Numbered from the stretch's first letter, positions 1-64,000 are shown. The stretch: 64,000 bases of DNA from Bacteroidota bacterium (GCA_030550395.1 JAUQPL010000002.1:188792-252791); one strand, 5' to 3'. The notes: generated from the letters alone by a model not told the origin. Numbers and translations are program-made.

Positions 1-432
1 TAGGGGGAGGGGGACAGGGGTGGCTCTGAGGAAGCGGATGACGGACTCGTAGATGGGGAAGCCAGGATTCGGATAAATGACTTCATCGCCTTCCTCAAGG
101 GTTGCCATCATGCCAAAGAAGATAATCGGCTTTGCCCCGGGTGTTATAACAACCTCTTTGCCTGAGTAGAGTTGAACTTTCCGGGTACGGTTGAAGTACT
201 CGGCGATAGCTTCCCGAACCTCCGGGAGTCCTGCTGACGGACCATAGTGGGTATAGCCTTCATCTAAAGCCCGTTTGGCTGCCTCGCGGATGTTTTCGGG
301 GGTATCAAAGTCCGGTTCTCCAATCTCTAGGTGAATAATGTGGCGTCCCTGGGCTTCTAATTGGCGTGCGCGGGCGAGGACCTCAAAGGCCGTCTCCGTT
401 CCTAAGCGGGCGATTCGGCTAGCAATGCGCAT
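1..432 (-). CDS. PLP-dependent aminotransferase, class I/II (C-terminus cut off by window edge)
   Basis: Reading the minus strand from ATG at 432 gives an open frame running off the window edge. It starts MRIASRIARLGTETAFEVL and contains LEIGEPDFDTPENI, GYTHYGPSAGLPEVREAIA, VVITPGAKPIIFF and DEVIYPNPGFPIYES. These are the N-terminal third of fold-type I aminotransferases of the aspartate aminotransferase group, covering the substrate-side GEPDF motif and the NPGFP motif near the cofactor. The PLP lysine would lie beyond the window. The start codon overlaps the tsaE stop as TGATG, so translation is probably coupled to tsaE and porX. The family is known to transaminate amino acids with 2-oxo acids; which amino acid cannot be told from this fragment. 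Confidence 0.85.
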   Translation of the reverse strand, partial: MRIASRIARLGTETAFEVLARARQLEAQGRHIIHLEIGEPDFDTPENIREAAKRALDEGYTHYGPSAGLPEVREAIAEYFNRTRKVQLYSGKEVVITPGAKPIIFFGMMATLEEGDEVIYPNPGFPIYESVIRFLRATPVPLPL

Positions 433-929
433 CAGTGCACCTTCTCAGGTTTGACGTGTGTGATGCGGATAATGCGAGCCGTTTCGGCATCGGGAGCGAA
501 ATCAATGAAGATGGCATAGTGCGGTAGGGAGAGGAGCTGGTCTGCATGTTCTGACCATTCCACCATCTTGATGGCGTCGGGGGTCATGACGCATTCAGCA
601 AAGCCAATGTCGTGGAGCTCTTTGGGGGATTTGATCCGGTAAAGGTCTACGTGGTACAGGACAACCTCTTCCCCATCGGGGAAAGTCCCGACATACTGGT
701 TGATAATGGTAAAGGTCGGGCTGCTGACGAGTTCTTCAACGTGGAAGTATTGGCAAATCCCACGGACAAACTCTGTCTTGCCAGCTCCTAAATCGCCGTA
801 GAGGGCAATGATGTCGCCGGGTTTGAGGCTTTGGGCGAAGGAGCGAGCAATCCGCAAGGTATCTTCCTCGCTTCGGGAGATATACTCTTCAACAGAGCCG
901 TTGGGAGCTGGAGTTACCATGGGAGGCAT
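432..929 (-). CDS. tsaE: tRNA threonylcarbamoyladenosine biosynthesis ATPase TsaE
   Basis: This 165-residue protein has the YjeE/TsaE signature. A Walker A loop GDLGAGKT lies at residues 45-52, followed by SSPTF (69-73), HVDLYR (93-98) and MVEWSE (122-127). TsaE is the P-loop ATPase that works with TsaB and TsaD to place the threonylcarbamoyl group on A37 of ANN-decoding tRNAs in the cytoplasm. About 15 residues precede the usual family start; an alternative ATG at 920 would trim three of them. The gene sits 42 bases downstream of porX and overlaps the next aminotransferase gene by TGATG, so the three look like one transcription unit. Family assignment is firm. Confidence 0.95.
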   Translation of the reverse strand: MPPMVTPAPNGSVEEYISRSEEDTLRIARSFAQSLKPGDIIALYGDLGAGKTEFVRGICQYFHVEELVSSPTFTIINQYVGTFPDGEEVVLYHVDLYRIKSPKELHDIGFAECVMTPDAIKMVEWSEHADQLLSLPHYAIFIDFAPDAETARIIRITHVKPEKVH

Positions 930-971
930 GGGCTACTTTGACACGACGCGAAAATACGGGGCATATCTTGG

Positions 972-2549
972 CTATGGGCGGGGCTCCAAGATTGCGACGG
1001 GAACGATCATCTCCTCCAGCGAGATTCCACCGTGCTGGAAGCTGTCTCGGTAGCGCTGGGCGTAGTAGTGGTAGTCGGTGGGGTAGACGAAGTAATAGTC
1101 CTCCTTGGCAATCAGCATGGTGGTGACGACGCTACTTCGGGGAAGCTGCCACTGCTGGGGATCGCGGAGCCGGACGACACCCCGGTCAGTTTCTGCGCGG
1201 ACATTGCGCCCTAGTTTGTACCGGAGGTTCGTAGTTGTTTCTCGGTCACCATAGGCTTTTAAGGGGCGCAAGCAGCGGATAGAACCGTGGTCCGTTGTGA
1301 TGATGATGATAGGTTTGGGGTCGGTAGTTGCCAGTGTTCGCAGGATGGAAAAAAGGTTGGAGTGCTGGAACCATGAACGTGTCAGCGCCCGGTAAGCAGC
1401 TTCATTGGGCACGATTTCGCGGAGAATGGGGACTTCCGAGCGGGAGTGCACGATCATGTCCACAGCGTTGACGACAATGGCAATAAGCCGGTGCCGGAGA
1501 TAGCGTCCGAGTTCCTGCTCTACTTTGCGTCCGAAAGCCGGGTCAATGATTTTGACATAGCTTATTCCTCCCGGAAGTTCTATCCGCCGACGCTGGAGAT
1601 AGGCTTCCAGGAGCTGCCGTTCGTATGCATTCTGGCTTTGCTCGTCATCGGTTTCGTTCCACCACTGGGGATAGTATTGGCGAATCTGGAGGGGAAACAA
1701 TCCAGCGAAGATGGCGTTCCGAGCATACATCGTTGCAGTCGGTAAGATTGAGCAGGCGTAATTGCGCTCAATGACATAGTAGGGATGGAGTAGCTCCTCT
1801 ATGGTAAGCCATTGGTCCAGCCGAAGGCAGTCAATGAGGATGAATACCAGCGGGCGTTCAGGGGACAGTCGCGGCAGAACGAAACGGTCTAAGACAAACG
1901 GGGAGAGGGTCGGGACATCGTCCCCGGTGGGGTTTTGAACCCAGTGCGCATAGGCATCTTCAATGAAGGTACCGAAAGCGGCATTGCATTCCCGCCATTG
2001 CGCTGCAAGGGTTTCCTGCAGCCCCAACTCTGGATGCTGTTCAATGTGCATACTCCAGGTAATCAGCTTCAAGTAGATGTCCAGCCAGTCGTACCAGGTC
2101 AGCGGCTCCTGAAGACGGCGGTTAATTGTGTAGAAGCCGTGGAGGTATTCCTGTGTCAGGCGCTGTCCCGTGATGCGCCGAGCCTCTACGAACTTCTTAC
2201 AAGCAGCCAGAATCTGTGTTGGATTGACGGGTTTGGTCAGATAATCATCAATCTTGCGCCCGATAGCTTCTTCCATGAGCGTTTCAGCTTCGTTTTTCGT
2301 GACCATAACTATGGGGATGTGCGGAGCGATCTCTTTGAGTACCTCCAGGGTTTCCAAGCCCGTCATGCCTATCATCATTTCGTCCAAGAAGATGAGATCG
2401 TACGAGCGCTGCTGTACGAGCTCAATGGCATCTTCGCCAGAGGTGGAAGTATCAACGGTATAGCCGTGTTGGCGGAGTAAAAGTAGATGCGGATGGAGGA
2501 GTTCAATTTCGTCGTCCACCCAAAGGATTGTACCACGGCAAGGTTGCAT
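972..2549 (-). CDS. porX: PorX-type response regulator with PglZ (alkaline phosphatase superfamily) domain
   Basis: This 525-residue protein has an N-terminal receiver domain (about 5-125) with the acidic pair D12-D13, phospho-acceptor D56 in LIFLDEMM and the conserved K of YLTKP. A linker is followed by a PglZ domain whose metal-site motifs include ILIDCLR (D240) and TTDHGS (D420-H421). The C-terminus carries the block around TTTNLRYKLGRN and FQHGGISLEEMIVPV that is typical of PorX. In Bacteroidota, PorX with the kinase PorY controls T9SS genes, and the PglZ domain is reported to have phosphodiesterase activity. I chose ATG 2549 because the receiver starts there; an upstream extension to 2636 lacks family similarity. 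It heads a unit with tsaE and an aminotransferase. No porY is visible next to it. Confidence 0.93.
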   Translation of the reverse strand: MQPCRGTILWVDDEIELLHPHLLLLRQHGYTVDTSTSGEDAIELVQQRSYDLIFLDEMMIGMTGLETLEVLKEIAPHIPIVMVTKNEAETLMEEAIGRKIDDYLTKPVNPTQILAACKKFVEARRITGQRLTQEYLHGFYTINRRLQEPLTWYDWLDIYLKLITWSMHIEQHPELGLQETLAAQWRECNAAFGTFIEDAYAHWVQNPTGDDVPTLSPFVLDRFVLPRLSPERPLVFILIDCLRLDQWLTIEELLHPYYVIERNYACSILPTATMYARNAIFAGLFPLQIRQYYPQWWNETDDEQSQNAYERQLLEAYLQRRRIELPGGISYVKIIDPAFGRKVEQELGRYLRHRLIAIVVNAVDMIVHSRSEVPILREIVPNEAAYRALTRSWFQHSNLFSILRTLATTDPKPIIIITTDHGSIRCLRPLKAYGDRETTTNLRYKLGRNVRAETDRGVVRLRDPQQWQLPRSSVVTTMLIAKEDYYFVYPTDYHYYAQRYRDSFQHGGISLEEMIVPVAILEPRP

Positions 2550-2651
2550 GGGGGCGACCCTTAAGAGGAAACCTGTCAAGCGAGAGCGGAGACGAATGAA
2601 AGTAGTTCCGATTACCGCAATTGTGGTGCCAACCACTAAGGGCGGATTTTG

Positions 2652-2659
2652 TAAGTTTG
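2652..2659 (+). promoter_or_regulatory. Bacteroidota-type -7 element (TAAGTTTG) upstream of nif3
   Basis: TAAGTTTG matches the Bacteroidota sigma-A -7 consensus TAnnTTTG exactly. It lies in the divergent gap between porX and nif3 and would start RNA at about 2665, leaving a leader of 12-22 bases before the GTG 2678 or ATG 2687 start. No convincing -33 TTTG is seen at the right distance. Confidence 0.45.
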
Positions 2660-2686
2660 TAATGCTTCAATGTCGTTGTGCGGCTC

Positions 2687-3559
2687 ATGGGCATAGCCCT
2701 TGCGGAGTTTGTGGAGCGGATTAACCAGGAATTTCCCCCAGACACAGCGATAGATGGTGACGTAACAGGGCTTCAAATCCAGGCAGGGCGCAGGGAAATC
2801 AGTGCGGTCCTGGTGTGCTTAGACGTTACGGACGACACCGTTATGGAGGCGGAGGCCGAGGGATACGATGCAATTGTCAGCTTTCATCCTCTTCTTTTCC
2901 ATCCTCTGCGGGCATTGACGGAGGAGGAGCGTGTTGGGCGCCTCTGTACATGGCTTATTCAGCGGCGGATAGCACTGTTTGCTTTGCACACGCGGGTGGA
3001 TACGCACCCCGATGGAACGAATGCCCGATTCGCTCGGGCAATGGGACTGCGGGTACGGGAGCCGCTGATTCGCAATCCGCGCTACCCTGGCTATGGTATG
3101 GGGGTGATTGCCGAAGCGGACTCTCCTATCGCCGCCGAGGAGCTTTTGAGGCAAGTACTTCAGCTTGTCAGGAAGCCTGTGCGCTACGTGCCTGGCGCGA
3201 GCTCTCAACTGCGCACAATTGCCATTGTGGGCGGAAGTGGAGCAAGCTTTGTCGAAGCAGCTATAGCCTGTGGAGTGGACGCCTTTGTTACCGGTGACAT
3301 CAAGTATCACACCTTTCACCAGGCCTATCGTCGCATTTGGCTTGTGGATGCTGGGCATGCGGAGACAGAACGCTTTGCTCCGGATGCACTTGCGGAAGGT
3401 TTGCGTCAGTGCCTTCCACCGGACATACGGATTGGGATCAGCCGGAAGTGGTGCACACCGATCCGCTGGTACGGGTCTTCTGAGGACGGTAGTTCCATAG
3501 TACATCCGCCATCTCATGAAGCACCAGATCGATTATCTGGCTCTGATCGCGGTCATTGA
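2687..3559 (+). CDS. Nif3-like dinuclear metal centre protein, probable frameshift near the 3' end
   Basis: This is a Nif3/YqfO/DUF34 family protein with two metal-binding blocks, SFHPLLFHPLRAL and LHTRVDTHPDGTN, plus the C-terminal VDAGHAETERF. The family binds two divalent metals; its cellular role is still debated (GTP cyclohydrolase-like or metal-related functions have been proposed). The frame continues past the expected end with an unrelated tail and overlaps the next gene by 44 bases. From about 3437 the alternative frame gives QPEVVHTDPLVRVF and stops at 3481-3483, which resembles the usual family ending with an (N/D)P motif and leaves a normal 32-base gap. One missing G in the GGG run at 3434-3436 would restore RIGDQPEVVHTDPLVRVF. 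A GTG at 2678 is an alternative start. Confidence 0.85.
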   Translation: MGIALAEFVERINQEFPPDTAIDGDVTGLQIQAGRREISAVLVCLDVTDDTVMEAEAEGYDAIVSFHPLLFHPLRALTEEERVGRLCTWLIQRRIALFALHTRVDTHPDGTNARFARAMGLRVREPLIRNPRYPGYGMGVIAEADSPIAAEELLRQVLQLVRKPVRYVPGASSQLRTIAIVGGSGASFVEAAIACGVDAFVTGDIKYHTFHQAYRRIWLVDAGHAETERFAPDALAEGLRQCLPPDIRIGISRKWCTPIRWYGSSEDGSSIVHPPSHEAPDRLSGSDRGH

Positions 3560-4253
3560 CCGGCGCTTGGACGAGCTCCACGAAGAAATAGGGGAGCTGC
3601 CTGAACAGCTCCGCCGTGCCCGGCAGGTATTGGAGCATCGCCAGGCGCTGGTTGAGGAAACCCGGGGTATCATTGCGGAGATTCGTTCCTTTCGTTCGCA
3701 GGCACATGTAACCATTCAGGAACTGCGGGACCGGGAGCAGCGCCTCTCGGAGCAGCAGTTCCGAGTGCGGAATAACCGGGAATTCGATGCCCTGACACGG
3801 GAAATCCAGACTGTTCGTGCTGAGCGTGAACGTGTAGAGCAGGAGCTGAGGAACTCTGCGCTCAAGTTGGAGAACCTGGAAGCTATCCTGCAGCGCCAGG
3901 AGGAGGAGTTGGAGCAGGCACAGCAGGAGGTTGCCGAGTTAGAGCATGCGCTCGAGCTGCTCAGTAGCAATCAAAGTGAAGACGTAATGCGGTTACAGGA
4001 ATGGCGGCAGCGCGTCGTTGAGCGGATTCGTCCTGAGCTCTTGGCTGAATATGAGCGAATCCGGACGTTTCACCGTGATGCCGTTGTTCCGGTCCGCCGT
4101 GAAAGTTGCTCGGGCTGCTATAGCCGGATTACTCCGCAGCGCTTGGTGGAGATCCGGATGCACCGTGACCGGGTTTTTCGCTGCGAGAATTGCGGGCGCA
4201 TCCTTTACCCTGGAGAGCAGTTGCCTGAACTGGAGGCAGAGGCTCTGACATGA
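3516..4253 (+). CDS. Coiled-coil protein with C-terminal C4-type zinc ribbon (CdsZ/CT398-like)
   Basis: This 245-residue protein is almost entirely a charged heptad-rich helical hairpin (about residues 5-180, rich in E, Q and R). It is followed by a zinc ribbon with CSGC and, about 22 residues later, CENCGRILYPGE. This is the architecture of the zf-RING_7 family, which is widespread and includes chlamydial CT398/CdsZ; members have been linked to secretion and sigma-54 interactions, but a general function is not established. It lies immediately upstream of rnhA with an ATGA overlap, so the two are translationally coupled. Naming the architecture is safe; naming a function is not. Confidence 0.85.
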   Translation: MKHQIDYLALIAVIDRRLDELHEEIGELPEQLRRARQVLEHRQALVEETRGIIAEIRSFRSQAHVTIQELRDREQRLSEQQFRVRNNREFDALTREIQTVRAERERVEQELRNSALKLENLEAILQRQEEELEQAQQEVAELEHALELLSSNQSEDVMRLQEWRQRVVERIRPELLAEYERIRTFHRDAVVPVRRESCSGCYSRITPQRLVEIRMHRDRVFRCENCGRILYPGEQLPELEAEALT

Positions 4254-4678
4254 GACTGGTGGTGTTCGTTGATGGAGCTGCCTCTGGCAATCCAGGACCA
4301 GCGGGCATCGGGGTTGTTATCACAACGGAAGACGGAGTGCCATTGGTCCAATGTGCTGAACCCATTGGACGAGCAACGAACAATGTGGCGGAGTATCGGG
4401 CTCTCTTACGAGCGGTGGAACTGCTTCAACACTGGGATAGTCCCATTGAGCAGATCACAATCCATAGCGACAGCCAATTATTGGTGCGTCAACTCCAGGG
4501 TGACTACCAGGTTCGGGCAAAACATTTGGCACCCCTTTGGGAGATGGTTCGTAGAGCGATTCAGCAGCTGGGGATTCCGGTTCGGGTAGAACACGTTTCG
4601 CGGGAGGCTAATCGCGCTGCAGATCGTCTGGCGCGCCTTGGGGCGCGCGTGGCGGCTCAGGGGGTGAGCCTGGAATAA
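4250..4678 (+). CDS. rnhA: Ribonuclease HI family protein
   Basis: This 142-residue RNase H fold protein has the four acidic catalytic residues in order: D8 (VFVDGAASGNPGPAG), E48 (NNVAEYRALL), D74 (IHSDSQLLV) and D125 (NRAADRLAR). The short form with GNPGPAGIG and no basic-protrusion handle resembles type 1 enzymes found in archaea and many bacteria. It would cut the RNA strand of RNA-DNA hybrids. It overlaps the preceding zinc-ribbon gene by ATGA and is followed 31 bases later by RNase P RNA. Confidence 0.9.
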   Translation: MRLVVFVDGAASGNPGPAGIGVVITTEDGVPLVQCAEPIGRATNNVAEYRALLRAVELLQHWDSPIEQITIHSDSQLLVRQLQGDYQVRAKHLAPLWEMVRRAIQQLGIPVRVEHVSREANRAADRLARLGARVAAQGVSLE

Positions 4679-4708
4679 GCTCCTCATTCGTCTTTTCTTC
4701 GGCAGGAT

Positions 4709-5147
4709 GCGGGGGATGCGGGCAGTCGCGGAGGACCCGAAAGGGCTTCCGAGGAAAGTCCGAACTCCGCAGAGCAGCGTGCCGGCTAACCGCCGGGCGG
4801 ACTCCCGGAAGGGAGGGCCGACGGAAAGTGCCACAGAAACCAGACCGCCAATCCGCTCGTGTGAGCCTGAGCTCGCACGAGGTCATGGAGGCAAGGGTGA
4901 AAGGGTGGGGTAAGAGCCCACCAGCACCTCGGGTAACCGGGGTGGCTTGGCAAACCCCACGCGGAGCAAGACCAAATAGGGATGGAGACCCTGCTGCAAG
5001 GGTAACGGGTGGCTCGCCCGTGCGGGTGCTGAAGCACCTCCTCCATCCGGGTAGGTCGCTGGAGGACATGGGAAACCATGTTCCCAGATACATGACTGCC
5101 TCCCCCAAGTTTGGGGCAGACAGAATTCGGCTTATAGCATCCCCCGC
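4709..5147 (+). ncRNA. rnpB: RNase P RNA (bacterial type A-like)
   Basis: The universally conserved GAGGAAAGTCCGAACTCC block starts at about 4752. It is followed by a conserved GGAAAGTGCCACAGAAA block near 4823 and the 3' landmark ACAGAATTCGGCTTATAG near 5119-5136. A terminal P1 helix can be drawn between 4709-4719 (GCGGGGGATGC) and 5137-5147 (GCATCCCCCGC), a perfect 11-bp match that fixes the ends. The length of about 439 nt is slightly above the usual 350-400. This RNA is the catalytic subunit that removes 5' leaders from pre-tRNA. The protein subunit gene rnpA is not in the window. Confidence 0.95.
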
Positions 5148-5220
5148 TTTTCCTGCCCCATCTCGGAGAGAGGAGAGGACCTACTAAATTCGCCCTTCGG
5201 GAAAACGGAGAACCGAGCTG

Positions 5221-5526
5221 ATGCAACTGCCCGAAGATCCATTGTTGCGAGAACTGCTGCCGGAGTTCCTCCAAGACTGGCACAGAGAAATGCCCCAAAT
5301 TCTCCAAGCTGCACAGAGCCATAATGATGCCGAGCTCTACCGCTTGGGACACACGTTGAAGGGGAGTAGTCTGCAGTTTGGCTTAACCGGTATCGCGGAG
5401 GTAGGGATCCAGCTTATGGAGTGTGCCCGCCATCGTCGGTGGGATGAGGTCCCATTGCTTTGCGAACGCTTGGCTGCAATGTTGCAGCAAATGCACCATA
5501 TGTTGAGAAGCACAGCTGGACAATGA
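5221..5526 (+). CDS. Orphan HPt (histidine phosphotransfer) domain protein
   Basis: This 101-residue all-alpha protein carries the HPt motif LGHTLKGSSLQFG, in which H44 would be the phospho-accepting histidine. The domain fills the whole protein, with no kinase or receiver attached, so it is a free phosphotransfer protein shuttling phosphate between a hybrid kinase and a response regulator. The window also holds PorX (receiver), a CHASE pseudokinase and a TPR histidine kinase, but no partner is encoded next to it. It follows rnpB and overlaps the next gene by ATGA at 5523. A TAAATTCG box at 5184-5191 may be a promoter, though no -33 element is seen. Confidence 0.85.
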   Translation: MQLPEDPLLRELLPEFLQDWHREMPQILQAAQSHNDAELYRLGHTLKGSSLQFGLTGIAEVGIQLMECARHRRWDEVPLLCERLAAMLQQMHHMLRSTAGQ

Positions 5527-6002
5527 TGAAGCAGATAGCACTTTTGCTCTTTGCAAGTGTGGAGATTTGGGCACAGCTTCGCATTGCTGTTCTTCCGTTC
5601 CGAAACATGGACGGCGACCTGCGCTATAACCTTTGGTGCTATCGCTTTGCCGATAGTGTTGCAGCGCTCCTCCAGCGAGCCGACACACTGCAGCAGCATT
5701 ACACGCTTGTCCCCCGGGATTCACTGGAGATGATCCTGGGAGAGCTAAACCTGGACCCCACCACTCCCCAGTACGACTCCGATATTTGGAAGGCAGCACA
5801 ATTGTTGGGGGCGGACAAGATTGTCACCGGTAACTTTAATCTGTTGCCGGGCAAGATTCTGGTCAATGCCTACGTGTACGACACTCGGACGAAGCGTGAA
5901 GAGGCGCAGGCTCGGAACCTCTACCGTTCGGAGGAGCGAGCTGACGAAATATCACACATGATTGTCGCTCGGTTACTTCCATACTTTCTCCATGAGCGTT
6001 GA
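5523..6002 (+). CDS. Small exported protein with CsgG/FlgO-like N-terminal strand (function unknown)
   Basis: The protein is about 159 residues, starting MMKQIALLLFASVEIWA followed by QLRIAVLPFRNMDG. This is a short signal peptide with likely cleavage after A17. The mature part has the pattern RIAVLPF..., KAAQLLGADKIVTGNF, ILVNAYVYDTRT, which resembles the periplasmic CsgG/FlgO/TolB-N type of fold. Such proteins act in outer-membrane assembly, but no precise function can be given. Two in-frame ATGs exist (5523 and 5526); the first overlaps the HPt stop as ATGA. Its end overlaps the rimM start by 11 bases, so it belongs to the same operon. Confidence 0.7.
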   Translation: MMKQIALLLFASVEIWAQLRIAVLPFRNMDGDLRYNLWCYRFADSVAALLQRADTLQQHYTLVPRDSLEMILGELNLDPTTPQYDSDIWKAAQLLGADKIVTGNFNLLPGKILVNAYVYDTRTKREEAQARNLYRSEERADEISHMIVARLLPYFLHER

Positions 6003-6588
6003 GGGGCTGCGGTACATCGGGACTCTCGTGCGTACCCATGGCCTTCGGGGAGGGCTTGTTTTGAGGGTGGCCCCGGATGTTACCCTCAAAACACTCCCCC
6101 AAGGCACGCAGGTCTACGTTGGCTACTCAGCGGCTTTTGCTCAGCCTTATGTGGTGCGTCGGTGCCAGCCTTTCCAGCGAGGATTTCTCGTAGAGTTTGA
6201 GCATGTAACAGCGCTCCGTCATGCCCAGCGCTTGCGGGAACAAGGTGTGTTTGTAGAAAGCAGTGTACTTGCTTCACAGACGATGGAGCAGACGTCGGAA
6301 GGTTACGCCGTAGAAGAGATTCTGGGCTGTACAGTATTGGAGGAAGCCACGGGACACCGCCTTGGAATAGTAGTGGATGTTTGGCTGCTTCCGGCAAACG
6401 ATGTGTGGGTTGTAGAAACAGAGACCGCATACGTTCCCCTGCCGGCTGTTGCTGAAGTCATCCGCCGAGTAGACGTTGAGCGGCGCTGTATCTGGGTGTC
6501 TCTCTTGCCAGGGCTTTTTGATATTGCTGAGCCGAAGCGTATCCATGGCACGAGCGAGGTCTTCAACGACGGAGTTGATGCGGATTGA
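5992..6588 (+). CDS. rimM: 16S rRNA processing protein RimM
   Basis: This 198-residue protein has the N-terminal RimM barrel motif LVRTHGLRGGLVLRV, and a C-terminal PRC-barrel segment YAVEEILGCTVLEEATGHRLGIVVDV ending LPGLFD. RimM binds ribosomal protein S19 in the 30S head and assists 16S rRNA maturation. I placed the start at ATG 5992, where family similarity begins, overlapping the preceding gene by 11 bases. It overlaps trmD by 11 bases, the classical rimM-trmD pair. The usual neighbours rpsP and rplS are absent. Confidence 0.95.
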   Translation: MSVEGLRYIGTLVRTHGLRGGLVLRVAPDVTLKTLPQGTQVYVGYSAAFAQPYVVRRCQPFQRGFLVEFEHVTALRHAQRLREQGVFVESSVLASQTMEQTSEGYAVEEILGCTVLEEATGHRLGIVVDVWLLPANDVWVVETETAYVPLPAVAEVIRRVDVERRCIWVSLLPGLFDIAEPKRIHGTSEVFNDGVDAD

Positions 6589-7294
6589 TGTGATTTCGGC
6601 AGTCCCTCAGATTCTAAGACCTGTCCTCAGGCAAAGCATCCTGGGACGGGCTCAGCGGAAGGGGATTGTCCGCATTGTTGTTCATGACTTGCATCACTAT
6701 GGGGTGGACCGTCACGGGCATATTGATGACGCTCCATATGGTGGCGGAGCAGGGATGGTGATCCGGTGTGAGCCGGTGTTTGCTTGTATTGAAAAACTCC
6801 AGGCCGAGCGGCACTACGACGAGGTTATTTACATGACAGCCGATGGTGAGCGCTTGACGCAATCGTTGGTCAATCAACTCACGCTCTGCCGGAATCTCAT
6901 CATCCTGGCGGGGCATTACAAGGGGGTGGATCAACGCATCCGAGATGTGCTCGTCACGCGGGAGATCTCTATTGGAGACTACGTGCTGACCGGAGGTGAA
7001 CTGCCTGCTTTAGTGCTCATTGATGCTATCGTCCGCCTCCTGCCGGGGGTGCTGAATGACCCGGAATCAGCCTTAGAGGATTCTTTCCAAGCCGGGCTGC
7101 TGGAGCCACCCGTGTATACTCGTCCAGCAGATTTTCGCGGGTATAAGGTGCCGGAAGTCCTGCTCAGTGGTAATCACGAGGCAATTCGCCAGTGGCGATA
7201 TGAGCAGGCTCTCCGAAAGACAAGAGAGCGCCGCCCTGACCTTTTAGCTGACGTTGAGCTGGAACCTAAAGGAGCTGTTCAGCAGACAAGGTAA
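6578..7294 (+). CDS. trmD: tRNA (guanine-N1-)-methyltransferase TrmD
   Basis: This 238-residue SPOUT methyltransferase makes m1G37 in tRNAs with G36 and so prevents +1 frameshifting. Diagnostic segments are DDAPYGGGAGMVIRCEP, LAGHYKGVDQRI and ISIGDYVLTGGELPALVLIDA, which form the trefoil-knot SAM site, and the C-terminal GYKVPEVLLSGNHEAIRQWR. The start at ATG 6578 gives the canonical MRIDVISAVPQIL and overlaps rimM by 11 bases. queC begins five bases after its TAA stop. Confidence 0.97.
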   Translation: MRIDVISAVPQILRPVLRQSILGRAQRKGIVRIVVHDLHHYGVDRHGHIDDAPYGGGAGMVIRCEPVFACIEKLQAERHYDEVIYMTADGERLTQSLVNQLTLCRNLIILAGHYKGVDQRIRDVLVTREISIGDYVLTGGELPALVLIDAIVRLLPGVLNDPESALEDSFQAGLLEPPVYTRPADFRGYKVPEVLLSGNHEAIRQWRYEQALRKTRERRPDLLADVELEPKGAVQQTR

Positions 7295-7298
7295 TGCC

Positions 7299-7994
7299 AT
7301 GCCAATGCCGACTAGGCTTGCTGTTGTGCTCATGAGTGGAGGAATGGATTCAACCGTTGCCGCTGCCCTTGTGCGGCAGATGGGGTATGAGATCGCGGGG
7401 CTGCATGTGAGTTATGGACATCGGACTGCTGAGCGCGAACGGCAAGCCTTTGAAGATATCTGCGCTGTGTGGGGGGTTACACGTCGCTTAGTTGTCTCCA
7501 TTGACCATCTCCGGCTCATTGGGGGCAGCGCTCTGACGGATCCAACAATCTCGGTGCCCGAGGGGCAGCTCCACCGCTTAGGGATTCCACCGACGTATGT
7601 CCCCTTCCGGAATGCAAATCTGTTGAGTATTGCCACAAGCTGGGCAGAGGTCTTGCAAGCGGAAGCGATTGCTATCGGAGCTGTAGAAGAAGATTCTAGC
7701 GGCTATCCTGATTGCCGAGAGGTCTTTTATGAGGCGTTTCAGCGAGTCATTGAAGTGGGAACCCGACCGGAGACGCATATCCAGCTTCTGACCCCGGTTC
7801 TTCACATGCGTAAGTCCGAAATCGTACGGGTAGGAACAGAGCTGAAGGTTCCTTTTGAGTTGACCTGGTCGTGTTACGTTCGTCAAGACCAGGCATGCGG
7901 GGAGTGTGACTCTTGTCTATTACGGTTGCGAGGGTTCAGAGAAGCAGGGGTTCCCGATCCCCTACCCTACGTCCGTCAGCCTATGTGGGTCTAA
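7299..7994 (+). CDS. queC: 7-cyano-7-deazaguanine synthase QueC
   Basis: This protein of about 231 residues converts 7-carboxy-7-deazaguanine to preQ0 in queuosine biosynthesis. It has the ATP-pyrophosphatase P-loop LMSGGMDST near the N-terminus, YVPFRNANLLSIA in the middle, and the C-terminal zinc site formed by the cysteines of SCYVRQDQACGECDSCLLR. ATG 7299 was chosen because it lies just after the trmD stop; an ATG at 7305 is equally possible. Other queuosine genes (queD, queE, queF, tgt) are not in the window. Confidence 0.95.
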   Translation: MPMPTRLAVVLMSGGMDSTVAAALVRQMGYEIAGLHVSYGHRTAERERQAFEDICAVWGVTRRLVVSIDHLRLIGGSALTDPTISVPEGQLHRLGIPPTYVPFRNANLLSIATSWAEVLQAEAIAIGAVEEDSSGYPDCREVFYEAFQRVIEVGTRPETHIQLLTPVLHMRKSEIVRVGTELKVPFELTWSCYVRQDQACGECDSCLLRLRGFREAGVPDPLPYVRQPMWV

Positions 7995-8049
7995 ATTTTC
8001 TCCTTTGTACGCCGATATTTACCGGCGGTAGTCCCCCTTTTAGCTACAG

Positions 8050-10242
8050 ATGTCCTCGGGATTACAAACGCATAGAGTTCTCTTGGAGCAGCTCAGCCTT
8101 GCTCCGCTACGGTTGTGGCACTTCCGGGTCATTTATCCTGCGGTTGTTGTCTTTCTCCTATTGATTGGAGCGACAATTGCGCTATGGTGGCTCATCCTTA
8201 TGCAGATCCGAGCGGAACGGGAGGCAATCTTTGAGCGGGCGGTGTCTTCGGTGGTCAATCGTCTGGAGAGTCATGTTCAACAGCATGAACAGATACTGCA
8301 ATCGGTCCAGGGGCTTTATGGCGGTTTCGTCCAGGTAGTTCGGGATGTCTTTGAGCTCTATGCCACGGTGCCGGTGCGGAACAACACGGCGGTGCTCTCT
8401 ATTGCCTATGCACCCTGTGTGCAGAGCTCCCGGCTCGGTTCGTATCTTCACTATGCTCGCTCGGAGCGGTATTGGGATTATCGGCTATTTCCTGAAGCGA
8501 CGCAGCCACATTTGTTCCCCTTGTTGTACGTGGTTCCACCACAGGAAGCTCTGCAGCGGACAGGGTGGAATGCTATGGTTGATCCAGTATGGCGTGAAGC
8601 AATTGAGCGGGCATATCAGCAAAATGCGCTGACGGCGACCCCATGGATTCCACTTCGTACAGCGCCGGATACGGTTTGGGGTGTTGCTCTTATCGCTCCG
8701 GTCTACCGTATGCATCCGCATCCCTTTAGCGAGCTACGGGTAGGAGAGCGATTCGTTGAGGGGATTGTCTTGATGGAGATAGCGGGACATCGCCTCTTCC
8801 AGCAAGCATTGGCAACAGCAGCACCGACGGATTCTCTGATTGCCTTTGAGGGTTTTGATGTCCAGCCTGCTCCTGGAGGTGGTGTACGTCATGTTCGGAT
8901 AATGGTTTCCCCGAACTGGCAGGAGGCTTCTTGGCGGGAGCCCGCCCTGCAAACAGAGAGGGCTCTGCGGATTGGAGATCGTAGCTTCTTCTTCCGCTTT
9001 GCCACAGTTCCCCAGTTTGAAGGAAGATTCCAGCGATGGCTTCCCTGGCTTGTGCTGGGTGGGGGTGTCCTTACCAGCTTTGTTGCCTTTGGTTTTGTGC
9101 TCTCATTAGTCACAACCCGGTCTCGGGCATTAGCATTAGCCGATCAGATGACACGGGCACAGCGCCGCATCCTTCTTGCTTCACATGACATCATCGCTGT
9201 CTGGGAGCTGGACGGGCGCTGGCGGACGGCTAACCCGGCGGCAGCATCCCTTTTAGGCTATGAACCCGACGGGCTTGCTGGTCAACCGGTTGAGGCTCTT
9301 GTTGCTCCCGGTGAACGGGAGGCTTTCCGCCATCGGTTAGCTACTCTACCGGATGAGGAGGCGGTCCTTGTAGAGTTGCCAATGCAAACGGCGACTGGAC
9401 AGCTGCGGTGGATCGGCTGGAGTTTGACGCTATCGCGCAGAGATGGTGCCATCTACGCTATAGGGCGGGATGTGACGGCACAAAAAGAGCTGCAGAAGCA
9501 GCAAGAGTTGGCCCGACGTCAATTACTGCTGGCGGAGCAGTGGGCACTGGAAGCCAACGAATTCAAAACAGAGTTCCTCAGCCGCCTTAGTTTTCAACTC
9601 CGTAATGGGTTAACGGGTCTTATGGGATTTACCGAGCTGCTTGCACGGGAGCGGGGTGCCTCTGAGGAGGAGCGTCAAGGCTACATTGCTGCTATCCAGG
9701 AGAGTGCGGAGTACCTTTTGAGTTTAGTGGCAGAGACACCGGAGGTTGCTGCTGTTGCAACTTTGGAGCGGCGTCCGGTGCCGCTTGTCCCTTTGCTTAC
9801 AGAGCTTGCCTCTTGGGCTGAACGTCACGGCCAGCAGCTTGTGCTGCCATCTCTTGAGGATGAGGCACATGTTGTTGCCGATGAAGGACTGCTCAGTAAA
9901 GCCTTACAGGCACTGCTCCAGGGATTGGCCAGTGCTGGTATTAAGGGTACAATCCACTTGCGTTTGGAGTTCAACTATACCGAAGGGGGGTCAGAGTGGA
10001 GCGTGAGTGTACCGGCCACGGATAAGCTCTGCCGGATTGCTACGCTTTTGAGGGACTACCCGCCATTGCAAGCACTCCGTCTGGATGACAGTGAAGCAAT
10101 GTTTGCTTTCCTCTTGGCGCAGGCTTTCTTACGACGGCTACGGGGGGAACTCCGGGCAGAGTGTGTGGAAAATTCCTTCGTCGTGCTGTTCACCTTGCCG
10201 ACGCAGCAGCCATTGCCGACAGCGGCGCTATCGTACGGCTAA
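8050..10242 (+). CDS. CHASE-PAS sensor with degenerate histidine-kinase module (probable pseudokinase)
   Basis: This 730-residue membrane protein has an N-terminal TM helix (about 25-52), a periplasmic CHASE-like domain (about 80-300), a second TM helix (about 333-355), a PAS domain (about 370-480) and a HisKA/HATPase-like region. The dimerisation helix reads FKTEFLSRLSFQLRNGLTGLMG, with F515 where kinases have the phosphorylated His (SHELR). The ATPase-like part retains the general fold pattern and a final LFTLP strand, but lacks the N-box asparagine and the DxGxG and GxGL glycine boxes. It should therefore bind a ligand outside the cell and signal allosterically or through a partner rather than autophosphorylate. 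It follows queC by 55 bases. An ordinary kinase with sequencing errors is unlikely because several motifs are changed independently. Confidence 0.8.
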   Translation: MSSGLQTHRVLLEQLSLAPLRLWHFRVIYPAVVVFLLLIGATIALWWLILMQIRAEREAIFERAVSSVVNRLESHVQQHEQILQSVQGLYGGFVQVVRDVFELYATVPVRNNTAVLSIAYAPCVQSSRLGSYLHYARSERYWDYRLFPEATQPHLFPLLYVVPPQEALQRTGWNAMVDPVWREAIERAYQQNALTATPWIPLRTAPDTVWGVALIAPVYRMHPHPFSELRVGERFVEGIVLMEIAGHRLFQQALATAAPTDSLIAFEGFDVQPAPGGGVRHVRIMVSPNWQEASWREPALQTERALRIGDRSFFFRFATVPQFEGRFQRWLPWLVLGGGVLTSFVAFGFVLSLVTTRSRALALADQMTRAQRRILLASHDIIAVWELDGRWRTANPAAASLLGYEPDGLAGQPVEALVAPGEREAFRHRLATLPDEEAVLVELPMQTATGQLRWIGWSLTLSRRDGAIYAIGRDVTAQKELQKQQELARRQLLLAEQWALEANEFKTEFLSRLSFQLRNGLTGLMGFTELLARERGASEEERQGYIAAIQESAEYLLSLVAETPEVAAVATLERRPVPLVPLLTELASWAERHGQQLVLPSLEDEAHVVADEGLLSKALQALLQGLASAGIKGTIHLRLEFNYTEGGSEWSVSVPATDKLCRIATLLRDYPPLQALRLDDSEAMFAFLLAQAFLRRLRGELRAECVENSFVVLFTLPTQQPLPTAALSYG

Positions 10243-10250
10243 GTGGACTG

Positions 10251-10258
10251 TATTTTTG
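10251..10258 (+). promoter_or_regulatory. -7 element TATTTTTG upstream of the OmpA-family gene
   Basis: This is an exact match to TAnnTTTG, nine bases after the stop of the pseudokinase gene and about 29 bases before the chosen ATG at 10287. It supports that start over a longer reading frame beginning at 10161, because transcription would begin at about 10264. The same octamer precedes several other genes here. Confidence 0.5.
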
Positions 10259-10286
10259 CCCCTCAGCATGTTGGAGGCTGTGGCAG

Positions 10287-12386
10287 ATGTCTTGTAGAGC
10301 TCTGTGGTTGATTGTACTGACAACCCCCGTAATTGTTGCGCAGCCGTTGCGACCACTAGCGCGAGTCGGTGTGTTCGCAGGATACGGGGCGAACTTGTAT
10401 ACAGCACAGTTCCGGCAATTGCCGGGTATTGCTAACTGCTGTCCCGGTTTTGATGGTGGACGCGGGACAGGTGTGATGACCAGCCTTATTGCTGAATACC
10501 CGTGGCTGCCATATGCGTGGCTTTCAGGGCAGCTGGGGTACGTGTCGCTGTCGGGCGAACTGGCAGAGCAGGAAGGTATTGGCAACGTTGCACTCATAGA
10601 CGCCCAGGGCGATACGGTAGTCCAGGAAGCAGAAGTAGAGCATGTTCTCCGAGCCTCCGTATCGGCCGCGGTTGCTGATATCGGCATTAGTTCCCGTTTC
10701 TTTGGCCGCTTCTCCATCCGCGTTGGAACAAACGTTGCTGTGCTTCTTTCTCGGCGATTCCGTCAATACGAGCAATTAGTGAGCCCGGAAGAGTTTGTCT
10801 TCGCTCGCGAAGGGAGCCGTCGGCGCAATGAGTATGAAGGGGATATCCCGAAGGCGCCGTTCGCTTTGCTGGGGGTGGGGTTCAGTGTTGGATATACACT
10901 TCCTATTGGCCGGACCTGGGAGTTAGTCCCAACGTTTCACTACACTTTTTCCTTGACTAACCTCAGCAGTGTGCCGTGGAAACCTTCGGCACTCCGATTG
11001 GGCATATCCATTCTCCGCACGCTCCTTCCACCGCCTGCCCCGATGCGGGATACGGTATACCGGAGAGACACGACGGTTATTGCCGTTGCTGGTTTGTCGC
11101 AAGAAGAGCTCGCTCTTGAGGGCCGCCAAATGCGAACGGATACTCTTGCTATTGGGGACCGTCCTCTATATCGGACCACTGTTGTGGAGCGGTGGCAGCG
11201 TCGGATTCCGAAGGTTTCCCTTCTCCGACCGACGGTACAGATTGTTCTGCCGGATACAGCCACCACGCTATTGGTGGAAGAGTTAGAACAGGAAGAAGCT
11301 TTCCCGCTATTGCCGTATGTCTTCTTCCCTGAAGGTTCGGCAGAGCTGGAGAGGACGCGAATGCATCTGCTAACGCCTGCGGAGGGGAAGAACTTCCGAA
11401 CAGAGACCCTCCCGATGCAAACGCTTCAGGTCTACTACCACCTCCTCAATATCGTGGGAGAGCGGCTTCAGCGTTTTCCGGCAGCGGAGTTGACCGTTAC
11501 GGGGTGTGTGAGTAATGTAGGGGTGGAGCTGGGAAATCGAGAGTTAGCACAACGTCGTGCAGAAGCGGTTCGGGATTACTTGATCCGTGTCTGGCGTATA
11601 GAGCCTCGGCGTATACGAGTGCAGGCGCGATTGTTACCCAGTGTTCCTTCAAATCCCGAAACCCCTGAGGGGCAAGAAGAGAATCGTCGTGTCGAGCTTT
11701 CCTCTTCTATCCCCGATATCCTTGCGCCTGTGTTTTTGACGGAGACAGGGTATGTTGTGACTCCAGAGACGCTCCTTGTGCGCAGCACGGTGGAGGCAGA
11801 GAACTCCATAGCATTATGGGAGCTGACGGTTTCCCACGGTGAGCACACACTTTTTTCCAAAGTTGGGACGGGGAGTCCACCACAGGAGGTAGCAGTATAT
11901 GCGGTACCAGCTATTCTCTCCCGAGGTGACTACCCAATTCGAGCAGAGCTTCGTGTCGTGGATGCTACGCACAACCAAGGGAAAGCCTCCTCTGAGCTTT
12001 CCTTCCGCCGCCTGAGCTTGCGACAGAAACGCTCCGAGCGCATAGGGAATGAACGACGCGAACGTTTTGCCCTAACCCTGTTCGAATATGATAAGGCAAC
12101 GCTTGCTCAGGAGCATCAACGAATCCTGTCGCTTGTTCGGCAGCGTATTCAGCCAAACACACGGGTTGTCATCAAAGGCTATACGGACCGAACGGGAGAT
12201 CCGGTCTATAACAGAAAGCTTGCCGAGCAGCGTTGCCGGAATGTGTGGCAAGGCTTGAATCTACGGGCTACAGTGCCAGAAATACACGCTATCGGGAGCG
12301 ATGTTCTGCTCTATCCCAATGAATTGCCCGAAGGGCGGGCGTATAGCCGAACAGTGCATATTGAGCTGATTACTCCAGTGGATTAG
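10287..12386 (+). CDS. Outer-membrane protein with N-terminal beta-rich region and two OmpA-like domains
   Basis: The 699-residue product has a signal peptide (MSCRALWLIVLTTPVIVAQ), then about 260 residues of alternating strands likely to form a barrel (VGVFAGYGANLY, FALLGVGFSVGYTLPI, LVPTFHYTFSL). A long linker follows, then two OmpA-like segments. The first is around VTGCVSNVGVELGNRELAQRRAEAVRDYLI; the second, at the C-terminus, contains VVIKGYTDRTGDPVYNRKLAEQRCRNV. OmpA domains bind peptidoglycan and tie the outer membrane to the wall; two per chain is uncommon. A GGAGG ribosome site lies about nine bases before ATG 10287 and a TATTTTTG promoter box lies just upstream. A structural role or a T9SS accessory role are both possible. 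Confidence 0.85.
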   Translation: MSCRALWLIVLTTPVIVAQPLRPLARVGVFAGYGANLYTAQFRQLPGIANCCPGFDGGRGTGVMTSLIAEYPWLPYAWLSGQLGYVSLSGELAEQEGIGNVALIDAQGDTVVQEAEVEHVLRASVSAAVADIGISSRFFGRFSIRVGTNVAVLLSRRFRQYEQLVSPEEFVFAREGSRRRNEYEGDIPKAPFALLGVGFSVGYTLPIGRTWELVPTFHYTFSLTNLSSVPWKPSALRLGISILRTLLPPPAPMRDTVYRRDTTVIAVAGLSQEELALEGRQMRTDTLAIGDRPLYRTTVVERWQRRIPKVSLLRPTVQIVLPDTATTLLVEELEQEEAFPLLPYVFFPEGSAELERTRMHLLTPAEGKNFRTETLPMQTLQVYYHLLNIVGERLQRFPAAELTVTGCVSNVGVELGNRELAQRRAEAVRDYLIRVWRIEPRRIRVQARLLPSVPSNPETPEGQEENRRVELSSSIPDILAPVFLTETGYVVTPETLLVRSTVEAENSIALWELTVSHGEHTLFSKVGTGSPPQEVAVYAVPAILSRGDYPIRAELRVVDATHNQGKASSELSFRRLSLRQKRSERIGNERRERFALTLFEYDKATLAQEHQRILSLVRQRIQPNTRVVIKGYTDRTGDPVYNRKLAEQRCRNVWQGLNLRATVPEIHAIGSDVLLYPNELPEGRAYSRTVHIELITPVD

Positions 12387-12437
12387 TGAACACCCTAAGG
12401 CAACTGTAGAGGACGCTGGAAGAAAGCCCAGAGCGAT

Positions 12438-12469
12438 GTTGCACTCGTGCTGGATTTGTTGTATTTTAG
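12438..12469 (+). promoter_or_regulatory. Probable promoter of the HU gene (GTTG - 20 nt - TATTTTAG)
   Basis: GTTG at 12438-12441 and TATTTTAG at 12462-12469 are separated by 20 bases. This matches the Bacteroidota TTTG-N19/20-TAnnTTTG pattern with one mismatch in each box. Transcription would begin near 12475, about 38 bases before the HU start. Confidence 0.5.
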
Positions 12470-12512
12470 TAGCACCGTTGGGTGTAGTGTTCCACAATTA
12501 TGGGGTGGTTCC

Positions 12513-12839
12513 ATGAACAAGGCCGAGTTGGTTGCGGCAGTCGCTCAGAAGGCGGGCATTTCCAAAGCGGTTGCCGAGAAGGCGCTCAAGGGCGTCGTGG
12601 ATGCTATCTCCGAGGCTCTCGCCAGGGGCGAGTCGGTCTCGCTGGTGGGCTTCGGGAGCTTCTCTGTGCAGCAGCGGGCAGCCCGGAAGGGACGGAATCC
12701 TCGAACAGGTGCCCGTATAACAATTCCAGCACGGAAGGTACCGAAGTTCTCACCGGGTAAGACCCTCAAGGACCTGGTTGCTGGACAGAAGAAGGCTGTG
12801 CCAAAGAAAGGCGGAGCGACGAAGAAAGGGAAGAAGTAG
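12513..12839 (+). CDS. HU-family DNA-binding protein with lysine-rich tail
   Basis: This 108-residue protein matches the HU/IHF family: MNKAELVAAVAQKAGISK, VSLVGFGSFSVQQRAARKGRNPRTG, and the DNA-contacting arm ending IPARKVPKFSPGKTLKDLV. A lysine-rich tail after residue 90 (KKAVPKKGGATKKGKK) extends the roughly 90-residue core and probably adds nonspecific DNA affinity. It bends and compacts DNA in the nucleoid. The start at ATG 12513 gives the canonical N-terminus. It is a single-gene unit with its own promoter and a strong terminator at 12866. Confidence 0.95.
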   Translation: MNKAELVAAVAQKAGISKAVAEKALKGVVDAISEALARGESVSLVGFGSFSVQQRAARKGRNPRTGARITIPARKVPKFSPGKTLKDLVAGQKKAVPKKGGATKKGKK

Positions 12840-12865
12840 AGACTCCTTGAGCGCTGATTGTCCTG

Positions 12866-12896
12866 CTGCCCGCTCTGAAGAGCGGGCAGTTTTTTC
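12866..12896 (+). terminator. Rho-independent terminator of the HU gene
   Basis: CTGCCCGCTC and GAGCGGGCAG form a perfect 10-bp GC-rich stem around a TGAA loop, followed immediately by a run of seven T (12890-12896). It lies 26 bases after the HU stop codon. Confidence 0.93.
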
Positions 12897-13157
12897 CATA
12901 AAAAAGCGGAACAGATATTACAGTATTGGGGCAGAGGGGGTTCCGCGCGTGTTTTTTCGGTTGTTTGGAGCTCTGCGGGTTGAGATAGACAAGGATTCGG
13001 TCGGAGGTATCCGGGCGGAGGCTTTCTGAGGTAGGCGGAATATTGTGGGGCTGCCTGTTAGTGCGGTAGTCTTTGGCTTCACCAACTCTGTGATAGCTCT
13101 TGTGTAGAAGAAAGTTGTAGAGGTGATTACTTGCCAGTGCCTATTTTCGTGACAGCC
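12897..13157. other. Non-coding gap between HU and pyrB with a second hairpin
   Basis: No supported gene lies here. GCGGAAC (12906-12912) can pair with GTTCCGC (12940-12946) and is followed by TTTTTT at 12952-12957. That could be a second weak terminator or a leader hairpin for pyrB. No typical -7 box was found before pyrB. Control of pyrB by a leader is therefore only a possibility. Confidence 0.3.
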
Positions 13158-14078
13158 ATGACGGCGTTCCAACATCGGCATCTACTGGGCATTGAGGATT
13201 TGAGTCGAGCGGATGTGGAGCAGATCTTTCATCGTGCAGAGGCATACTTACCCTACTGTCGTTCAGCCCTCTATCGCTTGGCGGATTTGCGGGGCAAGAC
13301 TGTTGTACTTGCATTTTTTGAGCCGTCTACGCGCACGCGAGTGAGTTTTGAATTGGCCGCGCGACGCCTTTCGGCCGATGTTGTTTCTTTCCAAGCATTG
13401 GGAAGCAGCCTTGCCAAAGGCGAATCGCTGTTAGACACGGTGCAAACATTAGAGGCAATGGGGATGGATGCTTTGGTCATCCGTCATCCCGCTGCAGGGA
13501 TATCGTGGTTGCTGCGAGAGCACGTCTCATGCAGCATTATCAACGCGGGGGATGGACAGCATGAGCATCCAACCCAGGCTTTGTTAGATGGGTTCACCCT
13601 CTGGAGGCATTTTGGGCAATTACAAGGGTTGCGGGTATGCCTGATCGGAGATATCTTGCACAGCCGTGTTGCCCGTTCCAACATCGCTCTGTTGCACCTG
13701 TTTGGGGCAGAGGTCGGTGTGTGCGGACCGCTAACTTTAATTCCTCGCAATGTTGAGCAGATTTTTGGGGTGCGACTCTTCACAGATTTACAGGAGGCAG
13801 TGCGGTGGGCGGATGTCCTGAATGTGTTGCGACTGCAGTGGGAAAGGATGGAAAGTGGGCTGGTCCCCAGCGTGGAGGAGTACCATCGGTGGTTCGGCAT
13901 AACGGCGCGGGTATTTGAGTGGAAAGCAGACGTGTGGATTATGCATCCCGGACCGGTGAATTACGGTGTTGAACTGACTCCCGATGTTGCGCTAAGCCCC
14001 CGATCTTTTATTCGGCAGCAGGTAACCCATGGAGTTGCTATTCGTATGGCGGTGCTGTCACTGCTGTTAGGCGGGTAG
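13158..14078 (+). CDS. pyrB: Aspartate carbamoyltransferase catalytic subunit
   Basis: This 306-residue protein condenses carbamoyl phosphate with aspartate in the second step of pyrimidine synthesis. It carries the carbamoyl-phosphate loop FFEPSTRTRVSFELAA, the SSLAKGESLLDTV loop, GDGQHEHPTQALLDGFT, and the aspartate-side HPGPVNYGVEL. The start is ATG 13158; an in-frame TTG at 13131 would add nine residues. No pyrI regulatory subunit or pyrC lies nearby, so it appears to be the unregulated trimeric type, expressed alone. Confidence 0.97.
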   Translation: MTAFQHRHLLGIEDLSRADVEQIFHRAEAYLPYCRSALYRLADLRGKTVVLAFFEPSTRTRVSFELAARRLSADVVSFQALGSSLAKGESLLDTVQTLEAMGMDALVIRHPAAGISWLLREHVSCSIINAGDGQHEHPTQALLDGFTLWRHFGQLQGLRVCLIGDILHSRVARSNIALLHLFGAEVGVCGPLTLIPRNVEQIFGVRLFTDLQEAVRWADVLNVLRLQWERMESGLVPSVEEYHRWFGITARVFEWKADVWIMHPGPVNYGVELTPDVALSPRSFIRQQVTHGVAIRMAVLSLLLGG

Positions 14079-14130
14079 GATGTTATCACTCTGTTGCATT
14101 CGGGGTGGTCTGTGGTGGAGCGGGAGGTCC

Positions 14131-14138
14131 TATTTTTG
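14131..14138 (+). promoter_or_regulatory. -7 element TATTTTTG before the first giant T9SS cargo gene
   Basis: This is an exact TAnnTTTG match 52 bases before ATG 14190, with transcription expected from about 14144. It lies in the short gap after pyrB and would drive the two co-directional secreted-protein genes ending at 22001. No clear -33 box is present. Confidence 0.5.
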
Positions 14139-14189
14139 CTACTGGTGAATCGGGTGTCGTTGGTTTCTCAGTAAAAGAGGAGGGCAAGG

Positions 14190-17100
14190 ATGCAGCTGCT
14201 GTGGACAGGGATTCTCCTGTTGGTGCTCGGTAGAGAAGCTTTGACCCAGTCTGATCCGACCCCTTTTGATCTTTCCTCCGGTGATTACAGCTTCACGGAG
14301 TGGGCAGCGACAAATCCCGCTGGCACATATCCGCCGAACATGATCTTTCACCGCTCTAATGTTCAGGATCCGCAGCTTGCCGATCCAATGACCACAGATT
14401 ACACCGGTGCATATAACCTCACCAGTGGGACACGGATCAACGGGCTGGGGGTCGATGGATTTTCTTTCCTCAATACCGCTACCAATGGGAATCTTGGTGC
14501 AGCTGTTCTGGCGCTCAATACGACAGGCCGGGTGAACATTCAGGTGAGCTGGACGGGGGGCACGGTTGCGACGGGAGCGCGAGAGTATCGGATTCGGCTG
14601 CAATACCGCATTGGAACATCGGGAAGCTTTTCCGATGTGCTCGTTGGCGGACAGCCGGTAGAGTATATCGCAAGTCAGACGGCGGGGCATGCCCAGACGT
14701 TCGGCCCTATTACTCTGCCAGCGGTTGTGGAGAATCAGCCAGTAGTCCAGCTTCGCTGGAAGTACTACTACGTGCCTGGAGCAACGGGAACACGTCCACA
14801 GCTCCGTGTGGACGACATCAGTGTCACAAGTGTTCCTGCTTCAGGGCTGCCGACGCGGTTGTCTGTCGTGGGGATTCTTCCTGCGGTTCCTTCAACGAAT
14901 ACCCCCTTTTCCGTTACTGTTCGCGCGGAGGATAACGATGGCATCCCACGGAATGTGTTGCAGAACACGACCGTTGAACTTTCGGTGGCTGCTGGTTCGG
15001 GAACTTTGGGTGGAACTGTTACGGGAACTATCCCCGCAGGAACGAACACAGTGCTCCTCAGTGGGGTGACCTATTCAGTTGCGGAGTCTGGTGTCCAATT
15101 GCGCGCTCGCCGTACGTCTGGCGACGTGCTTGCCGATGGGATAAGTGCTCCGTTTACCGTCCTCCCACGAGCGACCCACTTAGCATTGGTGGCGGCACCG
15201 ACCAGCGGGTACACGATCGTTCCACTCCCTCCATTGACGGTGGAAGCACGCCGTCCTGATGGGACAGTGGATCCGAATTATCCAGAGGTGCTCACTGTCA
15301 GTAAGGTTTCAGGTCCAGGGACGTTGAGTGGGACGTTGTCGCGGACACCTATCAATGGAGTAGCAACTTTTGCCGATCTCAGCGTAGACCAGCCGGGGAC
15401 ATATGTGCTACAGGTTTCTGCCCCGGACTTGCCATCGGTGCAGACGGCACCGTTTGTGGTTTTACCAGTGCCGCAAATGACGGAGCTCATCGTCCCGCGT
15501 TTTATGAAGTCGCTGAGTTCCACTCTGCGGATACCGGTGTGGGCTTTGGTGGAGTTGACAGACTTACAGCCGAACACGACGTATCGGTACTTTGCCGGCG
15601 GGGATACTGCGCAGACGGCAACAGGTGTCGGTGCAGGTATCACGATCTTCTACGATGCCATTCGGGACACGTTTTACTACAATTCTCTGCGGTCTCTGAC
15701 TACGCCGGGACAGTATTCTGTGTTTCGGACGGGTCCGGGGCAGACAAGTGCGCGGATATGGCTGAATTTGATTCCCAGTACGAATATCCGCTTTACGGAG
15801 GGTAGGAGTATCTACTGGCTGCTCTTTTTAGGTGACAGCGTCGGCAATTTGATTCGGCGCTTCGTAGGGACATTGCCTATGAGGGCACTGGACTTTGGGA
15901 GTGAGCCGACGCGGGCTACAGGTTTTGCCGATCGGGGAAGTTGTCTTCCGCCGCGGCGTATTTTGTGCTTTTTTGAGCAGGAGGATGGAAGTGGACGCCC
16001 TGTGACAACAGCGATGGTTCAGGACGAAGGTATTCAATTGCCGGGAGGGGCCCCTTTCTATGCAGCACTGGATTCTGTCCGTGGAGCATGGGCAACGTTA
16101 ATTCCCAACGACTTGCCGACAGGTATTCGGCGGATTGAAGAACGTCGCTTTGAAGATGGAGGGGTGGTGCAGTACTGGACCTCCTCGGATGGGTGGTGGT
16201 CGAATGTTTCTACGGTCAATCCATCGGGTGGGGCAGCAAATCCTGTCTTGGTGGAAACCCCGTGTGTGCGTCTTGTAGAACCACCGGCGGCTGCGCAGTG
16301 GTGTGCGGAGAATGTCCATGCAATCCGGTGGAATGCCCGAGGAATCCAAACATTGCGCATTGAACTCTCCCGAGATAGTGGACGCACGTACCACGTCCTT
16401 GCTACCGGGGTCCCGGCCTCCAGTGAGAGTTTTGCCTGGCAGGTACCGGACACGGAGGCGGTAGGAACAGTCTACCGAATTCGGTTGGTAGACGAGCAAC
16501 GTCCATGGTATGCTGATACGAGCGCTCTGTTTACGATCAATGCCCCACCGCACATCGTGGAGCAGCCACAATCGGTTGTTGCCTGCCTGGGAGAGCCAAT
16601 TAGGCTGAGTCTTCGGGCAACAGGAACTGGATTGACATACCAATGGTACCGGGAGGGGCAACCTATCCCAGGAGCAACGGCCCCGGTGTTCCAAATTCCT
16701 GAGGCATTGTATGAGCATGGTGGAGCATATACTTGTGTGGTGTCAGGAGTGGGGATGTGTCCTCCGGAGACTTCGGCAACGGCATTTGTTTACGTGGTTG
16801 GTCCCACCCAGATTACGCAGCATCCCAGCGATCAGGCGGTCGTATCGGGAGGAACAGCCGTCTTCCGTGTGGAAGCGGAGGTTGTGGAGGGGCAGTATCA
16901 GTGGCGGCACAACGGGATGCCGTTACGGGAGAGTGAGCGTGTCCATGGTGTGAACTCGTCGCTCCTTACCATTGAGTCCGTGCAGCCGGAGGATACAGTT
17001 GGAGTGTACGACGTGCTTGTCGTTGGGCGCTGCGGACGCGATAGCTCACGGCCGGTGCGGATACAGATAGTACGTGTGGGGTTCGTAGAGCATCCACAGA

Positions 17101-18149
17101 GCCAAGATGTATGTGCAGGTGATGTATTGCGCTTGCGGGGGCTGGCGGTTGCCTTGCCACCAACGTTGACTTTGCACTACCGATGGCTCAAAGATGGTGT
17201 GCCTCTCACCGATGGGGGGCGTATTAGTGGAGCAACAACAGAGGAACTGCGTATCGCCCCAGCGCTTATAAGCGATTCCGGGACCTATCAGCTCCGAGTG
17301 ACAACGGAAGAGGGCGAGACGGCTCTTTCTGAACCGGCGCTTGTAGACGTCTTGGACGCTCCGGTGGCGCTTGCCGAATTACAGCTTCCAGAGAGCCTGT
17401 GCCTTGGCGATACCCTCTCGTTTACCTTGAGTCAAGAGGGCAAGAAGCTGTCGTACCTTCTCCTCTGCAATGGACGTCCTGTTTCCGGTGTATTTCCTGT
17501 TGGACAAACTGCCACAGTGGTGATCACAGATACCACGGTTGGGGAATACCGCTACGTCGTCTTCAACCAGTGCGGCACGGATACATCTCTACCGGTGACA
17601 GTGGTGCTGAAACCCGAGACCCGGATTACGCGGCAGCCACCGCGGCAGATCACGGTGACGGAAGGTTCCCCCCTAACAATTAGCCTTGCAGCGGTTGGTA
17701 GCGGATCCCTGAGGTATCAGTGGTATCACAACAGGCAACCAATCCCAGGGGCTAACGAGGCGACACTGACGATCCCTGCAGTGCAGAAGCAGGATTCCGG
17801 AGCTTACTACTGCGTGGTGGAGGGAGAGTGTGGAGTGGCTGTTTCTGATACGACAACCGTCGCGGTTCAAAGCGTTGGGGTAGCGAAGGAAGGGGTAGGA
17901 TTTATGCTCCATCTACTAACGCAGCCGGCGTATGGAGAGATAGCATTGCTCTTACAGGTACCGCAGCCGATGCGAGTCCGCTTGACGCTCTTCTCTGGAC
18001 TTGGGGAGCAGCTCTGGGTGCAAGAGGTGTTGCTCTCGGGGGAACAGAGGGTGCAAATACCCATTCGTGGACTTGCAGGTGGGCTTGTCTGGCTGGTTGC
18101 TGATGCAGCTGGACAATCCTTGCGAATCCCCATCATCCTTGTGCGCTAA
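14190..18149 (+). CDS. Large secreted multidomain protein with Ig-like repeats and T9SS-type C-terminal domain
   Basis: The 1319-residue product has a signal peptide (MQLLWTGILLLVLGREALTQ) and a beta-rich N-terminal domain (about 25-215). Two bacterial Ig-like segments follow (about 220-425), then a central region, then a series of about five Ig-like domains from residue 787 to 1230. Several of these show the PxxxxVCxGxxxxLxxxAxG...YQWYxxGxxIPGA pattern. The last 80 residues (VRLTLFSGLGEQLWVQEVLL ... LAGGLVWLVADAAG ... IPIILVR) look like a type A T9SS sorting domain, which routes the protein through the T9SS to the cell surface. The ligand is unknown; such proteins are usually adhesins or cell-surface scaffolds. 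The next gene starts six bases later. Confidence 0.82.
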   Translation: MQLLWTGILLLVLGREALTQSDPTPFDLSSGDYSFTEWAATNPAGTYPPNMIFHRSNVQDPQLADPMTTDYTGAYNLTSGTRINGLGVDGFSFLNTATNGNLGAAVLALNTTGRVNIQVSWTGGTVATGAREYRIRLQYRIGTSGSFSDVLVGGQPVEYIASQTAGHAQTFGPITLPAVVENQPVVQLRWKYYYVPGATGTRPQLRVDDISVTSVPASGLPTRLSVVGILPAVPSTNTPFSVTVRAEDNDGIPRNVLQNTTVELSVAAGSGTLGGTVTGTIPAGTNTVLLSGVTYSVAESGVQLRARRTSGDVLADGISAPFTVLPRATHLALVAAPTSGYTIVPLPPLTVEARRPDGTVDPNYPEVLTVSKVSGPGTLSGTLSRTPINGVATFADLSVDQPGTYVLQVSAPDLPSVQTAPFVVLPVPQMTELIVPRFMKSLSSTLRIPVWALVELTDLQPNTTYRYFAGGDTAQTATGVGAGITIFYDAIRDTFYYNSLRSLTTPGQYSVFRTGPGQTSARIWLNLIPSTNIRFTEGRSIYWLLFLGDSVGNLIRRFVGTLPMRALDFGSEPTRATGFADRGSCLPPRRILCFFEQEDGSGRPVTTAMVQDEGIQLPGGAPFYAALDSVRGAWATLIPNDLPTGIRRIEERRFEDGGVVQYWTSSDGWWSNVSTVNPSGGAANPVLVETPCVRLVEPPAAAQWCAENVHAIRWNARGIQTLRIELSRDSGRTYHVLATGVPASSESFAWQVPDTEAVGTVYRIRLVDEQRPWYADTSALFTINAPPHIVEQPQSVVACLGEPIRLSLRATGTGLTYQWYREGQPIPGATAPVFQIPEALYEHGGAYTCVVSGVGMCPPETSATAFVYVVGPTQITQHPSDQAVVSGGTAVFRVEAEVVEGQYQWRHNGMPLRESERVHGVNSSLLTIESVQPEDTVGVYDVLVVGRCGRDSSRPVRIQIVRVGFVEHPQSQDVCAGDVLRLRGLAVALPPTLTLHYRWLKDGVPLTDGGRISGATTEELRIAPALISDSGTYQLRVTTEEGETALSEPALVDVLDAPVALAELQLPESLCLGDTLSFTLSQEGKKLSYLLLCNGRPVSGVFPVGQTATVVITDTTVGEYRYVVFNQCGTDTSLPVTVVLKPETRITRQPPRQITVTEGSPLTISLAAVGSGSLRYQWYHNRQPIPGANEATLTIPAVQKQDSGAYYCVVEGECGVAVSDTTTVAVQSVGVAKEGVGFMLHLLTQPAYGEIALLLQVPQPMRVRLTLFSGLGEQLWVQEVLLSGEQRVQIPIRGLAGGLVWLVADAAGQSLRIPIILVR

Positions 18150-18155
18150 GCCGGT

Positions 18156-21100
18156 ATGGTTCGGAACAGAAGGTGGCTGGTTTTCGGGTGGATTGCTTTC
18201 GTATGTGGGGGTGGACTCTCTGCGCAAATCCCGCCGGTTGTTGTCAGCGAGTACTTCAATACGAGTCCGCTGCCGGTTGAAGAATGGACGGAGCTGCTGG
18301 TTGTGGCGGACACGGTAGACTTACGAGGCTATATCCTGACGGACAACAATCAAACACAGACACACCAGCAGGGCGGAGTCCGATTCCGAAATGTGCCACT
18401 CTGGGAGCGGCTCCGTGCGGGGACAATTATTGTTATCAACCACCGAGGGGCACAAGTGGTGGATGCCGATCCCAGAGATGGCTATATTGAGATTGGGGCG
18501 CAGAACACGGTGTACTTTGAGCCCGTGCGGTTAGACAGCAATCCTGGATTGAGCTGGGAGGATGTTGCTCTGAACGTTGCCTTACAGGGTGATATTCTCC
18601 AGCTGCTGGATCCACAGGGACGTCACGTCCATGCCTTGGGACATGGGCAAACTCCAGGTCCTTTTTTTGATTCTCTCCCACCACCCAAGGTGCATCACAA
18701 TGGGACGTGTCCCAATCCTGGAAGTGTCCGTGTTGTGCCAGGATTGTCTTTGGCGGCGTATGCAGCGGGGGCTGGCACGGATTCGACGGCGGCCTTGAGT
18801 GACGATGTCACGAAGGGATTGCCCAACCAGAGTCCACTTGCTCGTGACAGAAACCAACTTCTGTGGCGAAGTCTACGGCAGCCTCGATGGAGAAATCCGC
18901 AAATCGTACGGGCAGAGCTGCTCCCAACAGGTGTCCTTGTAGAATGGTCGGCGGCGGAAGACCCGGTTCCGCAGGATAGTGTCCAGGGATATCTCCTCGT
19001 GCGGGATACGCTGGGGCAGCAGAGTGTGCCAGAGGACGGGCGCACGTATAGTCCGGGGGAGCGTCTCAATGGGGGAGGGATTGTCATTGCACACACCTTT
19101 GGGTCCGAGCGCCAGGCTCTGGATACGTTCCTTTTCCCCTGTGGAGCACACTACGTTTACCGAGTCTATGCCTTCCGCTACCATACGGATGACCGTTTAG
19201 GGAATGCACCGGGAGAACGGCTTGCCCGGGGACGGTCGTACAACGAGGACGGCTTTGCGGACACGCTTCTTGTCAAACCTGTCCCACCTCCACCACAAGT
19301 CCATGCTTCTGCAACCGAGGTTTGTGAGGGAGACAGCATCGTGCTCTGGGTGGACAATCCAGATACGGCAACGTATCGCTATCAGTGGTTGCTCAACGGG
19401 GTGCCAATTGTCGGAGGAACGGCACCGCGGCTTGTTGTGCGAACGGGTGGACGCTATGCAGTAGAACTCCGGACGGTGTTGGGGTGCCGGGTCCTTTCGT
19501 CGGAGGTAGAAATTCATGTGCATCCGCTACCACAACTACGGGTGTATTGGGAAGGGGATACGCTTCTATGCCCGGGTGATACTGTGATCTTGCGGGCGGC
19601 GGGTGCATGGCGCTACCAATGGTACTGGGAGGGAACCCCTGTAGATTCCGGTTCCGTAATCCGTGCGGCAAAGCCAGGACGGTACTGGGTAGTAGGGTGG
19701 AGCCAGTTCGGGTGCATGTCTACATCAATGATAGAGCTCAAGCAGCGGGAGATTACTGTCGTTGCTGAGCCAGCGCAGGTAGATTTTGGCGTTGTGGGGG
19801 CGTGTGAAGGTGCGGTGGAGCGGACGGTTCGGCTCGTGAATGCGGGGGATACACCTCTTCTGCTCTTCCGTCCCTTGCTCCCGGCCGGATTCGCTGTTGT
19901 TGGGCAGAGCTTTCCTGTGGAGCTTGGTGTTGGACAAGCGGTGATGCTCCGACTCCGTTTTGCTCCACCGCGCAGCGGTGTGTATACGGGAGCTGTTCGC
20001 TTCGCTGTGCAACCCTGTTCAGCGGTGGTAGAAATCAGCGTTCGGGGCGAGAAACAGCAGGGTATTGCGGGCTTCGGTGTTGCTGAAGTAGACTTTGGCG
20101 TAGAGGCTCTCTGCCATGCTTCGGTACGGGATACGGTGTTATGGCTCTCCAACCGCGGGACTGCTCCAGTGGTGGCGGAAGCGGCCTTTGTAGGAGCCCC
20201 CTTCCAGGTTACGGCGCCAGTCTTCCCCCTTGAGGTTCTTCCTGGCGATAGCGTGGCAATTCAGTTGCGATATGTTCCAGCACGTGGGCGTCACGTCCAA
20301 GAGCTTGCCGTTGCTGTGCGTTCGGGCACGTGTCGGGATACCTTGCAAGCGACACTGGCAGCGATTACTGAAGTGCCACAGGTTCAGCTATCTCTTGCGG
20401 ACGTCCAATTCCCACCACTGCAGGGCTGCCAAGTGGTGGCGGAAACGCTTGTGGTTATCCGCAATGTAGGTACTCTCCCTGTGCGAGTGTATGAGCACCC
20501 AGTTCCGGACGTTACCATTGAAGGAACGCCGGTAGAGCTGAATCCCTCAGAAAGCCGGGTGCTGCGCATGCGGGTTTTCCCGTCAGGACAGGGGTTATTG
20601 AGCACGGAAGGGCTCCTCGTTGTGGAGCCCTGCTCGGATACGCTCCGTTTGCCCGTTTCTGTTCGTGTAGAGGGAATCACGGCAGGGCTTGCCAGTGGTA
20701 GTTTGGATTTTGGCCAGGTAGTGTGGTGCGGGGAGGTAGATACCTTTGTCCTTTCGCTTCCATTCCGAACCAACGCTCCGGTGGCGGAACTTGTGGGAAT
20801 AGCAGCCGATGGGGACACAGCAGCTTTCTCAGTATCGTGGGGTGTTGGAAGCCAGCTTCGGGATGGACAGCTCCTGGCAGTGCGTTTTCATCCGCCAGGG
20901 GTAGGTCATTTTCAAGCTCAGTTTGAGTATCGGCTGCGGGTAGATACATGCCAGCTCACGCAGGTGCTTGCTGTCCGAGGGATGGCGCGTGGGGTAAGCT
21001 ACGGGATTCGTGTAGATGGGAACGATTTTGGTACCGTTCCCGTAGGGCAATCGGGGCGGCGGCGGCTTTCGCTTCAAAATCCTAATCCGTTCCCTATGGT

Positions 21101-22001
21101 GCTGCGGGCGTTAGAGGGGGTCGTCTCTCCCTTTGCATTTGGGGTCCAGCTCCAGCTACCGGACACACTCTTACCCGGACACGAGCGTAATATTGACTTG
21201 CTTTACACGCCCTTGCAAGGTCCGCGGTGGGATACTCTCTGGCTACAGATTCATTGGGCGGCGCCGTGCGATACAACATTCACACTGGTCTTCAGTGGTG
21301 CTAGCCAGATTGCGGTAGAGCCATTGCGTGTGCAGATAGAGCTTCCCCCTGTAGTGCGTGCAGAGCCGGGTGAATGGGTCCAGATACCTATCACCCTTGC
21401 CTCTGCGCAAAGAGCTGTTCAAGAGGCGATTCGCTTTCTCCGATTGCGGCTCCGCTATGATTGGCGGCTCTACGAGGTGTATCGCGCTGAGGGACTTCTG
21501 AGTGGACGTATGGTGCAGCCGGGAGAGTTGGTGCTGGAAGGGGACTTCCCAGGTGGGCTTCCGGAGTCGGCACGGGAGCTTGCCCGCGTTGTGGGGCAAG
21601 CCTTGTGGCATCGGCAGATGCGCACATCGTTGGAGCTCTCCCTTGATAGCCTGTCTGGTTCGGTGCCATTGCTGGCATTGCTGAACTCGGGGATGTTGGT
21701 TGTGGACAGTGGTTGCTTGGCGTGGCAACGGAACTTTGGCACAGGGGCAGCTACAACGATATGGGTAGAGCCGATGGATTGCCCGCGCCTCAGCATCCGT
21801 CCGGGGTCAGATGAGGTGATAGAGGTGTACCTTGCAGATTTCGTCGGACGGGAGGTTTTCCGCTGGCGGAGTGAACAAGTGCGACATGGGGAGGTACTCC
21901 AGTTCCCCCTCCCGTGTTCAAGCTTAGCACCGGGCGTCTACACTGTGTCCGTCCGTCAAGGGACCGTGTGGCGCGCTCTTCGTTTCCTTTTCGTGCGATA
22001 A
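18156..22001 (+). CDS. Large secreted protein: lamin-tail, Ig-like, ASH repeats, cohesin-like domain and T9SS-type C-terminus
   Basis: The 1281-residue product starts with a signal peptide (cut near A23). A lamin-tail domain spans about 25-165 (VVVSEYFNTSPLPVEEWTELL). An FN3-like segment (about 245-360) and two Ig-like domains (about 380-535, YQWLLNGVPIVGG) follow. At least five ASPM/SPD-2/Hydin-type repeats (about 540-1055) are marked by VDFG, LDFG or NDFG at each start and GDxxxxxLRYxPxxxG inside. A cohesin-like stretch runs from about 1060 to 1215, and a T9SS sorting-like tail ends LAPGVYTVSVRQG ... FLFVR. It is co-transcribed with the upstream giant. Function is unknown; the domain list suggests a surface adhesion or matrix protein. 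Confidence 0.82.
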   Translation: MVRNRRWLVFGWIAFVCGGGLSAQIPPVVVSEYFNTSPLPVEEWTELLVVADTVDLRGYILTDNNQTQTHQQGGVRFRNVPLWERLRAGTIIVINHRGAQVVDADPRDGYIEIGAQNTVYFEPVRLDSNPGLSWEDVALNVALQGDILQLLDPQGRHVHALGHGQTPGPFFDSLPPPKVHHNGTCPNPGSVRVVPGLSLAAYAAGAGTDSTAALSDDVTKGLPNQSPLARDRNQLLWRSLRQPRWRNPQIVRAELLPTGVLVEWSAAEDPVPQDSVQGYLLVRDTLGQQSVPEDGRTYSPGERLNGGGIVIAHTFGSERQALDTFLFPCGAHYVYRVYAFRYHTDDRLGNAPGERLARGRSYNEDGFADTLLVKPVPPPPQVHASATEVCEGDSIVLWVDNPDTATYRYQWLLNGVPIVGGTAPRLVVRTGGRYAVELRTVLGCRVLSSEVEIHVHPLPQLRVYWEGDTLLCPGDTVILRAAGAWRYQWYWEGTPVDSGSVIRAAKPGRYWVVGWSQFGCMSTSMIELKQREITVVAEPAQVDFGVVGACEGAVERTVRLVNAGDTPLLLFRPLLPAGFAVVGQSFPVELGVGQAVMLRLRFAPPRSGVYTGAVRFAVQPCSAVVEISVRGEKQQGIAGFGVAEVDFGVEALCHASVRDTVLWLSNRGTAPVVAEAAFVGAPFQVTAPVFPLEVLPGDSVAIQLRYVPARGRHVQELAVAVRSGTCRDTLQATLAAITEVPQVQLSLADVQFPPLQGCQVVAETLVVIRNVGTLPVRVYEHPVPDVTIEGTPVELNPSESRVLRMRVFPSGQGLLSTEGLLVVEPCSDTLRLPVSVRVEGITAGLASGSLDFGQVVWCGEVDTFVLSLPFRTNAPVAELVGIAADGDTAAFSVSWGVGSQLRDGQLLAVRFHPPGVGHFQAQFEYRLRVDTCQLTQVLAVRGMARGVSYGIRVDGNDFGTVPVGQSGRRRLSLQNPNPFPMVLRALEGVVSPFAFGVQLQLPDTLLPGHERNIDLLYTPLQGPRWDTLWLQIHWAAPCDTTFTLVFSGASQIAVEPLRVQIELPPVVRAEPGEWVQIPITLASAQRAVQEAIRFLRLRLRYDWRLYEVYRAEGLLSGRMVQPGELVLEGDFPGGLPESARELARVVGQALWHRQMRTSLELSLDSLSGSVPLLALLNSGMLVVDSGCLAWQRNFGTGAATTIWVEPMDCPRLSIRPGSDEVIEVYLADFVGREVFRWRSEQVRHGEVLQFPLPCSSLAPGVYTVSVRQGTVWRALRFLFVR

Positions 22002-22012
22002 GCGCGTGCCGG

Positions 22013-24346
22013 CTACGGTGTGCAACAGGGTGGTTTCCGGAGGAGGGGCCCTTGGTATTCAACGACGTCTGCGAAGACATCCAATCGCCGCACGACGTCC
22101 AAGTCGTAGTAGTCATCCTTTCGGTTCCGGTAACCCGGATTGCGCGAGATAAAGCGCAGGTCAGCGTAGCGTCCTTCTGCCAGCATGATGATCAGTGCCT
22201 CACGGGCACGGTGCAAGAACTCTTCGGGAGTTTTTACGTCCGTCGGTAGGAGAAGAAGTCCCTGCTGCCGAAGCCGGGCAAAGAGAGGATTCCGTTGGAG
22301 GCGCTGGAGGAGTTCTCGGTATCCGAAGTAGGCGCGGAGCTTGGAAAGCGTATCGTTGTCGACTCCGACAAGACTTGCTCCCGGGGGGATGACGACAGAG
22401 TAAACCTTCAGACTTGCAGTGGCGCTGTCGTACGAGCCGGCTATGTAGGCAATGGTGTCGTTACCGCGGTAGTCACCACGGATGATGGGCCGGAAGTCGC
22501 TGTATGCAGCTAAGGTGAGGATAAGTTTGGCCTGTCCCTGTCGGCGTTGGTTGTAATCCAGGAAGCGAGGCACAATGACATTGGTGATGCTGTCAGCGAG
22601 CAATTGTAGGTTCTGGTCAACGATACGCGCAAAGCTTGTGTATTCGCTGACTCGTTGCTCGTATCGGTGTTCCCGTCGCTGACGGAGGCTTTCAGGGTAG
22701 ACGAAGCGGTAGCCGAAGTACTGGTTGTCTGGGTGGAGCTCAATAAACCCAGCATCACGGTATTTGGGGGTCCGGAAGAGCTGGAGGTGACGCGGTAAAT
22801 TGGCCGAGGTGTTGACCTCCCAGAAGGCTGTCTGGTAGTAAGGAACGCTCCGTCGTAGTGGATCACGGAGAATTTCAGAGAAGACCCACGTGCACTGTGG
22901 GGGCTGGTACCATACGGGGCGGACCCAAATCGTGTCCCAGAGGACGGTATCGGCTGTGATACCTGTCAAGGTGAAAGCTCCAGAGTAGCTCCGCTGAGAG
23001 AGGCTAAGTTGTTGGCGGGTGGGAGTGCCACTGAGGTCGGTGTAGAAGACAAGTATTGGCTCTGGACGTTCGCAGGAGAGGGAATCGTAGAGAGAACCAC
23101 CGGCAATGCTGTAGGCTCGACCTTGTTGTAGCTCAAATGTCGCACGATGGCTGGTGCGTCGCTCCAACGTTTTTCCGTCGCTATCGCGGAGCTCAACAAC
23201 CGGTTGCAGAACCGGACGTTCGGGGCTTTCGGCGTCTAAGAGGACGACATGGTAAGTGACTCGTGGGGGGCGGCATTCCAAGGCAATGGGGAAGGCGTAA
23301 ATATCGGTTCCCCCTACATTTCGGATGCTCCGACCCTTTGGGTCCCCTGGACGAGGGAGGGTATCCCGATCAGAGGCAAAGAAGAGCCAGCGGAGCGAAT
23401 CCGCCGTGGCATGGGGGAAGGGCAGAGCGGGAGAAAGCTCAGCAAAGGGTGAGTTAATGGTGTCCTGTCCTTTCGGGAGGGCTTGGACAGAGCGGACAGC
23501 TATTCGCTGCTGGACGAAGTCTACATCTATCTGGGCAATGTAGAGGTCAAAGTCACCGGAGCGATTGCTGGAAAAGAGCAGACGGGGTTGGTATTCCATG
23601 CAGAACAGGAAGGGGAAGAGTTCTTGTGCCCGAGTATTAATGAGGTCCCCACCTGGCACTGTTGCTAGGTTCCGTGCCGGGGACCAGCGTCCGCCGATGC
23701 GGAAGGCGAAGTACAGATCAGCATTTCCCCAGAGGGTGTCACCGGAGGGGAGCAGAGTGAAGGCGTTTGCGAAGGGGCGACTCCAGCCTTGGTTCGGCGA
23801 TGGGCTGGGGACTGCTCGATCGGAGGCGAAAATGAGAAGGATAGAATCGCCTCGGACACCGACGGTGGGCTGGGCATCCCAGGCAGGGGAGTTGATGCTA
23901 TCTCCTAAAGGGAACGCGTGCCAGCGGTTTGCGAAGGTGAAGCCAAAAAGGTCCATGCCTCCGGTCATACCAGATTCGGGGGTAATCCAACGCTGGGCTG
24001 CTGCGATGCCTTCGGTCGGGGAGATAAAAGCGGCTGTTCCCTCGTTGGCAGGAAGGCTTGTCAACCAGCGCCCGAATCCAGAGCTGTCCAAAAGAGGGGG
24101 ACGCGTGTGTAAGTGCCCTGCTTCAACATTGATACTGGCAACCCAAAGGTCTTCCGAGCCGCGACGGTTGGAGGTAAAGAAGATTTCATTCGGCGCTGTA
24201 GGACGGAAACTCGGTGCAAAGTCTTCGGTCGTGGAGTTAAGCACCTCAATGTTCCCACGAGGGCGCTCTACTGTTGTCCGTTGCGTTGCACAGCTCCACC
24301 AGAGCATAGCGGAACAGATGAATACAGTGGGCAGCATTCCTCTCAT
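22013..24346 (-). CDS. PorE-like lipoprotein: PD40 beta-propeller, carboxypeptidase-regulatory-like fold and divergent OmpA-type C-terminus
   Basis: The product has about 777 residues, with a lipoprotein signal ending LWWSC. PD40/WD-like repeats fill about 30-380 (IFFTSNRRGSEDLWV, LLFSSNRSGDFDLYIA, LFFASDRD...GGTDIYAF). A CarboxypepD-regulatory-like segment follows (about 385-445, VVELRDSDGKTLERR). A C-terminal region with LTLAAYSDFRP, DTLSKLRAYFGYRELLQ and VVRRLDVFAD looks like a stretched OmpA_C domain. The order propeller, CRD, OmpA is that of PorE, an outer-membrane-associated T9SS component. The start at 24346 gives an ATGA overlap with the upstream lipoprotein gene; ATG 24358 is possible. 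It ends a four-gene operon and converges with the giant cargo gene only 11 bases away. The PorE assignment is inferred from architecture. Confidence 0.65.
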   Translation of the reverse strand: MRGMLPTVFICSAMLWWSCATQRTTVERPRGNIEVLNSTTEDFAPSFRPTAPNEIFFTSNRRGSEDLWVASINVEAGHLHTRPPLLDSSGFGRWLTSLPANEGTAAFISPTEGIAAAQRWITPESGMTGGMDLFGFTFANRWHAFPLGDSINSPAWDAQPTVGVRGDSILLIFASDRAVPSPSPNQGWSRPFANAFTLLPSGDTLWGNADLYFAFRIGGRWSPARNLATVPGGDLINTRAQELFPFLFCMEYQPRLLFSSNRSGDFDLYIAQIDVDFVQQRIAVRSVQALPKGQDTINSPFAELSPALPFPHATADSLRWLFFASDRDTLPRPGDPKGRSIRNVGGTDIYAFPIALECRPPRVTYHVVLLDAESPERPVLQPVVELRDSDGKTLERRTSHRATFELQQGRAYSIAGGSLYDSLSCERPEPILVFYTDLSGTPTRQQLSLSQRSYSGAFTLTGITADTVLWDTIWVRPVWYQPPQCTWVFSEILRDPLRRSVPYYQTAFWEVNTSANLPRHLQLFRTPKYRDAGFIELHPDNQYFGYRFVYPESLRQRREHRYEQRVSEYTSFARIVDQNLQLLADSITNVIVPRFLDYNQRRQGQAKLILTLAAYSDFRPIIRGDYRGNDTIAYIAGSYDSATASLKVYSVVIPPGASLVGVDNDTLSKLRAYFGYRELLQRLQRNPLFARLRQQGLLLLPTDVKTPEEFLHRAREALIIMLAEGRYADLRFISRNPGYRNRKDDYYDLDVVRRLDVFADVVEYQGPLLRKPPCCTP

Positions 24347-25167
24347 GGCGCTTGACATCCCTCGGTTGTGGGCACTTGTGCGAACTTTATGGTCATCCGG
24401 TTGAGATTAGGTGGTAGGGTCCCGGGACGAATGTCCTCTATGAGGACAGCGAATTCAGACCCGTTCTTTGCTCGGTAGTAGTAGACCTCGCCGATTTGGA
24501 CGCGCACGTCAATGGCGGGCTCCAGAGCCGTGCGCAGCATTTCAAGGATCTCTGGGGGAGGCGAGACGCTTCCCGTTACATCATCACCTTGGGCATCCAG
24601 GATGCGGATACGGACATCGGGCAATTGCCGGGAATCTGGGATTCCTGCACCAGAGGGCGTTGCCCTGCGGGCAGCATCGTTGAACTGTTGGCGATGGCTC
24701 TGCAGGTAATTGACAAAGTCTTCAGCGCTGGCAGAAAATAAACGGTCCGACAGGGGGGGAGAGAGCTGTCCAGCAACCCGGATCCATGCTTGCGGGGGAT
24801 TCACCCTGGAGTCAACTTCTACCACCATCCAGTCCCCTCGCATGATCCAGTTCGGGGGACGGTCCGTGACGGCTTGTGCCGTGTAGGTTTGTCCATTGGC
24901 TTGAAAGGTTTGTTGCCCTACAACGAGAAGGTTACCGAAAGCAATCCGATCGTCGTTTGGCAAAGAGCCCGAGCTGGTCGGCTCTGAAGGAAATAGGAAG
25001 GTGTGGATAGAGTAGGTCGGCACAGGGGTATTCTGGACAGTGTTCCAGCGGGGGTCAAACTGCGTAATGGTGGCTTCGCGAACGCGGATGTCGTCAAAAA
25101 TCAGCTCAGGACAAGTACAGCCCCAGCTGAGAAATAGGGCAGCGCAGAGGAGCAGGACTGAAGCCAT
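24343..25167 (-). CDS. Lipoprotein of unknown function in the PorE-like operon
   Basis: This 274-residue protein has a lipoprotein signal peptide MASVLLLCAALFLSWGC. No domain is recognised. The mature protein is soluble-looking and beta-rich, with a helical stretch around AEDFVNYLQSHRQQFNDAARR, then VRIRILDAQGDDVTGSV and a final region VRVQIGEVYYYRAKNGSEFAVLIED. It lies between a barrel lipoprotein gene and the PorE-like gene; its stop overlaps the next start as ATGA. Its position suggests a periplasmic or outer-membrane partner of PorE-like and barrel proteins, but this is inference. Confidence 0.65.
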   Translation of the reverse strand: MASVLLLCAALFLSWGCTCPELIFDDIRVREATITQFDPRWNTVQNTPVPTYSIHTFLFPSEPTSSGSLPNDDRIAFGNLLVVGQQTFQANGQTYTAQAVTDRPPNWIMRGDWMVVEVDSRVNPPQAWIRVAGQLSPPLSDRLFSASAEDFVNYLQSHRQQFNDAARRATPSGAGIPDSRQLPDVRIRILDAQGDDVTGSVSPPPEILEMLRTALEPAIDVRVQIGEVYYYRAKNGSEFAVLIEDIRPGTLPPNLNRMTIKFAQVPTTEGCQAP

Positions 25168-25194
25168 TGCTACGAGCTCAGGTTGGGGGACATA

Positions 25195-26373
25195 TTAGAA
25201 TGTCAGGCCAGCCCGTAAAACCAGCATGGAAAGGCGGCGTGTAGAGGGAACGTTTTGAAATCCCAACAGCGCGGTTTCTTCTCCGACGGCGAAGGATCGC
25301 CAGCCAAGGTCCACACCAAAGTCCATCCATCGAGTCAGGGCGACTTCAGCGCCGATACCAATGCCCCAGCTCAGGGGTAGGCTAAAATCAACTTCCGGCA
25401 GGCGTCCAGAGGCTTCCAGTTGGCGGATAAAGCGGACGCAATCGCTACACTCCTGCTTCTGAGAAAGCCAGAAACGACCCATCCGTAATGTTAGCCGATC
25501 CAGATTCATGCCAAGCTGTCCATAAACAAATGGGCGAATACACTGCAGAAGGGGCTGCCCCGTACTGAGATCAACCCATTCCTCCTGATATGCTGTCATC
25601 TCCTCAGGGCAGTGCGGGATGCGGATTCGGACATACTGTTTCCGGCGACGGCTCACGGTTTCGTTCCCGAATTGATAGCGCACATAGAGGAGCGCTGCCG
25701 GACGGCGGAGGAGTTCGCTACGGAACGAATTATAAACAGGTAATCCCGAGTGGTACGCAATGCCAATGCCCCACTGGCGATAAGCTCCCAAGCGGAGCCC
25801 GGCGGCGACTTCGGCAGCATACCGCAGGCGTCCCTGCAGGCTGCTGCGGTTAGGAGCATCGGTGTAGGCAGCAGAGAGTCCCCGGAGTTCAAGGAAGTAC
25901 CACTGTGATGACCGTTCGGGACAGCGGAGACGGATTCCCGGAAGATCAATCCCCAGCGGTAGGCAATCGCAAGCCGCCGTGCGGACAGGGATGGTCCGTA
26001 TGGCGGGGATCCGTTCCGTGACAGCGTAAGTTTCCACGATATTCCAGCCACCGTATTGAGTCGTATCCAGTCCGAAGCGTCGGGCGATGTTCTGTAACTG
26101 CGATACGGGTATGGGTACTACGGGGGGTTCCTCTTCCGCTTTAGCGGAGATAGGGCGGAAGAAGAGCACTGTGTCATAGCCCCCACGTGAGTTCAAGCGG
26201 ATGTGGAGCTCCAGGGCTGTTCCCCGCAAGAAGTAGCCACCGTAAAGGGTATCCTCCAGGACATTCCGCCACTGCGGGACCATATCCGGACGGATCCGAA
26301 CGATGTCATCGGAAAGCGGGGGACGTGCGCAGCTGAGAAGGAGCAGAGCAGAACAAACAAGCCATGGTCTCAT
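25195..26373 (-). CDS. Outer-membrane beta-barrel lipoprotein, unknown function
   Basis: This 392-residue protein has a lipobox signal MRPWLVCSALLLLSC. The N-terminal part contains a cysteine cluster (ACDCLPLGIDLPGIRLRC). From about residue 165 a series of amphipathic strands follows (YAAEVAAGLRLGAYRQWGIGIAYHSG, AALLYVRYQFG, GIGIGAEVALTRWMDFGVDLGWRSF), and the protein ends in LRAGLTF with the C-terminal aromatic typical of barrels. A second Cys pair (QECSDC) lies in a loop. A lipidated barrel is unusual. The start at 26373 overlaps the upstream stop as ATGA. The gene belongs to the PorE-like operon. Confidence 0.68.
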   Translation of the reverse strand: MRPWLVCSALLLLSCARPPLSDDIVRIRPDMVPQWRNVLEDTLYGGYFLRGTALELHIRLNSRGGYDTVLFFRPISAKAEEEPPVVPIPVSQLQNIARRFGLDTTQYGGWNIVETYAVTERIPAIRTIPVRTAACDCLPLGIDLPGIRLRCPERSSQWYFLELRGLSAAYTDAPNRSSLQGRLRYAAEVAAGLRLGAYRQWGIGIAYHSGLPVYNSFRSELLRRPAALLYVRYQFGNETVSRRRKQYVRIRIPHCPEEMTAYQEEWVDLSTGQPLLQCIRPFVYGQLGMNLDRLTLRMGRFWLSQKQECSDCVRFIRQLEASGRLPEVDFSLPLSWGIGIGAEVALTRWMDFGVDLGWRSFAVGEETALLGFQNVPSTRRLSMLVLRAGLTF

Positions 26374-26924
26374 AGCCCGAACCGCAGATGCAGTCCAACA
26401 AGCCAACTCCGAATGACGGGACGAAGGTCGTCACGAAGCAGAACGTTCCATAAGGCATATTGTCCTGAGGCTTCCAGAAACCAAGAACAGCAAGGTTCGG
26501 AGAAGGGGAAGACGACACCGACTCCAATGAGGGTTCCAAGTCCTAAGGGAGAAGCAGCATCACGAGCATTTATTGCACCACCAAGGAGTCCGAGCTGGAC
26601 GTATAGAGGCATCTTCGTAGGATGCCATGGGAACGAGCGTATGGCAACTTCAGCAGCTGTGATTTCTTGATACTGGGGGGGCAACGGACGAGAATGGATC
26701 TTTGCTGTATCGCGCATGCGGAGCTGGTAATGATGAAGGGCTACCAATCCCCAGAGTTGGCAATATTGTCGTGAACCGAGAACGAGGCTTCCGCCATAGC
26801 CTAGACGCACTGCATCGCTAATTTCTCTGAAGGGCACCCACACGGTTCCGCCTGCGCCGAAGAAATGAAGTTGGGCTGTAGCCGCCATACTGCAACTGAT
26901 AAGAAACGCACATGTATACCGCAT
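26370..26924 (-). CDS. Small outer-membrane beta-barrel protein, first gene of the PorE-like operon
   Basis: This 184-residue protein has a signal peptide MRYTCAFLISCSMAATAQ and then short amphipathic strands with glycine-rich turns (LHFFGAGGTVWVPF, LGYGGSLVLGSRQY, YVQLGLLGGAI, TLIGVGVVFPF), ending VGLHLRFGL. This is an OmpW/OMP_b-brl-like small barrel of about eight strands. The start at ATG 26924 fits a promoter located at 26954-26984. It overlaps the next gene by ATGA, so four genes down to the PorE-like gene are likely translated in a coupled way. Confidence 0.7.
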   Translation of the reverse strand: MRYTCAFLISCSMAATAQLHFFGAGGTVWVPFREISDAVRLGYGGSLVLGSRQYCQLWGLVALHHYQLRMRDTAKIHSRPLPPQYQEITAAEVAIRSFPWHPTKMPLYVQLGLLGGAINARDAASPLGLGTLIGVGVVFPFSEPCCSWFLEASGQYALWNVLLRDDLRPVIRSWLVGLHLRFGL

Positions 26925-26953
26925 TGGTAGTGGAGTTCTGGTAAAACACGTTA

Positions 26954-26985
26954 CGAATTTACGAAACACAGCATGAATTTACAAG
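26954..26985 (-). promoter_or_regulatory. Promoter of the PorE-like operon (CTTG - 20 nt - TAAATTCG)
   Basis: On the minus strand, CTTG (26985-26982) and TAAATTCG (26961-26954) are 20 bases apart. That is the same spacing as in the HU promoter, with one mismatch to TAnnTTTG. The start would be near 26948, giving a leader of about 24 bases to ATG 26924. Confidence 0.5.
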
Positions 26986-27101
26986 TTCTATGGTTTTCTC
27001 GGAGCATCGTCCCGCTTCTGGCTTTCCTATGGGAGGGGTAGGGCAACACAGCTGAGAAGTAGCCGTCTTAAGATGGAGGACAAACGTCGTGGTGAAGCGG
27101 G

Positions 27102-28019
27102 ATGGCAACGATTGCTGAATTAAAGCAGCGCTTTCGGCAGCGTGACCGAGTGGTTCGGGTGCTGAGTTTAGATGGAGCATTTCGGGCAGTGGCGATAAAG
27201 AATACGGTTGTAGCCCAAACGGCACAGCAGCGACATGGACTGGAACCCGTTGGAGCGCGCCTTTTGGCGCAGGCGCTGGCGAGCGCTTCACTGCTGGCAT
27301 CGTTTCTCAAGGGGGAAGAGCGGATTGTGGTTGAGGTACATGGCGATGGACCCGTTAGTACAGTGGCTGCTGAGGCACTCCAAGTGGGCGAGGTGCGTGG
27401 GTACGTTGAGTATGAGCAGGAGCAGAGCAATGGAGTGCCGCTTGCTGCACATCCGTATCCATTAGGGCGGAAGGGGCTTTTCCGCATCATGCGGATTCTC
27501 TACAACCACAGTGAACCCGTCGTCAGCGTTGTTGAACTCCAGCCCGGTGACATTGCGGTCAATCTGGAGTACTACTTTGAGCGGTCTGAGCAAATCCCTA
27601 CGGTCGTACAGTTTGACGTCACCTTTGACAAAAGTGGGTTCATCAGTACCTCTGCGGCATTATTGGTGCAGACGATGCCGGGGGCTACTCCCCAAGAGAT
27701 TTATGCGGTGGAGGAGCGTCTGCGAGTATTGCCACCTTTGAGTGAATTGTTAGCGTCGGGATTTATGCCAGAGGAAATCTTGCGCCAAGTACTCCCCGGA
27801 CCGTTTACGGTGCTCAACAATACGCCGGTGGATTTCTTCTGCCGCTGTTCCCGGGAGCGCTTCAAAGAGCTCCTGACCACGTTGAGTTACGAGGAGGTCC
27901 AAGAGATGCAGCGCCTTGGGCACAATGAGTTAGTCTGTCATTATTGTGGCGAGCGCTACCGGCTCACGGGACAAGACTTTGCTGAGGTTCTGCAGCGGAT
28001 ACAGGCACGGACGAATTAG
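27102..28019 (+). CDS. hslO: Redox-regulated chaperone Hsp33
   Basis: This 305-residue protein matches Hsp33. It has an N-terminal substrate-binding domain (LDGAFRAVAIKNTVV ... GARLLAQALASASLLASFLKGEER) and a C-terminal redox switch with FFCRCSRERF and VCHYCGERYRL. The four cysteines bind zinc when reduced and form disulfides under oxidative stress to activate the holdase. The length is standard. Its TAG stop overlaps the TAA stop of the converging parvulin gene within TTAG at 28016-28019. It is a single gene divergent from the barrel operon. Confidence 0.96.
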   Translation: MATIAELKQRFRQRDRVVRVLSLDGAFRAVAIKNTVVAQTAQQRHGLEPVGARLLAQALASASLLASFLKGEERIVVEVHGDGPVSTVAAEALQVGEVRGYVEYEQEQSNGVPLAAHPYPLGRKGLFRIMRILYNHSEPVVSVVELQPGDIAVNLEYYFERSEQIPTVVQFDVTFDKSGFISTSAALLVQTMPGATPQEIYAVEERLRVLPPLSELLASGFMPEEILRQVLPGPFTVLNNTPVDFFCRCSRERFKELLTTLSYEEVQEMQRLGHNELVCHYCGERYRLTGQDFAEVLQRIQARTN

Positions 28020-30070
28020 CGCCGTTTCGGGGTTCGGAAGATCGCGTCCAGGGTTGAGGTGTGAATACGAACAGGGAAGCGCTGGCGGAGACGCTCGAGC
28101 CATTGCTCGGTTAACTGCTTCTGCTGTAGTTCCTGGAACTCCGGAGCAAAGTCGGGGATTGCTTCTTCGAAGCTCTTCTGGCGCGGCGGTTCGTAGTCGT
28201 TGATGTGCAGGAGGACAAATCCTTTTTCATAGGGGAGCGGACCGAGCATATCGCCTTTCTTTGCCTGCTGCTGTTCTGCCAGTTCGGCTAACTTGTTTTG
28301 CTTAGGGGTGAGCTTTCCCCAATGTCCTTTCTTTTCCCGGTAGCCGGAGCGCTGAGTGTATTGTTCGGCTAGATATGCGAAGTCTGCGCCTTCATCCAGT
28401 TGTCTGCGCAACTCCTTGGCGAGGGAGTCGGAGAGAACATAAATCTCGCTGATGTCATAGACTGGGGCAGTATAGTAGCGGTACTTCGTGCTGTCGTAGT
28501 AGACCCGGGCCGCAGCTGTATCGAAGCGATTGAGCTTGCTCCACACTTCACGCTCTTCCACTCGGAAGAGAAGGAGTCCGTCACGGAATTCTTGCATCAG
28601 GCGGGCAAACTCTGGATATTGCTGCTCCAGGTCTTGAGTTAGATGAGCGATGAGCGCGGGAGTTGTTGCGCGTTCGACAGCTTGTTTCAGGCTAGCTGGG
28701 CGCAGAGGGTATGCCCGGTAAATGGGTTTGGACAGAGTGTCTACGAATTGCTCAACGGTCAGCGTTGTGCCGAGATTCTGACAAAGATAGAGCGGTTGTC
28801 CCAGCAGTGTTTGGGGGATCTGAGCTGCCCAGGCCGTGTCTGCAGTAGTTTTCGTCGTATCCAGTGCAGCAAGCAGGGCTTGATACACCGGTGTGTTCCA
28901 GCGACAATCTAAGGCCGTACGAATAGAATCCAGGAAGCGTTGGCGGTCTTCTTCGTAGTAGAGCCGTCGGTAGAGACGGCGGAGAGTTTCTCGTTCCTCC
29001 TCTGGGGTGTACCGTTTCGTTGAGTCGCGGCGGATAATGTGCACCCCGAAGGGAGTGATGGCGGTTGTTAGCTCGCCGTCTTTGATGGAGAAAAGAGCCT
29101 GCTCAAACTCTGGGACGAGGCGGCTGGCGATGGTTTCAAATCCGAGAGAGCGGGAATACCAGCTACCGAAGGCACCGCCGCGTTCGGCGGTAACGTTATC
29201 AATGGAGTTCTGGCGTGCCAGTTCGGCAAAGTCTGCCCCACTGCGGAGGAGGTTCAAGAGGGAGTCTGCTTTCGCTAAAGCGGCAGCGGTATCTTCATTG
29301 ACAATTGGCAGCAGGATATGGCGCGCCCAGACAGCAACGCGTGGCTGGCGGTCAAGCAGTTTGATAAGGAAGTAGCCATGCCGAGTTCGGATGGGGTAAG
29401 GGTAGAGTTCCCCTGGTTTGAGCCGATAGGCGATGTCTTCCAACGGACGGAGAATCATACCACCGGTAATGAAGGGCAGCACTCCGCCGTTGCGCGCTGT
29501 CTCACGGTCATCGGAGGAATCCTGTGCTAACTGCTCGAAGGGGGTTCCCTGTTGCAGCAAGTGGAGAGCAGCGCGGGCGCGCTCGTAGGCGGGGAGCGTA
29601 TCGCGGTCAAACTCGCGGGAAAAGAGCATGATGGCTAAACGTAACTCCCATTGACGACGCTTGAGGAGTTCGGCGACGGCGGGTTCAACGAGGCGTTTAT
29701 CAAAAAAGTACGTCTCCGCCAACAGGCCACGGTTCTGCTCGAGTTCTGCTCGCAGAGAGGAGTCCTTGTCTAAACCGCGGGAGAGAGCATCCAGCACCTT
29801 GAGCCGGTAGTTAATGTAAAGCTTCAAGAACGCCTCTACGCTGTCCCGTGGGGCTTCGTATAGACGGGTGTTCTGTCGGCTCATGTTCTTCTGGTAGGCT
29901 CGCTCCAAGTCCCCGTAGGTGATCTTTTCTGGGCCGACGGTTGCTAACACTTGCCGCTCAATGCGGGAGATGTAGATGTCCCGTTGCGGAGCAGTGCGTT
30001 TTGCTTTCTGTGCTATCAGAGGAAGAGAGCACATTATGCAGAGGAACCCGACCGTGGGGAGGCGGCTCAT
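28016..30070 (-). CDS. Periplasmic SurA/PpiD-like peptidyl-prolyl isomerase with three parvulin-type domains
   Basis: The 684-residue product has a signal peptide (MSRLPTVGFLCIMCSLPLIAQ) and a helical N-terminal chaperone region (about 35-140). Three rotamase-like domains follow: about 145-245 (ARNGGVLPFITGGMILRPLEDIAYRLKPGE), 250-350 (ARHILLPI ... RGGAFGSWYSRSLGF ... FEQALFSIKDGEL) and 535-630 (ISEIYVLSD ... KKGHWGKLTPKQNKL ... LGPLPYEKGFVLLHI). The second is the best conserved. Such proteins escort outer-membrane barrels and exported proteins through the periplasm. SurA usually has two parvulin domains, so three is notable. The neighbours are large secreted proteins, which fits a folding role for exported cargo. 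Confidence 0.88.
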   Translation of the reverse strand: MSRLPTVGFLCIMCSLPLIAQKAKRTAPQRDIYISRIERQVLATVGPEKITYGDLERAYQKNMSRQNTRLYEAPRDSVEAFLKLYINYRLKVLDALSRGLDKDSSLRAELEQNRGLLAETYFFDKRLVEPAVAELLKRRQWELRLAIMLFSREFDRDTLPAYERARAALHLLQQGTPFEQLAQDSSDDRETARNGGVLPFITGGMILRPLEDIAYRLKPGELYPYPIRTRHGYFLIKLLDRQPRVAVWARHILLPIVNEDTAAALAKADSLLNLLRSGADFAELARQNSIDNVTAERGGAFGSWYSRSLGFETIASRLVPEFEQALFSIKDGELTTAITPFGVHIIRRDSTKRYTPEEERETLRRLYRRLYYEEDRQRFLDSIRTALDCRWNTPVYQALLAALDTTKTTADTAWAAQIPQTLLGQPLYLCQNLGTTLTVEQFVDTLSKPIYRAYPLRPASLKQAVERATTPALIAHLTQDLEQQYPEFARLMQEFRDGLLLFRVEEREVWSKLNRFDTAAARVYYDSTKYRYYTAPVYDISEIYVLSDSLAKELRRQLDEGADFAYLAEQYTQRSGYREKKGHWGKLTPKQNKLAELAEQQQAKKGDMLGPLPYEKGFVLLHINDYEPPRQKSFEEAIPDFAPEFQELQQKQLTEQWLERLRQRFPVRIHTSTLDAIFRTPKRR

Positions 30071-30148
30071 GGAGTAAGAGCAGTGCTTGTGAGACCAACG
30101 TGGGAGGGCAAAATTCTAAAAAACCCAGCATCGAAAGGTCTATTGAAA

Positions 30149-32191
30149 CTATCGGTGAATGACGGTGACGGCGGAAGGTGGACTCCAATTGCCTGTCTGT
30201 AGGCTCCGCAGCCGAAGTCGGTAGTGGTATGCCTGTCCTGGACGGACGGCCGGGTCGACGAAGCGGCGTACTTCCATGGGAAGCAGGGGTGATATCGGGG
30301 TGAAGTGTTCGCCGTCTGTGCTGCGCTCAATGACGACGGCAGCGTTGCTCTGCTGAGCAGAACTCCAGACGATGACAACTCCAGCCTCAGTCACGTAGGC
30401 GGAGTCAATGGAGGGAGCAACAGGGGGCTGGGTACTGTAAGCTTGTCCTGCAATGCGGTTGGAGGGGAGGGAGAGATTGAAGGCACTGTCTATGGCGACC
30501 AGTTCATACCAGTAGGTGCGTCCTGGCTCAATGAGTGAGTCACGAAATTCCCGGGCATTTGCAGGAAGTGGATCCCCACCGTTCAGCGTGACTGGGGCCC
30601 GCGTGGTATCCTCGTAACGGTTCAGCCAGAATCCAAGGAGGTCCTCTGCCGCACCGATCTGCCACCGGAGATAGATAGCTCCGTCCTCAGCAGTGGCTTC
30701 CGTTAGGTGGGGAGCCGGAGGGGAAACGATATCCGGTATGAGCACCAGAACGGCGGGAGTCCAATCACTGCGGTTCCCACGTCGGTCCACGCTGCGAATC
30801 CTGTACCAAAAGTTCGTGCGTCCTGCCTCCGGTGTTAGGACATCTGTAAACGTTGTGTCCTCTACGATGGAGGGGTTTACGAGGGTGAAAACATCTGTCG
30901 GAGAGAGGGCACGGGCGATTTCGTAGCCCCATATGTCGGTGGCTGTACTTCGCGTCCATCGGAGTATGGCTTTGCCAATCTCGCCATATCCCATGACATA
31001 GAGCGGGGGTGGTGGGGGAACAAGGTCAGGTATTGGGACTGTGTGAGGGAGGGAGAGTTCGCTTTCCTCTCCCTCATCGGTAACGGCAGTGATGGCATAG
31101 GCAACATATTCGGTCGGTAGCTCACCAGGACGGTCAACAAAGCTCCGCTGGGAAGCAGGAAGGGGCTGTGAAGTCAGTCGAAGGCGAGCTGTATCCAGCC
31201 CCAGAGGCCACCGATAGACGTGGTAGCCCACGACGCGGGGATCGGGCGCAGACTCCCACGTGATGACGATACTATCGGATTCTGGACGGGCAATGACGGC
31301 GTATGGTGGGACGACAGGGCGCACATCGCGGGCGATGACAGCAACGGCTTCGCTCCACGGACCCTCACGTCCGAAAACATCTACGGCGCTGACGCGGTAG
31401 TGATAAAAGGTGCCTTTCTGGAGATCGTCTGCGTCAACATACAGGTGCTCAACGGGGAGGTTCTCGTCCATCCATAGTGTGATGATAGGGGTAGCTGTAA
31501 TCCGAATGAAGCCTGTATCCGTGGGAGCTTGTCGCCAGACGTAATAGCCCCAGACGCCACGGGCAGCTCCGCTTTTGAAGTCCCAGAGAAGCTGGATGCG
31601 GAGGCTATCAGCGGCTCGTCCATGGAGATTGGCTGGGGGTGGGGGTAGTTCCAGCGTTCCTGCAGGTACATCCAGGACCTCTGCAACGACGCTATCATCA
31701 ATGGCCAGGGCATAGTCATAACGCCGGCCATGGCGAGCGGTGGTGTCATGGTAAGTAGTGCCGAAAAGGGGGGCAACTCGGGGAAGATCGCTGATGAGCA
31801 TCTCTTGGAGTAGAGCCAGGATTTCGCGGCGGATGGAATCCGGTTGTGCCCGATCGGATGCAGCTTGCAGGAGTAAGGCTACTGTATCAGCAGCTTCTGG
31901 GGAAATATCTTCAGGCATGTAGGGAGTCCATTGAGAGCGAGGCAGGGGACGTACGATTGCCAGAGGCTCGTACACATTTTTTCGGCTCTCCCGGCGGAGA
32001 AGGCGGTATTCCGCCGGCAGCTTGCCGTAGGCTACGGGGAGTGTCCATGCCAGGCGGATACCGATGCTGTCGCCCTTCGCCCAGAAGAGCACCATTGGTG
32101 TTTGCGCCCAGGCAGTGCTGAGGAGGACGCAGGTGAGAAGGAAAGTTACGATGCCATGGCCTCCCATGATCTGCGCCCTTCCTGTCCCCAT
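30149..32191 (-). CDS. Secreted protein with tandem fibronectin type III domains
   Basis: This protein of about 680 residues has a signal sequence GIVTFLLTCVLLSTAWAQ and then a unique N-terminal part. About five FN3-like domains follow, recognised by repeats of the type LxWxxxxxxDxxGYxVxR ... YxYRVxAVDxxGxxSxxS. Examples are YHYRVSAVDVFGREGPWS, WYRIRSVDRRGNRSDW and YWYELVAIDSAFNLSLPS. It lacks a T9SS C-terminal domain. ATG 32191 was chosen because it follows the upstream stop by ten bases; ATG 32167 has a better AGGAAGG ribosome site and is a real alternative. It is the second gene after the 1768-residue giant and probably acts with it at the cell envelope. Confidence 0.78.
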   Translation of the reverse strand: MGTGRAQIMGGHGIVTFLLTCVLLSTAWAQTPMVLFWAKGDSIGIRLAWTLPVAYGKLPAEYRLLRRESRKNVYEPLAIVRPLPRSQWTPYMPEDISPEAADTVALLLQAASDRAQPDSIRREILALLQEMLISDLPRVAPLFGTTYHDTTARHGRRYDYALAIDDSVVAEVLDVPAGTLELPPPPANLHGRAADSLRIQLLWDFKSGAARGVWGYYVWRQAPTDTGFIRITATPIITLWMDENLPVEHLYVDADDLQKGTFYHYRVSAVDVFGREGPWSEAVAVIARDVRPVVPPYAVIARPESDSIVITWESAPDPRVVGYHVYRWPLGLDTARLRLTSQPLPASQRSFVDRPGELPTEYVAYAITAVTDEGEESELSLPHTVPIPDLVPPPPPLYVMGYGEIGKAILRWTRSTATDIWGYEIARALSPTDVFTLVNPSIVEDTTFTDVLTPEAGRTNFWYRIRSVDRRGNRSDWTPAVLVLIPDIVSPPAPHLTEATAEDGAIYLRWQIGAAEDLLGFWLNRYEDTTRAPVTLNGGDPLPANAREFRDSLIEPGRTYWYELVAIDSAFNLSLPSNRIAGQAYSTQPPVAPSIDSAYVTEAGVVIVWSSAQQSNAAVVIERSTDGEHFTPISPLLPMEVRRFVDPAVRPGQAYHYRLRLRSLQTGNWSPPSAVTVIHR

Positions 32192-32201
32192 GGCACGCTC
32201 T

Positions 32202-35200
32202 TCATTGTTCCCCGGTTCCAATTGGTACTGGTATGATGCCACAGCCGGGAGGTATATGGCATTGGGCACAACCTGCTCCCATTCCTGTGTCTACGCAGTT
32301 GTCGCTGTTGTCAAGCTCGTGGAATGGAAATCGTGGAAGGATCCAAATGCTTGCCCCCTGGAATCCCGCTTCTGTGGGGACCGTAACAGAGATAGGGATG
32401 GAATGCCCAGTTCCCAGGGCCTTGGGCAAATACCACGGTGTCCGGCTTTCTATGATGGTCCCGGACATGTTCCTCCGTACGATAATCCAGAAGGGGGTGC
32501 CGGCAAGAAGCTTCGTTGGGCCGACGTTATGCAGGTGAACTGTGTATACGGTATGGGCACCAGGTATGCTTGGGTGGGCTTGTACTCCGTCAACTTCAGG
32601 AGCAGTGACGGAGGATTTCCACCTGACACGAGTAGAGAGGCCGAGCTGCCGTTCTTCCGCCGATGGGAATCGTATCCACGTCCAGCGGTCTACTTCTGAC
32701 GGTAACCCATCTAGCAATCGGTCCGCAGTGTCAGGGCGATTCGCTGCAGAGCCAGCTTTCTTGGCGTTGATGAGGGTGAAGGTGAAGGAGTTCGGAAGGA
32801 TAAAGTAGCCTCCCTCATTCGACACAACCCGTGGTTGTAGCTGGAGTGTATCCCATTGGAGTCGGACTCCGAAGGGGATTCCAGAAACCCATAAAGGAGT
32901 CACTCCTCGGATGAGTGTGGTAAGCGGGCCTCGCCACTCGTAGGTTCTCCCGGCACCATCGCGGATTCGGAGCCAAAGATCACGCCCGAACTGGAGCGGT
33001 ACCCACAGCTGTTCGGCTCCGTTGTGAGCGCTGTACAGGTGAATATCCCCAGGGGTGAACGTGAGAGAGGTGTTACGGAAGTGTTGGACAACTGACGACC
33101 GGATGATGAAAGTGAGACCTTCCACCGTGCCGGTAGTGAACTCAACAGTATCCCGGGAACGGGGGGTTACGGGCGATTGGGAACCGTCGGGATTACGTGC
33201 CCAGAAATCCGCTTCAACGATGAGTCGGTACCGTGTGTTAGGCATCAGGATGGTGGGGAAGACAACACCTCCGCGCTGCAACGTAGGACGGATTTCAAGA
33301 GTAGAGCTACCCGAGAGGTGTTGTCTGATATTGACCTGTCGCGGATTCCCCATACCGAGTTCTTGCAACTGAACGGACAGGTTGCGGAGTTGCCACTGGC
33401 GCAAACCATTTCCACCACTGCTCCACGACGTACCATCGGCAGGGGCCCCTAATTGTACTGAAAGAAGTTGCGTTACAGGCACCCCAGTCTGCCCACGTCC
33501 CGGTGTGGAGGAAGTGATAAGCGCCGGTGGTTGCTGTTCTGAAACATTCTGGTTTGTCCAGTTTTGAGCTTCGTTGAGGAGACTCGTGCACGAGAGCTGC
33601 TCGGCAACCGTGCCCAACGGGCCTCCTTTTTTGGCTCCTTCTCGGTTGTTGAAGCGCCCATATCCGTAGTAGCCGTATTGAGCAGAGATGGACGTCTCAT
33701 GGAGTTTCGGAAGGCAAACTTGACGGCCAGCAACGGTGAAGCAGGTCCGGGGGATGGTTATTTGCCCGTCGAAAATACCTCGTGCCTGGAGGGTAACAGA
33801 CACTTGACGGCACTTGACAGCTTCCTTGTCACACTTATCTTGCTTCCGGCAGTGGCGCCAATGCTGACTGAGGTCCACCCAATTCCCACTCCCACAGTAA
33901 AAGCCCTGCAAATGATCGGCAGCTTGAGTCCCTTTCCATCCCCACGAAAGAAAGCCTGACTGGTCAAAGTTCGCTGTCACCTCTAACGCCCCACCAAGCT
34001 TAGCCCGTGCAGTGTATTGGTTAGCGCTCCGCTGTATGCGGAAGAAGTAAAAGCCGCACAGCCCTAAGTTATAGCTCAGCGCAAAGTGGAAAGGAACAGT
34101 TCCGATTTTTGCCACCTGGAGTTTCACACCAACAACTCCAGCGCCGCCGAAGTTGTTTGTGAAGCTCCCCTCGGTAGGGCAGAGGCGGAGATATCCTGCT
34201 AGCTGCGCGTATGCTTTGGCTACGACCTCAATGCCAAGGATATCGGTTCCGACATTTGCGTCGAGATCGGCCAGAATCCATTGGCGCTGGAGGGGACCTA
34301 CTTGGAAGCATGAACCGCTACCAGGGGTAAAGGAGCTATTGAAACCGGCGGAAAACACCGGGATACGGAGCAAGCGTACTTCGGCGCCTCCGGAAAGGGA
34401 AATGGGTGGCTGGAGGCGTCCGTTAATGATGGAGACCGTTGCCGATGCGGTCCCTCTTACAAGGTTAAGGGCAGGTAGGATGACAATGCCACCGTCGATG
34501 CCAAGCTGCGTAGAGCTGCCGATGGCTACTGTTCCTGTGACGGTGAGCCGGTAGAATTGGAGCGAGGCATCAGCAAAGATAAGTCCACCGCGCAGAAGGA
34601 GGTTGCTCCCTGGGTCTGGGACCAAAGGAGGAGGGGGGACAATGCCGGATGCTTCGCTGATTTGAGAGTGGTTGACAGGGTCTAGCCGAACATGCCAGCC
34701 AGCACCAATAGTCCCACCAACCAGGTGGAATACACCGGGTACGATAGGAACCCCGCCAGGGACCACAGCAGCCCCTTGGATGAACCAAAACCGGTAAGCT
34801 GGGGTCCCTGCAGAACCAAGGGCAAAGTCCACCTGAGCTTCCAGCCCGCCCAGGCAGGTGAAGCGACCGCTGAGCGTGCCGCGCAGTCCTTGCGCCTGAA
34901 CCGAGCCACTACCCGAACCGTAGGTGATTGTTCCCCATTGAAGGTCTCCACGGATGGAGAATACCCCTGACACAGAGACGTCAACGCCTACGCCTTCGCT
35001 GCTTATACAAAGGTCGTCGTAAATCCGCAGACGGCGGACACGTACCCCGTTGCTTCCCCCAGGTAGACCAGAAGCGGCATCAATGCTGACACCGCCACTG
35101 ATACCGATCCACCATCGCTTCTTTGTCCCGCTGCATGAACCGGTTGGAAGATGATAGCCCAGGCCTACTTCTTGCGCCTGTACTGTAATGCCGGCAACGG

Positions 35201-37508
35201 TTAGGTTTGCCCAGCTCGCAACGTGAATCCACCCTTCAGCCCCTCCCAACTCAACACGCCCGTCATGCCAGATGCGCAGACCGTTGAATGCAAGGGAGTT
35301 GGAGCCATTGGCTGGCATAGTAAGGCGAATGTTCCCGAACTCTATGTAGCCCGAGCCTGGTCCAACCTTAACCAGCTGACCGTTCTGGAGGGTGAGGCGA
35401 GCAAAGGTACCGAAGTCAAGCTGGATGTGTCCGTAGATATCCAGCGAGCCTATCCAATTCCAACTGGCGTCACAGGTGAGCCGGAGGTAGAGGCTGTCTA
35501 ACTGTGCCCAGGTAGCAGGTTTGGACAGTGTGGAGGGAAGCAGGATAAGACCACGGAAGGCGAACTGGCTGAATGTTCCACGGCACCAGCGTGCATAGAC
35601 CGAATCCAATCGGACACGGAAGCCAGCCAAGCGGATGGTGTCGCCGGAGAAATTGCGAGCACTGAGGCTAAGCTTGAGTTGTCCACCAATGTCCTCGGCA
35701 ACCACGTGGTGGACCAGGAAAGTGGTTGTGTCGTTGTCTCCAATAGGAACGGAAAGCCGGACACTGGGAAGCCAGAGTCCGCGCCAATTAGGCGAGCTCC
35801 AGTCAGAGAAAGAGCAGGTCCCTGAGGGAGGGAACCCTGGAGGATTGGTATCGGAGGCAAGATCCAGTACAAGGGTGTCCAGGCTGATCCGGAGCGGGGT
35901 TCCTAAGATGCCGGTATTTCGGACGGGGGAGATAAGCGTTACCACGAAATCTGCTCCACCTCGGTCCAGCCGAAGGTAGAAGTATGCTGTCACCGGTGGA
36001 TTGAGGCAGGAAATCTGGAGCTGTCCGCCGAGCGTCAGATGACCGGTGAAGCTCCGAGGCGGTAGGGTATCAAAGCGAGCGTGGACGATTATGGAGTCAA
36101 ACTTCGCTTGAAAGCAGGAACCAAGGAGCATCCCCTCCCCACTGCAGTTCCACGCCGTAGGGAGTTTGATCCGGAGCGGTGGAAGACCGACCAAGGACAC
36201 AGGTTGCCAACCTAATTCTATGGAATCCACGGTCCGGCAACCGAAGTTCACACTGGACCAGTCTACCAGGGCGCGTGCTTTGGCCCGGGCTGTAGAGGGA
36301 GTGAATTCCCACTGGAGTATGCGCAGAACGTGATTGACCGCCGCCGCTCCTGAGCGGAGCAACCGTTCCTTGACCGCCGTGGTTATGATGGTTCCACTAC
36401 TGAGCTGAGGAATATTGGGAGGAGTGGGCACCGAGACAGTGATAGTGCCGAAGGGTGCAACAAGTGTATCGCCTAGCCACGGGATGAAGATGAAGCCTGT
36501 GTCAGGACCAATGGAGCAAGAGGTACCGATTTTGCAACGTATTGGTGTGTGCAGGCGCATGATGAAGCCGCCGCCTAAGCGGATGTGAGTGATGAAGACA
36601 GTGTCAGAGGATGGCTGATCAACGGTTCCTACTGTGCCAGGAGCTCTTCTCTCAGTTTCTGGCCGTTCTCTAGTGGGCGTGAGAGACGGAGGATAGAACA
36701 AAAAGATAGCGCTCTTCCCTTCGTTGCGGGCAGCAGGGCGTCCGTCTGGAGTGATGGCTTGCACCTGCCAGACGAAGGCTTCTGCATCGGGATAGAGCGA
36801 GAATGGCGGAGCAGTGGGAAGGTATTGCCAGGCTGTCGTGGTGAGCGTCTGCTCTACGACCGGAGGATTTCGTTCTAAGGCAGAGCGACGGTCTTGGCGG
36901 GGATAGAGAGGGGCTATCCGGAGGCGGTAGAGGACAGAACCAAGCATGGGTTGGGCCGGGGCCCATGTGAAAAGAGGAGTTGTGGTTGACAGACGCGAAG
37001 AATCTGCTGGGCTCAGCAGAACGGGGGGATCAGGTGTCGCAAGAGAGGTCGTCGGACAAAGGACACCGGTAGCAGCAATGGGGCGAAGGTATTGGTCGTA
37101 GAGCTGAGTGCAGAACTCGTAGCGCCCTTCGGGAAGAAAGCCCGTTGCTGCAGTTTGTGCCTCAATGCTGGGGTCAATGTACACCGCTTGCTGGTGAACG
37201 ATGTCGCGTCCTGTTAGGACAAGCGTTGCTGGTCCAGCGGGGATATTGATGCGAGGTTGCTGGGGGTGTCCATTTTTGGAACGGGCGATAATCCGGCTGG
37301 TTTGGATATCCCGGAGTTCAAAGCCCACAATGCTCTGCGGATACGCTGGAGTTCCGGGAGGTGCCGTGATAATAATGCGGATGAGGGTTGGGTCTTCCTG
37401 CCAAGCCGAAATCGCTGCTGGCAGAGGTTCGCGCAAGACAACAGAAACCTGAACTTGAGCGACAAGGCTGTAAGTAAAAAAGCTGGTGACGAGGACTGTC
37501 CAGCGCAT
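32202..37508 (-). CDS. Giant secreted protein (1768 aa), TANFOR-like, unknown function
   Basis: The product has a signal peptide (MRWTVLVTSFFTYSLVAQ). An N-terminal segment reads VVLREPLPAAISAWQEDPTLIRIIITAP, with a short FN3-like region at about 160-270 (PVLLSPADSSRLSTTTPLFTWAP). A very long beta-rich middle (about 300-1250) is full of glycine-rich strands such as LTVAGITVQAQEVGLGYHL, with regularly placed cysteines. An Ig-like/CARDB-type segment lies near 1640-1740, and the tail is Cys-rich. It resembles the Bacteroidota TANFOR-type proteins in overall plan, but I cannot confirm that. There is no T9SS sorting domain at the end. It forms an operon with the FN3 gene. A TATTTTTG box at 37609-37616 may drive it. 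Confidence 0.72.
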   Translation of the reverse strand: MRWTVLVTSFFTYSLVAQVQVSVVLREPLPAAISAWQEDPTLIRIIITAPPGTPAYPQSIVGFELRDIQTSRIIARSKNGHPQQPRINIPAGPATLVLTGRDIVHQQAVYIDPSIEAQTAATGFLPEGRYEFCTQLYDQYLRPIAATGVLCPTTSLATPDPPVLLSPADSSRLSTTTPLFTWAPAQPMLGSVLYRLRIAPLYPRQDRRSALERNPPVVEQTLTTTAWQYLPTAPPFSLYPDAEAFVWQVQAITPDGRPAARNEGKSAIFLFYPPSLTPTRERPETERRAPGTVGTVDQPSSDTVFITHIRLGGGFIMRLHTPIRCKIGTSCSIGPDTGFIFIPWLGDTLVAPFGTITVSVPTPPNIPQLSSGTIITTAVKERLLRSGAAAVNHVLRILQWEFTPSTARAKARALVDWSSVNFGCRTVDSIELGWQPVSLVGLPPLRIKLPTAWNCSGEGMLLGSCFQAKFDSIIVHARFDTLPPRSFTGHLTLGGQLQISCLNPPVTAYFYLRLDRGGADFVVTLISPVRNTGILGTPLRISLDTLVLDLASDTNPPGFPPSGTCSFSDWSSPNWRGLWLPSVRLSVPIGDNDTTTFLVHHVVAEDIGGQLKLSLSARNFSGDTIRLAGFRVRLDSVYARWCRGTFSQFAFRGLILLPSTLSKPATWAQLDSLYLRLTCDASWNWIGSLDIYGHIQLDFGTFARLTLQNGQLVKVGPGSGYIEFGNIRLTMPANGSNSLAFNGLRIWHDGRVELGGAEGWIHVASWANLTVAGITVQAQEVGLGYHLPTGSCSGTKKRWWIGISGGVSIDAASGLPGGSNGVRVRRLRIYDDLCISSEGVGVDVSVSGVFSIRGDLQWGTITYGSGSGSVQAQGLRGTLSGRFTCLGGLEAQVDFALGSAGTPAYRFWFIQGAAVVPGGVPIVPGVFHLVGGTIGAGWHVRLDPVNHSQISEASGIVPPPPLVPDPGSNLLLRGGLIFADASLQFYRLTVTGTVAIGSSTQLGIDGGIVILPALNLVRGTASATVSIINGRLQPPISLSGGAEVRLLRIPVFSAGFNSSFTPGSGSCFQVGPLQRQWILADLDANVGTDILGIEVVAKAYAQLAGYLRLCPTEGSFTNNFGGAGVVGVKLQVAKIGTVPFHFALSYNLGLCGFYFFRIQRSANQYTARAKLGGALEVTANFDQSGFLSWGWKGTQAADHLQGFYCGSGNWVDLSQHWRHCRKQDKCDKEAVKCRQVSVTLQARGIFDGQITIPRTCFTVAGRQVCLPKLHETSISAQYGYYGYGRFNNREGAKKGGPLGTVAEQLSCTSLLNEAQNWTNQNVSEQQPPALITSSTPGRGQTGVPVTQLLSVQLGAPADGTSWSSGGNGLRQWQLRNLSVQLQELGMGNPRQVNIRQHLSGSSTLEIRPTLQRGGVVFPTILMPNTRYRLIVEADFWARNPDGSQSPVTPRSRDTVEFTTGTVEGLTFIIRSSVVQHFRNTSLTFTPGDIHLYSAHNGAEQLWVPLQFGRDLWLRIRDGAGRTYEWRGPLTTLIRGVTPLWVSGIPFGVRLQWDTLQLQPRVVSNEGGYFILPNSFTFTLINAKKAGSAANRPDTADRLLDGLPSEVDRWTWIRFPSAEERQLGLSTRVRWKSSVTAPEVDGVQAHPSIPGAHTVYTVHLHNVGPTKLLAGTPFWIIVRRNMSGTIIESRTPWYLPKALGTGHSIPISVTVPTEAGFQGASIWILPRFPFHELDNSDNCVDTGMGAGCAQCHIPPGCGIIPVPIGTGEQ

Positions 37509-37608
37509 CCCGACTCCCTTGATCTTTTTACTTAGCTTGTGCTGCCCATCGCCCTTCCCGAAGACAGTAATACCAGCAACGGCAAGCAGATGTTTCGCAC
37601 GAACATTT

Positions 37609-37616
37609 CAAAAATA
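37609..37616 (-). promoter_or_regulatory. -7 element TATTTTTG upstream of the 1768-aa gene
   Basis: This is an exact TAnnTTTG match on the minus strand, about 100 bases before the ATG at 37508. No TTTG lies at the expected -33 distance; a TTG is present only 11 bases upstream. Confidence 0.4.
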
Positions 37617-37715
37617 CGAAGCCTCCCCAAGGGTCTGTAATGGCATGTTGATTAGAGTAGCAGAGGGCAAACGGGTCTACGTCTTATAGTAGGCGCTAAT
37701 GTAGGCGGACGGACA

Positions 37716-38627
37716 GTGGTTGCCCATCTACCATATCAGGGAGAGCGCCGGCGGCTGCGGGCAGTTCTCGGACTTACGGTGGCAATTATGCTCGTTCAGC
37801 TCGTAGGAGCTTGGTATTCGGGTAGTCTAGCGCTCTTTTCGGATACAGGACACGTATTGGTGGATTTCCTTGGCCTCGGCGCAGCGTACATGGCACTCTG
37901 TGTTGTAATGTATCCGCTTCGGTCAGGTTCTCGGTTCACTTATGGGCTGCATCGTGTGGAGGTGCTCGTGGCGATAGGAAATTCGCTCTTGTTGCTGGCT
38001 GTTTGTGCTCTCATTGCCTGGGAGGCAGTGCAGCGGGTGGTGAATCCCCGGGGAGTTGTCCTTGCGCCAATGTTAATCAGTGCTGTGCTGGGACTAATAG
38101 GAAATGCAATTGCGGTTTGGCTTCTACATCGTGGGCAGACGCTGAGTACAAGGGCGGCGTACCTCCATGCACTCAGCGATATGGCGTCTTCGGTGGCAGT
38201 AGTCGGTGGAGGTATTGGCATGTGGTGGACGGGAGCGTTGTGGATTGATCCAGTCCTGTCGCTTGTATTGGTTGGCTTTATTGTTCGCCACGCTTTTCTC
38301 CTCTTATGGGAGTCTCTCGGTGTAGTGCTGGAAGCATCGCCGTCGGCATTGTCCCCGGTGAATGTGGAGGATGCTTTGTGTCGGATTCCCGGTGTTAGTG
38401 GGGTTCATGACCTTCATATCTGGCGGATTACGCCGAAAGAAATGGTTTTGAGTGCTCACCTGGTCATAGAACCCGGGATACCTCAGGATGCAGTTCTTGC
38501 CTCCGCGCGTCAGCTGTTACAAGAGCGCTTCGGGGTTCATCACGTGGCTTTACAGATAGAGTCCTCGGAGATGGCGGAGCAGTGGCAGTGTATACAGTGC
38601 CGCTATACAACTCCGTTGGGCTCGTAG
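37716..38627 (+). CDS. Cation diffusion facilitator (Zn/Co/Cd efflux) protein
   Basis: This 303-residue CDF transporter has six predicted membrane helices within residues 15-205, then a cytoplasmic C-terminal domain (VEDALCRIPGVSGVHDLHIWRI). The metal site is formed by D43, H46 and D50 in SDTGHVLVD together with H151 and D155 in HALSDMAS, as in CzcD/ZitB proton antiporters. It would export zinc-like ions from the cytoplasm. The frame starts at GTG 37716. The C-terminal extension WQCIQCRYTTPLGS has an added CxxC that could bind metal; this is not typical of the family. It is a single gene, divergent from the giant secreted gene. Confidence 0.92.
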   Translation: MVAHLPYQGERRRLRAVLGLTVAIMLVQLVGAWYSGSLALFSDTGHVLVDFLGLGAAYMALCVVMYPLRSGSRFTYGLHRVEVLVAIGNSLLLLAVCALIAWEAVQRVVNPRGVVLAPMLISAVLGLIGNAIAVWLLHRGQTLSTRAAYLHALSDMASSVAVVGGGIGMWWTGALWIDPVLSLVLVGFIVRHAFLLLWESLGVVLEASPSALSPVNVEDALCRIPGVSGVHDLHIWRITPKEMVLSAHLVIEPGIPQDAVLASARQLLQERFGVHHVALQIESSEMAEQWQCIQCRYTTPLGS

Positions 38628-38753
38628 AGGTGTTTCTCTCCTTTCCGCTTTCGCCAGGTTATCTTCTCCTAACACGCTGGTAGCATACACGTTGCATTAC
38701 GGGGGGAATTTCGCAGCCGGCAGAGGGTATGTGGGTGAAATCAGAGTGTGCCA

Positions 38754-41555
38754 ATGCGTTCTGTGTTCCTAGGTGTTTTGCTCACCGTTGCTGTTCTTCC
38801 CTTTGGGGTATTCTCGCAGGATGGTGTCGTAGTTGGTATGGTTCGGGATGCGGAGACGGGGGATCTTTTGGGACGGGCGACCATTGTTGCGCTGGGTCAG
38901 GATACCGTAGGGTCGTATGCCGATCTCCGAGGCAATTTTCGCCTTCGCTTAAAGCCAGGTGGCTACCGCTTACGGGTGTCTATGGTCGGCTATAGATCTC
39001 TGGAACAGTCGGTACAAATCCGTGGGGGTGATACTGTGCGGCTCAGTGTTCGCCTCTATCCGACCGCCCGGCAGATGGAAGGAGTTGTGGTTGAGGCCCG
39101 ACGGGAGTGGGGGAGCACGGAGAGTGCTATTGGGGTCCGCCGTTCTGCAGCGGCGGTTGTAGAGGTCATGGCTGCAGAGCAAATGCGGCGTACGGGTGAT
39201 GCTGATGCCGGGCAAGCTCTCCAACGCATCAGTGGGGTGACCGTCCGAGAGGGAAAGTATGTCTTTATCCGAGGCACGAATGAGCGCTATAGCACGATTC
39301 TTCTGAATGGACTCCCAGTGTCCATGACGGAACCCGATCGGCGGGCGGTGTCATTGGAACTTTTCCCGACCGAGTTTTTGCAGCATATCGCTGTTGCAAA
39401 GTCTGCAACAGCAGAGTTACCGGTTGCAACTGGTGGAGTGGTGGAATTCCAAACGCTAGACATTCCTGAGCGAGCATTCTTTCAGCTGCGTTTAGGCTCC
39501 CCGTATGTGGCTGGAACCAGCTTCCGCAGAGGCATCTTTCAGCACTATCCTGGGGGAGCGCAGGATTGGTTAGCCTGGGATACCCAGTGGCGTCGCCTTC
39601 CGGAGGATGCCCCTGCTTCCCGACAGGAGATGAATGCTCTCCTGCGGCAGGTCTGGAATCCATATGATACGACGGGGGCTCGCCAGCGATGGGTAGCGCT
39701 AGGACGGGCTTTCAACGAGCAAGTGTGGCGCCGGGATACGGGCACGATCATGCTCTTGCCGAATTTCCACCTCTCCGGTGGTTGGAGACTACCTCTTGGG
39801 AACAAAAGCGAGTTCGGGTTGGTGGGAACCCTCACGTATGAGCGCTCCGCTACAGTGACAGATGTTCTCTGGCGTGGGCTGCTGGCTGATCGGTCGCTGT
39901 TATTTGAGCACGGTGGGACTGAAAGTGTCCGTGGGATAAACTGGGCAGCCTTATTCAACGCCGGCTATCAGATCGGAGATGGGCATCAGCTCTTTGCGCG
40001 CAACCTTTTCAGCCGGACTTTTACCGATCGGTTCCTGTTTCTACAGGGAGCAGACCGGGGATATCAGTTTCTGGATTTACGCCACTACGTTTACCATTTG
40101 ACGCAGTACCAGCTTTGGAATACTCAGGTGGGCGGAAAGCATGCCTTTGATGGGTATACGGTAGAGTGGGCCGTCAGTCTTGGAGAAGGACGGCAGCAGC
40201 AGCCGGATCTCCGTCGGATACGCTACCAGAGACAAAGCTATGGCGATCCCGATGAATCCTTCATCGCTGAGATTCCGGCTACCCAACAGGGAGATGGTAC
40301 ACGGGCGGGACGGTACTTTACTGATTTGCTGGAGAAGACTCGGGCAATGTCCCTCCGTGGGCGTCTTCCCCTTGCGGTTGGGACTCTTCGGCTAGGCATG
40401 ACTTGGGATCGGCGTCGGAGAAATTTTACTGCACGCTCCTTCACGCTGATCCAGGCTCGGGGAGGTGCCCGCAACGTTGACTTGACGGCTCCTCCGGAGG
40501 AGCTGTTTCGGGCGGAGAACTTCCGGGAAGATGGGCTGGGAATTTCTGAAGACACGAAGCTCAGTGATTCATATCGGTCCAGTGAAGAGGTCTGGGCGAC
40601 GCATGCGGTTGTAGAAACGCCAGTCACTGTGTTTGCGCTCCCCTTGCGGATTGTCACAGGGCTCCGTGCTGAGCTTGCTCGCCAAGAGCTGCAGACCTAC
40701 TTAGTCAACGAGCAACCGGTTCAGGAGAATCGCCGATGGCTTTCATGGCTACCCACGTTCAACGTTGCCCTTCTGATGAGCGAGCGGATTCAGTTGCGGG
40801 CAGCGCTCTTCCGAGCTGTGACGCGTCCGAGTTTCCGGGAACTGGCTCCCTTTGCTTTCTTTGATGTTGCCGAACAGGCTTTGGTCCAAGGGAATCCTAA
40901 CCTTCAGCCTGCCACCTCCTGGAATGCTGAATTCCGATGGGAGTGGTACGTGACACTGTCGGAGTATGTCAGCGTCGGCCTTTTTGCAAAGCGGATTGAA
41001 CGGGCACTGGAAGAGACAATCTTTCCACAGCAGAGTGAGCTAACACGTACCTTCGCTAATGCTGAAGAGCCAGCACGGCTGTGGGGGATAGAGGTAGAGT
41101 TCCGCAAGAGCCTGGATTTCCTTGGAGCGTGGGGTCGGTCGCTCGTTCTTGCAGCTAACTCCAGCCTCGTACACGGACGCGTAGGCGTACGAAGTGGGGG
41201 CCTGGTGGTTGAGCGTCAGCTCTGGGGGCAGGCTCCCTACAGTATCAACGCTACCCTCGTGTGGCTGACGCCGTGGAAGGGGGAGCTGAGCGCTTCGTGG
41301 AATCACGTTGGACGCCATATTGTCAAGGTAAGCCAACCGGAGCAGTATAGTTTTCCGGACCCCCATGTGTACCAACTGCCTCAGGACTTGCTTGATGTGA
41401 CTTACCGACAGCCCTTGCTGGCTGGAGTCTCGTTGAGTCTTAAAGCCCGCAATCTGCTCAAGTCTCCAGTCCGGTGGGAGCAAGGCGGGGTGATTGTCCA
41501 TCAGCAAAGTCAGCCGTGGATACTCAGCTTGAGTATCGGATACCAGCTGCGGTGA
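38754..41555 (+). CDS. TonB-dependent outer-membrane receptor with carboxypeptidase-regulatory-like N-terminal domain
   Basis: The 933-residue product has a signal peptide (MRSVFLGVLLTVAVLPFGVFSQ). A CarboxypepD_reg-like domain spans about 24-105 (VGMVRDAETGDLLGRATIV ... GYRLRVSMVGYRS). The plug domain (about 110-225) contains ALQRISGVTVREGKYVFIRGTNERYSTILLNGLP, and a barrel runs to the end (WILSLSIGYQLR). Such receptors import large or scarce ligands using TonB energy. The ligand cannot be deduced. A GTG at 38748 is an alternative start, but ATG 38754 gives the better signal peptide. The next gene, 50 bases downstream, encodes a T9SS cargo protein; the pair ends in one terminator and is likely a functional unit. 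Confidence 0.92.
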   Translation: MRSVFLGVLLTVAVLPFGVFSQDGVVVGMVRDAETGDLLGRATIVALGQDTVGSYADLRGNFRLRLKPGGYRLRVSMVGYRSLEQSVQIRGGDTVRLSVRLYPTARQMEGVVVEARREWGSTESAIGVRRSAAAVVEVMAAEQMRRTGDADAGQALQRISGVTVREGKYVFIRGTNERYSTILLNGLPVSMTEPDRRAVSLELFPTEFLQHIAVAKSATAELPVATGGVVEFQTLDIPERAFFQLRLGSPYVAGTSFRRGIFQHYPGGAQDWLAWDTQWRRLPEDAPASRQEMNALLRQVWNPYDTTGARQRWVALGRAFNEQVWRRDTGTIMLLPNFHLSGGWRLPLGNKSEFGLVGTLTYERSATVTDVLWRGLLADRSLLFEHGGTESVRGINWAALFNAGYQIGDGHQLFARNLFSRTFTDRFLFLQGADRGYQFLDLRHYVYHLTQYQLWNTQVGGKHAFDGYTVEWAVSLGEGRQQQPDLRRIRYQRQSYGDPDESFIAEIPATQQGDGTRAGRYFTDLLEKTRAMSLRGRLPLAVGTLRLGMTWDRRRRNFTARSFTLIQARGGARNVDLTAPPEELFRAENFREDGLGISEDTKLSDSYRSSEEVWATHAVVETPVTVFALPLRIVTGLRAELARQELQTYLVNEQPVQENRRWLSWLPTFNVALLMSERIQLRAALFRAVTRPSFRELAPFAFFDVAEQALVQGNPNLQPATSWNAEFRWEWYVTLSEYVSVGLFAKRIERALEETIFPQQSELTRTFANAEEPARLWGIEVEFRKSLDFLGAWGRSLVLAANSSLVHGRVGVRSGGLVVERQLWGQAPYSINATLVWLTPWKGELSASWNHVGRHIVKVSQPEQYSFPDPHVYQLPQDLLDVTYRQPLLAGVSLSLKARNLLKSPVRWEQGGVIVHQQSQPWILSLSIGYQLR

Positions 41556-41605
41556 TAAAGCAATGGACGGGGTAGTATGTCTCACAAACATTGGTGGACG
41601 CGCTA

Positions 41606-43624
41606 ATGCGACAAAGAGGATTGCTGCTCTTTGCTGTTGCCCTCAGTGGAGCGACTGCTGTTGCTCAATTACCAACCAGCGTCCAGCTCCTGAAGCCTGA
41701 GGGAGGGAAGGTTTACCGGGCGGGGACCTCGCAAGATCTACAGTGGTACTGGGACACAACAGGACGGGGGAATGTCTATCCTGTCTGGCGTTTCCAGTTC
41801 GCTACCTCGCCCAATGGTCCATGGCAGGATTTACCTGGGGCGACGGCGGTCAAGGATAGCGGACGAACACGCCTTCGGTATGCTGGTGGCTTTCGGGTCC
41901 CTGCCGTGCGAACCAACAGCGGGTATGTTCGCATCGTCCTCGTTAACCCCGATGGGACATTGAACGAGGCTGTTTCCGATATCAATGACGCGCCTTTTAC
42001 AATTGACCAGCCGCAGTCCATTCGGATAGATTCAGTCCTGCGGGATCCGATCCGTACCACGGTGACGCTATCGCGCAACAAGATTTATGGGCTTGACGGG
42101 TATGTCTTCGTTGACAGTGGTGGTGTGCTTCGGATTGAGCCGGGTACAATCATTGTCGGGGATACCGTAGGGCAAAACTCCTCAATCTGCGTCAATCGTG
42201 GCGGTATTATCTACGCCAATGGGCGTCCGGACGCCCCTATTGTCTTCACCAGCTCGGCGCCGCCGGGGCAGCGGGCTGCCGGTGATTGGGGGGGAATCCA
42301 AATCTGCGGTCGGGCCCGCATCAACAATCCTGGTGGTCAAGCAGCGTTGGAAGGAGGGATTGCCGATGCACAACGTGTCCGTGGCTGGTTCGGTGGGAAT
42401 GAGGATGATGACAGCTCTGGTGTCCTGCGCTACGTCCGGATAGAGTTTGCCGGAATTGCCGCTTTCCCGAATCAGGAGCTCAATGGATTGACACTCGGAG
42501 GTGTAGGGCGCCGTACGGTCATTGAGTATGTCCAGGTTTCCTACGCCAACGACGATGCCTTTGAATGGTTTGGCGGCACCGTAGATGGGCGCTACCTCAT
42601 CTCCTACTGCCCGTTGGATGATGACTTTGACGGGGACAATGGATGGCGCGGGCGTGTACAGTTTGCTCTCTCTGTCCGCAAGCCCCAGATAGCCGATGTC
42701 TCCACCAGCCAAGCCTTTGAGATGGATAACGACGCTGCTGCTTCGTATAATCAGCCTTATACGGCGCCGGTATTCTCCAATGTCACAAGCATTGGACCGC
42801 TGCAGGACACGGCTTGGAGCCCTGGGAATCAGTTCAGTCGCTATTATGGAGCAGCGATCCAGATTCGGCGGAATGCGCGGACGAGTATCTTCAACTCCAT
42901 CTTTGTGGGGTGGCCCCGGGGGATAGAGATTGCTAATGCGAACACGATGGCGGCCGCTTATGCCGATTCCTTGCAAGTCCGCAGCTGCTCCTTCTTTGGT
43001 ATTAAAGGGACGTGGCTCAACTTCGCCGGTGGTACCCCGCCTTCGGGAATGACAACAGATTGGATTAGCACTCCAGCGTTCCGAAATGAGCTCCTCAGGG
43101 AGTCACCATTGCAGGCACAGCTTCAGAATCCGTTCGCTTACGATGACAATGCACTCTTTGACCCGCGTCCACGGCCGACGGCACCTTACCTTACGACGGC
43201 ATCGTTTGAGCGCTCTGGGGTCGTTGCCATTGATGACCCGTGGTTTGAGCAAGTCCGTTATCGGGGTGCCTTCGATGAGCAGCGGTGGGACTTACCATGG
43301 GCAAACTACGACCCGATTTACACCGATTACGTTGTCTCCGCAGGACAGCCTTGGCATTCTTGGCAGGACCGGCTGGAGTTGTTTCCCAATCCTGTCAGAG
43401 CCGATGCTGTATGGGTGCGCTATGAGTTGAGGCAGGATTCGCCGGTGGTGTTAGAAATTGTCTCTCCCGTCGGTGAGGTCGTCTATCGCCGGGAGAAGGG
43501 ATATCGCTCCCAAGGAGTCTATGAGGAGTTGATTCCGGTGTCCCAATTGGGAAGCGGTGCCTACTTTGTGAGGCTTCAAACGGCTTCAGTAGCCATCACT
43601 CAACCCCTCTGCCGCTTGCGTTGA
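41606..43624 (+). CDS. Secreted beta-helix-like protein with T9SS C-terminal sorting domain, partner of the TonB receptor
   Basis: The 672-residue product has a signal peptide (MRQRGLLLFAVALSGATAVAQ). A short N-terminal Ig-like part is followed by a parallel beta-helix-like body with repeated GYVFVDSGGVLRIEPGTIIVGD, GGIIYANGRPDAPIVFTS and GDWGGIQICGRARIN. Asp-rich segments (GNEDDDSSG, PLDDDFDGDNG) may bind calcium. The last 80 residues are a textbook type A T9SS sorting domain: ELFPNPVRAD ... VVLEIVSPVGEVVYRREKG ... SQLGSGAYFVRLQTAS. It should be carried through the T9SS to the surface. I started at ATG 41606 rather than an upstream TTG because it gives a proper signal peptide. Related proteins in Bacteroidota often sit next to TonB receptors. 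Confidence 0.88.
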   Translation: MRQRGLLLFAVALSGATAVAQLPTSVQLLKPEGGKVYRAGTSQDLQWYWDTTGRGNVYPVWRFQFATSPNGPWQDLPGATAVKDSGRTRLRYAGGFRVPAVRTNSGYVRIVLVNPDGTLNEAVSDINDAPFTIDQPQSIRIDSVLRDPIRTTVTLSRNKIYGLDGYVFVDSGGVLRIEPGTIIVGDTVGQNSSICVNRGGIIYANGRPDAPIVFTSSAPPGQRAAGDWGGIQICGRARINNPGGQAALEGGIADAQRVRGWFGGNEDDDSSGVLRYVRIEFAGIAAFPNQELNGLTLGGVGRRTVIEYVQVSYANDDAFEWFGGTVDGRYLISYCPLDDDFDGDNGWRGRVQFALSVRKPQIADVSTSQAFEMDNDAAASYNQPYTAPVFSNVTSIGPLQDTAWSPGNQFSRYYGAAIQIRRNARTSIFNSIFVGWPRGIEIANANTMAAAYADSLQVRSCSFFGIKGTWLNFAGGTPPSGMTTDWISTPAFRNELLRESPLQAQLQNPFAYDDNALFDPRPRPTAPYLTTASFERSGVVAIDDPWFEQVRYRGAFDEQRWDLPWANYDPIYTDYVVSAGQPWHSWQDRLELFPNPVRADAVWVRYELRQDSPVVLEIVSPVGEVVYRREKGYRSQGVYEELIPVSQLGSGAYFVRLQTASVAITQPLCRLR

Positions 43625-43662
43625 CCCCGTAGGGATACGGGAGCAGCGCCCAGAAAGGAATG

Positions 43663-43698
43663 CCTACGCCCCCGGGGTTTCCGGGGGCGTAGGTTTTT
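43663..43698 (+). terminator. Strong Rho-independent terminator after the TonB receptor/T9SS cargo pair
   Basis: CCTACGCCCCCGG (43663-43675) and CCGGGGGCGTAGG (43681-43693) form a perfect 13-bp stem with a five-base loop, followed by five T. It also separates this unit from the convergent tmRNA gene. Confidence 0.95.
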
Positions 43699-43758
43699 GG
43701 GTGGGTGGAGGTATGTACGGCAGGGCGTTGTGGTGGCGAAATGAGGGCAGGGATGTCG

Positions 43759-44128
43759 TGGAGATGGTGGGAGTCGAACCCACGTCCGAGATGTGAACCC
43801 AAGAGCTTCTCCATGCTCAGCCGCTTTTTGATTTTTTCACTTCGGCGGCTCCAAGCGGCAGGACGCCGAAGCTATCGCCGTTTTCATAAGCATCTTGAGC
43901 GCCCGGCGATGGCTCCCAGGATGCTGCCCATCATCCATCCACGCCTGTACCAGGGCAGATGGGCATACCCTCGTACAGACGATGGCGCCTAACCCCTTGG
44001 ATTAGGCTGCCATGCGGTATGCAACCGCGTCGGCACTTTTTGTTCGCCGGTTGGATTAACGTGCAGCACCGGCGCAGCACGGCATGCTGCTCTTGGATTC
44101 TCCCATCCCGTCGAGACCGGGCATCCCC
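43759..44128 (-). ncRNA. ssrA: tmRNA (ssrA) with tag ADAVAYRMAA
   Basis: On the minus strand the 5' end GGGGATG (44128-44122) pairs with CATCTCC (43766-43760) as an acceptor stem. The 3' end has a T arm GTGGG-TTCGACT-CCCAC, and the CCA end is not encoded. Between them a reading frame at 44034-44002 (GCC GAC GCG GTT GCA TAC CGC ATG GCA GCC TAA) gives ADAVAYRMAA. This closely resembles the Chlorobium-type tag ending in MAA as I remember it. tmRNA with SmpB rescues stalled ribosomes and marks the peptides for degradation. The length of about 370 nt is standard. It lies 41 bases after the stop of an unknown gene on the same strand. Confidence 0.95.
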
Positions 44129-44169
44129 GCATGCCAGAGGGTGTAGACGTTTAAGTTGCGCGCATATTA

Positions 44170-44889
44170 TTACGCTTCCCCAACCCGCGCCGCTAACAGT
44201 TGTTCTGCTATGGGAAGAAGCGTCTCGTTGAGGGGGAAGTCCTCGTCGCTTTCACAGAGGTATAGAGCTCCCTGAATCTCGGGAAAGCGCTCCCGAAGCA
44301 CGCTCTGCCAGAGATGGGGAGTCCAAATCGGACTTAATGGGAGGGAGCCTATTGGCTCTAGTTGTACAAGAGGACGTTGCTGGGCATCCACGACGGGGAG
44401 TACTCGGTAACGCCAGATAAGAACCTGTTGGTGTGCTCGGTACGGAATCAATAGGAATCCTTCAGGGGAGCGGGGGAGGCGAAGTCCGAGCTCGTGAATA
44501 GCGATGTGCTCCGTTGCAAATGCATAGAGCGCATAGCTATCCTGGCATAAGGCATCCATGACCGGCAGTGCCCACTCCACGAAGGCAAAGAACTGGTGGA
44601 GAGCTCGTTCCCGCGCTGCTGGAATATGCTCTGGGAGCAGTTCTAATTGGAGTGTGGACCAGTTGATGCCCACAACGGTATGAGGGAAAGCTTCTTCAAT
44701 AGAATGGCGTTGCTGTAGGAGCTGTCGTAGGGTCTCTTGTAGCGTATGGGCTTGTTTCCAGGTCGGGAAAAGGCAGCGATTCTGAAGGGCACGGCGGTGC
44801 GACTCAGTGGCGGCTTGGAACCGGTATCGGGCACTCTCCCAGTCCTGAACAGCAGAGAGAAGAAGCTCCAGAGAGAGCGGAATGGGCAT
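44170..44889 (-). CDS. Protein of unknown function downstream of argS
   Basis: This 239-residue protein matches no family I recognise. It has no signal peptide or membrane segment. The N-terminal half is helical (WKQAHTLQETLRQLLQQRHSIEEAF, ARERALHQFFAFVEWALPVMDALC). The C-terminal half is mixed and contains FLLIPYRAHQQVLIWRYRVLPVVD. It follows argS by 60 bases on the same strand and is likely cotranscribed with rsfS and argS. Coding is supported by its length, base composition like its neighbours and its operon position. A cytoplasmic accessory function is all that can be proposed. Confidence 0.65.
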   Translation of the reverse strand: MPIPLSLELLLSAVQDWESARYRFQAATESHRRALQNRCLFPTWKQAHTLQETLRQLLQQRHSIEEAFPHTVVGINWSTLQLELLPEHIPAARERALHQFFAFVEWALPVMDALCQDSYALYAFATEHIAIHELGLRLPRSPEGFLLIPYRAHQQVLIWRYRVLPVVDAQQRPLVQLEPIGSLPLSPIWTPHLWQSVLRERFPEIQGALYLCESDEDFPLNETLLPIAEQLLAARVGEA

Positions 44890-44949
44890 GGTGCTCAGCG
44901 TTCAGCTCTTGGGATTTGACCCCAGATGTGAAACGAGGAAGGAGGTCCT

Positions 44950-46617
44950 TCAGTGTAGGAGGGGCTCTGCTGCTCGTTCCATGCGCTCTGGGGCTTGGAT
45001 GCCCAAGATAGCAAGCCCATTCCGGAGTACCCGTTGGGTAAGGCGAGCTAAGACGAAGCGAGCATGCATATGTTCCGGAGTTTCCGCACCGATAATGCGG
45101 TGCTCATGGTAGAAGGCGTGAAAAGCCTGGGCAACTTCGCGGAGGTACTCGGCAAGGAGTTGTGGCTCGTAGAGCTGAGCGGCTTTCCGCACCCGCTCCG
45201 GAAAGCGGACCAGCAGCTTTATCAGTGCCTGCTCCGATGGATGGATCAGGCAGCGGGTATCTGCGGTTTCATCCGGCACGATGCCTCGCTCGGAGGCGTA
45301 GCGGAAAATGGAGCAAATGCGGGCATGGGCATACTGTAGGTAGAAGACGGGATTGACCTCCGTCTGCTGCCGTGCCAGTTCTAATTCAAATTCCAGATGC
45401 GTACTCGGGGCTCGCATTAGGAAGAAGAAGCGTACCACGTCGGGTCCAAGCTCTTCCAGGAGTTCGTCCAATGTGTAGCTTTTACCCGAGCGCTTGGACA
45501 TCTTGACCTGCTGCCCCCCCTCGGTGAGGGTGACAAATTGATGCAACACGACCTTGATGCGTGATGTATCGTAGCCCAAGGCTCCGACAGCAGTGATAAC
45601 ATCTTCAATCGTGGTGATGTGGTCGGCACCGAGAACGTCTACGATAAGGTCATAGCCGCGCTCCAACTTGTCTCGGTGGTAAGCGATATCGGGGAGGCGG
45701 TAGGTGCCCTCGCCTGTTGATTTCACCAAGACCCGGTCTTGACGTCCGAAGCGACTCAGAGCAATCCAAAGTGCGCCATCCTGCTCGTAGAGTAGACCGC
45801 GCTCCCGGAGGGCTTGCAGCACAGCGTCTACTTTGCCGTCTCGGTAGAGGGAGTCCTCGTTGAAATAGATGTCATGCCAGATACCCATGCGTTCCAGCGT
45901 TTGCCGGATATGGGCGAAGCACCAGGTCTCGCCTTCCTGACGGCAGATGGCCAGATGCTCCTCCGTTTCCTCTCGGAGGGCATCGCCGTAGCGTTCTACA
46001 AGACCCCGAGCAATCTCCCAAATGTAGTCGCCATGGTAGCCATCGGAGGGGAAGGGGTACTCATCACCGAGCAGTTGGCGATAGCGGGCATAGATACTCT
46101 TGCCCAAAAGGGCCATTTGATTGCCAGCATTATTGAAGTAGTACTCCCGGGTGACCTCGTACCCGCACCATGTCAGTAAGTTGGCAATTGTGTCCCCCAG
46201 GGCGGCGTTGCGACCATGTCCCAGATGGAGTGGACCGGTGGGATTGGCGGAGACATACTCTACGTTTGCGCGCTTGCCTTTGCCTATGCTCAGTTGACCG
46301 AAGGTATCACCGAGGTCAGCGATTTGGCGGAGGAGGCGGGTGAAGAAGTCAGCAGTGAAGCGGAAGTTGATGAACCCCGGACCAGCAATTTCCACGGCCA
46401 CATCCTCACTCGGGAGCTGGAGGTGGCGGACAATCTCTTCGGCAATCTGGCGGGGAGGACGGCGCAGAGGGCGAGCCAATTGCAGGGCAACCGTTGTAGC
46501 CAAGTCACCATGTTCGGGGATTTTCGGGACTTCTAGCTCGGGTGTGACCAGTTCAGCGGCGCCAATTTGTTCTAAGGCATTACGCAGGTGCGGCTCAAGA
46601 TAGGCTTCCAGCAGCAT
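44950..46617 (-). CDS. argS: Arginyl-tRNA synthetase
   Basis: This 555-residue class I synthetase has an N-terminal Add1 domain (MLLEAYLEPHLRNALEQIG ... PEHGDLATTVALQLAR). The HIGH motif appears as PTGPLHLGHGRNA, the KMSKS-like loop as KMSKRSGKS, and the C-terminal anticodon-binding DALR domain ends in VLRNGLAILGIQAPERM. It charges tRNA-Arg in the cytoplasm. The true start is ATG 46617; a longer open frame upstream is the rsfS gene read in another frame. The start overlaps the end of rsfS by 23 bases. Confidence 0.97.
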   Translation of the reverse strand: MLLEAYLEPHLRNALEQIGAAELVTPELEVPKIPEHGDLATTVALQLARPLRRPPRQIAEEIVRHLQLPSEDVAVEIAGPGFINFRFTADFFTRLLRQIADLGDTFGQLSIGKGKRANVEYVSANPTGPLHLGHGRNAALGDTIANLLTWCGYEVTREYYFNNAGNQMALLGKSIYARYRQLLGDEYPFPSDGYHGDYIWEIARGLVERYGDALREETEEHLAICRQEGETWCFAHIRQTLERMGIWHDIYFNEDSLYRDGKVDAVLQALRERGLLYEQDGALWIALSRFGRQDRVLVKSTGEGTYRLPDIAYHRDKLERGYDLIVDVLGADHITTIEDVITAVGALGYDTSRIKVVLHQFVTLTEGGQQVKMSKRSGKSYTLDELLEELGPDVVRFFFLMRAPSTHLEFELELARQQTEVNPVFYLQYAHARICSIFRYASERGIVPDETADTRCLIHPSEQALIKLLVRFPERVRKAAQLYEPQLLAEYLREVAQAFHAFYHEHRIIGAETPEHMHARFVLARLTQRVLRNGLAILGIQAPERMERAAEPLLH

Positions 46618-47032
46618 TGCTGGTCTGCTCGGGCACGGAGGCACTGACGGTGTAGAGGCGTTTGCTCTGTTCAGAAAGCCGCAGAAGCGGTGTATCTCCC
46701 CATAAGCGTTCCAGCCGGTAGTAGGCCCGTGTCTCGGGGCGGAAGAGGTGGACGACCACGTCGATGTAATCCAGTAGCACCCATTGCATGGCTTCCCACC
46801 CCTCTCGTCGGGGATTCCGGATACCGCGCTGGCGCGTGGCTTCCTCAATTGCCTCGGCCACAGCCCGCAGGTGGGTATCGGTCTGACAGGAGGCAATGAC
46901 GAAGTACTCAGCAGGGGCGTTGGGAATAACCCCGATGTGTAGCACGACTATGTCGTCTGCTTTTTTCTCCCAAGCAATGCGAGCACACAATTGAGCAAGC
47001 CCTCGGGCTGTCTGCGGTGGTGGTCGCTTCAT
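46595..47032 (-). CDS. rsfS: Ribosomal silencing factor RsfS
   Basis: This 145-residue protein matches the RsfS/Iojap family with YFVIASCQTDTHLRAVAEAIEE, GWEAMQWVLLDYIDVVVHLFRPETRAYYRLERLWGDTP. It binds ribosomal protein L14 and blocks subunit joining when nutrients are scarce. The last 25 residues extend beyond the family core and overlap the argS start. It is the first gene of the rsfS-argS unit; a TATTTTTG box on the minus strand at 47235-47242 could be its promoter with a leader of about 200 bases. Confidence 0.95.
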   Translation of the reverse strand: MKRPPPQTARGLAQLCARIAWEKKADDIVVLHIGVIPNAPAEYFVIASCQTDTHLRAVAEAIEEATRQRGIRNPRREGWEAMQWVLLDYIDVVVHLFRPETRAYYRLERLWGDTPLLRLSEQSKRLYTVSASVPEQTSNAAGSLS

Positions 47033-47234
47033 CGGTCAGCAAGGACTCACAGCGCTGGGATTGCGCTCTCCGTAATGCGGTGGGAGGAGTACACGTACCC
47101 CCCACTGTCTAAGCATTTCCTGAAAATCCGGCTTCAAAAGGCCACAAGGATGCGATATCCTACGCCACATACGGATGCACACTTGCACCGCAAAGAGTAT
47201 TGGGGGCAATGTTTTTGCACATCCACGTGCTTTG

Positions 47235-47242
47235 CAAAAATA
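47235..47242 (-). promoter_or_regulatory. -7 element TATTTTTG, possible rsfS-argS promoter
   Basis: This is an exact TAnnTTTG match on the minus strand. It is the only such box seen upstream of rsfS and would give a leader of about 200 bases. It forms one arm of an inverted repeat with TTTTTGCA at 47212-47219. Confidence 0.35.
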
Positions 47243-47915
47243 CGCAAAAGCGGGTGCACCCTTTCCTTAGCAGGGATTTTTCAGCACTTAGTCCTCTCGG
47301 CGCTCCCTTCTGTTGTCCATTTCGCAGTGAAGCGAGCTCTCCAAATGCGCTGGACACCGGAACTGTGGCTCCCGGGATGCTGTTGACCTATAGACAGGCG
47401 GTCAGGGTTTGTGTGGGCTCCCTCAGGGCAGGGCGTGCCGTGTCCTGAAGGGTTGCCACAGTACCTGCTTTTAGCGTCCCGAGCCTGCCAGTTGTCCGAG
47501 CAGCGCCTCCGGTGCGGTGCCCGCAGCGCTCCTGTAACTCCGCATTCCTTTACTGCAGCCGGCTTATTTTCCCCGGAGCTGCTGGTTTTATGCTTCCAGT
47601 TGGGCAAGGCGTCCCCTATGCTCGCTGCCGAGCGCCGTTGCCTGATCCGGCTACTCTGCTAACGAACGCCTTAATGTTCAGCAACACACAGTCTAATGTG
47701 GCATTCTCCGATGCCTTTGGAGGACCAACTTTCTGCAGCAAGCTGTTGAATTTTTGTGAGTGCCTCCTGTGCATCCAGCGGACGGAGACGCTCCTTGAAC
47801 GAGCAGCTTGGTCTAAGTGCCGCTGGTTTCATCATTGGGTTCCATCGCTGCATATCCACGGGGCAATGGTCTCGGTGAGTTTTCTTAGTCCCACATAGCA
47901 TTGTGAGCGTATTGC

Positions 47916-47942
47916 TCAAGCCTGCGCCGAAGTTGCCGATAC
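47916..47942 (+). promoter_or_regulatory. Candidate sigma-28 (FliA) flagellar promoter: TCAA - 15 nt - GCCGATAC
   Basis: TCAA at 47916-47919 and GCCGATAC at 47935-47942 are exactly 15 bases apart. The enterobacterial FliA consensus is TAAA-N15-GCCGATAA, so each box has one mismatch. Transcription would start near 47949, about 34 bases before flgN, the first of the hook-filament junction genes that FliA controls in other bacteria. Confidence 0.55.
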
Positions 47943-47982
47943 TTTCCGTTGCATATTGTTCCATAGGGCGGGAGGGAGAGCA

Positions 47983-48369
47983 ATGGTTGCACCAGTTCCG
48001 ATTGCCCAACAGGTGAGCCAGATTCTGCAGCGATTGGAAGAGCTGGTCGTATCGCTATGTCAGGTGGCCTGGCAACAGCGGCAGGCACTGATTGCCCTCC
48101 GGGTTGGCGCTGTGGAGGCATTGGTTGCTCAACAGCAGAGGTTGCTCCAAGAATTGCAGGCATGGCAACAGCAGTGTGGGGCATTCCTGGAGGACATCCG
48201 TCGGCACCCATCACTGCGGCAGTGGTGGGAACGGATTCAGTTGCAGGCACGTGAGGCACGCCGTCTATTCCAGCTTAATCGACTGCTGGCACAGCGGGCA
48301 CAAGAGCATGCGGCAGCGCTCCTAGAAGCTCTGGCACCCGAGGGATATCTTTACGATCAGCGGGCGTAA
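47983..48369 (+). CDS. flgN: FlgN-like flagellar export chaperone
   Basis: This 128-residue all-helical Gln/Leu-rich protein (IAQQVSQILQRLEELVVSLCQVAWQQRQALIALR ... RRLFQLNRLLAQRAQEHAAALLEAL) lies four bases before flgK. Length, helical character and position fit FlgN, the cytoplasmic chaperone that holds FlgK and FlgL for export. Sequence identity in this family is low, so the call rests largely on context. A GGGAGGG ribosome site precedes ATG 47983, and a sigma-28-like promoter lies at 47916-47942. Confidence 0.75.
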   Translation: MVAPVPIAQQVSQILQRLEELVVSLCQVAWQQRQALIALRVGAVEALVAQQQRLLQELQAWQQQCGAFLEDIRRHPSLRQWWERIQLQAREARRLFQLNRLLAQRAQEHAAALLEALAPEGYLYDQRA

Positions 48370-48373
48370 ATTC

Positions 48374-49786
48374 ATGAGCTTGCGTGCCCTCCAGATTGTC
48401 CGCAGTGGTTTGCTTGCGCACCAAGGAGCGATTGATATCACCAGTGGGAACGTTGCCAATGTCAATACCCCAGGCTATACGCGCCGGCGTCCTCATCTGA
48501 GCACGTTCGTTCCGGAGCCTGGACATACCGGCTCAGGGGTGCAAATCAGCACACTGGTGGAGTTCCGGAATCGCTACTTGGATGCCCAGATCCGTGGCGT
48601 CCTTACCCGTCAGCTTGGACGTCAGACCGATGAACTGCTTCTGCAGAGATTAATGGCTCTGTTTGGGGACTCTACCGAGGGAGGGGTCTCTGCCCTTTTC
48701 CAACGCTTTTTTGATGCTGTGCAGCAGGTAGTTCTGCAACCAGAGGACGTAGCTCTGCGGGAGCTTGTACTCCAACGTGCCGATCAATTGGCGTCAACAT
48801 TCCGGCGCCTGGGTGCGGATATTGAGGCGGTGCGCTCGGAGCTTCTCGGGCAAGCACAGCAGCGGGTTGGTGAACTCAACCGTCTGCTACACCAAGTAGC
48901 CCACCTCAATGCCCAGCGAGCGCTCGTTCCTGAAGGAAGCGAAGCAGCGATAGCGCTTGCCGATGAGCAGACCCGATTAGTGGAACAGATTGCTCGCCTT
49001 ATTCCAGTGACGGCGACTGTGGATGCTCGCGGGATGATCAATCTTGCGGTCGCAGGGCATATGCTTGTATCGGGTGTCGCGGTGCTGTCCTTACAGCTTC
49101 GGACTTTGACCACCGCCGCTGGGGAGCATCATGCACAGCTGTGGCTCCATTCCCCTGCGGGGGAAGCAGAGACGGAGCTTTCGTTAGACGATGGTGAGCT
49201 GGGAAGGCTGCTGGAGCACTACAATGTCACCTTGGACCCGCAGGAGCGGAGCGCTGCTTTCTCCCTCCCCCGTCAGCTCGATCGCTTTGTTGCCCAGTGG
49301 GTGGAGCGTGTCAATGGCATTTTCTCCGGTGGTTATGGATTAGATGACGGAGCGGCTCCACCCCCTGGGCGGCGCTTCTTTGAAGGAACGAGGGCTGCGA
49401 CGCTTCGCCTTTCGGCAGATGTAGCAGCTCGTCCGCGGGCGCTCCCTTTGTCCGACAAGCCTGGTGAGCCGGGCAATGCCGTGATTGCTCAGCGGCTTCT
49501 CGCCTTGGCTGAGCTCCCAATCTTCGGGGATGGGCAGACTCCCCAGGGGTTTATAGCAGGGGTGATGTCCTGTTTGGGTGAGCTCCTTTCGGCTGCTCAG
49601 CAGCAGCGCGAATGGCTGCAGGCAAGTTTCCAGCAGCTACAGGCACAACGGCAGATGCTGTCCGGGGTTAATCTGGATGAGGAGGCCGCCAACCTGGTTC
49701 GGTACCAGAAAGCCTACGAAGCGGTTGCCCGTGTTGGGACAGTAGCGGCCTCACTGTTGGAGACACTCATCCGTATGGGAACGTAG
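48374..49786 (+). CDS. flgK: Flagellar hook-associated protein 1 FlgK
   Basis: This 470-residue protein has the rod/hook N-terminal motif SLRALQIVRSGLLAHQGAIDITSGNVANVNTPGYTRR and the C-terminal VNLDEEAANLVRYQKAYEAVARVGTVAASLLETLI, which pair as a coiled coil in the assembled junction. FlgK joins hook to filament outside the cell after export by the flagellar type III system. It is shorter than the roughly 550-residue enterobacterial protein, suggesting a reduced outer domain. It is followed by flgL after 13 bases. Confidence 0.95.
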   Translation: MSLRALQIVRSGLLAHQGAIDITSGNVANVNTPGYTRRRPHLSTFVPEPGHTGSGVQISTLVEFRNRYLDAQIRGVLTRQLGRQTDELLLQRLMALFGDSTEGGVSALFQRFFDAVQQVVLQPEDVALRELVLQRADQLASTFRRLGADIEAVRSELLGQAQQRVGELNRLLHQVAHLNAQRALVPEGSEAAIALADEQTRLVEQIARLIPVTATVDARGMINLAVAGHMLVSGVAVLSLQLRTLTTAAGEHHAQLWLHSPAGEAETELSLDDGELGRLLEHYNVTLDPQERSAAFSLPRQLDRFVAQWVERVNGIFSGGYGLDDGAAPPPGRRFFEGTRAATLRLSADVAARPRALPLSDKPGEPGNAVIAQRLLALAELPIFGDGQTPQGFIAGVMSCLGELLSAAQQQREWLQASFQQLQAQRQMLSGVNLDEEAANLVRYQKAYEAVARVGTVAASLLETLIRMGT

Positions 49787-49799
49787 GCGGGAGAAGGCT

Positions 49800-50768
49800 A
49801 TGCGTGTGTCATGGGAGCAAAGATTTCAGACGGCCGAAAGCGGGATTCAGCGTCTGCAGCAAAGGATTGTACAAGCTCAGCAGCGGTTGGCGATCGGTAA
49901 GCGTATTACCTCCCCCGCCGATGATCCGATTGCGTACAGCCGTGCATGCCGCTTACAAGAGCTGCGAGAGCAAACCGAACGGCGTCTCAGCCTCCTGGAG
50001 GCAATGAGCCAGGAGAGCCAATTGCTCCAGGCCCATACGGAGGCCCTCAGCACTACGCTGCAGGAAATCCAACGGCTTCTCACGCAGGCACTCGATCCCA
50101 AGGGTCTGGATAAGCCCGCCCTCCTGGCTCAGCAACTGCGCCAACGTTTCGATGATGTCCTTGTCCTTGCCAATGCGCATATCAATGGGCGGTACCTGTT
50201 CGGTGGGATGAAGACTCACTTTCCCGACGGTGGAGGACCATTCTTACTCCATCAAGGTCTTGCTACCCCGGGGAATCCCTCTGGTTTGAGCGTTGAATTC
50301 CGTGGGAACCTTGCCGAACGGCAATTGGAGCTTTTCCCAGGTCAAGTAGAGGTGCTGGCTCTTCGTGCTGATGAAGTCTTCGGTGCAGGGGGTACGGAGC
50401 TCTTTACCGTGTTGATAGCGGCGTACAATCTGCTCGCTTACCGAGCCGATGGTAGTTCCCGTTCGCCGGAGGAGAGCCTTTCGGCAGCGGAGCAAGCGCA
50501 GGTAGAAGCGCTTCTGCCTCAGCTGGCAACCTTGCAGGCTCGGATAGACCGTGCTACGGCTCAGGCTGCTTCCCGCCAAGAGCGTTGGGGACTTCTACGG
50601 CAATTGTTACAGGAGTACGCCACTCAGCTGCGTGCTTTCCAGTCCACAACAGAGGATGCAGACATAGTGCAGCTGTCCTTGGAATTACAGCAGGCCCAGG
50701 TTGTCCTCCAAGCGCTCTTACAGACCAGTACGCGCTTTCTGCAACTGAGTTTCTTTGACTTCCTGTAA
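49800..50768 (+). CDS. flgL: Flagellar hook-associated protein 3 FlgL
   Basis: This 322-residue flagellin-fold protein has an N-terminal segment RFQTAESGIQRLQQRIVQAQQRLAIGKRITSPADDPIAYSRA and a middle motif NAHINGRYLFGGMKT characteristic of FlgL. The C-terminus DADIVQLSLELQQAQVVLQALLQTSTRFLQLSFFDFL replaces the flagellin D0 helix. It forms the second junction ring between hook and filament. The flagellin fliC itself is not in the window. motA begins eight bases downstream. Confidence 0.93.
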   Translation: MRVSWEQRFQTAESGIQRLQQRIVQAQQRLAIGKRITSPADDPIAYSRACRLQELREQTERRLSLLEAMSQESQLLQAHTEALSTTLQEIQRLLTQALDPKGLDKPALLAQQLRQRFDDVLVLANAHINGRYLFGGMKTHFPDGGGPFLLHQGLATPGNPSGLSVEFRGNLAERQLELFPGQVEVLALRADEVFGAGGTELFTVLIAAYNLLAYRADGSSRSPEESLSAAEQAQVEALLPQLATLQARIDRATAQAASRQERWGLLRQLLQEYATQLRAFQSTTEDADIVQLSLELQQAQVVLQALLQTSTRFLQLSFFDFL

Positions 50769-50776
50769 GGGGTGGC

Positions 50777-51583
50777 ATGCAAGGGACGACACTTATTGGA
50801 ATTCTGTTCGGAGTTGTGAGCATTTTCGGGGCATTTGTCCTAGAGGGAGGAACTCTGGGGATGCTTCTCTTGTTGCCAGCGATGATGATTGTCTTCGGTG
50901 GGACTTTCGCTGCAACAATTGCGGGAAGCACGTGGGAGCAGGTCAAGCGTATTCCCCGCTTGATTGCTCTATCCTTGGCTCCACCTCAGTACGATGACCA
51001 CCAGATCATGGAACAGATCGTGCAGCTTGCTGCCATTGCCCGCCGAGATGGGGTATTGGGATTAGAGCGACACCTTCCCGAGGTTGGGCATCCGTACTTA
51101 CGCAAGCTTCTGCAGCACAGTATTGATGGAATGGAACCGGAAGCCCTTCGGCAAGCAAGCGAGGTGGAATTGGAGTTCCTGACCGCTCGCCACCAGGCCA
51201 ACATTAACCTGTTTGTCAAGATGGGTGGCTACTCGCCGACGATGGGTATCATTGGGACGGTCATGGGATTGATCGCTACTTTGGCTTCCGCTGGCGAGGA
51301 TCCGACAGTGCTCATTCGGCATATCGCTACCGCCTTCATCGCCACGATGTGGGGCATCTTCATGGCGAACATTGTCTGGCTCCCCATTGCCGATAAGCTC
51401 CGAGCCCTCCACCAAAAGGAGGTACACCTCTGGCGGATGATTACTGAAGGAGTGTTGGCAATCCAGCAGGGCGAAACCCCTTCGGTCGTCCGGCTCCGAT
51501 TGCTGTCCAGTTTCCCACTTCAGCAGCAAATTCGCATGCTGGAACAGATGCCGAAGGCGGAATCCCCCATTTCGGCACGGTAA
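50777..51583 (+). CDS. motA: Flagellar motor stator protein MotA
   Basis: This 268-residue MotA/PomA family protein has four predicted membrane helices: GILFGVVSIFGAFVL, MLLLLPAMMIVFGGTFAATIAG, and two in the C-terminal MGGYSPTMGIIGTVMGLIATLA ... IATAFIATMWGIFMANIVWLPIADKL. The cytoplasmic loop carries the conserved charged stretch used to contact FliG. MotA with MotB forms the ion-driven stator. The expected partner motB is not the next gene; a TPR kinase gene lies there instead. A role in another MotA-type ion channel (for example TolQ or ExbB) is unlikely given the family motifs. Confidence 0.92.
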   Translation: MQGTTLIGILFGVVSIFGAFVLEGGTLGMLLLLPAMMIVFGGTFAATIAGSTWEQVKRIPRLIALSLAPPQYDDHQIMEQIVQLAAIARRDGVLGLERHLPEVGHPYLRKLLQHSIDGMEPEALRQASEVELEFLTARHQANINLFVKMGGYSPTMGIIGTVMGLIATLASAGEDPTVLIRHIATAFIATMWGIFMANIVWLPIADKLRALHQKEVHLWRMITEGVLAIQQGETPSVVRLRLLSSFPLQQQIRMLEQMPKAESPISAR

Positions 51584-51602
51584 TTGCTCCTTTGCGACAG
51601 AT

Positions 51603-53870
51603 ATGCTCTTCGGGACCGACAACAATAGAATGCTCGAGGGGATGGACGCCTGGAAGGATTTGCATCCCGTATTACAGGAACGGCTACGCCAAGCCGGGGA
51701 TGATTACGAGCGGGTGGATATTGCCAATGACTTCGCTTGGAATGAACGCCACAGTATCCCGTACGATGCGCTTCAGGCGGTTCGCTATGCCGAGGGGTTA
51801 GCAGAGGAGCTCAATTACGAGCGCGGGCGCATCCACTGCTTGCGGAACCGAGCGGCTCTCTTCTTCTTCACCGGGGATGCCGAGCAGGCATTCCAAGCTG
51901 CCCAAAAGGCTCTCCAGTGGTTTGAAACCCACGGTGAACATCGGTGGATTATTCCGACTTTGCTCGTATTGGGGGGTATTGCTCTGCGTTTGGCGCGGCT
52001 GGAGCAGGCGTATGAGTATTTCAGCCGGGCTCAAGAGCTGAGTGAAAGGGCTCTGCAGGATAATCCGAACGACTATACCATGCAGAAGAACTGGGCAGCT
52101 GCTCACAGTAACCTTGGCAATATATATGCTGCCTTGGGACAAGTGGAGGAAGGGCTACGGTATCTCTTGGAGGCTTACCGTCGCCAGATTGAGCTGCAGG
52201 ACAAGCGGGGGATAGGGATTACAGCAAGTGGGATTGCTGGTGTTTACCTTCAACTTGGGCGTTTAGAAGAGGCGAAGCCCTTTTTAGAGCAGGCCTGTGA
52301 ACTGTTTCGGGAAACACAGGCCACCTACATGCTGGCGGCAGTGCTTTCCAATATGGGGCACTTGATGGCTCTCCAGCGCCGATGGGAAGAAGCAGAGCAG
52401 TATCAGAGGGAAGCGCTGAAGCTGCAGAGAGAAATCCGGGATGAGCTGGGTGAAGCGGTGACGCTCTCCGTGATCGCGATGCTCCGCTTCCACCAGGGAC
52501 ATGTTCTGGAGGCGTTCCACGAGCTACAGGATGTGTTGCGGGATTTCCAGCGGCTTCGAGATGTGACGTTAGAAATCCGCTTGCGAAGGGATTTGGGGAA
52601 TGTGCTCATCGCTATGAAGGATGTCCCTGTAGGGCTTCAGCACTATCAAATTGGGCTGCAGCTTGCCCGGGAACATGGAATGCTGCTTGAAGAAATGGAA
52701 TTCACCCGTATGTGTGCCGTTACGTACGAAAGGCAAGGAGAGCTTTTGAAAGCCTTGGAGTATTACAAGCGCTACTGGGCTCTACATGAGCGCCTTTTAG
52801 GGCAGCGCCGGCAGCAGGCAATTGTTGTGTTAGAAAAGCGCCTGGAGAGCGAGCGTCTGCGCTACGAGCGCGAGCTCTACCGCCTGCGGAATGAAGAGTT
52901 AGCCAAGGCGCTGGCGGAAGTAGAGCAGCAGCGGTTGGAGACGGAGCGAGCCTACGCTGAATACCGGCGAGTGATGGAAGAGCGAGCTCTCCTCATCTCT
53001 GTCCTCTCCCACGAGCTACGGAACCTTGTGGGCGGAATCATGACGAACGCCGACCTCATCCTCCATGGGCTGGATCAGCTGGAGCGCTCTGTTCTCTTAC
53101 AGACAGCAGACTATATCCTTCGGGCTTCTGAGCACTTGCGCGATGAACTGCAGCTCCTTTCCCGTTGGCAGACCCTGGAGATGCAAGGGGCGCGGCACTA
53201 TTACCAAGTGGACGATCTCTTAGAGCTGGCGCGGCGTGTCGTCAGCTATTACGACCGGGAGATTACTTACAAGCAGATCCGGGTCTTCATTGACAGTGAG
53301 GAGGAGCCCTTCCGGGTTCCGATGGATTGGACGCATACTCAGGAAGTTTTGACCAATTACCTGCTCAATGCAGTCAAGTATTCGCCGAAAGGCTCCCGGA
53401 TATGGATCCGACTGCGGCGCACAACAGATGGTGGCGCCCGCATCGCCGTAGAAGACGAAGGAGTCGGAATCCCACCTTCGGAGTTGCCCAAGTTGTTCAA
53501 GAAATTGGGACGTGCGGAAAGGGTGCATCCTACCGCAGGGGAACCCAGCATTGGTTTGGGGCTCTACATTGTCAAGTGGCTCGCTGACCGCATGCGTTGC
53601 CGAGTGTGGTGCGAGTCTTGCCACGGGAAAGGCTCCATCTTTTATCTCCAGATTCCCTTCCGGCAGGGGGAAGGTCCTTATTTTGTCGGCGATCCTGAGC
53701 CGGAGGAGTGGCAGTATCTACGAGCGGACTTCCCTACTGTGGAAGAGGGAGAGCGGGGATATCGCCCACGTCCGGGATGGGTTGCCTATTTCCCCGACGA
53801 AGACCGGCTCCTCTTCTCCGAAGAGGCGCAGAGCACCCCGTCAGAGGAAGCGCAGCCAGAGGCCTCCTGA
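51603..53870 (+). CDS. Soluble TPR-repeat sensor histidine kinase
   Basis: The 755-residue protein lacks any membrane segment. Residues about 55-420 form roughly eight TPR-like repeats (AAHSNLGNIYAALGQVEEGLRYLLEAYRRQ, SNMGHLMALQRRWEEAEQYQREALKLQ). A coiled coil follows (about 425-462), then HisKA with LISVLSHELRNLVGG (H470). The HATPase domain has the N box NYLLNAVKYSPKG, the G1 box VEDEGVGIP and the G2 box SIGLGLYIVKWLA. A charged, acidic tail of about 80 residues (EEAQSTPSEEAQPEAS) has no known domain. TPRs suggest a protein or peptide input. It follows motA by 19 bases, so it may control motility. The cognate regulator is not adjacent. Confidence 0.88.
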   Translation: MLFGTDNNRMLEGMDAWKDLHPVLQERLRQAGDDYERVDIANDFAWNERHSIPYDALQAVRYAEGLAEELNYERGRIHCLRNRAALFFFTGDAEQAFQAAQKALQWFETHGEHRWIIPTLLVLGGIALRLARLEQAYEYFSRAQELSERALQDNPNDYTMQKNWAAAHSNLGNIYAALGQVEEGLRYLLEAYRRQIELQDKRGIGITASGIAGVYLQLGRLEEAKPFLEQACELFRETQATYMLAAVLSNMGHLMALQRRWEEAEQYQREALKLQREIRDELGEAVTLSVIAMLRFHQGHVLEAFHELQDVLRDFQRLRDVTLEIRLRRDLGNVLIAMKDVPVGLQHYQIGLQLAREHGMLLEEMEFTRMCAVTYERQGELLKALEYYKRYWALHERLLGQRRQQAIVVLEKRLESERLRYERELYRLRNEELAKALAEVEQQRLETERAYAEYRRVMEERALLISVLSHELRNLVGGIMTNADLILHGLDQLERSVLLQTADYILRASEHLRDELQLLSRWQTLEMQGARHYYQVDDLLELARRVVSYYDREITYKQIRVFIDSEEEPFRVPMDWTHTQEVLTNYLLNAVKYSPKGSRIWIRLRRTTDGGARIAVEDEGVGIPPSELPKLFKKLGRAERVHPTAGEPSIGLGLYIVKWLADRMRCRVWCESCHGKGSIFYLQIPFRQGEGPYFVGDPEPEEWQYLRADFPTVEEGERGYRPRPGWVAYFPDEDRLLFSEEAQSTPSEEAQPEAS

Positions 53871-53954
53871 ACCCTATTGGCATATGCCTTGACTTTGTAT
53901 GGCGCTGAGCGTTGTGCAGTGTGTATGTTGAACCTTTAAAGTCAGAGGTGAACG

Positions 53955-54137
53955 ATGAAGGACTTCATGGAGTTCGTTGAGCAGTTGCGGGAGGTGCAGC
54001 GCTTTCTTGAGGAGCTGGAGATGAGCACGGCGAAGGGACAAGGGACAGAACCGTGTGGGACCCCAGGGTGTCCGTACTGCCAGGGTGATCCAACTAATCC
54101 CGGCGTGTGGCAGGATGCTATAGATACCGGCTATTGA
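53955..54137 (+). CDS. 60-residue protein with CxxxxCxxC motif, own terminator
   Basis: The product begins MKDFMEFVEQLREVQRFLEELEMS, an amphipathic helix. A short linker leads to PCGTPGCPYCQGD, three cysteines in a CX4CX2C pattern, and the end is VWQDAIDTGY. No family is recognised. It has a plausible ribosome site (AGAGGTGA) eight bases before the ATG, lies 84 bases after the TPR kinase stop, and is closed by a perfect terminator at 54165. That supports a real small gene. The helix plus Cys motif could bind metal or a partner protein, but no function is claimed. Confidence 0.65.
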   Translation: MKDFMEFVEQLREVQRFLEELEMSTAKGQGTEPCGTPGCPYCQGDPTNPGVWQDAIDTGY

Positions 54138-54164
54138 AACCTCTGGCTGTGTGAAGAGTTTGTG

Positions 54165-54190
54165 CCCCCGCCAATCGGCGGGGGATTTTT
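54165..54190 (+). terminator. Rho-independent terminator after the 60-aa gene
   Basis: CCCCCGCC (54165-54172) and GGCGGGGG (54177-54184) form a perfect 8-bp stem with loop AATC, followed by ATTTTT. It is 28 bases after the small gene's stop and ends the flagellar-to-kinase run. Confidence 0.93.
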
Positions 54191-54319
54191 GTTCTTAGGA
54201 GGTGGGCTGGGGCAATAGCGTTTTGTGGGGATTTGCCGAAGAGATTGGGGAAATTTCCCTCAAGGGGAAAGAGCAAGCCGGGTGATGGAGTGTGTGCACC
54301 GGAGGGAGAGATTTCCGCT

Positions 54320-54327
54320 TATTTTTG
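54320..54327 (+). promoter_or_regulatory. -7 element TATTTTTG upstream of the isocitrate dehydrogenase gene
   Basis: This is an exact TAnnTTTG match, giving a start near 54333 and a leader of about 31 bases to ATG 54364. No clear -33 box is seen. Confidence 0.5.
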
Positions 54328-54363
54328 TTGTGGCTGGTAGCACAGTAGGATTTCGGTCTACGC

Positions 54364-55809
54364 ATGGCGAAGCATCGGGTTACGTTGATTCCGGGGGATG
54401 GGATCGGGCCGGAAGTCATTGGTGCGGCGCGGCGGATTTTGGATGCAGCAGGGGTTCCGATTGAGTGGGAAGTGTGTGAGGCTGGGGCAAGTGTTTTCCG
54501 TAAGGGGATTGAATCGGGAGTGCCACCGGAGACCATTGATTCCATCCGGCGCACTCGCGTTGTACTCAAAGGGCCGCTGGAGACCCCAGTTGGCTATGGG
54601 GAGAAGAGTGCAAATGTTACGCTGCGCAAACTATTTGAGACGTATGCAAACATTCGTCCGGTTCGGGAGTACCCGAACGTCAAGACTCCGTATAGCGGTC
54701 GGGGGATTGACTTGGTTGTTGTCCGGGAGAATGTAGAGGACCTCTATGCCGGCATTGAGCACATGCAGACGCCGGGGGTTGCGCAGGCATTGAAGTTGAT
54801 TTCCCGCAAAGGGTGCGAGAAAGTTGTCCGTTTGGCCTTTGAGCTGGCGCGGGCGGAGGGGCGCCGTCGTGTTCACTGCGCCACGAAATCCAATATCTTG
54901 AAGCTGACCGAGGGCATGATGAAGCGCGTCTTTGAAGAAGTGGCGCAAGAATACCCGGACATTGAAGCCCAACACATCATCGTGGACAACTGTGCCCATC
55001 AGTTGGTCAAGCGCCCTGAGCAGTTTGAGGTCATTGTCACCACGAACATGAATGGGGACATTTTGAGTGATTTAACCTCCGCTCTCATTGGGGGGTTGGG
55101 GTTTGCTCCTTCGGCGAACATTGGGAGTGAGGTGGCCATCTTTGAGGCCGTGCACGGCTCGGCGCCGAAGTACGCAGGGAAGAATGTGGCAAATCCGACG
55201 GCGGTTATCGGATCGGCTATCCTCATGTTGCGCTACTTAGGGGAATTTGAGGCTGCCGAGCTCATAGAGAATGCCCTTTTGGTGACGCTGGAGGAGGGCA
55301 AGATTCTGACGGGCGACGTTGTCGGGTATGACCGTGGAGCTTCTACGACGGAGTATGCCGAAGCGATCATTGCCAATTTGGGGCGCAAGCCGCAGACGGT
55401 ACAGGTGCGGCAATATAAGCCCTTACAGATTCCCCGGCTGGACAAAGCGATTGCGTGGGTGCGGCCTCATTCCCGACGTCTTGTGGGAGTGGACATCTTT
55501 ATAGAGGCGGACCGTACTCCTCAGGAGTTGGGGCCGGTGCTGGAGCGCTTGAGCGAGGGCACGCCGTTCTGGCTGAAGATGATTTCCAACCGGGGGACGA
55601 AAGTTTACCCGCCGACGGGAGCTATGCCGGATTACGTGGATCATTACCGTTGCCGCTTCCTTGTGCGTGAGGGGGTTGGAGAACTGCAGGATGTAGAGGT
55701 CTTGGAGTTGCTCCGTCGTGTTGGGGAGCATTACCGTTGGGTACATGTTGAGAAGCTGATGGAGCTGGACGGCGTCCCTGGTTTTACCAAGGCGCAAGGG
55801 GAAGATTAA
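54364..55809 (+). CDS. icd: NADP-type isocitrate dehydrogenase with C-terminal extension (Thermus-type)
   Basis: The 481-residue product has the isocitrate/isopropylmalate dehydrogenase core: LIPGDGIGPEVI, LKGPLETPVGYGEKSANVTLRK, VVVRENVEDLYAGIEH, and the metal site NMNGDILSDLTSALIGGLGFAPSANIG. An HGSAPKYAGKNVANPTAVI cofactor loop follows. After about residue 340 it has an extra domain of about 140 residues (LVGVDIFIEADRTPQELGPVLERLS ...), as in the Thermus thermophilus enzyme. It oxidises isocitrate to 2-oxoglutarate in the citric acid cycle. The alternative, 3-isopropylmalate or homoisocitrate dehydrogenase, is disfavoured by length and the SxNxxLRK motif. Confidence 0.9.
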   Translation: MAKHRVTLIPGDGIGPEVIGAARRILDAAGVPIEWEVCEAGASVFRKGIESGVPPETIDSIRRTRVVLKGPLETPVGYGEKSANVTLRKLFETYANIRPVREYPNVKTPYSGRGIDLVVVRENVEDLYAGIEHMQTPGVAQALKLISRKGCEKVVRLAFELARAEGRRRVHCATKSNILKLTEGMMKRVFEEVAQEYPDIEAQHIIVDNCAHQLVKRPEQFEVIVTTNMNGDILSDLTSALIGGLGFAPSANIGSEVAIFEAVHGSAPKYAGKNVANPTAVIGSAILMLRYLGEFEAAELIENALLVTLEEGKILTGDVVGYDRGASTTEYAEAIIANLGRKPQTVQVRQYKPLQIPRLDKAIAWVRPHSRRLVGVDIFIEADRTPQELGPVLERLSEGTPFWLKMISNRGTKVYPPTGAMPDYVDHYRCRFLVREGVGELQDVEVLELLRRVGEHYRWVHVEKLMELDGVPGFTKAQGED

Positions 55810-55871
55810 GCAATTGTTGTCGCTGCGGCTGAGATGAGTCATCACGGAGCGGTGACCCTCCGGTTTTTTGC

Positions 55872-55879
55872 TATTTTTG
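55872..55879 (+). promoter_or_regulatory. -7 element TATTTTTG upstream of the thioredoxin gene
   Basis: This exact TAnnTTTG match is 42 bases before ATG 55921, so transcription would begin near 55885. This rules out an upstream in-frame ATG at 55834 and supports the shorter start. Confidence 0.5.
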
Positions 55880-55920
55880 CCGTTGTTCAATGTGGCGTAT
55901 GCTGTGCCAAGGAGTGGTCG

Positions 55921-56254
55921 ATGAAGCCAGTAGAGGTAACAGAGCAGACCTTCAGTACGGAGGTGCTGCAGTATCCTGGTGTTGTGTTAGTGGATTTCTG
56001 GGCGATTTGGTGTGGCCCTTGCCGCATGATTGCCCCGGTGGTTGAGGAAATCGCTCGCGAGTATGCCGAGCGTGGGGTAAAGGTTGCCAAAGTGGATGTG
56101 GACCGGAATCCTCGGATTGCCATGCAGTATGGAATTCGGGCAATTCCATCGTTACTCTTTTTCCGGGCTGGGGAGCATGTGGACACAGTCATCGGTGCTG
56201 TTCCGAAGGGCTACCTAGTGGAGCGTTTGGAGGCGCTCTTAGCAGAGGCAGCCA

Positions 56255-56280
<26 letters not shown>
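55921..56280 (+). CDS. trxA: Thioredoxin
   Basis: This 119-residue thioredoxin has the active site WCGPC in VDFWAIWCGPCRMIAP and the cis-proline region IRAIPSLLFF. It reduces disulfides in cytoplasmic proteins. The start ATG 55921 has an AAGGAG ribosome site and follows a TATTTTTG promoter. The C-terminus overlaps the pterin dehydratase gene by 26 bases. The thioredoxin, pterin dehydratase, enolase and phosphohexomutase genes form a tight run. Confidence 0.96.
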
Positions 56281-59275
<2,995 letters not shown>

Positions 59276-59279
<4 letters not shown>

Positions 59280-60298
59280 GGGAGCGCTCCTTGGTATCGT
59301 CGGCTGATGTTGAGAGCAAGGTACTCCCGGAAGGTGCGTTCACGGGAATACTCGGGAAACCAACCCCAATCGTGCTGGGCAGCCGTGTCGTCGATTTCTT
59401 CCGGCCATGTATCAACGATGGCTTGACGGAGTGGATCTGGCTCAAAAGTGATCTGTGCCGAGGGAAAGAGCTGACGGGTTTCGGCAGCGATTTCTTCTGC
59501 TGTAGCGGAGAAGGAGGTCACATTGTAGACATGGCGTTGCACCGATGCTTGCGGTGCTTCAGCTAAGAGCAGAAGAGCGCGGATAGCATCAGGCATTGCC
59601 ATGAAAGGAATGCGGGTATCTGGTCGGACGAAGCAGCGGTACGGCTTTCCTTGGGCAGCGGCGTGGAGCATCTCCGGGGCGTAGTCGCTTGTTCCTCCGG
59701 TGGGGACGGTAAGAGCAGAAAGCAGCCCTGGGAAACGTAGGGCGCGGAAGTCTAGCCAACCGGCTTCCGGTTCGGAAGCCAGACGGCGGTAGAAACGGGC
59801 GTAGTAAAGCCCCAGGAGCTCGCAGTAAAGTTTGTTTGCCCCGTATATGGTCATGGGAGTCAGGTACTCTTCCTCCCGTACACGTCCGGCACGACGTTTG
59901 GCCTCCAGATTAGGCAACCCGTAAACGGCTATGGAACTGGGAAAAAGGAAGGTGATCGGTTCTCCCTGGCGTTTGGCTACTCGGTGCGCGGTCTGGAGTA
60001 AGCGGAGAGTCCCCTCCACGTTGACGTGGTGAGCTTCCTCGGGATTGCGCTCGGCTTGCGAAGAGAGAATGGCAGCAAGATGGAAGACTTGGTGGAAGCG
60101 ACGTTGCTCTAACACTTCGTGCAATGCCGGATCGGTGATGCTGCCCTGCAGTACCTCGGTGCATCGCCGAGCAACGGAGGGTGGCAATGGGCGAATATCA
60201 GTAGCGATAATGGCAACGCCGCGTTCGGAGAGAGCTTCTACAAGACTCTGCCCGATTTCCCCACTGGCACCTGTGAGGAGAACGATGTGGCTTGCCAC
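59276..60298 (-). CDS. L-threonine 3-dehydrogenase, NAD-dependent epimerase (SDR) type
   Basis: This 340-residue extended SDR protein has the Rossmann motif LTGASGEIGQSL, SSIAVYG and the catalytic YGANK. It also has the segments RFPGLLSALTVPTGGTSDYAPEMLHAAAQGKPYRCF and PFMAMPDAIRALL, which match the epimerase-like threonine dehydrogenases of Flavobacteria and archaea rather than sugar epimerases. It would oxidise L-threonine to 2-amino-3-ketobutyrate, which 2-amino-3-ketobutyrate CoA ligase splits to glycine. The start is GTG 60298, with GGGAAAG upstream; an in-frame TTG at 60385 is unlikely. A sugar epimerase is the main alternative. Confidence 0.82.
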
Positions 60299-60331
60299 GG
60301 CTTTCCCTCGTGAGGGGTACCAGACTGCGGG

Positions 60332-60350
60332 CGAAATTACGCTATTTTTG
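60332..60350. promoter_or_regulatory. Back-to-back divergent -7 elements for the threonine dehydrogenase and smc genes
   Basis: On the plus strand TATTTTTG at 60343-60350 is an exact TAnnTTTG box for smc (leader about 83 bases). On the minus strand TAATTTCG at 60339-60332 has one mismatch and would give a 28-base leader to GTG 60298. The boxes are three bases apart, so the two polymerases could not bind together. Confidence 0.45.
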
Positions 60351-60438
60351 TGCAATCCCTTGGAAGACTGGGGTTCTTGGCGCAACGAACAATAGTTGCA
60401 TTCTGGCTATCGGCACATAGTTTGGTGGAAGTAGGACC

Positions 60439-63400
60439 ATGTTCGTTTCGCGGTTGGAATTGCTTGGCTTTAAGTCCTTTGCTGCTCGCACGAGCTTGCT
60501 CTTTCCTGAAGGATTGACGGCAATCGTTGGTCCTAATGGGTGCGGTAAGAGCAATATTGTGGATGCCATCCGGTGGGTCTTGGGAGAGCAACGTCTTTCC
60601 GTGCTCCGCTGCGAGACGTTAGAGCAGCTCATCTTCAACGGGAGCCGCGGGCAGAAGCCATTGGGTATGGCGGAGGTCACGTTGACGGTGGAGAATACGC
60701 AGGGGATCCTGCCCATAGAATTTGCCCAAGTTGTTGTCACCCGCCGTATCTATCGCAGCGGAGAAAGTGAGTACCGGCTCAACGGAGCACCTTGTCGGCT
60801 CCGGGATATCCAGGAGCTTTTCATGGATACCGGTTTTGCTGCCCATAGTTACTCAGTCATTGAACTGCGCATGGTGGAAGAATTGCTCAATGGGCGTCCG
60901 GAGGAAAGGCGCCGTCTCATCGAGGAGGCGGCCGGTATTGGTAAGTACAAGGTTCGGCATCGCGAGGCGCAGCGAAAGCTGGAGCAGGTACAGCAGGATA
61001 TTCTCCGGGTGGAGGATCTGCTCACGGAGCTTCGGCAACGGGCAGCGACACTCCAGGAGCAAGCCGAGCAAGCACGCCAATGGCATCACTGGAATGAGGA
61101 ACGCCAGAAGGCGGAGCGCTTGCTGTTACTCCTCCAATGGCACCACTTCCGCCATCGGCTTCAACAGACGGAACAGCGTGTGGAGGAGCTCCATTCGGCG
61201 GTGGCTCGGTTTCGCGGTCAAGTGGAGGAGCTCCGTAAGGAACTCTCGGCTGCAGAGGCTCAGCTTGCAGAGTGGCAGGCCACTCTGCAGCAGTCGGATG
61301 AACATCGGCGTCAGCTTTCCGAACACATCCATGCTGTACATCTGCAACAAGCAACGGTGGACGAACGGCTGCGCATTGCACAAAGTACCATTGAGCAGCT
61401 CCGGCGTGAGCGGGAGCGAATCGAGCAGGAGCTGGCTCGTCTGCGCCAGCGTAAGCAGGTGATGCACCAACAGCTTTCCGAACTCCAGAGCCGCTATGGT
61501 GAGCTGGAGCACAGCTACGATGCGGCGCTCCGGCAAGTGGAGATGCTCCGTCACCAGCTCCAGGAGTGGCAGAATTCCATTGGCCCCAAGCGGCAGCAGT
61601 GCGAGCAGCGACGGCAGGAACTGTTCCAACTCCGCTTGCACCATGAGCATCTCCATGCACGACTGGAGCTCTTGGCTCGGCAGGAAGAGCAGCTCCAGAA
61701 AGAACGACAGCAGTTGAGCCAACGCCGCGCTGAACAGGAGCGCATTCGGCAGCAGCTCTATGAGGAGTTGCACCGTCAACGAGAGCAGTGCGAGAAGCTC
61801 CAGCAACAGCTCCAGGAGCGCCAGGAGCGGGCTGTGTACGTGGCAGAGCAGCTCCGCCATCATCAGCAACGCCGGGAACAGGTACATCAGGAGGTGGCAA
61901 CCCTGAAGGCCCGTCAGCAATGGCTGGAAAGCCTGCTCAGCGAACACACCCTCCTGCAAGTCCTCCAGGTAGTCGCGCCGGAGATGGAGCCGGAACTATT
62001 GGCAGAGCATGTTATCGTTCCCGAGCAGCTTCAGAAGGCATTTGCTGCGGCCATAGGAGTGTTTTTGGAGGTGCCGGTGGTGAAGGGGGAAGGGGTGGGA
62101 ACATGGTTTGAACGCTTGCGCTCGGAGGTGCAGAGTGGTGCGTTCTTTCTATTGAGCCCATTGGTATCCTCGGAGGAAGCTGCTTCAGCACCCTTGCCCA
62201 TGCCGGCTGTGCTTGGGTGGCTGTGGGACATGATCTCCATGCCTGCCCCCCTAACGACTGCTCTCCGGGCAGTGATTGGAGAGGTTGCCGTTGTTGAATC
62301 ACTCAGTGCTGGCAGAGCGCTCCTAGAACAGCGGTATGCAGATGCCGTGGTTACCCTTGATGGTCTTTTCCTTCATCGTTGTGGACTCGTATGCTGGAGT
62401 AGTGGGGAAGCACAGAGTCCGTGGATTGGACGCCGCCGGGTGTTGGAGGAGTTGACTCATCGCCTCGGGCTTCTCCAGGAAGAAGCATATCACCTGGAGA
62501 TGGAGGAGGCAGAGCTCCAGCAACAGCTCCATGTGGCTGACCCAGAGCCTCTTCGCAAGGCATTGGCTGCGACCGAGCAGCGGTTTCAGGAACTCCGTAT
62601 TCGCTTGGAGCAGGCGCAAAACCGCATAGAAGAGCTTGAGCGCGCAGAACAGGAGCGACATCAGCAGGAGCGGCAGGTCCATACCGAACGCACGGCTGCA
62701 ATGGAGCGTACGCAGCAGCTTGCGCTGCAGATAGAAAGCCTCCAGCAGGAGTGGGATATGCTCTCCCGGGAAGTCTCTTCCGCACAGGCGATGGAGGAAC
62801 GTCTCCGAGCGGAGCTGGAAGCTGCTCATCAACGGTGGCGTCAGCAGGAGCGGGAATGGCTTGCCTGTCGTCACCGGATAGAAACCGCACAGCAGGCTCT
62901 CCACGAGATAGAGCGTCGTATTGAACAGCTTGAGCGACGTCAGCGCCAAGTAATAGCCGAGATCGCCACGGCGGAGGAGCTTGAGGCAAACCTTCGTAAG
63001 GAAAGCGAAGCTTTAAGACAGCAACGGAAGGCTCTCCAAGAGCAGTGGCAGCAGGAAGAAGAACACATTACCCACCTCCGCCAGCAGGAGGAACAGCTCC
63101 GGCGCCATTGTGCGGAGCTACGTCAGCAAGTGGAGGAACAGCAACGAGAATTGCAGGTGTATCAGCTTCAGCTCCATGAAGCGGAGCTCCAGAGAGAGCA
63201 TCTCCAGACGCAGCTTGGCAACATCACCGAACAATTCTGTGCCCGCTTCGCTTCAGAGCCTGAGACCCTCCAACTGCCCGATACACCCCCCTCGATCAAC
63301 CGGCTTCAGCAACAGATTCGGACAGCAACGCGACAGTTGGAAGCCCTGGGAGCGGTCAATTTCCGAGCTTTACAGGAGTACGATGAGCTGTGCCAACGGT

Positions 63401-63957
63401 TACGTTTCCTGGAAGCACAGTATGCTGACTTGCAGCAAGCAGCCCAGTCATTGCGGCAGCTCATTGAAGAGACCCATCGCATTGCCTTACAGCGTTTTAT
63501 GGCGACCTTTGAGCAGGTACGGCGGAATTTCCAACGCCTCTTCGGCCTCCTCTTCGACGAGGGAGATGAAGCCGACCTGCGCTTGGGCGATGGTAGCCCT
63601 CTGGAGGCCTCAATTGAGATTATTGCGAAGCCCAGAGGAAAACGGCCCCAGGTATTAGAACAGCTCTCCGGGGGCGAGAAGACACTGGTTGCTCTGTCCC
63701 TGCTGTTTGCCATTTACTTAGTCAAGCCCAGTCCTTTCTGCGTCCTGGACGAAGTGGATGCACCATTGGATGATGCGAACATAGACCGATTCCTCCGTCT
63801 GCTTCGGAGTTTCAGTGAAACCACCCAGTTCCTACTCATCACGCACAACAAGCGGACAATGGAGGCTGTTGATACGCTCTATGGCGTTACTATGCAGCCA
63901 GAGGGCGTCTCAAAAGTGCTTGCTGTTCGTCTCCGCTCCGGTGAGTTAGTGCGCTGA
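60439..63957 (+). CDS. smc: Chromosome segregation protein SMC
   Basis: This complete 1172-residue SMC has an N-terminal Walker A GPNGCGKSNIVDAIRWVLGE and a long coiled coil (about 165-500). The hinge region (about 510-650) is followed by a second coiled coil (about 660-960). The C-terminal head has signature LSGGEKTLVALSLLFAIYL and Walker B FCVLDEVDAPLDDAN. It condenses and separates chromosomes with ScpA and ScpB. The coiled coil is very rich in Gln and Glu, which generates long meaningless frames on the other strand. The start at ATG 60439 gives the classic FVSRLELLGFKSF. Confidence 0.97.
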   Translation: MFVSRLELLGFKSFAARTSLLFPEGLTAIVGPNGCGKSNIVDAIRWVLGEQRLSVLRCETLEQLIFNGSRGQKPLGMAEVTLTVENTQGILPIEFAQVVVTRRIYRSGESEYRLNGAPCRLRDIQELFMDTGFAAHSYSVIELRMVEELLNGRPEERRRLIEEAAGIGKYKVRHREAQRKLEQVQQDILRVEDLLTELRQRAATLQEQAEQARQWHHWNEERQKAERLLLLLQWHHFRHRLQQTEQRVEELHSAVARFRGQVEELRKELSAAEAQLAEWQATLQQSDEHRRQLSEHIHAVHLQQATVDERLRIAQSTIEQLRRERERIEQELARLRQRKQVMHQQLSELQSRYGELEHSYDAALRQVEMLRHQLQEWQNSIGPKRQQCEQRRQELFQLRLHHEHLHARLELLARQEEQLQKERQQLSQRRAEQERIRQQLYEELHRQREQCEKLQQQLQERQERAVYVAEQLRHHQQRREQVHQEVATLKARQQWLESLLSEHTLLQVLQVVAPEMEPELLAEHVIVPEQLQKAFAAAIGVFLEVPVVKGEGVGTWFERLRSEVQSGAFFLLSPLVSSEEAASAPLPMPAVLGWLWDMISMPAPLTTALRAVIGEVAVVESLSAGRALLEQRYADAVVTLDGLFLHRCGLVCWSSGEAQSPWIGRRRVLEELTHRLGLLQEEAYHLEMEEAELQQQLHVADPEPLRKALAATEQRFQELRIRLEQAQNRIEELERAEQERHQQERQVHTERTAAMERTQQLALQIESLQQEWDMLSREVSSAQAMEERLRAELEAAHQRWRQQEREWLACRHRIETAQQALHEIERRIEQLERRQRQVIAEIATAEELEANLRKESEALRQQRKALQEQWQQEEEHITHLRQQEEQLRRHCAELRQQVEEQQRELQVYQLQLHEAELQREHLQTQLGNITEQFCARFASEPETLQLPDTPPSINRLQQQIRTATRQLEALGAVNFRALQEYDELCQRLRFLEAQYADLQQAAQSLRQLIEETHRIALQRFMATFEQVRRNFQRLFGLLFDEGDEADLRLGDGSPLEASIEIIAKPRGKRPQVLEQLSGGEKTLVALSLLFAIYLVKPSPFCVLDEVDAPLDDANIDRFLRLLRSFSETTQFLLITHNKRTMEAVDTLYGVTMQPEGVSKVLAVRLRSGELVR

Positions 63958-63969
63958 GAGGATATCCCC

Positions 63970-64000
63970 ATGGTCCGGTGGTGTGTGCTTGCGCTTTTCT
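63970..64000 (+). CDS. Start of an unidentified gene, cut by the window edge
   Basis: After the smc stop an ATG at 63970 opens a frame MVRWCVLALF that runs off the window. It looks like the basic-then-hydrophobic start of a signal peptide, 12 bases downstream of smc. Too little is present to say more. Confidence 0.35.
   Translation, partial: MVRWCVLALF

Follow-up and report, generated by a model that had tools for sequence, protein, structure and literature searches.

The locus described here lies in a 64,000-nt stretch of DNA, referred to as the window, from the 1.94-Mb genome of a Kapaibacteriales-type Bacteroidota bacterium (G000). Homology searches turned up HRbin21 and Candidatus Kapaibacterium SKYG35 among its named relatives. 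Four genes, g1 to g4, follow one another on the minus strand. The first, g1 (26370..26924), encodes a 184-aa protein with an ordinary signal peptide and an invariant cysteine, Cys55, which Pfam OMP_b-brl and the homologue alignment predict to be a small outer-membrane beta-barrel. g2 (25195..26373) encodes a 392-aa lipoprotein, for which AF2, Foldseek, VIA, and the alignment indicate an N-terminal domain (residues ~23-130), a CxC linker, and a C-terminal 8-stranded barrel (159-391). The product of g3 (24343..25167) is a 274-aa lipoprotein without a known family, and its alignment contains the lipobox cysteine, Cys17, and a conserved VREATITxF motif. g4 (22013..24346) encodes a 777-aa lipoprotein that was divided, using AF2, Foldseek, VIA, and hhalign, into a propeller (~25-360), one or more beta domains (361-480), a helix (552-601), a putative OmpA-like domain interrupted by a beta hairpin, and a C-terminal tail with twin cysteines.

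The spacing of the genes is that of an earlier sequence-only reading, which had described two ATGA overlaps and one 27-base gap. g1 ends at 26370 and the ATG of g2 is at 26373; 27 bases separate the end of g2 (25195) from the start of g3 (25167); g3 runs to 24343, past the first base of g4 at 24346. The ORF of g1 extends upstream to a GTG at 26969. The start of g1 is most likely the ATG at 26924, not 26985, since the former lines up with the signal peptides of the homologues. Promoter and terminator scans gave counts near chance. A lipobox-like cysteine is kept in 19/20 homologues of g2, 18/18 of g3, and 18/22 of g4.

g1 had been read as a barrel and g2 as a barrel lipoprotein, and both assignments held up. 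Pfam OMP_b-brl matches 9 of the 19 g1 homologues (best E 3.6e-6), and g1 is predicted to be a small barrel of the 8-stranded type. The AF2 model of g2 (pLDDT 73.5) contains a barrel of eight strands, mostly scoring above 80, with lower confidence for the N-terminal domain. This barrel matches OmpA, NspA, and OmpW in Foldseek (best E ~2e-6) and 8-stranded barrels in VIA (Z 13-16). In both g1 and g2 the last barrel strand forms the C-terminus, with no tail after it. Two known barrels of the type IX secretion system (T9SS) were considered and rejected for g1 and g2: PorP, given no match to Pfam PorP_SprF (PF11751) and the 8-stranded barrel of g2, and PorG, given no PF19573 (DUF6089) match in G000 and no cysteines on a C-terminal tail. 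An apparent fusion of g1 and g2 in one relative (G001), hinted at by ORF length, was an artefact of ORF calling.

Neither g2 nor g3 matched a Pfam family in the window, and nothing convincing was found over the homologues of either, in agreement with the earlier statement that the two middle genes have no recognized family. When the g3 profile was searched among 395 Bacteroidota genomes, matches were found solely within the order.

g4 had been assigned the domain order of PorE, namely a beta-propeller followed by CarboxypepD-like and OmpA-like domains. The propeller is well supported. In the AF2 model (mean pLDDT 84.3), residues 25-360 form a five-bladed propeller that matches TolB and GH43 in Foldseek and GH43/GH32-type hydrolases in VIA (Z ~17-18). 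The GH43 and GH32 hydrolases are five-bladed propellers. A PD40 match was obtained in 10/22 g4 homologues. The beta domain or domains at 361-480 follow in the model, at the CarboxypepD-like position, with no Pfam match. The N-terminal TPR domain of PorE has no counterpart in g4, since the model runs from the signal peptide and lipobox directly into propeller strands and Pfam finds no TPR. After the 50-residue helix, the last domain is modelled as strand, inserted hairpin, helix, strand, and strand. Foldseek and VIA lists for whole g4 were filled by the propeller and are uninformative on this domain.

Whether the last domain is OmpA-like was therefore addressed through sequence comparison. A direct profile match, whose failure the sequence-only reading had named as grounds for refutation, was not obtained: Pfam OmpA was found in 0/22 g4 homologues at E <=0.1, a PDB sequence search found no OmpA in g4, and hhalign gave no significant match between the intact g4 C-terminus and OmpA. 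G000 holds 17 other places that match Pfam OmpA, and g4 is not among them. With the 39-residue insert excised, hhalign of the g4 C-terminus against 19 OmpA domains of the order gave a short match with E 0.004 and a score of 23.2, compared to scores of 16.3 or less in 100 column shuffles of the same comparison. Only an intermediate family rescued the assignment. Its members (L036, L037, and L038, in G014, G017, and G028) are stand-alone lipoproteins of ~600 aa with a PD40 propeller and an insertion-split OmpA-like domain missed by Pfam. hhalign connects the g4 domain to this family with a probability of 98 and E 4e-14, and the family to OmpA with E 1.8e-4 and a modest probability of 48. The C-terminal domain of these proteins is homologous to that of g4 and is interrupted at the same site by a shorter insertion; they differ from g4 in lying outside the cluster, in genomes that do not have it, and in having no twin-cysteine tail.

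Conserved residues point in the same direction. D617, N664, and R671 are invariant in 22/22 g4 homologues. In the crystal structure of PorE, the side chains of D576, N584, and R591 hold peptidoglycan (PMC7192894). The three g4 residues are the counterparts of these positions, and the spacing from N to R is 7 in both proteins. They lie in a segment encoded at 22334..22498 on the minus strand, in which the 39-residue insertion separates D from N. We infer that the last domain of g4 is a remote, insertion-split relative of OmpA that probably still binds the cell wall. Three points argue against a wall anchor: the insertion falls between D and N, where it might distort the pocket; no g4 homologue matches Pfam OmpA; and the link from the intermediate family to OmpA is modest. 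Of the proposed PorE order, the propeller is clear and a beta domain comes after it, and the OmpA-like end holds by way of the intermediate family and the three residues. Elsewhere in the window, at 10161-12386 on the plus strand, a 741-aa protein with two OmpA domains adjoins a CHASE-PAS histidine kinase gene (8050-10242).

Invariant cysteines are found in both g2 and g4. The g4 tail has cysteines at both columns in 22/22 homologues, arranged as CC or CGC in 20/22, that is, adjacent or one residue apart; in g4 itself they are C774 and C775, encoded at 22022..22027 on the minus strand. The linker before the g2 barrel carries an invariant CxC (C135 and C137), which is predicted to be periplasmic if the lipid anchor sits in the inner leaflet. 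C151 and C278 of g2 lie just before two upward strands in the model and may pair. Two g4 homologues (L063 and L064) extend ~100 residues further at the C-terminus, beyond the twin cysteines, with no Pfam match in this extension; a SPOR-like identity for these tails was considered and found to have no Pfam support.

The distribution of the cluster was surveyed in 61 Kapaibacteriales-type genomes of the order, with separate searches for homologues of g4, g2, and g3 and an additional profile search for g2. Of these, 27/61 genomes carry the cluster, or pieces of it where a contig ends, a recurrence beyond chance, and the linkage is retained in many families of the order. Nineteen genomes (G000, 17 relatives, and the named contig L043) have g1-g2-g3-g4 on a single strand, in each case closely spaced or with brief overlaps. 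Five genomes of two families, f4 and f5, have g1-g2-g4 adjacent with no g3 gene found (L049-L052 and L143), so g3 is dispensable there. The linkage of the barrels and the lipoprotein to the PorE-like gene is therefore conserved in full in 18 further genomes and without g3 in five more. The sole exception seen was G007, in which g4 is on another contig, away from the end of that contig and from g1-g2-g3. Since the flanking genes vary from family to family, the unit appears to be the four genes.

The clearest view of the cluster as a unit comes from a genus-mate, G003, a genome that is 100% complete. In G003 the two flanks are directly joined and all four genes are gone together, while the flank genes, which encode a PPIC isomerase, a presumed Hsp33-type protein, and ASH-repeat and Ig-repeat proteins, are 65-81% identical to those of G000. 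The cluster has thus been lost or gained en bloc. Pairwise identities among g1 to g4 correlate at 0.89-0.94, which is consistent with co-inheritance, though these values also reflect common species history. Presence of the module is patchy, and one family, f9, sits at two places in the tree of the cluster, so that its history includes loss, transfer, or both. Genomes with the module have a smaller median size (2.5 Mb, against 3.4 Mb for those without; Mann-Whitney p 0.002, relatedness uncorrected). Together, the conserved gene order, the confinement of g3 to the order, and the loss or gain as a block bear out the earlier description of a lineage-specific outer-membrane module. Also in the window, a 1768-aa protein with no Pfam match is encoded at 32202-37508 on the minus strand, beside a 706-aa fn3 protein, and G003 keeps a partial homologue of it.

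With moderate confidence, we interpret the four genes as one operon for an accessory outer-membrane complex that is anchored to peptidoglycan and is not required for T9SS secretion. g1 and g2 would be small barrels in the outer membrane, where g2, g3, and g4 would be held by their N-terminal lipids. g4 would extend into the periplasm, its propeller binding partner proteins and its OmpA-like domain gripping the stem peptide of the cell wall, which would fix the complex in place. The invariant cysteines, which would lie on flexible periplasmic segments (CxC of g2 and CC of g4), may covalently link these two proteins. The likely role of such a complex is to present or retain something on the outside of the cell, or to brace the envelope. 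The dispensability of g3 in two families and the separate contig of g4 in G007 count against a single complex.

A narrower form of this explanation is a generic envelope brace like OmpA or Pal, which would tie the outer membrane to the wall without any cargo. Like OmpA and OprF, the module combines an 8-stranded barrel with an OmpA-like, probably wall-binding domain, and a CHU_0125-type OmpA protein supports envelope integrity, as judged from its NCBIfam name. Unlike in OmpA and OprF, the barrel and the OmpA-like domain are on separate proteins, and a propeller and lipid anchors are added. A brace alone seems redundant in a genome with 17 other OmpA-domain matches, the patchy presence of the module suggests a special rather than a housekeeping role, and the propeller and g3 are left unexplained. 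We consider a simple brace rather unlikely.

The sequence-only reading had proposed a T9SS outer-membrane module or a related export device, partly because the window encodes PorX. This regulator is indeed present, as a response regulator with a PglZ domain (972-2636, minus strand), and other T9SS genes of G000 include SprA and a PorV/PorQ-family protein above cut-off. On one form of this reading, the module would be a lineage-specific T9SS part that is anchored to the wall and docks one class of T9SS cargo, with the new barrels replacing PorP. Flavobacterium encodes PorE homologues in the same operons as SprF-like shuttles and type B substrates, which the PorE homologues are proposed to anchor statically to the wall (PMC9143113, PMC12618676). 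The F. johnsoniae operons resemble the module in that a barrel of the outer membrane is encoded together with a PorE-like lipoprotein that would anchor to the wall. SprA is present wherever the module is, and known T9SS partners are scarce in the order, with PorP_SprF reaching its cut-off in only 2/61 genomes and PorG (DUF6089) in 0 of the 61. Judging from these profiles, T9SS partners in the order are very divergent or replaced. G000, which bears T9SS genes, also encodes, within the window (48374-51583, plus strand), flagellar hook-filament proteins (FlgK and a flagellin-N/FlgL type) and MotA.

The distribution of the module does not follow that of the T9SS, however. SprA is in 61/61 genomes of the order compared to 27 with the module, and G003 keeps SprA and both large surface-type neighbors, with the ASH and Ig repeats, yet has no cluster. 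Unlike the F. johnsoniae operons, the cluster lacks both a PorP_SprF-family barrel and a gene for CTD cargo, and no cargo gene is tied to it across families. A far better candidate for PorE is found elsewhere in G000. This PD40-CarboxypepD-OmpA protein (G000:C1:9719-11383) scores 205.9 bits over nearly 400 residues against NCBIfam T9SS_PorE (NF052230), below the cut-off of 600, and g4 scores 19.3 bits over 35 residues (33-67). The candidate gene overlaps an upstream gene for a 287-aa barrel-like protein (G000:C1:9719-12086; L089:5720-8087). The proposal of a T9SS module was thus not upheld; on profile matches and gene distribution, the module is not a core part of the T9SS, and a docking platform for T9SS cargo is unlikely.

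Compared to PorE of P. gingivalis, g4 is likewise a lipoprotein with a five-bladed propeller, then a beta domain, and a C-terminal OmpA-like domain with the same D, N, and R. It differs in having no TPR, in its insertion and lack of a Pfam OmpA match, in its invariant twin-cysteine tail, and in its companions, which are two barrels of the 8-stranded type and an unclassified lipoprotein. By analogy, our best reading is that the module works in a manner resembling PorE-type anchors but would not be the PorE component.

The twin cysteines raise a further question. SprF and PorG have twin cysteines in periplasmic C-terminal tails that form disulfides with Cys343 of GldK (PMC12635249). The module is similar in placing twin cysteines on a flexible periplasmic segment, and PorG is also 8-stranded; it differs in that the cysteines are on the g4 tail and the pre-barrel linker of g2 rather than on a barrel tail. 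Searches of the order found no protein above the GldK cut-off. The best match in G000 is an FGE-like lipoprotein with 86 of the 350 bits needed, and no GldKLMN locus was found near it. As a convincing GldK was not found, a bond between g2 and g4 is the simpler guess. It is improbable, in our view, that the cysteines mark an outer-membrane machine in which the barrel lipoprotein and the PorE-like anchor are covalently joined to each other, or to a moving track, and act with the order-specific lipoprotein in a transport or display function of no known system. A module that moves at the surface, as opposed to a static anchor, is very improbable; in it, the g4 tail, with the CxC of g2, would couple the complex by disulfides to a moving GldK-type track. 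The precedent of SprF and PorG, the prevalence of CC or CGC in g4, and the absence of the tail from the stand-alone relatives speak for it, but no GldK above cut-off is found in the order, a wall-binding domain beside the tail argues against movement, and the twin cysteines may bond inside the module.

The preferred reading, an accessory complex anchored to the wall, would mean that an operon has come to combine PorE-like wall anchors with small barrels of another kind, without type IX cargo. The setting is an order in which SprA is universal but PorP and PorG are scarcely detectable. Two uncharacterized protein families gain a physical context, and one genus, with genomes that have the module and genomes that do not, offers a clear test case.
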